In this document: positions 1-35,838 of the stretch, in pieces
Position numbering within the stretch: the first letter of the stretch is position 1
How the letters are laid out: the number at the start of each line of letters is the position of its first letter
Origin: a bacterium
Lineage (GTDB): Bacteria; Desulfobacterota; Deferrisomatia; Deferrisomatales; Deferrisomataceae
DNA: 35,838 nucleotides
Assembly: GCA_027021615.1 (NCBI GenBank)
Contig: JALUTY010000064.1
Coordinates: 1-35,838 of the forward strand
Reading direction: 5' to 3'
Notes under the pieces: generated by a model
Database searches by the model: none
What the model saw: only the letters and a program-made list of their open reading frames with translations
What the model was told of the DNA's origin: nothing
Translations under genes and position numbers: made by a program

Positions 1-1
1 T

Positions 2-193
2 CAACTGGACCATCGCGTCTTCCCTCCTTGCCGCAGTTTCGTCGCTACGGCTCTGGAGGATGACGCGGTGGTCTTCTTCGTTCAAGGGCCCGTGCCCTCT
101 TACACCACGCATCTGGACTCTAACCGGGCTACCGTGCGGACGCTGGGACGTGCGGACGTGCGAACGCAACGTCCTAGCCTCCTAGCCTCCTAG
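2..193 (+). CDS. Possible 3' end of an unidentified gene (partial)
   Basis: One plus-strand frame is open from the window edge to a TAG at 191-193 (63 codons, no start inside the window). The stretch around LEDDAVVFFVQGP looks protein-like. The last ~15 codons, from RTLGR onward, are simply the translated octamer repeat, so the gene either runs into the repeat or is not real. GC at third positions is lower than in neighbouring genes, and a second frame is also open over most of the stretch, so support is weak. I do not recognise a family. If real, it converges on the TIGR03790-like gene. Confidence 0.3.
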   Translation, partial: QLDHRVFPPCRSFVATALEDDAVVFFVQGPVPSYTTHLDSNRATVRTLGRADVRTQRPSLLAS

Positions 194-235
194 CGTCCTA
201 GCGTCCCAACGTCCTAACGTCCCAACGTCCACACG
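140..235. repeat. 8-bp tandem degenerate repeat (octamer family)
   Basis: Positions 171-230 read as about 7.5 head-to-tail octamers of the form GTCCTAGC, CTCCTAGC, GTCCCAAC or GTCCTAAC. On the other strand the unit is G(C/T)T(A/G)GGA(C/G). The array supplies the stop codon (TAG) of the gene on each side: plus-strand TAG at 191 and minus-strand TAG at 214-216. It is the clearest example of a family seen in most gaps of this window. Confidence 0.85.
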
Positions 236-2199
236 GTTTCGCTCCGGTTCCCGTACGGGTCCATCAACTCGATCTTCCACAGGCCCCGGTCCACGGCGTC
301 GGTGCGTAGCAGGGTCACATAGGGACGGGCCTCGAAGGTCTGGCAGACGACGGTCTGCTCGCCGGCCGTGAGGCGCATCTGGGCCGCCTCGGGCCCCCGG
401 GTTTGGTCCAGGTCCACGGCGACCCACAGGGCCTTTCTGCCCTCCTCGGTTAGGTATCGGTAGGTGCGCACCCCGCCTGAAGCGATCGAGGGTGGCCGGG
501 TGTCCGGTTCGGGCTCCGAGGGCAGGCGGTACAGCGGATCGCCCACGAACGTGGTGATCCACTCCAGGTGCGTCTGGTTGGCCAGCAGGGCCTCGCCCAC
601 GGTGTACCCCCGAAGAAGAAGGGGGTAGAGGATCTCATCGTCCCACCAGCTCTTGTCGTGGATGTGGGGCACCCGGCTCCGCCGGTTTCCGCCCGAGCCC
701 GCCGTGACCGTCACGCCCTGGGCCAGGTACCGGAGCATGGCCGCCCTGCGGCTGCGCCACATGTTGCTCGAGAGCACCCGGCCGGCCACCCCGCCCGGGA
801 AGAACACTTCGGTCTCGTTCCAAAACCCGGATCCCGGCGGGAGCAGCAGAAACCGAAGTCTCCGGTTCGACTCCTTGGGGTTCGACAGCCACGAGAACCC
901 CTTGGCCCGGAGCCATCGCATAACCGCCGGCTCCTTCGGGTCCCCTCCGGCCTCCCCCTCCGCCCCGCCCATCTCCGGCCCGGCGTGCCGCGTGGCGTAC
1001 ACTGCCCGGTCGATGAGGCCCCGGGCCTCCAAGGGCGTGGTTCCGTCCACCCGCATGGCGAAGTACAGGTGCCGGCCCGGGAACCGGGCCCGGTTCTCCG
1101 GGGTGAACCGCAACGGGTCCGGAAGCGTGTCCAGAGCGCCCTTGTCCCTCTGGTACGCCAGCGGGTGGAGGAACGGGTTCGCCCACTTCCCGTACAGGGG
1201 CCAGGCCTGGGGCGCCCGAAACAGGTACGCGGTGAACGCGTTCTTGCTGCCGAACCGATGTGGCCGGGGCACAAACCCCAAAGCCCCCTCCACGTCGTAG
1301 TACAGGAGCTGGAGCCGCTGCTCCAAGGACACGGCCGGGCCGTGGTCTCCGCGGCTCGCGGTCACGCCCCGGGCGATGCCGTAGGTGGCCGTGGCCGTCT
1401 TGGGAAGGCCGTAGCACACCACCAGGAACAGCACGTGGTCCTTGAGTAGGGTGCCGTCGGGCCGGGCGTTGGTCGGGTCCTCCAGGAACCGGCGCACCGG
1501 CTCGGCCACGTCCTCCTCGAAGTTCCGGTCGTCGCGCACGCCGTCGGCGCCGGTGCGGCTGCAGGACACGTCCAGAATGTCGGTGTACTCAGCCGACCAG
1601 GTGTGGACCTGGTCCGCCGTGTCCTCGATGGAGGCCTCGGCCGTGAACGGGCCCGGCAGGAACGACCGCCCGTTCAGGCGAACGTTCCACTTGCCCTCTT
1701 CCTGCACCGATACCCGCTTCGGAAACCGGCTCCGGCCCCGGTCCACCACCACGACGGGATCGCCCTTCTCCGGCCGAAGCACCACCCGCAGCGTGTCGAA
1801 CCGCCATGGCACCTCGCTTTTCGGCAGCACCAGCTCCACCAGCCGGCTGTCCCGCAGCTCGCCCGCGGGCGCGGCCGCCTTACCCTCGCCCCGCACCACC
1901 ACCCCGGCCCCGTTGTCCCGGCTCTCCTCCACCAGGTGGGGCCCGTTCAGGTGGCCCATGAGGTGCCGGCACCGCAGGCCCAACAGGTACGGCCGCTCCC
2001 CGGTCCGGGGATCGGTGTGCCGAGCTGCATAGTGCTCGGCGATCTCACGGGAATCGGGCCCCGGGTCGGTGAGCGGGGCGTCCCCGGACCAGTCGGCGTT
2101 GTAGAGGACCAGCACCTGGCTCGGCCGCACAGCGGCCTCGGCCCGGCCCGCCAGGGCCAGGGGGATCGCGAGCGCCATGGGAACGGCCCAACGTCTCAA
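214..2199 (-). CDS. Secreted TIGR03790-family protein of unknown function
   Basis: A 661-residue protein with an N-terminal signal peptide (residues 1-22, ending near GRAEA). The body matches what I recall of TIGR03790: an N-terminal VLVLYNADWSGD strand with DSREIAEHYAARH, a central LFLVVCYGLPK segment, HLYFAMRVDGTTPLEARGL, and a C-terminal FVGDPLYRLP motif. TIGR03790 has no known activity, but the family is reported mainly in species that carry exosortase (PEP-CTERM sorting). The start is TTG at 2199, backed by a GGAG about 5 bases upstream; an ATG seven codons later (2178) is the alternative. The last ~100 residues look like a beta-rich domain. The stop codon lies inside the octamer repeat, so WTLGR at the C-terminus is repeat-encoded. 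Family assignment is from memory of motifs and is moderate; the coding call is strong. Confidence 0.75.
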   Translation of the reverse strand: MRRWAVPMALAIPLALAGRAEAAVRPSQVLVLYNADWSGDAPLTDPGPDSREIAEHYAARHTDPRTGERPYLLGLRCRHLMGHLNGPHLVEESRDNGAGVVVRGEGKAAAPAGELRDSRLVELVLPKSEVPWRFDTLRVVLRPEKGDPVVVVDRGRSRFPKRVSVQEEGKWNVRLNGRSFLPGPFTAEASIEDTADQVHTWSAEYTDILDVSCSRTGADGVRDDRNFEEDVAEPVRRFLEDPTNARPDGTLLKDHVLFLVVCYGLPKTATATYGIARGVTASRGDHGPAVSLEQRLQLLYYDVEGALGFVPRPHRFGSKNAFTAYLFRAPQAWPLYGKWANPFLHPLAYQRDKGALDTLPDPLRFTPENRARFPGRHLYFAMRVDGTTPLEARGLIDRAVYATRHAGPEMGGAEGEAGGDPKEPAVMRWLRAKGFSWLSNPKESNRRLRFLLLPPGSGFWNETEVFFPGGVAGRVLSSNMWRSRRAAMLRYLAQGVTVTAGSGGNRRSRVPHIHDKSWWDDEILYPLLLRGYTVGEALLANQTHLEWITTFVGDPLYRLPSEPEPDTRPPSIASGGVRTYRYLTEEGRKALWVAVDLDQTRGPEAAQMRLTAGEQTVVCQTFEARPYVTLLRTDAVDRGLWKIELMDPYGNRSETVWTLGR

Positions 2200-2547
2200 C
2201 CGAGCTCCACGAGGAAACGAGGGGGAAGACCGAGGGCGTCAGGATTGCAAGAGGGAGGCCGGGGGCGCGGGGACGTGAGGACGCTACGGGGAACCGTGCG
2301 AACGTTAGGACGTTAGGACGTGAGGACGCGAGAACGGAACTTCTTTCCGTCCCGCCGTGCCGGCATCCCAGCCTCCCAACCCAAGAACTTTTCTTCCCAC
2401 CCTGTTACGTCGTTTTCCACTCTGGCGGAGCCGGGCGCACCACCGTCAACCAACTCCGCTCTTTTGGTTGACGGCACGCCCTTCCCCGTGCTACCTACGG
2501 GCGTTCGCGCCGCCCGCGGGGCGGCGGTTCTTTCTGGGAGGCCACGG
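2200..2547. other. Divergent intergenic region between the TIGR03790-like gene and bioB
   Basis: This 348-base gap holds octamer repeats at about 2270-2336 (GGACGTTA, GGACGTGA, GGACGCGA in phase) and a second short run at 2368-2392 (ATCCCAGC, CTCCCAAC). The BirA-type operator is at 2443-2474. Both flanking genes are read outward, so promoters for both must lie here. A TTGACG on the plus strand (2468-2473) overlaps the right arm of the operator and could be a -35, but no convincing -10 follows. Confidence 0.6.
2443..2474 (+). promoter_or_regulatory. Candidate BirA (biotin repressor) operator
   Basis: A perfect 11-bp inverted repeat, CCGTCAACCAA and TTGGTTGACGG, separated by 10 bases. Written as half-sites it is GTCAACC-N14-GGTTGAC. 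The known BirA consensus in many bacteria is GT(A/T)AACC-N14/15-GGTT(A/T)AC with TTG/CAA flanks. Both the half-site sequence and the 14-base spacing fit, and the site lies 74-105 bases upstream of the bioB start, where repression of the biotin operon is expected. The outer TTG/CAA positions are replaced by CCG/CGG. Function is inferred. Confidence 0.7.
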
Positions 2548-3549
2548 ATGCGAGAGCGAATCGAGGCGCTGGAGCAGCGGATCTACGATGGGGGGCAGGT
2601 CACGGCCGAGGAGGCCGTGGAGCTCATGGAGATCGAGGGGCCCGAGGTGTACGACCTGTTCCCCTCGGCCAACCGGATCGCCCGCCGGCTCAAAGGATAC
2701 GGCGTGGAGCTGTGCGGCATCGTGAACGCCAAGAGCGGCCGGTGCCCCGAGGACTGCGCCTTCTGCGCCCAGTCGGCCCATCACCGGACCGAGGCGCCGG
2801 TGTATGACCTGAAGAACCCCGACGAGATCGTGGCCGCGGCCCGCGAGGGGGCCGGCATCTGCGCGAACCGGTTCGGCATCGTGACCAGCGGCACGGCCGT
2901 GGGCGAGGGGCCCGAGCTCGACCGGGTGTGCGAGGCCGTGCGGCGGATCGCGGCCGAAGGGGAGGTGAGCCCCTGCGCGAGCCTGGGCATCCTGTCCGAG
3001 GAGGCCCTCCGCCGCCTGTGGGAGGCCGGGCTCCGGGGCTACCACCACAACCTGGAGACCGCCCGGAGCTTCTTCCCCCAGATCTGCACCACCCACGACT
3101 ACGACGACGACGTGGAGACCGTGCGCACGGCCAAGCGCCTGGGGTTCATGACCTGCTCGGGCGGGATCTTCGGCATCGGCGAGAGCCGGGCCCAGAGGGT
3201 GGAGATGGCCCTGACCCTGCGGGAGCTCGAGGTGGACAGCGTGCCCCTGAACTTCCTGGTGCCGGTCCGGGGGACCCGCCTGGAGAGCATGCCCCCGCTG
3301 CCACCCCTGGAGTGCCTGAAGGTCGTGGCCGTGTACCGGTTCCTGCTGCCCCGGGCCACGATCAAGGTGTGCGCGGGCCGCGACCGCAACCTGGGGGACC
3401 TGGCCTCGTGGATTTTCTACGCCGGGGCCAACGGCATGATGGTGGGCCACTACCTGACCACGGCGGGCCGCCACCCGGACCAGGACCTGAAGATGGTGCA
3501 GGACCTGGGCCTCCGGCCGGTGGTCGAGGGGAGCGGGAGGGCCCTGTGA
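2548..3549 (+). CDS. bioB: Biotin synthase
   Basis: Radical SAM enzyme that inserts sulfur into dethiobiotin, the last step of biotin synthesis. The 333 residues match the family length. The SAM cluster motif CPEDCAFC (Cys66, 70, 73) is followed by GIVTSG, YHHNLETA, the MTCSGG segment, PLNFLVPVRGT and CAGRDRNL, which carry the remaining cluster and substrate contacts. The reading frame is open further upstream (to 2320), but that extension is repeat and operator DNA. The ATG at 2548 has GGGAGG seven bases upstream and gives the normal BioB N-terminus. First gene of bioB-bioF-bioD. Its TGA overlaps the bioF GTG by 4 bases. Likely repressed by biotin through the BirA-type site upstream. Confidence 0.97.
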   Translation: MRERIEALEQRIYDGGQVTAEEAVELMEIEGPEVYDLFPSANRIARRLKGYGVELCGIVNAKSGRCPEDCAFCAQSAHHRTEAPVYDLKNPDEIVAAAREGAGICANRFGIVTSGTAVGEGPELDRVCEAVRRIAAEGEVSPCASLGILSEEALRRLWEAGLRGYHHNLETARSFFPQICTTHDYDDDVETVRTAKRLGFMTCSGGIFGIGESRAQRVEMALTLRELEVDSVPLNFLVPVRGTRLESMPPLPPLECLKVVAVYRFLLPRATIKVCAGRDRNLGDLASWIFYAGANGMMVGHYLTTAGRHPDQDLKMVQDLGLRPVVEGSGRAL

Positions 3550-4736
3550 TCCCGGGCTGGGTGCGGGACGAGCTGGAGGCCCTGCGGGCCTCCGACAGCT
3601 ACCGGACACTACGCCCATTGGAGGGCCCCTGCGGGCCCCGGGTCCGGGTCGCCGGCCGGGAGATGCTGTGCTTCTCGTCCAACGACTACCTGGGCCTGGC
3701 GGCCGACCCCCGGCTGGCCGAGGGCGCGGCCCGGGCGGCCCGTGAGTGGGGCGCCGGGGCCGGGGCGAGCCGGCTCATCACCGGCACCCTGGACCTGCAC
3801 GCGCAGCTGGAGCAGGACCTGGCCCGGCTCAAGGGGTGCGAGGCTGCGGTGCTGTTCAGCTCGGGGTACCAGGCCAACCTGGGGGTGCTCACGGCCTTGG
3901 GCCGGGGCGGGGTGATCCTCTCGGACGAGCTCAACCACGCCTCCATCGTGGACGGCTGCCGGCTGGCCCGGGCCCGGGTGGAGGTGTACCGCCACGCCGA
4001 CCCCGCCGACCTGGAGCAGCGGCTGCGGGCCCACGCCGGCCCCAGCCGAAAGGTGGTGGTGACCGACGGGGTGTTCAGCATGGACGGGGACCTGGCCCCC
4101 CTGCCGGAAATCCTGGAGGTTGCCGGACGCCACGGCGCCATTGTGGTGGTGGACGACGCCCACGCCACCGGTGTGGTGGGCAACGGCCGAGGCACGGCCC
4201 ACCACTTCGGGATCCGGCACGAGGGCCTGGTGGTCATGGGCACCCTGGGCAAGGCCCTGGGCGCGTTCGGTGCGTTCGTGGCCGGACCGAGGGCCGTACG
4301 GGATCTGCTGGTGAACCGGGCCCGCAGCCTCATCTACACCACCGCGATTCCGCCGCCGGTGCTGGGTGCGGCCAGGGCGGCCCTGGAGGTCCTGCAGGCC
4401 GAGCCCGACCGGATCGAACGCCTGGCGGCCCACACCCGACGCCTCCGGCAGGGGCTACGCCAAGCCGGGTTCCCGGTGCCCGACCTTCCCACGCCCATCG
4501 TGCCGGTGATCCTGGGCGGAAACCGGGCGGCCCTGACCTGGAGCGAGAAGCTGTGGGACCGGGGGTTCTGGGTGCATCCGATCCGGCCGCCCACCGTGCC
4601 GGAGGGCACCAGCCGGCTGCGGATCACGGTCAGCTCCGAGCACGACCCGGCCGACATCGACGCCCTCACGGAGGCCCTGGCCGAGCTTCTCCGGTCCGAT
4701 CCGGCCGCCCGGCAGGCTCCGGAGGCACACCCGTGA
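3546..4736 (+). CDS. bioF: 8-amino-7-oxononanoate synthase
   Basis: PLP-dependent condensation of pimeloyl thioester and alanine, the first committed step of biotin ring assembly. The 396-residue protein shows the alpha-oxoamine synthase pattern: FSSNDYLGLA near the start, LNHASIVDG (His131 stacks on PLP), VVDDAHATG (Asp204/His206) and the PLP lysine Lys236 in GTLGKALGAFG. The GTG start overlaps the bioB stop (GTGA) and has GGGAGG upstream; the frame is open earlier but has no better start. The related enzyme 2-amino-3-ketobutyrate ligase has the same fold, but the position between bioB and bioD settles the call. The stop overlaps the bioD start the same way, so the three proteins are probably made by coupled translation. 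Confidence 0.95.
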   Translation: MIPGWVRDELEALRASDSYRTLRPLEGPCGPRVRVAGREMLCFSSNDYLGLAADPRLAEGAARAAREWGAGAGASRLITGTLDLHAQLEQDLARLKGCEAAVLFSSGYQANLGVLTALGRGGVILSDELNHASIVDGCRLARARVEVYRHADPADLEQRLRAHAGPSRKVVVTDGVFSMDGDLAPLPEILEVAGRHGAIVVVDDAHATGVVGNGRGTAHHFGIRHEGLVVMGTLGKALGAFGAFVAGPRAVRDLLVNRARSLIYTTAIPPPVLGAARAALEVLQAEPDRIERLAAHTRRLRQGLRQAGFPVPDLPTPIVPVILGGNRAALTWSEKLWDRGFWVHPIRPPTVPEGTSRLRITVSSEHDPADIDALTEALAELLRSDPAARQAPEAHP

Positions 4737-5416
4737 GCCCCCCGCTCGCTCGCGTGGTGGTCGTGGCCGGCACGGACACCGGCGCGGGCAAGACCCGGGT
4801 AGCCGCGGCCCTTGCTCGGGCCTTACGGGCCCGGGGCGCGCGGGTGGGGGTGTTCAAGCCGGCCGAGACCGGGTGCGAGGCCCCGGACCGGCCCGGTGAC
4901 GCCCTGGCCCTGGCGCGGGCCTCCGGGTGCGCGGAGCCCCTGGACCGGATCTGCCCTTACCGGTTCCGCGAGCCCCTGGCCCCGGCCGTGGCGGCCCGGA
5001 GGGAGGGCCGGGCCGTGGACCCGGAGCTGCTGGACCGGTGCCTGGAGGCGCTGGCAGCGGCCCACGACTGGGTGATCGTGGAGGGGGCCGGCGGCCTGTT
5101 GGTGCCCCTGGCCGAGGGGGTGCTGTTCGCCGACTGGGTGGAGGCCCGGGGGCTCCCGGTGCTCCTGGTGGGCCGCCTGGGCCTGGGCACGATCAACCAC
5201 ACCCTGTTGTCGGCCCGGCACCTCCGGGGCCGAGGCGTGAAGCTCGTGGGCACGGTGCTGTCTGCCACCCGGCCGCCCAGCACCGTGGCGGAGGAGACCA
5301 ACCCGGAGATCCTGCGGGGATACCCGGAGGTCCGTCTTCTGGGCGTGCTTCCCCACGGCGCCACGGGGCTGCCGGAGCGGATGGTGGGAGAAGTAGTTAG
5401 GAAGCTGGGGAGCTAA
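4733..5416 (+). CDS. bioD: Dethiobiotin synthetase
   Basis: ATP-dependent carboxylation and ring closure of diaminopelargonic acid. The 227 residues carry a P-loop GTDTGAGKT (residues 13-21), KPAETGC (substrate/Mg switch), VEGAGGLLVPL and LGTINHTLLSARHL, the standard BioD order. GTG start with GGAGG seven bases upstream, overlapping the bioF stop by 4 bases. No bioA, bioC or bioH is present in this window, so the DAPA aminotransferase and pimeloyl supply must be elsewhere. The gene ends in CTAA, whose complement also serves as the stop of the opposing rhomboid gene; the last codons (KLGS) fall in octamer-like repeat sequence. No terminator is visible between the two convergent genes. Confidence 0.95.
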   Translation: MSPPLARVVVVAGTDTGAGKTRVAAALARALRARGARVGVFKPAETGCEAPDRPGDALALARASGCAEPLDRICPYRFREPLAPAVAARREGRAVDPELLDRCLEALAAAHDWVIVEGAGGLLVPLAEGVLFADWVEARGLPVLLVGRLGLGTINHTLLSARHLRGRGVKLVGTVLSATRPPSTVAEETNPEILRGYPEVRLLGVLPHGATGLPERMVGEVVRKLGS

Positions 5417-6243
5417 CCTCCCAGCCTCCACGCCACCACCCCGGCCACGCCCCAGAGCAGGCTGAGAGCGGTGAGGCCGGCGAGCCCGAGGGCTAGGGCC
5501 CGGTGCCAGGGGGCCTCGGGCCGCTGCTCCCGGAATCCCAGGAGGTGGCCCAGGATGAACCCGGCCGCGAGCCCTCCGCCGTGGGCCCAGTTGTTGATGC
5601 CGGGCAGGAGGAACCCGAACAGGAAGATCCCCACGGTCCAGCCCCACATCTGCCGGAACACGGCCTCGCCGTACACCCCGCCCCGGGCCTTTCCATAGTA
5701 CATGGCCGCGCCGATCAGGCCCAGTAAAGAGGCCGAGGCCCCGATGGTCAGACCCACCCCTGCCAGCACCGACACCAGGAACCCTGCGGCGCCGGTGAGC
5801 AGGTACAGGGCCACGAACCGGGCCGTGCCGTACTCCCGGGCCACGAACGGCCCGATCTGGGCCAGGGCCGCCATGTTAAAAAAGATGTGCAGGAGCCCTC
5901 CGTGGAGGAAATTGGCCGCCAGCAGGGTCCACCACCGGCCCAGCCGGAGCACCGGCAGGGAACCGGTGGCGCCCATGAGGAACAGCCCCCGGTCCGACGG
6001 GCTCAGGAACGCCAAAGGGTTGAGGCTGCCACCCAGGCCGGCCGGGTCCACCAGCAGGGACAGGCCGAACCATACCACGTTCACGGTGATGAGCCCCCGC
6101 ACCAGCTCCCGGGGGCCGGGCTGGAGCCAGCCCAGCAGCGCCCGCCGGAACCGCATGCCCGGGGCGTGGAGCCCGCAGTGGGGGCAGCGGGGCTCGTCCG
6201 AGGAGATCAGCCTTCGGCAGTGGGGGCAGAGGATGGGAGGCAT
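5413..6243 (-). CDS. Rhomboid-family intramembrane serine protease with N-terminal zinc ribbon
   Basis: 276 residues. A double CxxC zinc ribbon (Cys6, 9, 20, 23) precedes a six-helix rhomboid domain. The catalytic pair is Ser170 in GASAS and His221 in NNWAHGGG; His119 and Asn123 in HIFFN match the oxyanion-side residues. The usual GxSG is GASA here, so the residue after the serine is Ala. It presumably cleaves transmembrane substrates; none can be inferred. ATG start; the HD-domain gene stops 9 bases upstream, so the two probably form one transcript. Its TAG shares bases with the bioD TAA, a 4-base tail-to-tail overlap. Family assignment is firm; activity is likely but not certain because of the altered motif. 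Confidence 0.9.
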   Translation of the reverse strand: MPPILCPHCRRLISSDEPRCPHCGLHAPGMRFRRALLGWLQPGPRELVRGLITVNVVWFGLSLLVDPAGLGGSLNPLAFLSPSDRGLFLMGATGSLPVLRLGRWWTLLAANFLHGGLLHIFFNMAALAQIGPFVAREYGTARFVALYLLTGAAGFLVSVLAGVGLTIGASASLLGLIGAAMYYGKARGGVYGEAVFRQMWGWTVGIFLFGFLLPGINNWAHGGGLAAGFILGHLLGFREQRPEAPWHRALALGLAGLTALSLLWGVAGVVAWRLGG

Positions 6244-6252
6244 GGGTGGGCC

Positions 6253-6822
6253 CTACCCCCCCAGCCCGATCCGGTCGGCCACCGAGCGCATGCCCTCGAT
6301 GGTGTCGGCGATCAGGTCGGCCAGCTCCACCCCCAACATCTCGGCCCCCCTCTGGATCACCGACCGGTCCACCCCGGCGGCGAACGCCTTGTCCTTCCAC
6401 TTCTTTCGCACGCTCTTGACCGGCAGGTCCATCACGCTGCGCGACGGCCGCACCAGGGCCGCGGCCGCCACCAGGCCGGTGAGCTCGTCCACGGCGTAGA
6501 GGGTCTTCTCCAGATCGGTGACCGGCTCCACGTCGGTGCACAGCCCCCACCCGTGGGCGAGCACCGCCCGGATGTACGGCTCGGGCCAGCCGTGGGCCCT
6601 GAGGATCGCGGGGGCGTGTTGGAGATGCTCCTCTGAGTGCTCCTCGTAGTCCACGTCGTGCACGAGCCCGATCACCCCCCACTCCTCCTCGTCGGCCCCC
6701 CGCTTCCGGGCCATGTGGCGCATCACCCCCTCCACGGCCAGGGCGTGGCGCAGGAGGTTCTCGCTCTTCACGTGCTCGGTGAGGATCTGCCAGGCCTCTT
6801 CCCGGGTGGGCTTCGTGTCCAT
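6253..6822 (-). CDS. HD-domain phosphohydrolase-like protein
   Basis: 189 residues. The HD metal site is visible: His26 and His36 in the first helices, then HD at 55-56 in VHDVDYE, with later LAHGWG and DELTG. Such small soluble HD proteins are common in deltaproteobacteria as putative metal-dependent hydrolases of unknown substrate. The start chosen is the ATG at 6822 because AAAGGAGA sits just upstream; an ATG nine codons earlier (6849) lies on the wrong side of this ribosome binding site. First gene of a two-gene unit with the rhomboid. Upstream is a heptamer-repeat spacer, not another operon gene. Confidence 0.88.
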   Translation of the reverse strand: MDTKPTREEAWQILTEHVKSENLLRHALAVEGVMRHMARKRGADEEEWGVIGLVHDVDYEEHSEEHLQHAPAILRAHGWPEPYIRAVLAHGWGLCTDVEPVTDLEKTLYAVDELTGLVAAAALVRPSRSVMDLPVKSVRKKWKDKAFAAGVDRSVIQRGAEMLGVELADLIADTIEGMRSVADRIGLGG

Positions 6823-6859
6823 GGGGGTCTCCTTTCGGCTGGGCGGCAAGGCGGCGGGT

Positions 6860-6990
6860 CAAATCCCGTTGGTCGTTCAACTGCCATGAGTCGAGGGTCA
6901 TGAATCGTAAATCGTGAATCGTTGGTCGTGCTGTCACCCCGTCACCTCGCCACTGTGTCACCGCTCCCTAGCCTCCTAGCCGCTCAGCTC
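6860..6990. repeat. Heptamer repeats followed by octamers in the tsaB/HD-gene spacer
   Basis: Read on the plus strand, 6898-6930 is in phase 7: TGAATCG, TAAATCG, TGAATCG, TTGGTCG. Next comes a run of GTCACCC/CGTCACC-like units at about 6934-6965. Two octamers (CCTAGCCT, CCTAGCCG) at 6967-6982 then include the tsaB stop codon. The stretch has no open reading frame and no clear promoter. Confidence 0.65.
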
Positions 6991-7669
6991 TCCTCTCCTC
7001 CGCTTCGCTGCGCCGCAGGTACCGGGGGGTGAGGGCGTCGGGGGGCTCGGCCGAGCCGGCTCGCCAGCGCTGCCAGCCCAGCAGGGCCACCCGGGCCGGG
7101 GGCACGGTCCACAGGTCCCCGGGCGCCTCGTGGTAGCGGTCGCCCAGGCACAAGCGCAGAGCCTCCCGGTACGGGGACACCCCGGCTCCCAGGGCCAGGA
7201 CCGGCCGGCCGGTCTCCGCCAGGGCCCGACCGAGCCCGGGCGGGTCCCAGGCCGCTTCGTCCAGGACCCGCCGGCCCGTCTCGCCGTCCCAGGCGCCGGC
7301 GTACACCTGGCGCTTCTTGGCGTCGAGCACGGGCACCACCAGTCCCGGCCACGGCCCGGCCCGGCCGGCCAGGGCCTCCAGGCTCGACACCCCCACCACC
7401 GGGATCCCCAGGGCCACGGCCAGGCCCTTGGCCGTGGCCACCCCCACCCGAACCCCGGTGAACGCGCCCGGGCCCGCGGTCACGGCCAGGGCCACCAGGT
7501 CGCCCCGACCCACCCCTGCCGTGGCCAGGGTCGCCTCCACCAGGACCAGGATCCGCCGGGACTGGCGGGGACCCGAGGCCTCCACCGCCTCGGACCGCAC
7601 GGCCCCGTCCACCACCACGGCCACGCCGGCCGTGCGCTCCGAGGTGTCCATGCCCAGGACCGCGTTCAT
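6968..7669 (-). CDS. tsaB: tRNA threonylcarbamoyladenosine biosynthesis protein TsaB
   Basis: Inactive ASKHA-fold partner of TsaD, needed for t6A37 modification of ANN-decoding tRNAs in the cytoplasm. 233 residues. Diagnostic parts are the N-terminal MDTSERTAGVAV strand and GPGAFTGVRVGVATAKGLA (split: GPGAFTG then RVGVATAKG), followed by VSSLEALAG and VPVLDAKKRQVYAG. The ATG start overlaps the rseP TGA as ATGA, so the frame open further upstream is only the antisense/offset shadow of rseP. The C-terminus (RAERLGG) and its TAG are encoded by octamer repeat, so the true ancestral end may have been a few residues earlier. Last gene of the long envelope/isoprenoid operon. Confidence 0.93.
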   Translation of the reverse strand: MNAVLGMDTSERTAGVAVVVDGAVRSEAVEASGPRQSRRILVLVEATLATAGVGRGDLVALAVTAGPGAFTGVRVGVATAKGLAVALGIPVVGVSSLEALAGRAGPWPGLVVPVLDAKKRQVYAGAWDGETGRRVLDEAAWDPPGLGRALAETGRPVLALGAGVSPYREALRLCLGDRYHEAPGDLWTVPPARVALLGWQRWRAGSAEPPDALTPRYLRRSEAEERRAERLGG

Positions 7670-8732
7670 CCGCTCAGAATCCGGGCGAGGTCGTTGTACA
7701 TGACGAAAGCCATGAGCGCGAGCAGGATGGCCAGGCCCACCTGCTGGGCTACCTCCCGGTGCCGCAGGCTCACGGGCCGGCCCCGCACCGCCTCGATCCC
7801 GAAAAACAGCAGGTGCCCCCCGTCCAGGATGGGGATGGGCAGCAGGTTCAGCACGGCCAGGTTCACCGACAGCACGGCCATCAGGAACAGGAAGCTCTGG
7901 GCACCGGCTTGGGCGGTCTCGCCGGCCATCTTGGCGATGGCGATGGGCCCGCCCAGGGTGCGGGGGCTGACCCGTCCCACCACCATCTTGACCAGCACCT
8001 CCGCGGTCACGGCGGTCCATCGGGCGGTCTCCCGGATGCCGATCCACGGCGCCATCCACACGGGGTTGCGCTCGACCGACACCTCGCCCGAGGGGGCGAT
8101 GCCGATCATGGGCTTCTGGATCGTCTCGCCCAGCAGGTTCCGGGACTCCCGGAACACCGGCTTCACCCGCAGGTCGAACCGGGTGCCCTGCCGCTCCACC
8201 GTGATCACCAGATCCCGGCCCCCCGAGCCGGCGATCCGCTCGGCCATGTCGTCCCACGAGGCCACGGGCTCCCCGTCGATGGCCACGATCCGATCGCCCT
8301 GGACCAGGCCCGCCGCCTCGGCCGGCATGCCCGGGCTCACCTGGCCCACCACCGGCTGGAGCACCGGGGTGCCGAACAGACTCAGCAGGGCAAACACCAC
8401 CACGGCGAGAACGACGTTCATGACCGGCCCGGCCACCACGGTGGCGATGCGGTGGGACACGGGCCGGGCGCTGAAGCTCCGGGCCTCCTCCCCGGCGGCC
8501 AGGGGCTCGTCCGGATCCTCGCCGAACAGCTTCACGTAGCCCCCCAAGGGAACGGCCGAGATCAGGTACTCGGTCTCGCCGCGGCGCCACCCCCACACCC
8601 GAGGGCCGAACCCCAGGGAGAACTTCAGGACCCGGATGCCCAGCCGCTTGGCCACCAGAAAGTGGCCGAACTCGTGCACGAACACGAGCACGCCCAGGAG
8701 CACCACGAACGCGGCGGTGGAATGGAACACGG

Positions 8733-8736
<4 letters not shown>
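7666..8736 (-). CDS. rseP: Site-2 zinc metalloprotease RseP
   Basis: Intramembrane protease of regulated proteolysis (anti-sigma factor cleavage and signal-peptide clearance in E. coli). 356 residues. The HEFGH zinc motif lies in the first transmembrane helix; a single PDZ domain follows (around GMPAEAAGLVQGDRIVAIDG). The C-terminal NLLPIPILDGGH supplies the Asp ligand. E. coli RseP has two PDZ domains and ~450 residues; the one-PDZ form is common elsewhere. I start at the ATG at 8736 because it overlaps the dxr stop (ATGA) and is preceded by AAGGGG repeats. It follows dxr and precedes tsaB, with 4-base overlaps on both sides. Confidence 0.95.
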
Positions 8737-9889
<1,153 letters not shown>

Positions 9890-9893
<4 letters not shown>

Positions 9894-10687
9894 GGGCCGG
9901 CCCCCACCAAGGCCAGAACGGCCGCGTAGGCCGGCGCCGCCAGGAGCAGGGCGTCCACCCGGTCGAGCACCCCACCGTGGCCGGGCAGAATCGATCCGGA
10001 GTCCTTCACCCCGGCGCTGCGCTTCCACACCGACTCCAGCAGATCGCCCAGCTGGGCCGCCAGGTTGAGCACCCCGGCAACCCACAGTCCGGTCCAGGCG
10101 CCGTGGGGGGTGGGCAGCACCGCCGAGACGAGCCAGCCCACCAGACAAGCCGCCACCACGCTGGCCGCAGCCCCCTCCACGCTCTTCTTGGGGCTGACCG
10201 ATGGAGCCAGGGGGTGCTCGCCCAGAGCGGTGCCCACGTAGTAGGCTGCGATGTCCCCCGCCCACACCACCGCCAACACGAACACCACCGCGCTCACCCC
10301 GGCCTGGCGAACCCACACCAGATGGCCCAGACCGTAGGCCACTCCCACCCATCCCCCCACCGTGCCGCCCCACCGGGCGAACCAGTCGCTACGAGGACCG
10401 GGCCCCAGGATCCAGGCGGCCCCGAACACCGCCCCGCCCCCCACCAGCAGCAGCCCCGGCACGGCGCGATCCGGGCACAGGAACCCCAGCACCACCACCC
10501 CGGCCCAGGCCGCCGTGGCCGTCCGCTCCAGCGGGTTGGCGTCGGGCGCGGCCAGCCGCAGGTACTCCCGCATGCCCACCACGGCCACGGCCGCGGTCAG
10601 GAGCCCGAACCCCGTCGCGCCCCCCAGGAACAACACCCCCAGGAACCCCGCTCCGGCCCACAGGGCGGTCCGGACCCGCGCGCTCAT
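9890..10687 (-). CDS. cdsA: Phosphatidate cytidylyltransferase
   Basis: Makes CDP-diacylglycerol from phosphatidate and CTP at the inner membrane. 265 residues with about seven or eight hydrophobic helices. The complete family signature is present near the C-terminus: SVWKR, four residues, KDSGSILPGHGG and LDR, with the conserved KD and HGG...DR. The ATG at 10687 has GAGGGG upstream and lies 8 bases after the uppS stop; a longer open frame exists but overlaps uppS. Followed by dxr with a 4-base overlap. Confidence 0.95.
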
Positions 10688-10695
10688 GTTTCCCC

Positions 10696-11430
10696 TCACC
10701 CTCCCACCTGCTCGCTCGTCAACCCGAAGCGCCGCTCCCTGCGGGCGTAGTCGTCCAGGGCCTTGCGGAACTCGGCCTCCCGAAACTCGGGCCACAGGGT
10801 CGAGGTCACGTAGAGCTCGGTGTAGGCCAGCTGCCACAACAGGAAGTTGGAGATCCGCATCTCTCCGCTCGTGCGGATCAGCAGGTCGGGGTCGGGCACG
10901 TCCGGAGCGTAAAGGAACCGGCGGAACCGCTCCTCGTCCAGGTCCTCGGGCCGCCCCCCCTGGGCCAGGGCGGACCGCACCGCGTGGAGGATCTCGGCCC
11001 GACCGCCGTAGGACAGGGCCAGGATCAGATCGAGATCCCGGGCGTCGCGGGTCTCCGCCTCGGCCCACCGAACCGCTTCGAGGGCCCGGGGAGGCAGCCG
11101 GTCCAGCTCCCCGATCGCCCTTACCCGGACCCCGTTGCGCCTCAGGTCCGGCACCTCCACCCGGAGAAACCGGCGCAGCAGCCCCATCAGAGCCGCGATC
11201 TCCCGCGGGGGCCTGCCCCAGTTCTCGGAGGAGAACGCGAACAGGGTCAGGTAGCGCACCCCGGCCGCCCGGGCCTCGCGCACCACGGCGCGCACCGAGT
11301 CGATGCCGGCCCGGTGCCCGCGGACCCGGTTCCAGCCTCGGCGCCGGGCCCACCGGCCGTTCCCGTCCATGATGATCGCTACATGGCGGGGAACCTGGGA
11401 GCGGGGGGGAAGCGGGGTCGGGTTCGCCAT
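10696..11430 (-). CDS. uppS: Di-trans,poly-cis-undecaprenyl-diphosphate synthase
   Basis: Condenses eight IPP units onto FPP to give the C55 lipid carrier for peptidoglycan and O-antigen. 244 residues, typical length. The cis-prenyltransferase motifs are in order: IIMDGNGRWA with catalytic Asp22, RGHRAG, FAFSSENWGRP, and RTSGEMRISNFLLWQLAYTE with the Mg/IPP-binding glutamates. ATG start, 13 bases after frr. Downstream genes cdsA and dxr are co-oriented and nearly abutting, so this is one transcript. Confidence 0.97.
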   Translation of the reverse strand: MANPTPLPPRSQVPRHVAIIMDGNGRWARRRGWNRVRGHRAGIDSVRAVVREARAAGVRYLTLFAFSSENWGRPPREIAALMGLLRRFLRVEVPDLRRNGVRVRAIGELDRLPPRALEAVRWAEAETRDARDLDLILALSYGGRAEILHAVRSALAQGGRPEDLDEERFRRFLYAPDVPDPDLLIRTSGEMRISNFLLWQLAYTELYVTSTLWPEFREAEFRKALDDYARRERRFGLTSEQVGG

Positions 11431-11443
11431 CGGCCGGAAGCCT

Positions 11444-12010
11444 TCAGACCTCCATGATCTCGGCTTCCTTCTGTTTCAGCACCTGATCCACCTTGGCCAC
11501 GTACTCATCCGTGAGCCTTTGGATCTCGTCCTTCATCCGGCGCTGGTCGTCCTCGGAGATGGCCTTCTCCTTCTGGAGCCGGTCCAGCTCGGAGTTGGCC
11601 TCGCGCCGGGCGTTGCGTACCGCTACCCGGGCCTCCTCGGCCATGCCTCGCACCACCTTTACCAGCTCCTTCCGGCGCTCCTCGGTCAGCTTGGGGATCG
11701 GCACCCGAACCACGTTGCCGTCGCTGGTGGGGTTCAGGTCCAGCTCGGACTGGAGGATCGCCTTCTCGATGGCCGGGATCACCGATTTGTCCCAGGGCTG
11801 GATCGCGATCAGGCGCGGCTCGGGGATCGACAGGCTCGCCACCTGGTTCAAGGGGGTGGGAGTGCCGTAGTACTCCACCCGGATCCCGTCCAGGAGGGCC
11901 AGGCTCGCCCGCCCGGTGCGCACCCGGGCGAAGTGGCGCTGGAGCGCCTCGACCGCCTTCTCCATGCTCTTCTTGGCCTGCTGCTTCACCTCTTGCACCG
12001 ACTCCGCCAT
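11444..12010 (-). CDS. frr: Ribosome recycling factor
   Basis: Splits post-termination ribosomes together with EF-G. 188 residues, close to the usual 185. Conserved RTGRASLALLD near the start, PTPLNQVASLSIPEPR, the VRVPIPKLTEERRKELVK hinge region (here VRVPIPKLTEER) and RNARREANSELD in the long helical bundle. ATG start with AGGATC just upstream. pyrH lies upstream, but an octamer-repeat spacer of 94 bases separates them. uppS follows after 13 bases. Confidence 0.97.
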   Translation of the reverse strand: MAESVQEVKQQAKKSMEKAVEALQRHFARVRTGRASLALLDGIRVEYYGTPTPLNQVASLSIPEPRLIAIQPWDKSVIPAIEKAILQSELDLNPTSDGNVVRVPIPKLTEERRKELVKVVRGMAEEARVAVRNARREANSELDRLQKEKAISEDDQRRMKDEIQRLTDEYVAKVDQVLKQKEAEIMEV

Positions 12011-12112
12011 GGCTCGATCCTCCCGCAGATGCCGTGAGTCCGTTGGGACGTTGGGACGTGAGGACGCCGAAATGCCTCCTAGCCTCCCAGCTTCCCCGCT
12101 TTTCTCAATCTC
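12011..12112. repeat. Octamer repeat block between pyrH and frr
   Basis: From about 12050 the plus strand reads in strict phase 8: TTGGGACG, TTGGGACG, TGAGGACG, CCGAAATG, CCTCCTAG, CCTCCCAG, CTTCCCCG. The G-rich orientation switches to the C-rich orientation in the middle without losing the 8-base phase, so the two halves are partly complementary and could fold. It interrupts the conserved pyrH-frr pair. No gene or promoter is evident. Confidence 0.75.
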
Positions 12113-12830
12113 CCACCACCCTCGTGCCGATGTCCTCGCCGCATACCACCCGCAGGGTGTTGCCGGGCCGGGTGAAGTCGTACACGATGATCGGCAGCCG
12201 GTTGTCCCGGCACAGGGAGATGGCGGTAGAATCCATCACTTTGAGGTCCCGCTTCAACACCTCGATGTACGACACCTCGTCGAACCGCCGGGCGTCCGAG
12301 TGGCCCACCGGGTCCTTGTCGTACACCCCATCGACCTTGGTGCCCTTCAGGATGGCCTCGGCGCCGATCTCCATGGCCCGCAGCCCCGCGGCCGTGTCGG
12401 TGCTGAAGTAGGGGTTTCCGGTGCCCGCCGCGAAGATCACGATTCGGCCCTTCTCCAGGTGCCGGATCGCCCGGCGCCGGATGTAGGGCTCGGCCACCTG
12501 CTGCATGGTGATCGCAGACATCACCCGAGTCTTGGCCCCGTGGCGCTCCAACGCATCCTGGAGGGCCAGGCTGTTGATCACCGTGGCGAGCATGCCCATG
12601 TAGTCGGCCGTGGCCCGGTCCATTCCGGCGGCCGAGGCCTTGAGGCCCCGGAAGATGTTCCCCCCGCCGACCACCAGAGCCACCTGTACCCCCAGGCCCC
12701 GCACCTCGGCCACCTCCTTGGCCAAGCGCTCCACCACCTCCTGGTCGATGCCGAACCCCTGGCCGCCCACGAGGGCCTCTCCAGAGAACTTGAGCAGCAC
12801 CCGACGGTACACCGGCTTTCGTTCGCTCAC
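12105..12830 (-). CDS. pyrH: UMP kinase
   Basis: Phosphorylates UMP to UDP; cytoplasmic hexamer of the amino-acid kinase fold. 241 residues, usual length. Recognised by [17 protein letters not shown], the [17 protein letters not shown] segment, [14 protein letters not shown] and [15 protein letters not shown]. Start is GTG at 12830 with AGGAG about six bases upstream. It lies between tsf and frr as in most proteobacteria, but a strong hairpin follows tsf, so pyrH probably has its own promoter in the 210-base gap. None is obvious. Confidence 0.97.
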
Positions 12831-12854
12831 GATGGCTCCTGGGTATGCGTGGAG

Positions 12855-12955
12855 TCAGGACGTTGGGACGCGAAGCGTCGTCACCCGTCACGCGTCACTG
12901 CCTTTCCCACCCGTCACCGCCCTTGCCCCCATCTGTGTGGATCTGTGGCTAAAGA
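12855..12955. repeat. Short octamer and CGTCAC heptamer repeats upstream of pyrH
   Basis: Two to three octamers (CAGGACGT, TGGGACGC, GAAGCGTC) are followed by CGTCACC, CGTCACG, CGTCACT in phase 7 at about 12879-12899. A further period-10 pair (ATCTGTGTGG, ATCTGTGGCT) lies at 12930-12950. This is the 5' region of pyrH. Confidence 0.55.
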
Positions 12956-12988
12956 GGTTCGGACGCCGGGCGGGGCGGCCCAAACACA

Positions 12989-13026
12989 CGATCGGGGGAG
13001 CGGGGAGGGCCCCGCTCCCCCGATCG
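12989..13026 (-). terminator. Strong hairpin, probable terminator after tsf
   Basis: A perfect 17-bp stem (arms 12989-13005 and 13010-13026) with a 4-base loop, 15 bases past the tsf stop. In the tsf reading direction it is followed by TGTGTTTGG, a weak U-rich tail. The stem is nearly all G-C. It would separate rpsB/tsf transcripts from the pyrH operon. Confidence 0.75.
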
Positions 13027-13041
13027 GTTCGCAGGAACGCG

Positions 13042-13692
13042 TCAGGCGCCGGCCTGGGCGGCCACCTCTTCGGCGAAGTTGTCCTTGCGTTTCTCCAGCC
13101 CCTCGCCGAGCTGGAACCGCACGAACCGGCGAATCCGAACATTCTCTCCAAGCTCCGCGATCTTCTGCTTCAGCAGGTCCCCCACCGTGACATCGGGGTC
13201 CTTCACGAAAGGCTGGTCCAGCAGGCAGTTCTCCTTGAGAAACTTCTGTAGCCGGCCTTCCACCATCTTCTCGATCACGTGGGGGGGCTTCCCGCTCTCG
13301 GCCGCCTGCTCGCTGAGAATCCGACGCTCGTTCTCCACTTCGTCGGCGGGGGCACTCTCCCGGTCGAGCCACCTGGGGTTGGTGGCGGCCACGTGCATGG
13401 CCACGTCGTGCACGAACTGCTTGAAGGCGTCGGTGCGGGCCACGAAATCGGTCTCGCAGTTCACCTCCACCAGCACGCCGATCCGGCCGCCCGCATGGAT
13501 GTACGAGTGAACCAGTCCCTCGGCTGCCACCCGACCCGCCTTCTTGGCGGCGTCCGCGAGCCCCTTCTTCCGAAGGTACTCCACGGCCTTGTCCATGTCA
13601 CCCCCGGTCTCCTGGAGGGCCCTTTTGCAGTCCATCATACCCGCTCCAGTTCGCTCCCGGAGCTCCTTCACCGCCTGCGCCGTAATCGCCAT
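13042..13692 (-). CDS. tsf: Elongation factor Ts
   Basis: Nucleotide exchange factor for EF-Tu. 216 residues, the shorter bacterial form with one complete core repeat. [18 protein letters not shown] marks the N-terminal domain, CETDFVAR the core, and [16 protein letters not shown] the C-terminal part. The ATG at 13692 gives the canonical MAITAQ start with GGGAG nine bases upstream; an in-frame start eight codons earlier is less likely. Normally cotranscribed with rpsB, but here 286 bases with a terminator-like hairpin and a large palindrome lie in between. Confidence 0.97.
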
Positions 13693-13724
13693 GGTTCTTA
13701 CTCCCTGTTCGGTCATTTCGGCTA

Positions 13725-13835
13725 GAAAGCTAGAATGCTAGGAGGCTGGAAACCCCTTTGTCTCTAGTTTCCAGTCTCCAGTATCTGGTCTCTGCCCGGC
13801 CGGAGGCAGGCTCCTTGCCCCGCCCTCCGAGGTGA
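13725..13835. repeat. Octamer, CTAG/CCAG heptamer and GGCCGGAGGCAGG repeat pieces
   Basis: The order is GGCTAGAA, AGCTAGAA, TGCTAGGA, GGCTGGAA (phase 8), then a short linker. Next are CTAGTTT, CCAGTCT, CCAGTAT, CTGGTCT (phase 7) at about 13763-13790. Last is GGCCGGAGGCAGG followed by CTTGCCCCGCC, which matches the end of the long dispersed repeat at 15.6 and 27.8 kb. The block lies directly upstream of tsf. Confidence 0.6.
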
Positions 13836-13854
13836 CGCGCCTATCTTGTCGCCG

Positions 13855-13930
13855 TGTTACTGATTCCAACGAAAGTATTGCCAGGCCCCCACCCCGTCCC
13901 CTGGCAATACGTTTGAAGATCTTAGTAACA
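13855..13930. promoter_or_regulatory. Large interrupted palindrome between rpsB and tsf
   Basis: Inner arms GTATTGCCAGG (13875-13885) and CCTGGCAATAC (13900-13910) are perfect. They enclose a 14-base GC-rich loop. Outer arms TGTTACT (13855-13861) and AGTAACA (13924-13930) are also perfect and equally spaced (13 bases each side), giving a 76-bp structure. It is clearly less GC-rich than its surroundings. It follows the rpsB terminator and precedes tsf, so it could be a tsf leader structure, a protein site or a mobile-element remnant. Function is unknown. Confidence 0.7.
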
Positions 13931-13940
13931 GGATTTCGAC

Positions 13941-13972
13941 AAACGGGAGCCGGCCCCGGGGGCCGGCTCCCG
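13941..13972 (-). terminator. Rho-independent terminator-like hairpin after rpsB
   Basis: Fourteen-bp arms (13944-13957 and 13959-13972, CGGGAGCCGGCCCC type) start 6 bases past the rpsB stop. In the reading direction they are followed by TTTGTCG. A strong GC stem with only a short T run; probable terminator or attenuator between rpsB and tsf. Confidence 0.7.
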
Positions 13973-13978
13973 TGCGGG

Positions 13979-14776
13979 TCAGTCCACGTCGATCTCGACC
14001 TCTTCCACCTCGAGGTACTCGTCCGACTGAGCCGGCTCGGCCTTCTCGTCACCCCCGACCGCCGCCGCCATCTCGGCCTCCACGTACTCCTGGCGCTGGG
14101 CCTTGCCCTCGATCACCGCGTCGGCGATCCGCGAGGTGAACAGCTTGATCGACCGCAGGGCGTCGTCGTTGCCGGGGATCGGGTAGCCGATCAGGTCCGG
14201 GTCGCAGTTGGTGTCGAGGATGGCAATGATCGGGATGCCCAGCCGGTTCGCCTCGCGCACCGCGATGTCCTCACGGGCGGGGTCCACGATGAACACCACG
14301 GAAGGCAGGCTCTTCATCTCCTTGATCCCCCCAAGGCTCCGCTCGAGCTTGGCGGCCTCGCGCCGGATCCGCAGGCCCTCCTTCTTCGTCATGAGCTCCA
14401 CGGTTCCGTCGCCGAGCATCCGCTCCATCTCCTTCAACCGCTCGATGCTGCGCCGGATAGTCTGGAAGTTGGTCAGGGTGCCGCCCAGCCAACGGTGGGT
14501 CACGTAGAACTCCCCGCATCGGTTGGCCTCTTCGCGCACGATGTCCACGGCCTGGCGCTTTGTCCCCACGAACAGGAACCGGCCGCCCTGGGCCGCGGTC
14601 TCCCGGGCGAACGCGTACGCCCGGCGGAACAGGTGCACCGTCTGACTCAGGTCAATGATATGGATCCCGTTGCGTTCGGTGAAGATGAACCGTTTCATCT
14701 TCGGATTCCACCGGTGCGTCTGGTGACCGAAGTGGACCCCGGCCTCCAGCATGTCGCGCATCGTCACGGTTGCCAT
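13979..14776 (-). CDS. rpsB: 30S ribosomal protein S2
   Basis: 265 residues. Canonical S2 motifs: [78 protein letters not shown] and DTNCDP. The ATG at 14776 has AGGAG nine bases upstream and gives the normal start; the open frame continues upstream without a better site. The C-terminus is an acidic tail of about 30 residues. Head of the rpsB-tsf-pyrH-frr block. Confidence 0.97.
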
Positions 14777-14889
14777 GTTGCCCTTCTCCTTTTTCTCGTG
14801 GTTGGCCTCCGCCCCCTTCGCCCCGCCTTCCCACCCGATCCGTTCGGGCACCACCGGCGGTCCAGGGGCGTGCGGAATGGAAGCGCATA

Positions 14890-14918
14890 CGGGTACCACA
14901 GCCACGCCCCGGTTTCAA
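14890..14918 (-). promoter_or_regulatory. Candidate rpsB promoter
   Basis: On the minus strand TTGAAA (14913-14918) is followed after 17 bases by TACCCG (14890-14895), about 115 bases upstream of rpsB. The -35 is good; the -10 is poor. On the opposite strand a perfect TTGACA (14927-14932) points toward the P-II gene but lacks a recognisable -10. Confidence 0.3.
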
Positions 14919-14937
14919 GGGCGGGCTTGACAATGGC

Positions 14938-15006
14938 GGGAGGGCTGGGAAGCTAGGAAGCATCTCCACGTCCTAACGTCCTAGCGTCCCAACGTCCTAA
15001 CGTTCA
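14938..15006. repeat. Octamer repeat block between rpsB and the P-II gene
   Basis: Strict 8-base phase: GGCTGGGA, AGCTAGGA, AGCATCTC, CACGTCCT, AACGTCCT, AGCGTCCC, AACGTCCT, AACGTTCA. As in the pyrH/frr gap, the strand orientation of the unit flips in the middle while the phase is kept. It ends a few bases before the ribosome binding site of the P-II gene. Confidence 0.8.
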
Positions 15007-15024
15007 CCCCCGAGGAGGCCGACC

Positions 15025-15366
15025 ATGAAGATGATCCAGGCCATCGTGAACACCGACCGGCTCGACGAGCTGCGGGACCGGCTGTTCGAGATCGGGGCCC
15101 CCGGCCTCACGGTCGACAGCGTGATGGGCATCGGCAAGCCCCTGGGCCAGATGCGCTACTCCGACAGCCGGGGGTTCGTGCCCAAGTTCTTCGCCAAGAG
15201 CCGGGTCCAGATCGTGGCCGAGGACGACCGGGTGGACGAGATCGTGGAGGCCGTGCGCACCGTGTGTCACACCGGCCAGATCGGCGACGGCAAGATCTTC
15301 GTGCTGCCGGTGGACGAGGTGGTCCGGATCCGCACCAACGAGCGGGGCAGCAAGGCGCTGTACTGA
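15025..15366 (+). CDS. P-II family signalling protein with altered T-loop
   Basis: 113 residues, colinear with E. coli GlnB without gaps across the T-loop. The C-terminal HTGQIGDGKIFVLPV and VVRIRTNERG are classic P-II ATP-site segments, and Lys58 is kept. Two key positions differ: residue 51, the uridylylated Tyr of GlnB, is Phe, and residue 39, the Gln that helps bind Mg-ATP/2-oxoglutarate, is Pro. The T-loop (RYSDSRGFVPKFFAK) is otherwise unlike GlnB/GlnK. It probably still binds adenine nucleotides but is unlikely to be uridylylated. The ATG has GAGGAGG seven bases upstream. It stands alone on the plus strand, with no glnA, amtB or nif genes near, so its partner is unknown. Confidence 0.88.
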   Translation: MKMIQAIVNTDRLDELRDRLFEIGAPGLTVDSVMGIGKPLGQMRYSDSRGFVPKFFAKSRVQIVAEDDRVDEIVEAVRTVCHTGQIGDGKIFVLPVDEVVRIRTNERGSKALY

Positions 15367-15739
15367 GGGCCGGGGGTCGGTGCTCGTTCGTCGTGGGTCG
15401 TGTGTGATACCGAGTTGCATTCAGAACTATTGGCCCCCTGCCCGAAGGGGCAAGGGGCCTGTCGGAGAGCCGGGCGCGGCTCCCTAGCCCGCCGCGCAGC
15501 GCCTCTGACGCTCGGACCGCGAAAGGGTTCGGATTCCACTGAGCTGCCATGAAACCAGCTCTTCGGTCCTGTGCCTGCGCGGCGAATCTCAAGCCTGGCT
15601 TCGCGCCCGGCCGGAGGCAGGTCCCTTGCCCCGCCCCCGGATCCGTATGCGATGGATGGCAACTTGGTATGAAAGGCCGTGGGGCGCAGGTCGGGGTTGA
15701 TCCGTGAAACGAACGGCTGTCGGACCTCCCCGCCTCGGC
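15367..15739. other. Intergenic region carrying a long dispersed repeat
   Basis: A gap of 373 bases between the convergent P-II and OmpA-like genes. 15375-15400 has GTCGT-rich heptamer-like sequence, 15445-15645 carries the long dispersed repeat listed separately, and 15650-15739 shows nothing recognisable. No terminator with a T run is visible for either gene. Confidence 0.6.
15445..15645. repeat. Long dispersed repeat, copy 1
   Basis: Shares order and sequence with 27633-27840. Both have a hairpin GAGCCG-N4-CGGCTC (here 15467-15482), then CGCCGCGCAGCGCCTC, CCATGAAACCA or TCATGAAACCA, then TGCGCGGCGAATCTCAA, GGCTTCGC and GGCCGG(A)AGCAGG, ending in TGCCCCGCC. The hairpin loop differs (GGCG against CGTG) while the stem is kept. 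Neither strand gives a better-conserved reading frame, so it appears non-coding. Confidence 0.75.
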
Positions 15740-16816
15740 TCACTCGCCCTCGACCTCTGCAGCCTTTTCGCCCTGGGGCTGGGGCGGTGAGAACAACGGG
15801 GCCTCCAGGGGCACCAGCTTGATCTCGATCCGACGGTTCCGGGCCCGACCCTCGGGGGTGTTGTTGGAGGCCACCGGCCGGTACGGGCCGAACCCCACGG
15901 CCGAGAGGCGCTCGGGCTGCACCCCCACCTCGTCTTGAAGAAACCGCACCACGCTCGTGGCCCGGGCCGTGGAGAGCTCCCAGTTGGACGGGAACCGCTC
16001 CGCCAGAGCCCCGGCGATGGGCACGTTGTCGGTGTGCCCTTCGATCACGATGGCCTTGTCGGTCCGGGCCTTGAGCATCTCGCCCAGCCGCCGCAGGACC
16101 TCCCGGCCCTCGGGCTTGATGCGCGCGCTTCCCGAGTCGAACAGGATCTCGTCGAGGACCTTGACCGAGAGCCTGCCTTTGAGCTGCTCGATCACCACCC
16201 GGCCCGCCTCCACCTCCTTCTCCATGCCCTTGAGCAGGCCCTCGTAGGTCTGTGACACCTCGTCGAGCTTCTCCCGCTTCTCCTGCTCCGCCCGGCGACG
16301 CTCCGCCTCCACCAGGTCCAGCCGGGCCTTCAGGTCCGCCATCCCGGTCCGGCACTCCTCCAAGCGGGCCTGCAGATCCATCCGCTCGACCCGGGCGGCC
16401 CGCTGCTGGGCCTCCAGCTTCTCGCTCAGGGCCTGGGCCTGGATCTCGGCCTCCCGCCGGGCCCGGCCGCACACGTCCAGGTCGGCCTCCCGGCCCCTGG
16501 CCCGGTCCTGCCACTCGGCCGCCCCCGCCACGGCCTCCGCCAGCTGGGCCTTCAGGGTCTTGCCCTCTTCCGCGAGCTTCGCCGACCGGTCCTTGCAGGC
16601 CTGGAGATCCCTCCCCAGGGCCGCTACCCGGGCCCTCTCGGCCGCCAGCTCCTGCTCGGCCGAGCCGAGCCGAGCCTTCAGGGTCTGGGCCTGGTCCACG
16701 GCCCTGAGGTACTCGTCCCTCCCCACCCCGCACCCGGCCAGGACCAGCACCCCCAGGGCCACGGCCACGCGGATCCCGCCGCGACGTGCCGTCGTCGTCC
16801 CGTCTTCCCTCGTCAC
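15740..16816 (-). CDS. OmpA/MotB-domain lipoprotein with coiled coil
   Basis: 358 residues. A lipobox VLVLAGC puts the acylated cysteine at about residue 29, so it is a lipoprotein, probably in the outer membrane. Residues ~35-220 are charged heptad-rich coiled coil. The C-terminal ~120 residues are an OmpA peptidoglycan-binding domain (LFDSGSARIKPEG, EGHTDNVPI, NWELSTARATSVVRFL, NRRIEIKL). I start at GTG 16816, which overlaps the kinase stop as GTGA and has GGAAGAG upstream; the ATG ten codons earlier gives an odd extra N-terminus. Its coupling to a sensor kinase is unusual and suggests a periplasmic partner or envelope-anchoring role. Confidence 0.85.
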   Translation of the reverse strand: MTREDGTTTARRGGIRVAVALGVLVLAGCGVGRDEYLRAVDQAQTLKARLGSAEQELAAERARVAALGRDLQACKDRSAKLAEEGKTLKAQLAEAVAGAAEWQDRARGREADLDVCGRARREAEIQAQALSEKLEAQQRAARVERMDLQARLEECRTGMADLKARLDLVEAERRRAEQEKREKLDEVSQTYEGLLKGMEKEVEAGRVVIEQLKGRLSVKVLDEILFDSGSARIKPEGREVLRRLGEMLKARTDKAIVIEGHTDNVPIAGALAERFPSNWELSTARATSVVRFLQDEVGVQPERLSAVGFGPYRPVASNNTPEGRARNRRIEIKLVPLEAPLFSPPQPQGEKAAEVEGE

Positions 16817-18312
16817 GTCTCTTCCTTTTGGGTACGGGGAAGCCATACGTAGAACTCCGACCCGGCACCCACCTGGCTCTCCACGTGGATCCGGCCCCCG
16901 TGGGCCTCCACGATCTTCCGGCAGATGGGCAGGCCCAGGCCCGTACCCTGGTTCTTCGTGGTGTAGAACGGTTTGAAGATCTCCGAGAGCTTTTCCGGCG
17001 GGATCCCCGGCCCTTCGTCCCGGACCACCACCTCAACCCAGTCCGGGGCCACGGGGGTTTCTTCATCTTCCAGGGTGGGCCGGGCGCTCGTCCTCACCTC
17101 GATCCGGCCACGGCCGCCCACGGCGTGCCGAGCGTTCAGGATGAGGTTCAGGAGCACCTGCTGGATCTGCTGGGGGTCCATGGTGATCTCAGGCATCTCG
17201 GGGTCGAGAGCCAGATCCACCTGATCCCGGGTGCCTCCCTCTTCGCGCTCCACAAAGAACAGCGACTCCTCCACCACGTCGTTTGGGTTGACCCGCTTCC
17301 AGTTGGGCACCGACTCTCGGGCAAAGCTCAGCAGGTCCCGGATCGTCTTGTCCAGGCGTTCGATCAGCTTGAGCATCTCCTGGACCACGGGCATCCGGGG
17401 ATCGTCCGGCTCGAACCCCTGGGCCAGCACCTGGGTCGCACCGGCCAGCCCGGCCAGGGGGTTCTTGATCTCGTGGGCCACGCTGGCCGCCATCTCGCCG
17501 ATCGACGCCAGACGTTCCGCCCGCATCATCTGCTCTCGGTGGAGCCGTTCCACCTCACGGCTTGTCTCATCCAGCCGGGCGATCATCGAGTTGAAGCTCC
17601 GGGCGAGCCGGCCCAGCTCGTCCCTGCCCCGCACCCGGGTGCGCACCTCCAGGTTCCCCCGCTCCACCTCTTTCATGGTCTCGGCCAGCTCCCGCACCGG
17701 CCGGTTCACCATGCGGTAGAGCAGGAAGCTGATGGCCCCGGTGACCAGGAGCACCGTGACCACGGTGGAGGCGACCATGAACCGGGCGTTCTGTCGGATA
17801 TGCTCCCCGGTCTTAGCCATGCTGAGGCACACCTCTAACACCCCCACGATCTCCTTGTTGGGGTCATGGCAAGTGTGACACCGGGGCTCGTTGTACATCA
17901 CCTCGACCATGCAGAAGCTGCGATGCCCCCGCTCCTCGCTGCGGAACGGCTTGGACCGGTCGGGGCTGGTGAACACGTTGTAGACGAGCTCGTCCACCTC
18001 CTTGCCGATCTCCCCCGGCTGGGCCGAATGCATAATGATACCGTCCGCGTTGAAGATCCGGATCGTCTCGATGTCCTGGAACTGGCCCATCATCCGGATA
18101 ACCTTCATCACGTCCTTCTGGCACCGACCCTCCATGTCGATGCGAATGATGTTGGTCAACGTCTTGGAGAGAATCTGCGCCTGGCTCTTGGTGTTCTCCA
18201 CGGCCTGCCGGTCCTGAGCCATCAGGTTAAACCAGGTGGCCCCGCCTAGAACCAACCCCAGCACCGCGACGATGGCCAGGTTGACCTTGAAACTCAAGGA
18301 GGTTCGAAACAC
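16813..18312 (-). CDS. Membrane sensor histidine kinase with periplasmic c-type heme motif
   Basis: 499 residues. TM1 at ~10-30, a periplasmic domain of ~145 residues containing CHTCH (145-149), TM2 at ~178-200, then HAMP. HisKA has the phosphoacceptor His280 in SVAHEIKNPLAG; the HATPase domain shows the LLNLILNARHA N-box, VRDEGPGIP, FYTTK and GTGLGLPI. The CXXCH motif with a preceding sensor fold (MHSAQPGEIG) resembles heme-binding DUF3365/Tll0287-type sensors, so it probably carries covalent heme matured by ResB/CcsA and senses redox state or a small gas. GTG start; weak ribosome site; the upstream ferredoxin gene ends 21 bases before. No response regulator is in the window. Confidence 0.9.
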   Translation of the reverse strand: MFRTSLSFKVNLAIVAVLGLVLGGATWFNLMAQDRQAVENTKSQAQILSKTLTNIIRIDMEGRCQKDVMKVIRMMGQFQDIETIRIFNADGIIMHSAQPGEIGKEVDELVYNVFTSPDRSKPFRSEERGHRSFCMVEVMYNEPRCHTCHDPNKEIVGVLEVCLSMAKTGEHIRQNARFMVASTVVTVLLVTGAISFLLYRMVNRPVRELAETMKEVERGNLEVRTRVRGRDELGRLARSFNSMIARLDETSREVERLHREQMMRAERLASIGEMAASVAHEIKNPLAGLAGATQVLAQGFEPDDPRMPVVQEMLKLIERLDKTIRDLLSFARESVPNWKRVNPNDVVEESLFFVEREEGGTRDQVDLALDPEMPEITMDPQQIQQVLLNLILNARHAVGGRGRIEVRTSARPTLEDEETPVAPDWVEVVVRDEGPGIPPEKLSEIFKPFYTTKNQGTGLGLPICRKIVEAHGGRIHVESQVGAGSEFYVWLPRTQKEET

Positions 18313-18333
18313 GGCAGAGTCCCGGGAGCCGGG

Positions 18334-19176
18334 TCAGGTGAGGACGGAGCCGGGCACGCCCTCCCGCTCGCGGGCGGACTCCCGGCCCAGAACCGTGGTC
18401 ACGGTGAGGGCCTCGCAGTCGGTGCAGTCCAGGCACCGGATGCACTGCCCCGCGTTCGGCTCCTCGTAGGGCCGAACCTCCATGGGGCAGACCTGGTAGC
18501 ACTTGTCGCAGTGGGTGCACAGCTCCGGGTTCCAGCGAAGCCGTACCAGACTCACCCGGTTAAACAGGCTGTAGATGGCTCCGAGGGGGCAGGTGGTCTG
18601 GCAGAACGGGCGTCTCGCCACCACCGAGGACACTACAAAGAAGATGAGGATCGCGACCTTGATCCAGAACAGGTCCCGGATCATGGCTCGCACCTCGGGG
18701 CTGATGGTCACCCAGGGCAGCCCCCCGATCAGGGTGCCCATGGGACACAGCTTCGAGAACCAGTTCTCGGAGGTGATCCAGGGGACCACGAACACCAGCA
18801 TCACCAGGGCCACGAACCGAAACGACCGCAGGTACTTGGGTATCCGGATCTTGATCGAGGGCAGCTTGTAAAGCATCTCCTGGAAGAAGCCGAACGGGCA
18901 CAGGGTGCCGCACGGCATCCGGCCCACCACCGACCCCACCAACCCCAGGAACCCCAGGGTGTAGTATGGGATCGCCCGCACCACCATGAAGTGCTGGAGG
19001 GTCCCGATGGGGCACGAGAAAAACGCCGAAGGGCACGCGTAACAGTTCAGCACCGGCACGCAGAACCCCTTGGCAGCGCCCTGGTACACCGCTTTGGCCC
19101 AGTAGCCCGGCAGGTACCCGTTGACGCCCAGGGACGTGCCGAGCTGAAAGTACCGTCGCGTGCGGATCCTGATCAC
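18334..19176 (-). CDS. NapH/YccM-like membrane ferredoxin
   Basis: 280 residues with four or so hydrophobic segments and a cytoplasmic C-terminal ferredoxin domain. Cys-rich turns NCYACP, PCGTLCPFG, LCPMG and FCQTTCPLG are typical of NapH/NosR/MauN-type electron-transfer membrane proteins. The C-terminus has CTHCDKCYQVCP (a normal [4Fe-4S] site) and CIRCLDCTDC, where the last spacing is CX2C instead of CX3CP. It likely passes electrons between quinol and periplasmic partners. GTG start chosen for AGGAGATCGG just upstream; the longer open frame overlaps the preceding gene. No NapF/G or Nos genes are near, so the partner is probably the local cytochrome. Confidence 0.85.
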   Translation of the reverse strand: MIRIRTRRYFQLGTSLGVNGYLPGYWAKAVYQGAAKGFCVPVLNCYACPSAFFSCPIGTLQHFMVVRAIPYYTLGFLGLVGSVVGRMPCGTLCPFGFFQEMLYKLPSIKIRIPKYLRSFRFVALVMLVFVVPWITSENWFSKLCPMGTLIGGLPWVTISPEVRAMIRDLFWIKVAILIFFVVSSVVARRPFCQTTCPLGAIYSLFNRVSLVRLRWNPELCTHCDKCYQVCPMEVRPYEEPNAGQCIRCLDCTDCEALTVTTVLGRESAREREGVPGSVLT

Positions 19177-19265
19177 CCGATCTCCTGGGGGGGTCACCCG
19201 ACCCCGATGCAGCTCAGTCAAACGAGCTTCCGTTGAACAGCCCCTCCCTCCCCACCGGCCGCGGC

Positions 19266-20387
19266 CTACCCCTCGCCCCGTGCCTTCCAGGCCAGCTCCA
19301 CCGCCTGCCGGAACGCCCCGGCCGCCTCCTCCCACCGGCCCAGGGCCGCGGCCACCTCGCCCTTCTCAGCCAGCACCCTGGGATTGCGGGGATCCAGCTC
19401 CAGGGCCGCGTCCACCGCCCGGGCCGCCTCCTCGGGGCGGCCCAGGGACCGCAAGGCCCGGGCCTTGACCACGAGCGCCGGGGTGTAGGCCGGCTCAATC
19501 TCCAGCGCCTCCTCGGCCGCGGCCAGGGCCTCGTCGTGTTTCCCCCGAGCCTCCAAGACCTCGGCCAGCAGCCCCACGGTCTGGACGTGCCGCGGCTGGA
19601 TCTCCCGGGCCTCGCGCAGCACGTCCTCCGCCTTCTCCAGGTACCGGGGACGCTTTGCCGCCCTTTCCAGATAGATCCGGGTCAGCAGCACCCGGGGAGC
19701 TGCCCACTTCGGGTCGATCTTGGCCGCCCGCTCCAGGTCCCGGACGGCCTTGCGCGCCATGCCCCGGCGGATCAGCACCTGCGCTTTCTGGTAGTGCAGC
19801 GTGGCCTTCTTCGGCGGCACGTAGTCGCGCTTCTTCACCGCGAACCGGGGCGCGGCCTCCTCGTGGATCCCCAGCAGGGCGTCCACCGCATCGCGCAGGT
19901 CCCGCTTGGCCGCGGTGGAGTAGCTGGCCAGGGCGTAGCGCACCGTGCCCGCCTCGTCCAGCAGGGCCAGCGAGGGGGTCGCCACCACCCCGTAGGCGTA
20001 GTAGGTGGCCAGCCCCTCGTCCACCACAACCGGGAACGGAAGATCCTTGGCCCACGCCTCCACCGCCACCCGGGCCTCGCCCTCCAGCTGCTCGTGGTCC
20101 ACGTTGACCGCGATCACATCGAACCCCCGATCCTTTCGCTTCCGGTACAGCGCGGTCAAGTCCTCGAGCAAGGGCTTGCTCCGGGCGCTCCAGGTCGCCC
20201 AGAACACCACGGCCAGGGCCTTGGGACCCACCCGGTCCGACAGGCGCACCTCCCGGCCGTCCAGGGTCTTCAGCGCGAAGTCCGGGGCCTTCTGGCCCAC
20301 CTCCACGTACTTGAACGCGGCCGCTGCCGGCGCCACGGCCAGCAGGACCACCAGGCCCAGCACCGCCCCGAGTCGCTTCCCACCCAT
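19266..20387 (-). CDS. Periplasmic thioredoxin-fold/TPR protein lacking the CXXC site (copy 1)
   Basis: 373 residues: signal peptide 1-24, a TlpA/ResA-like domain (~25-175; GQKAPDFALKTLDG, VVFWATW, VATPSLALLD with the cis-Pro), and about five TPR units to the end. Where TlpA/ResA has WCXXC, this protein has W-S-A-R-S (Ser67, Ser70), so it cannot do thiol-disulfide exchange. It lies between a ResB/CcsA/cytochrome group and a membrane ferredoxin, next to a paralogue of identical layout, so a chaperone or scaffold role in cytochrome maturation is a reasonable guess. ATG with CAGGAG upstream. A composite repeat abuts this ribosome site. Stop lies 89 bases before the ferredoxin gene. Confidence 0.88.
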   Translation of the reverse strand: MGGKRLGAVLGLVVLLAVAPAAAAFKYVEVGQKAPDFALKTLDGREVRLSDRVGPKALAVVFWATWSARSKPLLEDLTALYRKRKDRGFDVIAVNVDHEQLEGEARVAVEAWAKDLPFPVVVDEGLATYYAYGVVATPSLALLDEAGTVRYALASYSTAAKRDLRDAVDALLGIHEEAAPRFAVKKRDYVPPKKATLHYQKAQVLIRRGMARKAVRDLERAAKIDPKWAAPRVLLTRIYLERAAKRPRYLEKAEDVLREAREIQPRHVQTVGLLAEVLEARGKHDEALAAAEEALEIEPAYTPALVVKARALRSLGRPEEAARAVDAALELDPRNPRVLAEKGEVAAALGRWEEAAGAFRQAVELAWKARGEG

Positions 20388-20407
20388 CCGCTCGCGCTCC
20401 TGATCAC

Positions 20408-20556
20408 TTCGGTCGTTGGTCGTCAGTCGTCGGTCTGGGGCCTTCGGCCCGCTGGGAGGCTGGGACGTTAGGACGCTGGGACGCTAGGAGGTTAAAAAAC
20501 CTTCCGGATTCCCACACGTTCTAGTTTCTAGTCTCTAGAGTTTCTAGTCTCTAGCC
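20408..20556. repeat. Composite intergenic repeat element (full copy)
   Basis: Read on plus: four heptamers TTCGGTC, GTTGGTC, GTCAGTC, GTCGGTC (20408-20435); hairpin GGGCCTTCGGCCC (20438-20450); octamers GGCTGGGA, CGTTAGGA, CGCTGGGA, CGCTAGGA (20457-20488); a linker with TTAAAAAACC and GGATTCCCACACGTTCTAG; then TTCTAGT/TCTCTAG heptamers to 20556. On the coding (minus) strand it ends directly at the ribosome binding site of the gene at 19266-20387. The same order recurs at 29410-29550 and, cut by the window edge, from 35723. Confidence 0.85.
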
Positions 20557-20596
20557 CGCAGCGGCCGGATGGGGCTTCCCGGATACCGGGCTCCGC

Positions 20597-21589
20597 CTAC
20601 CGCAGCAGCCTCTCCAAGGCCTTGCGGTAGGCCCCCACTGCCTTCTCGTACTGGCCGGCCCCCTCGTAGATCCGGCCCAGCTCGTAGTAGATCCGCTCCG
20701 GCTTGGGGGTGAGCCGGGCCGCCTCCTCCAGCAGGGCCGCCGCCTCGTCGGTCTGGCCCCGGATCCCCAGCACCCGGGCCAACCCCACCTTTGCCTCGGT
20801 GCTCCGGGGGTTCTGCTCCAGGGCCTTCCGCAGGTGGGCCTCGGCCTCGTCCGCGTTGTCGGGCGAGGCGTCCAGAAGCCACAGACCCAGGAGCTCGTGG
20901 GCCTCACCGAACGTGTTATCCGCCTGCACCGCCTCCCGCGCGGCGGCCAGGGCCTTTTCGGTCATCTTTCGCTTGGCCAGGAGCCTCGCCTTCTGCAGAT
21001 GACGCTCGGCGAGCTTGCGCGCCTCGGGCTTGGCGGGCTCGGCTCCGGCCGGCTCCTCCTCCACCTTCTCGCCCAGGGCCCGGGCCACCAGGCGCCGGAC
21101 CTCGTCCGTGAACCCGGCCGTGTAGCCCCCCACCTCCTCCACGAACACGCCCTCGGGGTCGATCACCCCGGTGCTGGGAACCACCAACACTCCGTAGGCG
21201 CCATACACCTCCTGCCTTTTGTCCAGCGCCACCGGGTACGTGACGCCCAGGCCTTCGGCCCAGGCCTTGGCGTCCCCCTCGTCTGGATTCACCACCACCC
21301 CCACCACGGCCACCCGGTCCCCGAACCTGACCGCCACGTCCGCCAGGGCCTTGGCCGCTTTGGCACTGCGCTCCTGCCCTTGCCGTAGAAACGACAGGAT
21401 CACCGCCTTCCCCCGGTGAGCCGCCAGGGCCACCTCGCCCCCCTCCGCCGTTCTCAAAAAGAACTCCGGGGCTGGCTGCCCCGGCTGTACCTTCCGGAAC
21501 GCCTCGGCCGATTGGGGAAGGGCCCCCAACCCCACCGCGACCGCCAGCACCACGCCAGCGGCCACCCCCTTGTGCCCGCGCGTACCCAT
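20597..21589 (-). CDS. Periplasmic thioredoxin-fold/TPR protein lacking the CXXC site (copy 2)
   Basis: 330 residues, paralogous in layout to the gene that follows it. Signal peptide 1-30, thioredoxin-like domain ~31-180 (GQPAPEFFLRTAEG, VILSFLRQ, VVGVVVNPDEGDAKAWAEGL, VLVVPSTGVIDPEG with cis-Pro), then three or four TPR units. The active-site cysteines are replaced: the aligned region is F-L-R-Q-G-Q-E-R-S, giving Gln72 and Ser75. ATG at 21589 with AGGAGGAGAGG immediately upstream; a start 12 codons earlier is possible but not supported. It follows the multiheme cytochrome gene across a hairpin. Role unknown; a cytochrome-maturation scaffold is a guess. Confidence 0.88.
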   Translation of the reverse strand: MGTRGHKGVAAGVVLAVAVGLGALPQSAEAFRKVQPGQPAPEFFLRTAEGGEVALAAHRGKAVILSFLRQGQERSAKAAKALADVAVRFGDRVAVVGVVVNPDEGDAKAWAEGLGVTYPVALDKRQEVYGAYGVLVVPSTGVIDPEGVFVEEVGGYTAGFTDEVRRLVARALGEKVEEEPAGAEPAKPEARKLAERHLQKARLLAKRKMTEKALAAAREAVQADNTFGEAHELLGLWLLDASPDNADEAEAHLRKALEQNPRSTEAKVGLARVLGIRGQTDEAAALLEEAARLTPKPERIYYELGRIYEGAGQYEKAVGAYRKALERLLR

Positions 21590-21700
21590 CACCTCTCCTC
21601 CTGTGCCCCCGGAAACCGACCGCATCGCCAGCGAACGCAGGCCCCGCCCCGTCCACCCCCCGGAGGAGGCCGCAGGGTCCAGCCTCCCAAACCGACAAGG

Positions 21701-21728
21701 CCCGGGGGCGGCATGGCCAGCCCCCGGG
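21701..21728 (-). terminator. Hairpin after the multiheme cytochrome gene
   Basis: Arms CCCGGGGGC (21701-21709) and GCCCCCGGG (21720-21728) with a 10-base loop, 14 bases beyond the stop. In the reading direction it is followed by CCTTGTCGGTTTGG. It may end most transcripts of the abundant cytochrome or protect the mRNA end. Confidence 0.5.
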
Positions 21729-21742
21729 TGGATGCGGACCGA

Positions 21743-23023
21743 TCAGTACACCACCGGGTTCTCCCGGTCATACTCCTTGGGCTTGTGACAGCCCACCACG
21801 CATCGGCCTCCGGTGGGGGTCTTCGTGTAGTTGATCGGCAGCTTCCACATCTTGCCGAACGGAACCTCTTTGCGGATGTGCTTCTCCTGGTTGCCGGCGT
21901 GGACTTCGTGGCAGGCCTTGCAACTTCGGCCCTTGGGGTCTTTGTTCACGTGCAGGAAGTGCAGGTTCCGGTCACCGTTACGAAAGTCCGTGAGCTTGGT
22001 GGTGAACTCGTTCAGGGCGATGTCCTTGTTGTGACAGTCGAAGCACAGGGCGTAGTTCTCGGTCTTGTACGGTATGTAGAACTGGGCCGGAAACGGCTTC
22101 TTCAGAATCTTGGCATAGTTCGTCCCGTGGGGATCGTGGCAGGCGTAGCAGTCGTTCTGTTTGACCGGTCCATGGAGGTACTTGGAGTTCTTGATCTTCT
22201 CGGCCAGCGCGGTGTGACAGGTGAAGCACAGCTCCTTGGTCGGCGCCTTGAGCTGACGGGGGTAGTTGGACGAGTGGGGGGTATGACACGCCGTACACGA
22301 CTCCTTCTTCAGAGCAGTGTGCTGGACCACCGCCTCCTCGATCTGCTTCTTCTTCTCCTTGTGGCAACGGTAGCACAGCTCCTTGCCCTCGCCGTAAAGC
22401 ATGTACTTGGCATCGGTGGCGTGGGGATTGTGGCAGTTCGTGCAGTCCTCCTCCACCGGCTTGTGCACGTACTTGCGGGTGAACTCCTCCTTGCGGTCGA
22501 TGTGGCACAGCAGGCACAGCTCCGCACCCTTCTCCTCGGTCAGGTTGGGGTAGGGGGAGGAGTGGGGGTTGTGACAGATGTTGCAGTCCCCGGCCGCAAC
22601 AGGCCCGTGGACGAAGGACTTGTTCGTCTTGTTGTTCTCGTGGCAGCTGAAGCACAGCTCGCTGGTGGTGGGCTTCTTAAGCTGGAGCTCTGCGTCGGAC
22701 TGGTGCGGGTCGTGGCAGGCCACGCAGTCCCCCGTGGCCACCGGCTTATGGACCGTGCGGTTGGCGTCCTTGCGGTCGTGGCAAGCGTAGCACAGCTCCT
22801 TTCCGCCGCCGAAGGCCAGCTTAAAGTCCTGGCCCGACTTGGTGGGATGGTCGGGATTGCCGTCCTCGTGGCACACCACACACTGCCCGGCGCCCACCGG
22901 ACCGTGCACATAGGTCGCCTTGCCCATGTTGGAGTGACACTGGTCGGTGACGCACCCCTCTTGGGCAAGCCCCGTCCCGACCAACAAGAGCACCAAAGCG
23001 GCTGCCGCTGCGAGTAATCTCAT
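21743..23023 (-). CDS. Periplasmic multiheme cytochrome c (about 15 heme sites)
   Basis: 426 residues with a cleaved signal peptide (1-20, TGLAQ). I count 13 CXXCH motifs plus CVTDQCH (CX4CH, residues 24-30) and CVVGCH (CX3CH, near the C-terminus), so up to 15 hemes in ~400 residues. The middle is a tandem array of ~55-60-residue di-heme units. Each has ELC(F/Y)XCH, a charged spacer, H(G/K)PV, then (D/S)CXXCHXPH, the doubled-CXXCH pattern. Such proteins carry electrons across the periplasm or outer membrane in metal- and mineral-reducing bacteria. The ATG at 23023 starts the signal peptide and has GAGGGG upstream. ccsA and resB lie just upstream. The CX4CH and CX3CH sites could be misread or genuine non-standard sites. 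Confidence 0.93.
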   Translation of the reverse strand: MRLLAAAAALVLLLVGTGLAQEGCVTDQCHSNMGKATYVHGPVGAGQCVVCHEDGNPDHPTKSGQDFKLAFGGGKELCYACHDRKDANRTVHKPVATGDCVACHDPHQSDAELQLKKPTTSELCFSCHENNKTNKSFVHGPVAAGDCNICHNPHSSPYPNLTEEKGAELCLLCHIDRKEEFTRKYVHKPVEEDCTNCHNPHATDAKYMLYGEGKELCYRCHKEKKKQIEEAVVQHTALKKESCTACHTPHSSNYPRQLKAPTKELCFTCHTALAEKIKNSKYLHGPVKQNDCYACHDPHGTNYAKILKKPFPAQFYIPYKTENYALCFDCHNKDIALNEFTTKLTDFRNGDRNLHFLHVNKDPKGRSCKACHEVHAGNQEKHIRKEVPFGKMWKLPINYTKTPTGGRCVVGCHKPKEYDRENPVVY

Positions 23024-23108
23024 CGGTCCATCCCCTCTCCCATTGGGAAAAAAATCCTGGCGACCCCGGACGTTCCCCCTTCTCGTCATGGTCTCTCCTC
23101 CCGCGCCG

Positions 23109-23951
23109 TTACCCCGCGTAACTATGAAGGCCCGACAACACGAAATTCACCCCCCAGTACGTGAAGATCACGCACCCGAAACCGATCACCGAGAGCCACG
23201 CCAGCCGCACGCCTCGCCATCCCGCCGTAAACCGGGCATGGAGGTACGCCGCGTACACAAACCATGTGATCAGCGACCACGTCTCCTTGGGATCCCAGCT
23301 CCAGTAGGTGCCCCAAGCATAGTTGGCCCACGCAGCCCCGGTGAGAATCCCCAGGGTCAGCAACGGAAAACCCACGGCCACCGACTTGTAGGCCAGATCG
23401 TCCAGCACCTTTGCCGGGGGCAGAATGCCCGGGGCATCCTTGCCCAGCCGGGCTTCGGTGCGGTGGCGAAACAGGTACATGATGGACACGGCGAACCCCA
23501 CCGCAAACGCGGCGTACCCAAAGAAGCAGGTGACCACATGGGCGGTGAGCCAGTTGGACTGGAGGGCCGGCACCAGGGGTTGAATCTCGGCGGAGATGGC
23601 AGGGTTCAAGGACACCACTGCAATGCCCAGAAAGCCCAGGGGAGCCACGAACGCACCGATCGCCCGATAACCGTAGACGCGTTCGAACACCAGGTAGATC
23701 AACATGATCGACCAGGAGAAGAACACCATGGACTCGTACATGTTGGACAACGGGATGTACCCGTACCCGGCCTGGTGGGACTCGATCCACCGCACTGCGA
23801 TCGCGGCCGTGTTCACGAGCCACCCGGCCAGGGCGAGCCCGGTACCGATCCAGCCGGTCACCTTGGACCGGTGGACCAGGTAGACCACGTACCCAAACGT
23901 GGCCAACAGATAGAGGATCATCGCGATCCCGAACAGTTTATCGTTGATCAT
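23109..23951 (-). CDS. ccsA: Cytochrome c biogenesis protein CcsA (ResC-like)
   Basis: Integral membrane half of the System II cytochrome c synthetase; exports heme and presents it to apocytochromes. 280 residues, about eight helices. The periplasmic WWD signature is seen as AWANYAWGTYWSWDPKE followed by TWSLITWF; it is flanked by conserved histidines (SNWLTAHVV, LHARF, LSGLHSY). It follows resB by 74 bases and precedes the cytochrome by 85, the functional pairing expected. ATG start; the region just upstream contains a strong hairpin. Confidence 0.95.
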   Translation of the reverse strand: MINDKLFGIAMILYLLATFGYVVYLVHRSKVTGWIGTGLALAGWLVNTAAIAVRWIESHQAGYGYIPLSNMYESMVFFSWSIMLIYLVFERVYGYRAIGAFVAPLGFLGIAVVSLNPAISAEIQPLVPALQSNWLTAHVVTCFFGYAAFAVGFAVSIMYLFRHRTEARLGKDAPGILPPAKVLDDLAYKSVAVGFPLLTLGILTGAAWANYAWGTYWSWDPKETWSLITWFVYAAYLHARFTAGWRGVRLAWLSVIGFGCVIFTYWGVNFVLSGLHSYAG

Positions 23952-23968
23952 CGTTCCTCCGCCGGTGG

Positions 23969-24005
23969 GGCCCGGGGGAGGGCCTCGCCGAGCAGGCCCC
24001 GGGCC
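23969..24005 (-). promoter_or_regulatory. Hairpin between resB and ccsA
   Basis: Nine-bp perfect arms GGCCCGGGG and CCCCGGGCC around a 19-base loop, 17 bases upstream of the ccsA start. There is no T run after it on the minus strand, so it is more likely to affect translation or mRNA stability than to terminate. Confidence 0.45.
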
Positions 24006-24025
24006 GCGTTATAGCAACTTGGGGT

Positions 24026-25402
24026 CTACTTTTCAAAAACTTCTTGCGCCTCGGTGCACAAGTCCGCGAACCACCGCTCGAACGCGATCCGGTTGCGGCT
24101 GGCGTTGCCGCCCAGGAACACCTCGACTCCACCCCTGTCGGCCGGTCGGACCCGGGCCCACACCCGTCGGTGACTTAGGAAGAAGGCGATCATGGACCCC
24201 AGGGTGATCAGGATGCACCCGGTCCAGATGATCGGCACCCCGGGGTCCTTGGCCACCTGGAGCCCGGTGTACATCACGGTCTCCACGCCGTCGAGCCGGA
24301 TCACGTACCCGCCCAACTTCCGGTGGTTCCCCTCGGGCGCCTGGAACACCACGATGGATCGCGGATCGCCCTTCGCCGGCTGGAGCATCACCTCCACGGC
24401 CGGGCCCATCCCTTTGAAGTCCCCCGTGAGTCCCCGCAAGGCCAGCCGGTCGCCGTTCTCGAGATCCACGGTCTCCCCTCGGAGCAGCTGACGGCGGTGG
24501 AACAGGATGTTCCGCCGGGGTCCAAACACCGTCAGCCAGGCCGACTGGCCTCCGGCCTGCCCGTAGGACGACTGATAGAAGTAGATCCCCTTGTAGATGA
24601 GCGGGTGGTTGACCTCAATGCGCTTCCTCAACACCTCCCGGCCGTCCTCCAGCACGGTGAGGTCACTGATGTAGTCCCGGGGCCTGCCCGTAGGCCGACC
24701 CTGGCGGTCCGTGTAAAAAGTGACCTCGAAGTCGTCGCACCGCACCTCGAACCCCAAATCCTTCACACCGCCCCCGCGAAGACGTACCTGTCTCACGCTC
24801 TGGCCCTCGGGGATGTTCACGAAGCCCTTGAACCCCCACAGGGCCCCCACCAGGGCGCCGATGCCAAACAGGAAGAGGCTGAAGTGGGTCACGTACACGC
24901 CCATGCGGGTCCACCCGCCCCGGGTGCCCAACAGGTACACGACACCGTCGCGCTCCTCCCGGTACACCCGGCGCAGACGCCGGCGCAGCACCCCTTCGAT
25001 CGCTTCGGCCAAGGTCGCCACGTCGGCGTTTTTCACCCTCTTGGCCCACTTCTCGTGGATCGCCACCGGCTTGCCGTCGAACACCGGGTCTCGGTAGTTC
25101 ATCAGCCGCACGGCGTGGGGCAGGCGTTTTAGAGAGCAGAACGTGATGTTCACGAGGAGCAGCACGAGCAGGAGCTGGAACCACCAGGAGTGGTACATGT
25201 CGTCCAGGCCCAGGATCCGAATGACCCGGGCCACGGTCTCCCCGTACTCGCCAACGTACACCGCGAACTCCCGGTGCTGCTGGATCACGGTGCCGAACAC
25301 ACTCGTCGCTGCCAGGGCGATCAGGACCACCACACTTAGCTTGATCGAGGCGAAGAACTCGAAAAGCCTCTTGCCGAGCCCCTTGTTCGACGGCTCCTTC
25401 AA
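24026..25402 (-). CDS. resB: Cytochrome c biogenesis protein ResB
   Basis: Partner of CcsA in System II. 458 residues: TM helices near the N-terminus (SIKLSVVVLIALAATSVFG), a second at ~75 (WWFQLLLVLLLVNITFCSL), a third before a large periplasmic domain (~180-400), and a final helix (IIWTGCILITLGSMIAFFL). The motifs SIKL...GTVIQQ and VNHPLIYKGIYFYQSSYG are typical of ResB. Start set at TTG 25402 because AAAGGAGA lies just upstream; the open frame before it runs through repeat DNA. First gene of the resB-ccsA-cytochrome cluster. Confidence 0.93.
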   Translation of the reverse strand: MKEPSNKGLGKRLFEFFASIKLSVVVLIALAATSVFGTVIQQHREFAVYVGEYGETVARVIRILGLDDMYHSWWFQLLLVLLLVNITFCSLKRLPHAVRLMNYRDPVFDGKPVAIHEKWAKRVKNADVATLAEAIEGVLRRRLRRVYREERDGVVYLLGTRGGWTRMGVYVTHFSLFLFGIGALVGALWGFKGFVNIPEGQSVRQVRLRGGGVKDLGFEVRCDDFEVTFYTDRQGRPTGRPRDYISDLTVLEDGREVLRKRIEVNHPLIYKGIYFYQSSYGQAGGQSAWLTVFGPRRNILFHRRQLLRGETVDLENGDRLALRGLTGDFKGMGPAVEVMLQPAKGDPRSIVVFQAPEGNHRKLGGYVIRLDGVETVMYTGLQVAKDPGVPIIWTGCILITLGSMIAFFLSHRRVWARVRPADRGGVEVFLGGNASRNRIAFERWFADLCTEAQEVFEK

Positions 25403-25656
25403 CGGGGGTTCTCCTTTCTCGTACCTTGGGCTTTCGGCCCGCGGGAAAGCTAGGAGGCTGGGAGGCCGGAAGGCCAAAAGACTCGTTTATCTCCCGGCAG
25501 TTCGAGCAGGCCTACTGGTCACGGTCGAGGGGCAGGGGGGCTGTTGGAGATCCCTGCGCCGCCGGAGCGGGTCCCTCGCCCCGCCCACCGAGAACTCTCG
25601 GTTCGAACGCAACCCGGCACGACCACCAACAACCCACGGCGGTTGCCCCACGGCCC
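25403..25656. repeat. Repeat-filled 5' region of resB
   Basis: The stretch has a GGGCTTTCGGCCC hairpin (25428-25440), a variant of GGGCCTTCGGCCC. Octamers follow (AAGCTAGG, AGGCTGGG, AGGCCGGA, 25446-25469). A shortened copy of the long dispersed repeat lies at about 25530-25590 (GGGGGCTGTTGGAGA... then CCGCCGGAGCGGGTCC and CTCGCCCCGCCC). No gene is evident. Confidence 0.65.
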
Positions 25657-27447
25657 TCACAGCTCCCGGTGGCACTGCAGACAGCGGCCCGCCTCGCGTC
25701 GGGCGGCGGCCGGGTTGAACCCGAGCTCCACCTCCCGAAACCCCTCCTTGCGAAGCCGACTGGCCAGCTTGGGCATCTCCTCCCGGATCCGCGCCTCCGG
25801 GGTTTCCCGGTGGCCGGGGAAGGGCTGCCGGAGCCTCCGGTCCCTCAGGCGCATCACCGGAAGGGCCTCCCTGGCCAGGTCGGCGTACATGCCCAGGGCG
25901 GCCCGGCGGCCCTGCGCCATGGCCTCCACCGCGGTGGACGGCCCGGACACCGCGTCGCCGCCGGCGTACACCCGCTCCAGGCTGGTCCGCTGGGTTCGCG
26001 GGTCCACCCGGATCCGGCCGTCCCGCTCTCGGCGCAGCCCCTGGAGCGCCGGATCCGAAAGGACCGGCGAGTCCACCGTCTGCCCCAGTGCGGGAACCAC
26101 GGTGTCCGCCGCGATGACCCAGTTTCGATCCTCCACCGGCATCGGCCGGGGCCGGCCCGACTCGTCCGGCGGGCCCAGCTCCATGGTGCGGACCTCCACC
26201 TCCAAACCTTCGGCTCCGTGCCTCACCTCCACCGGGTCGGCCAGGTAGTGGAACCGGACCCCTTCCCGCAGGGCCTCCTCCACCTCCTCGGGCCGGGCCG
26301 GCATCTCGTCCCGTGTGCGCCGGTAGAGCAGGTGCACCTCCTCGGCGCCCAGACGAAGGGCCGTGCGGCACACATCCATGGCCGCGTTGCCCCCGCCCAC
26401 CACCACCACCCGTCGGCCCAGACGGGGCGGGGTCGGCCCCTTGCTGGCCCTGAGCACCTCCTGGAAGTCGGTGCAAAGATCCGCGCCCGGGATCGTCAGC
26501 CGCACCGAACGGGCCGCGCCCACGGCCAGGAACACCCCGTCGTGGTCTCGAAGGAGATCCGCCACGGACTTCCCGCCCGGCCCCACGGGTGCCCCGGTCC
26601 GGAACGCGATGCCCCGACCCCGCAGATCGGCCAGCTCCTCATCCAGGATGTACGGAGGCAGGCGGTAATCGGGAATGGTGGTGGCCAACCGTCCCCCCAG
26701 CACCTCGTCGGCCTCGTAGACCGTGACCGAGGCGCCCAGCACGCTGAGGAAGTAGGCACACGCCAACCCTGCCGGGCCCGATCCCACCACGGCCACCCGC
26801 AGCCCCCCCCCATCCAGGTGGACCACCTTGGACGGGCCGGGCTCGGGGCGACGAGCCCGCACCTGGTCGGCCATGAACCGCTTACAGCCGTTGATCGCGA
26901 CGGGCTCGCCGTCGATCCCACGCACGCATCGGGCCTCGCAGGGATGGGGACAGATACGGCCGATCACCCCCACCAGAGGGAGCTGGGTCCGCGCGAGGGC
27001 GTGGCCCTGATCGGGATCGCCGTCAAGGATGAGCTGAAGATAGTCAGGGATCGGCACACGAGCAGGGCAGGCGTTCTGGCACGGGGGGTGGGGAGGGTTG
27101 GGCCCCCATCGTGCGTCGGCCCACGCCACGGCGAGCACGAACGCGGCGGCTCCCACGAGGAACAGGTGGCCGTAGGAGAAGCCGCTCCAGACCGCTAGAA
27201 CCAGCCCGACGGCCAGGGGGAGCAGGCTCGCGAAGAGCACCCCCGTGGCCCAGCGGCGCTGGTAGATCTGTCCCGCACCGGCCGCCGCCAACGACAACCA
27301 CGCCCCCTTTGGGCGTACCCGGCGTTCCAGCGAGATCTCGTGAAGCAGCCGCTCTCGGCCGCGGAGCTTTCCCGAGCAGGTTCGGCAGCGCAGCGCCTCG
27401 CCCTTCGGCTCGATCCGGCAGAGGCTACAGTCCCAGTATCGTTCCAT
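25657..27447 (-). CDS. GltD-like FAD/NAD(P)H oxidoreductase with N-terminal zinc ribbon and membrane segments
   Basis: 596 residues. Residues 7-24 form a CxxC...CxxC zinc ribbon. Residues ~48-112 hold two or three hydrophobic segments with AGAGQIYQRRWATG, like TM2-type modules. After ~115 comes the glutamate-synthase small-subunit fold: CQNACPARVPIPDYL and GRICPHPCEARCVRG ([4Fe-4S] clusters), VAVVGSGPAGLACAYF (FAD), VVVVGGGNAAMDVCRTA (NAD(P)H) and GDAVSGPSTAVEAMAQGR. The C-terminal RCLQCHREL is the usual Cys pair of this family. It likely moves electrons between NAD(P)H and an Fe-S or quinone partner at the inner membrane. No gltB is nearby, so glutamate synthase function is unlikely. ATG start with a weak ribosome site. 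Confidence 0.88.
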   Translation of the reverse strand: MERYWDCSLCRIEPKGEALRCRTCSGKLRGRERLLHEISLERRVRPKGAWLSLAAAGAGQIYQRRWATGVLFASLLPLAVGLVLAVWSGFSYGHLFLVGAAAFVLAVAWADARWGPNPPHPPCQNACPARVPIPDYLQLILDGDPDQGHALARTQLPLVGVIGRICPHPCEARCVRGIDGEPVAINGCKRFMADQVRARRPEPGPSKVVHLDGGGLRVAVVGSGPAGLACAYFLSVLGASVTVYEADEVLGGRLATTIPDYRLPPYILDEELADLRGRGIAFRTGAPVGPGGKSVADLLRDHDGVFLAVGAARSVRLTIPGADLCTDFQEVLRASKGPTPPRLGRRVVVVGGGNAAMDVCRTALRLGAEEVHLLYRRTRDEMPARPEEVEEALREGVRFHYLADPVEVRHGAEGLEVEVRTMELGPPDESGRPRPMPVEDRNWVIAADTVVPALGQTVDSPVLSDPALQGLRRERDGRIRVDPRTQRTSLERVYAGGDAVSGPSTAVEAMAQGRRAALGMYADLAREALPVMRLRDRRLRQPFPGHRETPEARIREEMPKLASRLRKEGFREVELGFNPAAARREAGRCLQCHREL

Positions 27448-27900
27448 TCCGCCATCGAGGTTCGAGGTGAAAAGGTCGTTTCCTCCCTGCCGCGCGCCAG
27501 GCCTCTTCGGTTCCCCACCGGATCGGAATCAAATCTCCCCCCCTCCCCAGTAACTTCGGTCAACGGTCGACGGTCGTCGGTCGGGGCCTTCGGCCCGCTG
27601 GGCGGCTTCCCCGAACCGCCGCCAAGGCCTCGGGGGGCATGGGGGCTGCTGGAGAGCCGCGTGCGGCTCCTCAGCTCGCCGCGCAGCGCCTCCCACGCTC
27701 GTACCGTGAATCCGTTCGTGCCCCACCGAACGGTCATGAAACCACCGCCCGTGCCCCGTGTCTGCGCGGCGAATCTCAATGCCCGGCTTCGCACGCGGCC
27801 GGAAGCAGGCCCCATGCCCCGCCGCCGGCAATGGCCCCCGGGTCAGGGAACGTTACTTTCCCCGTTGTAGGGCCCTCCAGGGCCGAGGGGGGCTTCCCCC
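27448..27900. other. Repeat-filled gap between folE2 and the GltD-like gene
   Basis: The gap has no gene. From 27555 it has TTCGGTC, AACGGTC, GACGGTC, GTCGGTC heptamers and the GGGCCTTCGGCCC hairpin (27584-27596). It continues directly into the long dispersed repeat (27633-27897), which reaches the folE2 stop codon. 27448-27554 shows nothing recognisable and must contain the promoter of the GltD-like gene if it has one. Confidence 0.65.
27633..27897. repeat. Long dispersed repeat, copy 2 (with 86-bp tail shared with 29.3 kb)
   Basis: Matches 15445-15645 through the hairpin GAGCCG-CGTG-CGGCTC (27654-27669), CGCCGCGCAGCGCCTC, TCATGAAACCA and TGCGCGGCGAATCTCAA. The last 87 bases (27811-27897) match 29317-29402 at about 90% identity, including GCCGCCGGCAATGGCCCCCG and GAACGTTACT. 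Just before the folE2 stop it has a GGCCCT-CC-AGGGCC hairpin that could act as a terminator for folE2. Confidence 0.8.
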
Positions 27901-28671
27901 CTACCACTTCTCCACGTACGCGTACGCGTTGTGGTTATGGATGCTCTCGAAGTTCTCGGCCTCCACCGAGAACCAGGTCACGTTCGGGTCCCGCAGCAGC
28001 GCCTGCGCCACGTCCCGGACAATGTCCTCCACGAACTTGGGATTGTTGTACGCCCTTTCGGTCACGTACTTCTCGTCACTGCGTTTGAGAAGACTGAAAA
28101 CTTCACACGACGCCCGGCTCTCCACCAGGTGGATCAGGTCTTCGAGCCATACGAACTCCCGGAACCGCACGTTCACCGTAACCTGGGAGCGCTGGTTGTG
28201 GGCCCCGCCGGCGCTGATGGCCTTGGAGCAGGGGCACACGCTCGTGACCGGCACGCCCACCTCGGCCACGAGGTCGAACTCGTCCTCCTTCAGTGAGCCC
28301 TTGAGGGCACACGGATAGGCCATCAAGGACGGGGCGCGGCTCACGGGTGCCCGCTTCTCCATGAAGTAGGGGAACCGCAGCTCCAGGTGAGCAGACACCG
28401 CGTCCAACCTCTCCCGGATCGTCTCGAGAATGGGCCGCACGTTGCCCACAGCGATCCCGTGCCGGTGCTCGTTCAGGACCTCGACGAACCGGCTCATGTG
28501 GGTGCCCTTGAAGTGATGGGGCAGCCCTACGTACATGTTCACCGTGGCCACCGTGTGCTGCTCGCCGTGGGTCTTATCGAGCACGGTGATGGGGTAGACG
28601 ATGTCCTTGACCCCCACCTTGTCGATGGCGATCCGGCGGTGGTCCTTGCGGCTCTGAATGTCTTCGAGCAC
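27901..28671 (-). CDS. folE2: GTP cyclohydrolase FolE2 (type IB)
   Basis: Converts GTP to 7,8-dihydroneopterin triphosphate, the entry to folate and queuosine synthesis. 256 residues, usual for the family. SVCPCSKAIS contains the catalytic/metal Cys; GAHNQRSQVTV, SCEVFSLLKRSDEKYVTE and NFESIHNHNAYAY are the other conserved blocks. FolE2 replaces zinc-dependent FolE and often works with other metals. GTG start 4 bases after the queD stop, so the two are an operon. No Zur-like site was seen. Confidence 0.95.
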   Translation of the reverse strand: MLEDIQSRKDHRRIAIDKVGVKDIVYPITVLDKTHGEQHTVATVNMYVGLPHHFKGTHMSRFVEVLNEHRHGIAVGNVRPILETIRERLDAVSAHLELRFPYFMEKRAPVSRAPSLMAYPCALKGSLKEDEFDLVAEVGVPVTSVCPCSKAISAGGAHNQRSQVTVNVRFREFVWLEDLIHLVESRASCEVFSLLKRSDEKYVTERAYNNPKFVEDIVRDVAQALLRDPNVTWFSVEAENFESIHNHNAYAYVEKW

Positions 28672-28675
28672 GGGG

Positions 28676-29047
28676 TCAGCCCCGGATGAACGTGGCCGCG
28701 GCCCGGTTGCTCTCCCACGCCGTCACCCGGTGCACCCGCACGCCTTCCCGGTCGATCCGGCGGGCCACCTCGGCGCAGACGTACTCGGCAATCCGCTCCG
28801 ACGAGGGGTTGCGCTCCCGAAACGCATCGAGCTCGTTCAGGTAAGTGTGGTCCAGACGGGCCAACACCTCCCGGGTGGCCTGCTTCAGATCCTGGAAGTC
28901 CAGAGCCAGGTCCGTGTCGTCCAGCCGGTCGGCGCGCACCACCACCTCCACCTTCCAGTTGTGGCCGTGCAGGGCCTCGCACTGCCCCTGATACCCCCGC
29001 AGGTTGTGGGCCGCCGCGAAGTGCTCCTCAATCTTCACCTCGTACAT
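28676..29047 (-). CDS. queD: 6-carboxytetrahydropterin synthase QueD
   Basis: Second step of queuosine synthesis, from dihydroneopterin triphosphate to 6-carboxy-tetrahydropterin. 123 residues. Zinc ligands His14, His27 and His29 and catalytic Cys23 are visible in AAHNLRGYQG and CEALHGHNW; LDHTYLNE and ESNRAAATF complete the pattern (family usually ends E..AA). The pairing with folE2 supplies its substrate directly. The ATG at 29047 has AGTAGGAG upstream; the open frame before it passes through the hairpin and repeats. QueC, QueE and QueF are not in the window. Confidence 0.93.
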   Translation of the reverse strand: MYEVKIEEHFAAAHNLRGYQGQCEALHGHNWKVEVVVRADRLDDTDLALDFQDLKQATREVLARLDHTYLNELDAFRERNPSSERIAEYVCAEVARRIDREGVRVHRVTAWESNRAAATFIRG

Positions 29048-29061
29048 CGCAACTCCTACTT

Positions 29062-29086
29062 CCCCGCCTTCCGTTGGAAGGCGGGG
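29062..29086 (-). promoter_or_regulatory. Hairpin abutting the queD ribosome binding site
   Basis: A perfect 11-bp stem, CCCCGCCTTCC and GGAAGGCGGGG, with a 3-base loop. It ends one base before the AGTAGGAGTT that positions queD translation. There is no T run, so a role as terminator is unlikely; it may keep the ribosome site open or insulate it from the upstream repeats. Confidence 0.5.
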
Positions 29087-29088
29087 GG

Positions 29089-29137
29089 CTAGAAAGCTAG
29101 GAGAATTAAAAACCTCTCGGATTCCCACACGTTCTAG
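29089..29137. repeat. Octamers plus conserved 41-bp linker
   Basis: GCTAGAAA and GCTAGGAG octamers lead into a 41-base segment (29097-29137) that matches 20484-20524 at 36 of 41 positions, including CGGATTCCCACACGTTCTAG. This shows the linker is a conserved part of the composite element and not random spacer. Confidence 0.75.
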
Positions 29138-29195
29138 GCATCACCATGCCTCTTCGCCTCCACCTCATGGTCCGGGGGGCAGGAGTTTCAGGGGC

Positions 29196-29307
29196 CAGAA
29201 TTCAGAAGTCGGTGGACAGGGAGAAAGCTCTTCGGTGCCCCGAGAGGATCCCCCGGGGACCCAAACTGCTTTTCGGGATTTCCTGTCTTCTGTCCACTGA
29301 ATTCCGG
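29196..29307. repeat. Interrupted inverted repeat with CAG heptamers
   Basis: GAATTCAG and TGGACAG on the left (29198-29219) are matched in inverted order on the right (29283-29305). The left arm has a 7-base insertion. On the minus strand the right arm reads CAGTGGA, CAGAAGA, CAGGAAA in phase 7. The loop of about 60 bases contains CCCCCGGGG-like sequence. Possibly a remnant of a small repeat element. Confidence 0.5.
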
Positions 29308-29316
29308 TTTCTGAAC

Positions 29317-29402
29317 CCCATGCCCTGCCGCCGGCAATGGCCCCCGGATCAGAGAACGTTACTCTCCCCGTGGTAGGCCCCCCAGGGCCGGAGGGGGCTT
29401 CC
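29317..29402. repeat. Partial copy of the dispersed repeat tail
   Basis: About 90% identical over 86 bases to 27811-27897: CCCATGCCC(T/C)GCCGCCGG, then AATGGCCCCCGG, GAACGTTACT and GGGGGCTTCC. Most differences are transitions, fitting drift of a duplicated non-coding sequence. Confidence 0.8.
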
Positions 29403-29409
29403 ATGGAAC

Positions 29410-29550
29410 TTCGGTCTACGGTCTACGGTCGTCGGTCTGGGGCCTTCGGCCCGCTGGGCGACTAGGCGGCCAGACGGCTCTCGGATCGCGCCAAAGCTCG
29501 GGGGACACGGGTCTAAGACTCTAGTTTCTAGTCTCTAGTCTCTAGCCGGC
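29410..29550. repeat. Composite intergenic repeat element (second full copy)
   Basis: Same order as at 20408: TTCGGTC, TACGGTC, TACGGTC, GTCGGTC heptamers (29410-29437), hairpin GGGCCTTCGGCCC (29440-29452), octamer-like GCTGGGCG, ACTAGGCG, GCCAGACG, a CTCTCGGAT linker, and TCTAGTT, TCTAGTC, TCTAGTC, TCTAGCC heptamers to about 29545. Here it lies past the glycerate kinase gene, not next to a start codon. Confidence 0.8.
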
Positions 29551-29658
29551 CGGCCCCCTAGTGCCAAAAAGAACGAAGGCGGTACGGTAACACCCGGGAA
29601 AACGGATTGTCCAGTCCCAGCACCTTCGGTCCACCCGTCTGCGGTCTTCGGTCCACGA

Positions 29659-30990
29659 TCAGGGAGCCACCAGCATCACCTGCACGTCCATCACGTTGGT
29701 CCGGGTGGGGCCGGTGACAAGCAGGTCCCCCACCGCCTCCAGGTACCGGTAGCTGTCGTTGTTCCGCAGGAACGACTCCGGGTCCAGCCCCTGGTCCCGA
29801 CCCCGGCGGGCCGTGGTGGGGGTGGCGATTCCCCCTGCCGCATCGGTGGGGCCGTCGGTGCCGTCGGTTCCCCCGGAGAGCCCCACCACCCCGACCCACC
29901 CCTCCAGGGCCAGGCCCAGGGCCAGCGCCAGCTCCTGGTTTCGCCCCCCCTTTCCATTGCCCCGAATCGTGACCGTGGTCTCCCCCCCGGCCAGGATGCA
30001 GGCGGGCGCGGGCAGGGGGTTGCCGGCCTCCCGAGCCTCGCAGGCCACCGCGGCCAGCACCCGGGCCACCTCCCGGGCCTCCCCCTCCATGCGCGAGGTG
30101 AGCACCAGCGGGGCGTACCCGAGCTCCCGGGCCGCGGCGGCGGCCGCCTCGAGGCTCTTGCGGTTCGACCCCACGATCGCGTGGACCACCCCCCCCAGCC
30201 GGGGGTCGCCGGGCTTGGGCGTGTCGGGCACCTCACCCCGCACCCCGGCCTCCAGGTGACGGCGCACCGGCTCGGGCACCCGGCCCCAGACCTCCCGGCG
30301 GACTAGGACCTCTTTCGCGTCCTCGAAGGTGGTGGGATCGGGGGAGAACGGCCCCGACGCGATCACGTCGAGCCGGTCGCCGATCACGTCCGAGAGCACC
30401 AGGTTCACCACCCGGGCCGGGTGGGCCGCGGCCGCCAGGTACCCGCCCTTCACCTGGGAGAGGTGCTTGCGCACGGCATTGAGCTCGCCGATCGCGGCGC
30501 CGCTCGAAAGGAGCAGTCGGGTCACCTCCTGCACGTCGTCGAGCCCGATCCCCTCGGCCGGCGCGGTCAAGAGAGCCGACCCCCCTCCGGACAGCACCGA
30601 GACCACCACGTCGCCGGCCTGGGCGGCCCGCACGATTCCCAGGATCCGGCGGCCCGCGGCCACCCCCCGGGCGTCCGGTACGGGGTGGGACGCCTCCACC
30701 ACCTCGACCCGCTCCAGGGGCAGCCCGTGGCCGTCCTTGACACACACCAGCCCCCCGGCGATCCGGTTGCCCAGCACCTCCTCCACGGCGGCAGCCATGG
30801 GTGCGGACCCCTTGCCGGCCCCCACCACCCACACCCTGTCCCCCGGCCCCATCAGCACCCGGGTGGTCCGGCCGTCCTCTTGCGTCACCACCACCGCCCC
30901 GTCCTCCCAGGCCAGGTGGCGGCGCACCGCGTCGTGGGGATCGGCCGCTGCCACGGCGGCCCGGAAGATGCGCACGGCGTCCGATCTCAG
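29659..30990 (-). CDS. Glycerate 2-kinase, DUF4147/MOFRL family
   Basis: About 443 residues. Recognised by WVVGAGKGSAPMAAAVEE, ASHPVPD, SVLSGGGSALLTAPAEG, LNAVRKHLSQVKGG, VLSDVIGD and, in the C-terminal MOFRL domain, LAGGETTVTIRGNGKGGRNQE and SGGTDGTDGPTDAAGG. Phosphorylates D-glycerate, in glyoxylate/serine or sugar-acid breakdown. The start is uncertain. A CTG at 30990 overlaps the upstream TGA (CTGA) with GGAGGAG nine bases before it, mirroring the GTGA/ATGA overlaps elsewhere. A GTG at 30975 lacks a site, and an ATG at 31056 would overlap the upstream gene by 70 bases. Last gene of the sdhCAB operon. Confidence 0.9.
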   Translation of the reverse strand: MRSDAVRIFRAAVAAADPHDAVRRHLAWEDGAVVVTQEDGRTTRVLMGPGDRVWVVGAGKGSAPMAAAVEEVLGNRIAGGLVCVKDGHGLPLERVEVVEASHPVPDARGVAAGRRILGIVRAAQAGDVVVSVLSGGGSALLTAPAEGIGLDDVQEVTRLLLSSGAAIGELNAVRKHLSQVKGGYLAAAAHPARVVNLVLSDVIGDRLDVIASGPFSPDPTTFEDAKEVLVRREVWGRVPEPVRRHLEAGVRGEVPDTPKPGDPRLGGVVHAIVGSNRKSLEAAAAAARELGYAPLVLTSRMEGEAREVARVLAAVACEAREAGNPLPAPACILAGGETTVTIRGNGKGGRNQELALALGLALEGWVGVVGLSGGTDGTDGPTDAAGGIATPTTARRGRDQGLDPESFLRNNDSYRYLEAVGDLLVTGPTRTNVMDVQVMLVAP

Positions 30991-31631
30991 CCGCGCTTCT
31001 CCTCCGGAAGCGGCAGCAGCTCCACGCGCCCGGCCTTCACCTGCTCTCGTATCCATTCCTCCAGCTCCTTTCGGAACTTCCGTTCCAGGAGATAGTCCCG
31101 GACCTCCCCCCGGAGGTCCAAGGGGCTCGAGCCCGACAGCCGTTCCCCGTTCTCCCGGATGAACCGCATCACGTCGGTCAGGGGGACGAACGTGAGTTCC
31201 CTCCGGAACGCCAGGTACTTACGAGCCAATACCTCCTGACGTTCACGAAGTCTGAGATGCTCCGGATCGAGCCCCAAAAGCCGGCACAGCTCCGGGCTGG
31301 GCCGACCGCAGCGGGCGCTCAGGGCCCTCAGCTCGGCTTCGATCTCCTCGTTGGAGGCCTCCAGCCGCAGCCGCCGGGCCTCGGCCACGAACAGCCGGCG
31401 CCGGACCAGGGCGTCGCGCACGACCCTGGGCACCCGTTCCCCTTCGGGCCGGCCCTCCAGCTCTCGGATGGCCGCCTCCCGGCGGACCTCGCTCCAGGTC
31501 ACGGCGTAGCCGTCCACCCGCCCCACCAGGGCATCCACCAACGCGCCGGCGGCCGACCCGGCCGCCAGCCCCACGGCCAGGGCCGCGATCAGCGCCGCCC
31601 GCGTCCGCCCCCTTGATACTGCCGCACCCAT
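30987..31631 (-). CDS. SurA-N-like periplasmic protein without a PPIase domain
   Basis: 214 residues. An N-terminal hydrophobic signal or anchor (~12-34) is followed by a helical domain with ALVDALVGRVDGYAVTWSEV, the usual opening of the SurA/PrsA N-terminal chaperone domain (AVVNGEVIT-like). Full-length SurA proteins (~430 residues) carry parvulin domains after this; here the protein ends with a charged helix. It may be a small envelope chaperone or a truncated relic. The ATG at 31631 lies 43 bases inside mltG and has GAGGAG upstream. Its stop overlaps the glycerate kinase start. Confidence 0.75.
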   Translation of the reverse strand: MGAAVSRGRTRAALIAALAVGLAAGSAAGALVDALVGRVDGYAVTWSEVRREAAIRELEGRPEGERVPRVVRDALVRRRLFVAEARRLRLEASNEEIEAELRALSARCGRPSPELCRLLGLDPEHLRLRERQEVLARKYLAFRRELTFVPLTDVMRFIRENGERLSGSSPLDLRGEVRDYLLERKFRKELEEWIREQVKAGRVELLPLPEEKRG

Positions 31632-32599
31632 CGACGGTGCTCCTCGTAGGTGGTCGAAAAGACGTGGGTGCCGTCGTTCCGGCTGACGAAGTACAGGTAC
31701 GGGACGCGGGCCGGCCGCACCACGGCCTCCAGGCTCGCCCGGCCGGGGTTGGCCACCGGCCCCGGCGGCAGCCCCCTCCGGACGTAGGTGTTGTAAGGAT
31801 GATCGGCTTTGAGGTGCTCGCGGGTCAGGTTGCCGTCGAACTCAGGGATGCCGTAGATCACCGTGGGGTCGCTCTCCAGGCGCATTCCCCGGGCCAGGCG
31901 GTTCCAGAACACGGCCGCCACCAAAGGGCGCTCCTCCGGCACCCCCGTCTCCTTCTCCACGATCGAGGCCAGGGTCACCCACTCTTTGAGCCCCAGATCC
32001 CGGGCCCGGGCGAGGGGCTCGAGCTCCTGCACCACCTGCCGAAACCGTCGGACCAGGGTGTCCACCACAGACTCGGAAGAGAGTCCGGGGGCCATCTCGT
32101 AGGTGTCGGGGAAGAGATAGCCCTCGAGGGTGGGTCCCGGCAGCCCCCACCGCCCGGCCGAGCCGGGGGCGTAGCACAGGGCCTCGAACCGATCCGGGTC
32201 CGTGACTCCGGCCCGGCCCAGGATCTGGGCCATCTCCCGGGCGGTCAACCCCTCGGGCAGCACGACCCGCACCAGCGCCACGCGGCCCGCGCCCACCGCC
32301 TCCAGCACCTTCGCCGGGCTCGTGGGGCCATCGAACCGGTAGGTGCCGGCCTTCAACGAGCGAGGATCGCTCCACAGGCTCAGGGCCGCCCGCCCCACCC
32401 ACGGATGGGGAAACACCCCGGCCGCGGTCAGGATCCGAGCCACGACCCGGGCCGGGGCCCCTCGTGGGATCGTAAGCTCCCCCGGTCCGGGGGCCCGGAC
32501 CCGAGCCATCCCCGTGGCGAACCAAACGGCCGCCACCCATCCCAGACCGGCGGCCAGGGCGGCCGCGGTCCACCACCCCTGGCGGCGTGCCGCGGCCAT
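31589..32599 (-). CDS. mltG: Endolytic transglycosylase MltG (YceG)
   Basis: Cleaves nascent peptidoglycan strands at the inner membrane. 336 residues: an N-terminal anchor (~12-32), a LysM-like part, then the YceG domain with LEGYLFPDTYEM, the catalytic Glu in ASIVEKETGVPEER, FWNRLARGMRLESDPTVIYG, NTYVRRGLPPGPVANPG and VSRNDGTHVFSTTYEEH. ATG start, 4 bases after sdhB. Association with succinate dehydrogenase genes is not a standard one and probably reflects operon compaction. Confidence 0.95.
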   Translation of the reverse strand: MAAARRQGWWTAAALAAGLGWVAAVWFATGMARVRAPGPGELTIPRGAPARVVARILTAAGVFPHPWVGRAALSLWSDPRSLKAGTYRFDGPTSPAKVLEAVGAGRVALVRVVLPEGLTAREMAQILGRAGVTDPDRFEALCYAPGSAGRWGLPGPTLEGYLFPDTYEMAPGLSSESVVDTLVRRFRQVVQELEPLARARDLGLKEWVTLASIVEKETGVPEERPLVAAVFWNRLARGMRLESDPTVIYGIPEFDGNLTREHLKADHPYNTYVRRGLPPGPVANPGRASLEAVVRPARVPYLYFVSRNDGTHVFSTTYEEHRRWVRQYQGGGRGRR

Positions 32600-32603
32600 G
32601 GCG

Positions 32604-33350
32604 TCAGCGCTGGAACCAGTTGCGCAGGAAGTACCAGGTGGTGTCGCCGTTGAGCTTGGCGATCGCCGTGGTGAGCGGGACCTCCTTGGGGCACACCTTG
32701 ACGCAGTTCTGGGCGTTGCCGCACTCGGTGATCCCGCCGTCGCCCATGATCGCCTCGAGCCGCTCCTCGGCCAGCGACCGCCCGATCGGCGAGATGTTGA
32801 AGTACAGCGCTTGGGCCAGGGCGGCCGGGCCGATGAAGTTGGTGCGGCGGTTCACCTGGGGGCACGCCTCCATGCAGCACCCGCAGGTCATGCACCGGCT
32901 CAGGCGGTACCCGAACTGACGGCGCTTCTCGGCCAGCCGAGGCCCGGGGCCCAGATCGTAGGTCCCGTCGATGGGCACCCAGCCCTTGATCCGCTTGAGA
33001 TTCTCGAACATGACCGTGCGGTCCACCATCAGGTCGCGGATCAGGGGGAACTTGGACAGGGGCTCCAGCACGATGGGCTGGGGCAGATCGTCCACCAGGG
33101 CCGAGCAGGCCTGGCGGGCCCGGCCGTTGATCACCATGGTGCATGCCCCGCACACCTCCTCGAGGCAGTTGCAGTCCCACACCACCGGCGTGGTGGCCTT
33201 CCCTTGGGCGTCCACCGGGTTGCGCTGGATCTCCTGCAGGCAGGTGATCACGTTCATGTGGGGGTAGTGGGGGACCGCGAACTCCTCCCACCGGGAGGGC
33301 GCGTCGGGGCCGTCCTGGCGTCGGATCCGAAGCCGTACCGTGCGGCTCAT
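32604..33350 (-). CDS. sdhB: Succinate dehydrogenase/fumarate reductase iron-sulfur subunit
   Basis: 248 residues. The [2Fe-2S] ligands are Cys62, 67, 70 and 82 (CLEEVCGAC plus a Cys 11 residues on). The C-terminal domain holds CMTCGCCMEACP ([4Fe-4S]) and CGNAQNCVKVCP ([3Fe-4S] plus shared Cys). It moves electrons between the flavoprotein and the cytochrome b subunit. ATG overlaps the sdhA TGA as ATGA; the frame open further upstream lies inside sdhA. An extra Cys60 just before the first cluster is unusual but harmless. Confidence 0.96.
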   Translation of the reverse strand: MSRTVRLRIRRQDGPDAPSRWEEFAVPHYPHMNVITCLQEIQRNPVDAQGKATTPVVWDCNCLEEVCGACTMVINGRARQACSALVDDLPQPIVLEPLSKFPLIRDLMVDRTVMFENLKRIKGWVPIDGTYDLGPGPRLAEKRRQFGYRLSRCMTCGCCMEACPQVNRRTNFIGPAALAQALYFNISPIGRSLAEERLEAIMGDGGITECGNAQNCVKVCPKEVPLTTAIAKLNGDTTWYFLRNWFQR

Positions 33351-35101
33351 CCCATGGTCTCCTTCTTGTCCACGTCGTACTTCCGGGGCCTCGGGGGGAT
33401 GTACTGGATGTCCACGTCCTCGTAGTCGATCCGGGGCCCGTCCGCGGTGTAGGCGGCCAGGGTGGTCTTCAGGAACCGTTCGTCGTCCCGGTCGGGGAAC
33501 TCGGGCTTGTAGTGGGCGCCCCGGCTCTCGTCCCTCAGCCGGGCGCCGAGGGTGATCACGTGGGCCAGCTCGAGCATGTAGTAGAGCTGGCGCGCGAAGT
33601 GCAGGGACTGGTTGGCCCGGGCCCCGTTGTCGGGCGGCCGCAGGTTTGTCCACCGCTCCTTGAACTCGGCGATCCGCTCCAGGGTGGCGTCCAGCCGGTC
33701 GTTGTGCCGCACCACGGTCACGTTCTCAGTCATCACCTCGCCGAGCTCCCGGTGGAGCACGTAGGGGTTCTCGTCGCCGTCCATGGATCGGATCCGGTCC
33801 AGGAACTCTCGCTGGCGGGTGGCCTCGAGCTCCCCGTGGCGGGTCGGGTCGGTGTCCGGGGCCTTGTCCAGGGCCCACTCCATGGCCTTCTGACCGGCCA
33901 CCTGCCCTCCGTAGATGCACGACAGGAGGCTGTTGGCCCCCAGCCGGTTCGCGCCGTGGTACTGGTACTCGCACTCGCCGGCCGCGAACAGCCCGGGGAT
34001 CGCGGTCATCTGGTCGTAGTCCACCCACAGCCCGCCCATGGAGTAGTGGACCGCGGGGAACACCTTCATGGGCACCTTGGCCGGGTCGTCCCCCATGAAC
34101 TTTCGGTAGATCTCCAGGATGCCCCCGAGCTTCACCTCGAGCTCGTCGGCCGGGATGTGGGTCAGGTCGAGGTATACCTGGTTCTTCCCGTCCACGCCCA
34201 GGCCCTGGTTGACGCACACGTCGAAGATGGCCCGGCTGGCGATGTCACGCGGCACCAGGTTTCCGTATGCCGGGTACATCTCCTCGAGGAAGTACCACCG
34301 CTCGCCGTTGCGCGGCACCCACACCCGGCCCCCCTCGCCCCGGGCCGACTCGCTCATGAGCCGCAGCTTGTCCGGGCCGGGGATCGCGGTGGGGTGCACC
34401 TGGATGAACTCGCCGTTGGCGAACCGGGCGCCCTGGGTGTACACGCTGCCCGCGGCCGCTCCGGTGTTGATGACCGAGTTGGTGGACTTGCCAAAGATCA
34501 TCCCCAGGCCCCCGGTGGCCAGGATCACGGCCCGGCCGGGGAACGCCCGTACCTCGCCCGAGACCAGGTCGGCCGCCACCACCCCTCGGCACACCCCGGC
34601 GTCGTCCGCGATGGCCGACAGGAACTCCCACCCCTCGAACTTGGTCACCCGGCCGGCCGCCTCGTAACGGCGGACCTGCTCGTCCAGGGCGTACAGGAGC
34701 TGCTGGCCCGTGGTGGCCCCGGCGAACGCCGTGCGGTGGTACTTGGTGCCCCCGAACCGCCGGAAGTCCAGCAGCCCCTCGTCGGTGCGGTTGAACATCA
34801 CCCCCATCCGGTCGAACAGGTAGATGATGCCCGGGGCCGCCTCGCACATCCGCTTCACCGGGGTCTGGTTGGCCAGGAAGTCCCCGCCGTAAATGGTGTC
34901 GTCGAAATGCTCCCAGGGGCTGTCGCCCTCACCCTTGGTGTTCACCGCGGCGTTGATGCCGCCCTGGGCGCACACCGAATGGGAGCGCCGCACCGGCACC
35001 AGGCTGAACAGGTCCACGTGGAAGTTCTGCTCGGCGATGCGCACGGCGGCCATCAGGCCCGCCAGGCCGCCGCCCACCACGATGACGTTTTGCCTTTGCA
35101 C
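33347..35101 (-). CDS. sdhA: Succinate dehydrogenase/fumarate reductase flavoprotein subunit
   Basis: 584 residues. FAD fold VIVVGGGLAGLMAAVR, the covalent-FAD region RRSHSVCAQGG, FGGTKYHRTAFAGATTGQQL, active-site HPTAIPG and RGEGGRVWVPRNGERWY, and AGECEYQYHGANRLGANSL. The sequence resembles the Geobacter FrdA type, known to work as both succinate dehydrogenase and fumarate reductase; direction cannot be told from sequence. GTG start with GAGGAGG upstream. sdhC lies 69 bases upstream across a short hairpin. Confidence 0.97.
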   Translation of the reverse strand: MQRQNVIVVGGGLAGLMAAVRIAEQNFHVDLFSLVPVRRSHSVCAQGGINAAVNTKGEGDSPWEHFDDTIYGGDFLANQTPVKRMCEAAPGIIYLFDRMGVMFNRTDEGLLDFRRFGGTKYHRTAFAGATTGQQLLYALDEQVRRYEAAGRVTKFEGWEFLSAIADDAGVCRGVVAADLVSGEVRAFPGRAVILATGGLGMIFGKSTNSVINTGAAAGSVYTQGARFANGEFIQVHPTAIPGPDKLRLMSESARGEGGRVWVPRNGERWYFLEEMYPAYGNLVPRDIASRAIFDVCVNQGLGVDGKNQVYLDLTHIPADELEVKLGGILEIYRKFMGDDPAKVPMKVFPAVHYSMGGLWVDYDQMTAIPGLFAAGECEYQYHGANRLGANSLLSCIYGGQVAGQKAMEWALDKAPDTDPTRHGELEATRQREFLDRIRSMDGDENPYVLHRELGEVMTENVTVVRHNDRLDATLERIAEFKERWTNLRPPDNGARANQSLHFARQLYYMLELAHVITLGARLRDESRGAHYKPEFPDRDDERFLKTTLAAYTADGPRIDYEDVDIQYIPPRPRKYDVDKKETMG

Positions 35102-35152
35102 GGTTTCTCGCCTCCTCGGCCGGCCCCGCGCGGGGGCGGGGGCCGGTGTGTG

Positions 35153-35170
35153 TCCGGGCCTCGGCCCGGA
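35153..35170 (-). promoter_or_regulatory. Hairpin between sdhC and sdhA
   Basis: TCCGGGCC and GGCCCGGA arms, 8 bp, with a 2-base formal loop (4 bases in practice), immediately past the sdhC stop. No T run follows. Such intercistronic hairpins often tune the ratio of cytochrome b to flavoprotein; role inferred. Confidence 0.4.
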
Positions 35171-35707
35171 TCAGAACTCGGCTAGGGTCCGCAGGCCGTA
35201 GACCGCCAGGATCACGAACGCGGCAAAGCTCACCCCCACGAACACCCGCTGGCTGTGGGGCCCCACGGTGAAGCCCCAGTCGATGGCCGCCCCGAAGATG
35301 CCGTTGGCCAGGTGGTACACGGCCGACAGAAGCCCCGCATACCACACCGCCATGTACCACCCCGCGTCCGCGAACGCCGCCCCGTTCATGGCCGCCACGT
35401 GGAGCACCAGGAACGGCACCAGGAACAGCCCGGTGACCCGCTGGCCGAAGTACATCCAGTTTCGGAGCTCGGGGTACCGGAGGTTGTTGGGCTGGGACTC
35501 GTACGTGATGTAGAGCCCGTACAGGCTGTGGTACAGGAGCGGCAGGTACAGGAACAGAACCCGCAGCACCGGGCTCTCATAGGCCCCCTCGCCCCGCACG
35601 TGCAGGCACAGGAAGTACCCCAGGAACAAGAACCCGGTCAGACTGTGCAGCTTCCGCATCCAAAACTGGGTGGACGCGACCTTTCCACTCGCGGCTCCCA
35701 CGGTCAT
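35171..35707 (-). CDS. sdhC: Succinate dehydrogenase/fumarate reductase cytochrome b558 subunit
   Basis: 178 residues with five transmembrane helices, the single-anchor B-type arrangement binding two b hemes and menaquinone. Candidate heme histidines lie in KLHSLTGF, LCLHVRG, YHSLYGLYI, VLHVAAMNG and VYHLANGIFG. ATG start with AGGAG seven bases upstream. First gene of sdhC-A-B. The composite repeat element abuts its ribosome binding site. Confidence 0.94.
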   Translation of the reverse strand: MTVGAASGKVASTQFWMRKLHSLTGFLFLGYFLCLHVRGEGAYESPVLRVLFLYLPLLYHSLYGLYITYESQPNNLRYPELRNWMYFGQRVTGLFLVPFLVLHVAAMNGAAFADAGWYMAVWYAGLLSAVYHLANGIFGAAIDWGFTVGPHSQRVFVGVSFAAFVILAVYGLRTLAEF

Positions 35708-35722
35708 CGCAATGCTCCTGAC

Positions 35723-35838
35723 TTCGGTCGTCGGTCGATTGGGCCTTCGGCCCGATTGAAGGCTAGAAGGCTGGGAAGCTGGGAGGCTAGGACACTAGGA
35801 CGCATGAAGACCTACTTGATTCCAGAGTGTTCCAAGCA
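35723..35838. repeat. Composite intergenic repeat element, cut by the window end
   Basis: TTCGGTC and GTCGGTC heptamers (35723-35736), hairpin GGGCCTTCGGCCC (35741-35753), and octamers GGCTAGAA, GGCTGGGA, AGCTGGGA, GGCTAGGA, CACTAGGA (35761-35800). A divergent linker (ATGAAGACC, GATTCCAGAGTGTTCC) then runs to the edge. It forms the leader of sdhC, as the 20408 copy does for its downstream gene. Confidence 0.8.

Follow-up and report, generated by a model that had tools for sequence, protein, structure and literature searches.

How a polypeptide with 30 heme-binding cysteines is kept unfolded, reduced and ordered until 15 hemes are attached is a puzzle to which the analysed stretch of DNA (35,838 nucleotides; hereafter the window) may offer one answer. 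Two adjacent genes, Trx1 and Trx2, encode thioredoxin-fold proteins with a tetratricopeptide-type (TPR) tail and without the CXXC site, and they lie beside the gene of a 15-heme cytochrome c. The question is what such proteins do there. The original prediction, drawn from the position beside ResB/CcsA and the cytochrome, was of a non-redox role such as holding apocytochrome, binding heme or bridging complexes.

The gene pair and its predicted fold

The coordinates, reading frames and site residues predicted for the pair (Ser67/Ser70 in Trx1, Gln72/Ser75 in Trx2) were found to be correct (Table 1). The site reads FWATWSARS in Trx1 (S67 and S70 both AGC) and FLRQGQERS in Trx2 (Q72 CAG, S75 AGT), and no cysteine was present anywhere in either protein. 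Pfam placed an AhpC-TSA/Redoxin domain first and the TPRs C-terminal in both proteins, with AhpC-TSA values of 2.5e-20 (Trx1) and 6.7e-18 (Trx2) and matches to several TPR families besides. The NCBIfam ResA subfamily model matched at 3.5e-20, below its cut-off. AlphaFold2 models built from three sequences each (mean pLDDT 78.6 and 79.9) showed a thioredoxin fold followed by ten TPR helices in Trx1 and eight in Trx2, and the four site residues were predicted to lie at the N-terminal end of the helix bearing CXXC in ResA. Structure alignment of the Trx2 model domain gave a Z of 21.8 with C. tepidum DsbE (rmsd 1.7 over 140 residues) and of about 20-21 with ResA, including its C74A/C77A variants. 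ResA and DsbE were among the best Foldseek matches of the Trx1 model, and ResA was matched by both proteins in a sequence search of solved structures. Together with a cis-proline at position 138 in each protein, these results bear out the predicted TlpA/ResA fold with cis-Pro and TPR tail. Signal peptides, judged by eye, suggest that both proteins are exported, and the likely mature ends, also judged by eye, begin A-F-[KR], which was repeated in most relatives.

Table 1. Features of the gene pair and the surrounding cluster, in positions of the window.
Feature	Position	Strand	Remarks
OmpA-family protein	15740..16846	-	last conserved-cluster gene in the order
Sensor histidine kinase	16813..18312	-	one CXXCH in sensor domain
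NapH-like membrane ferredoxin	18334..19176	-	start inferred from conserved N-terminus
Trx1	19266..20387	-	373 aa; signal peptide (by eye), Cys-less ResA/TlpA-type thioredoxin domain, five TPRs
Trx1 TPR region	19281..19811	-	residues 193-369, ten helices
Trx1 cis-proline 138	19974..19976	-	Pro in 77/77 Cys-less domains
Trx1 degenerate active site	20178..20189	-	Ser67-Ala-Arg-Ser70; family motif FWAxWSPRS
Trx2	20597..21589	-	330 aa; signal peptide (by eye), Cys-less thioredoxin domain, four TPRs
Trx2 TPR region	20603..21028	-	residues 188-329, eight helices
Trx2 degenerate active site	21365..21376	-	Gln72-Glu-Arg-Ser75
15-heme cytochrome c, MtrA/DmsE-like	21743..23089	-	likely true start Met23
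CcsA, cytochrome c synthase	23109..23951	-	named CcsB in TIGR03144
ResB	24026..25477	-	listed TTG start within dispersed repeat; true start probably further in
GltD-like flavoprotein	25657..27447	-	4Fe-4S domain, hydrophobic N-terminal part; conserved cluster member

The gene cluster

On the minus strand the genes were ordered GltD-like flavoprotein, ResB, CcsA, cytochrome, Trx2, Trx1, NapH-like ferredoxin, histidine kinase and OmpA-family protein, and all or most of this order was shared by relatives at the level of genus, family and order and by more distant families of the phylum. Pfam and a count of heme sites confirmed ResB/CcsA and the 15-heme cytochrome as neighbours. The ResB and CcsA genes of System II were present in the cluster both in the window and in relatives of the order. 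No CXXC thioredoxin (ResA/CcsX) was found in the cluster, where the Cys-less Trx1 and Trx2 were the sole thioredoxin-fold genes; CXXC redoxins were present elsewhere in the genome.

The cluster was flanked by queD/folE2-like genes and by rpsB-tsf-(pyrH)-frr-uppS (10696-14905 and 27901-29128 of the window; named by eye), and both flanks looked conserved, again by eye, in one relative (L060). At five loci of families f25, f30 and f90 (L121, L048, L128, L130 and L049) a gene for a 4- to 5-heme cytochrome lay between Trx2 and Trx1. Intergenic copies of a dispersed ~260-bp repeat, a short portion of which consists of tandem GCTAGGAC-like 8-mers, occurred in the window at 27450-27815, 15447-15592, 20406-20524, 25428-25479, 29316-29466 and 35733-35835; the repeat had at least 52 matches at 74-100% identity in the same genome, with many more candidates. 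Because they lie inside such repeats, neither the start listed for ResB nor an ORF called at 27195-27815 is reliable.

The 15-heme cytochrome

The cytochrome had 13 CXXCH sites, an N-terminal CX4CH as its first site and a C-terminal CX3CH as its last, which gives 15 heme sites, and the two atypical sites were conserved through most of the cytochrome family. It matched the DmsE model TIGR03508 at 5.4e-45, with a score below the DmsE cut-off, and PDB chain 6r2q_A at 3.5e-15. That chain, listed under another molecule name, is presumably MtrA of the MtrCAB structure. MtrA/DmsE cytochromes are decaheme proteins, with 10 heme sites against the 15 found here, and no MtrB-type porin was noticed beside the cytochrome in the window. 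Two relatives of the cytochrome with 23 CXXCH (L209 and L210, about 650-680 aa) were apparently enlarged, with no Trx2 nearby.

According to passages of PMC6976685 and PMC12285233, Wolinella has dedicated System II synthases, NrfI and CcsA1, for the unusual sites CXXCK and CX15CH, and Cys-less Trx-TPR proteins are not mentioned in those passages. The Wolinella loci and the window share an unusual-site cytochrome beside synthase genes and differ in the sites, CX4CH and CX3CH in the window. By analogy, the ResB/CcsA pair may serve the window cytochrome with its odd sites. This cytochrome offers a way to test the notion of dedicated System II synthases.

The Cys-less family and the loss of the cysteines

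A survey of 297 genomes of the window's own phylum, with paralogue searches, found 77 Cys-less domains, 46 in the Trx1 clade and 31 in the Trx2 clade. None of the 77 had CXXC and all had the cis-Pro, so relatives do not retain the cysteines at these positions. Trx1-clade sites had S/N at the first and S/A at the second position, and the Trx1 orthologues were S..S (S..A in G037); Trx2-clade sites were mostly Q..S, as in the Trx2 orthologues, with K, L, I, V, P, N or S also at the first position. The 25 CXXC redoxins at the same loci mostly had almost no C-terminal tail, a few having one. A single scan of genome contigs gave two close loci. The DNA pattern for W-S-P-[RK]-S also fits Cys codons, and its list was therefore read by eye only. 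The Trx1/Trx2 family is old and conserved.

The Cys-less domains all fell on one side of a single branch (SH-aLRT 90, and 80 without the site columns), and in the tree without the four site columns, a short alignment analysed by a quick method to which 58 Cys-bearing redoxins of many genomes had been added, a single switch between the Cys and Cys-less states sufficed. A single loss before the split of Trx1 and Trx2 is therefore the simplest account, with moderate support (80-90) under which a second loss may have occurred. The independent replacement in the two paralogues that had been predicted was set aside on this ground. In the first tree a redoxin with a CPRC site, encoded in the same genome, lay close to the Cys-less group; that SPRS arose from it by a double Cys-to-Ser change would be a guess.

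Conservation of the degenerate site and selection on the genes

The best conserved stretch of the Trx1-clade domain was the degenerate site itself (FWATWSPRS), with 3.59 bits per column in the site loop and 3.34 in the cis-Pro loop against 2.17 in the rest. The contrast was narrower in the CXXC redoxins (2.71 in the site loop, 2.01 elsewhere) and also weaker in the Trx2 clade (2.55 and 2.80 in the two loops, 2.08 elsewhere). The best conserved site columns were W, F, A, S, R and P, and no conserved His, Cys or Tyr was found at the site in the family alignments. Glu at +6, the position of ResA Glu80, was present in 19/25 CXXC redoxins, in 5/46 Trx1-clade and 0/31 Trx2-clade domains; the residue there was Leu73 in Trx1 and Ala78 in Trx2. 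With CXXC gone, the +6 Glu gone in most members and the cis-Pro kept, the Cys-less family appears to have lost its catalytic parts and kept its binding parts.

Against congeners, dN/dS was 0.13-0.20 for Trx1 and Trx2, 0.03-0.11 for the cytochrome and 0.015-0.06 for CcsA, values that point clearly to purifying selection on the pair. Pseudogenes or drift as an explanation of Trx1 and Trx2 were ruled out by these ratios and the conserved site.

Comparison with known systems and proposed role

Trx1 and Trx2 shared with ResA/TlpA/CcmG (DsbE) the thioredoxin subtype, an export signal (by eye in the pair) and adjoining cytochrome c synthase genes, but had neither CXXC nor Glu at the ResA Glu80 position and carried an extra TPR domain. 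Lacking both CXXC and this Glu, they are predicted not to be thiol-disulfide oxidoreductases.

A thioredoxin domain followed by C-terminal TPRs is also found in the CnoX/YbbN chaperedoxins. E. coli CnoX has an SXXC site and no oxidoreductase activity and acts as a holdase; its clients are passed to cytosolic GroEL/DnaK, and it retains a working Cys away from the site (PMC6282202). Trx1 and Trx2 differ from CnoX in their AhpC-TSA/ResA-type domain, their apparent export and the lack of any Cys, so that the client-binding Cys of the SXXC-form chaperedoxins is absent from both. CnoX was not among the structure matches listed for the two models, which has no bearing either way.

PMC3601427 describes the TPR protein CcmI/NrfG as a likely handler of apocytochrome. 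In CcmI/NrfG/SirG of System I the TPR domain is tied to cytochrome c maturation, as in Trx1 and Trx2, but these proteins have no thioredoxin domain and partner CcmF-type synthases, whereas the neighbours of the pair are ResB/CcsA. The CcmH/CycH TPR model gave weak matches of 7.1e-08 and 3.2e-05 (32.9 and 24.2 bits against a cut-off of 42). A holding role of CcmG beside its thiol chemistry is suspected; Turkarslan et al. reportedly described it in 2008, as cited in PMC3601427. A literature search that covered few subscription papers returned no description of the Cys-less ResA-TPR layout, which is weak evidence of novelty.

CcmI-type TPRs and the dead-site holdase features of CnoX are combined in Trx1 and Trx2 beside the gene of a large apocytochrome, and for this reason we place first, with somewhat less than even confidence, the reading that Trx1 and Trx2 are periplasmic, redox-inactive holdase or assembly factors for the 15-heme cytochrome. 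They would bind the cytochrome polypeptide during its synthesis, and perhaps also the cytochrome synthase. In the kept substrate groove (cis-Pro, aromatic strand and helix start) Ser, Asn or Gln would replace the thiols, and a thiol-free groove could hold a chain with many Cys pairs and form no mixed disulfides. The TPR arm would be a second binding surface, the apocytochrome would be handed over to CcsA/ResB, and the work may be divided between Trx1 and Trx2. By analogy with System I, a CcmG-like holdase role would be joined to a CcmI-like TPR role. A point against this reading is that the thiol step could be left to CXXC redoxins encoded elsewhere in the genome, in which case the pair may come into play once the hemes are attached rather than while they are being attached.

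Linkage of Trx2 to the cytochrome

Linkage was assessed, for each of the 31 Trx2-clade genes of relatives, by locating the closest ORF that encodes at least nine CXXCH. The adjacent gene was a relative of the window cytochrome for 28 of the 31 genes, from 16 families of the phylum, usually directly upstream of Trx2 on the same strand, and all 28 adjoining cytochromes matched the profile of the window cytochrome. The remaining three were the second gene of a tandem Trx2 pair (L044), a gene on a contig beginning within the cluster (L046) and one whose cytochrome lies 6.4 kb off (L205). The cytochrome was present in 29/30 genomes with a Trx2 match against 54/297 overall (Fisher p 3e-24, uncorrected for kinship). 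Several cytochrome relatives of about 40-47% identity had no adjoining Trx2 (e.g. L162 and L164-L170). Trx2 thus implies the cytochrome, and the cytochrome family does not imply Trx2.

ResB/CcsA were not seen at 16 of 29 Trx2 loci, some of them on short contigs. The pair in genomes with no cytochromes, an occurrence that would speak against a cytochrome role, was not encountered: all 26 genomes tested carried ResB genes somewhere. Of the non-redox role first proposed, the tie to the cytochrome is well supported by the lack of CXXC in all 77 domains, the selection on the site and the Trx2 linkage; the tie to ResB/CcsA as main partner is weakened by their absence from these loci, and the partner is rather the cytochrome.

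Both the missing ResB/CcsA and the cytochrome relatives without Trx2 count against the holdase or assembly reading, since on the latter evidence the pair is not required family-wide. In a second-ranked and less likely explanation, Trx1 and Trx2 are permanent subunits of a mature electron-transfer complex with a dead thioredoxin scaffold, the TPR arms spanning the periplasm to connect the 15-heme cytochrome with the NapH-like ferredoxin of the inner membrane and possibly with the OmpA protein. The cytochrome gene adjoins Trx2 also at loci that lack ResB/CcsA, genes of the NapH-like, kinase and small cytochrome types accompany the pair, TPR proteins often act as scaffolds, and the rates of change of the pair are above those of the cytochrome, yet purifying. 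The small cytochrome gene inside the pair in f25, f30 and f90 also suits such a standing complex. However, a dead scaffold would be unlikely to keep its old active-site loop best conserved, with Ser/Asn at the first Cys position, as in the Trx1 clade.

The kinase of the cluster would allow a further, very improbable reading, namely that the pair are redox-inert signalling parts linking the state of the cytochrome to a heme-bearing histidine kinase. The CXXCH kinase is a regular part of the cluster within the order and in families f25 and f30, but Trx2 retains its cytochrome neighbour at loci where the kinase was not seen.

Trx1-clade paralogues

The genome of the window had at least two further Trx1-clade paralogues, and some relatives had several. 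These paralogues lay away from cytochromes, several per genome, which also speaks against subunits of one complex. One group adjoined hemB (ALAD, 3.4e-152 in L052) and an amino-oxidase-family flavoprotein resembling HemG, and neighbours of this kind were shared by as many as eight of the order's genomes (L052 at G000:C126:50000-68000, L055, L057, L191, L195, L199, L200 and L202), Pfam-checked in L052 only. These paralogues hint at heme work. The adjacency to hemB proves nothing, because HemB acts in the cytosol.

A heme-binding or heme-carrying role, with heme passed to CcsA/ResB or to the apocytochrome, would draw on this group and on the position of the window pair beside cytochrome synthase genes. 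It is improbable, if a little less so than signalling: the site has no conserved His, Cys or Tyr, and in System II the CcsA-type synthase itself carries heme (PMC12285233). The many Trx1-clade paralogues, with one group by hemB, would fit client binding, as in the holdase or assembly reading, better than a subunit of a single complex.

Possible too, with slightly less confidence than the role of the window pair, is that a widespread exported class of Cys-free ResA-TPR proteins are dedicated assembly chaperones for 10-15-heme cytochromes c. If so, the holding role of a maturation thioredoxin would have been split from its redox role and fused to a TPR arm, in chaperones that are not among the known components of Systems I and II. 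In CcmG the suspected holding role and the thiol role lie in one protein, and a thiol-less family would let holding be tested alone; it could also help to produce large cytochromes in laboratory hosts.

Finally, in other genomes of the phylum some redoxin sites (FWAxWUPxC-like) had an in-frame TGA where the first Cys would be encoded, at L117, L118, L119 and L120 (matches in G072, G287, G159 and G035) and in G157, G226, G030, G067 and G181, which suggests selenocysteine redoxins.
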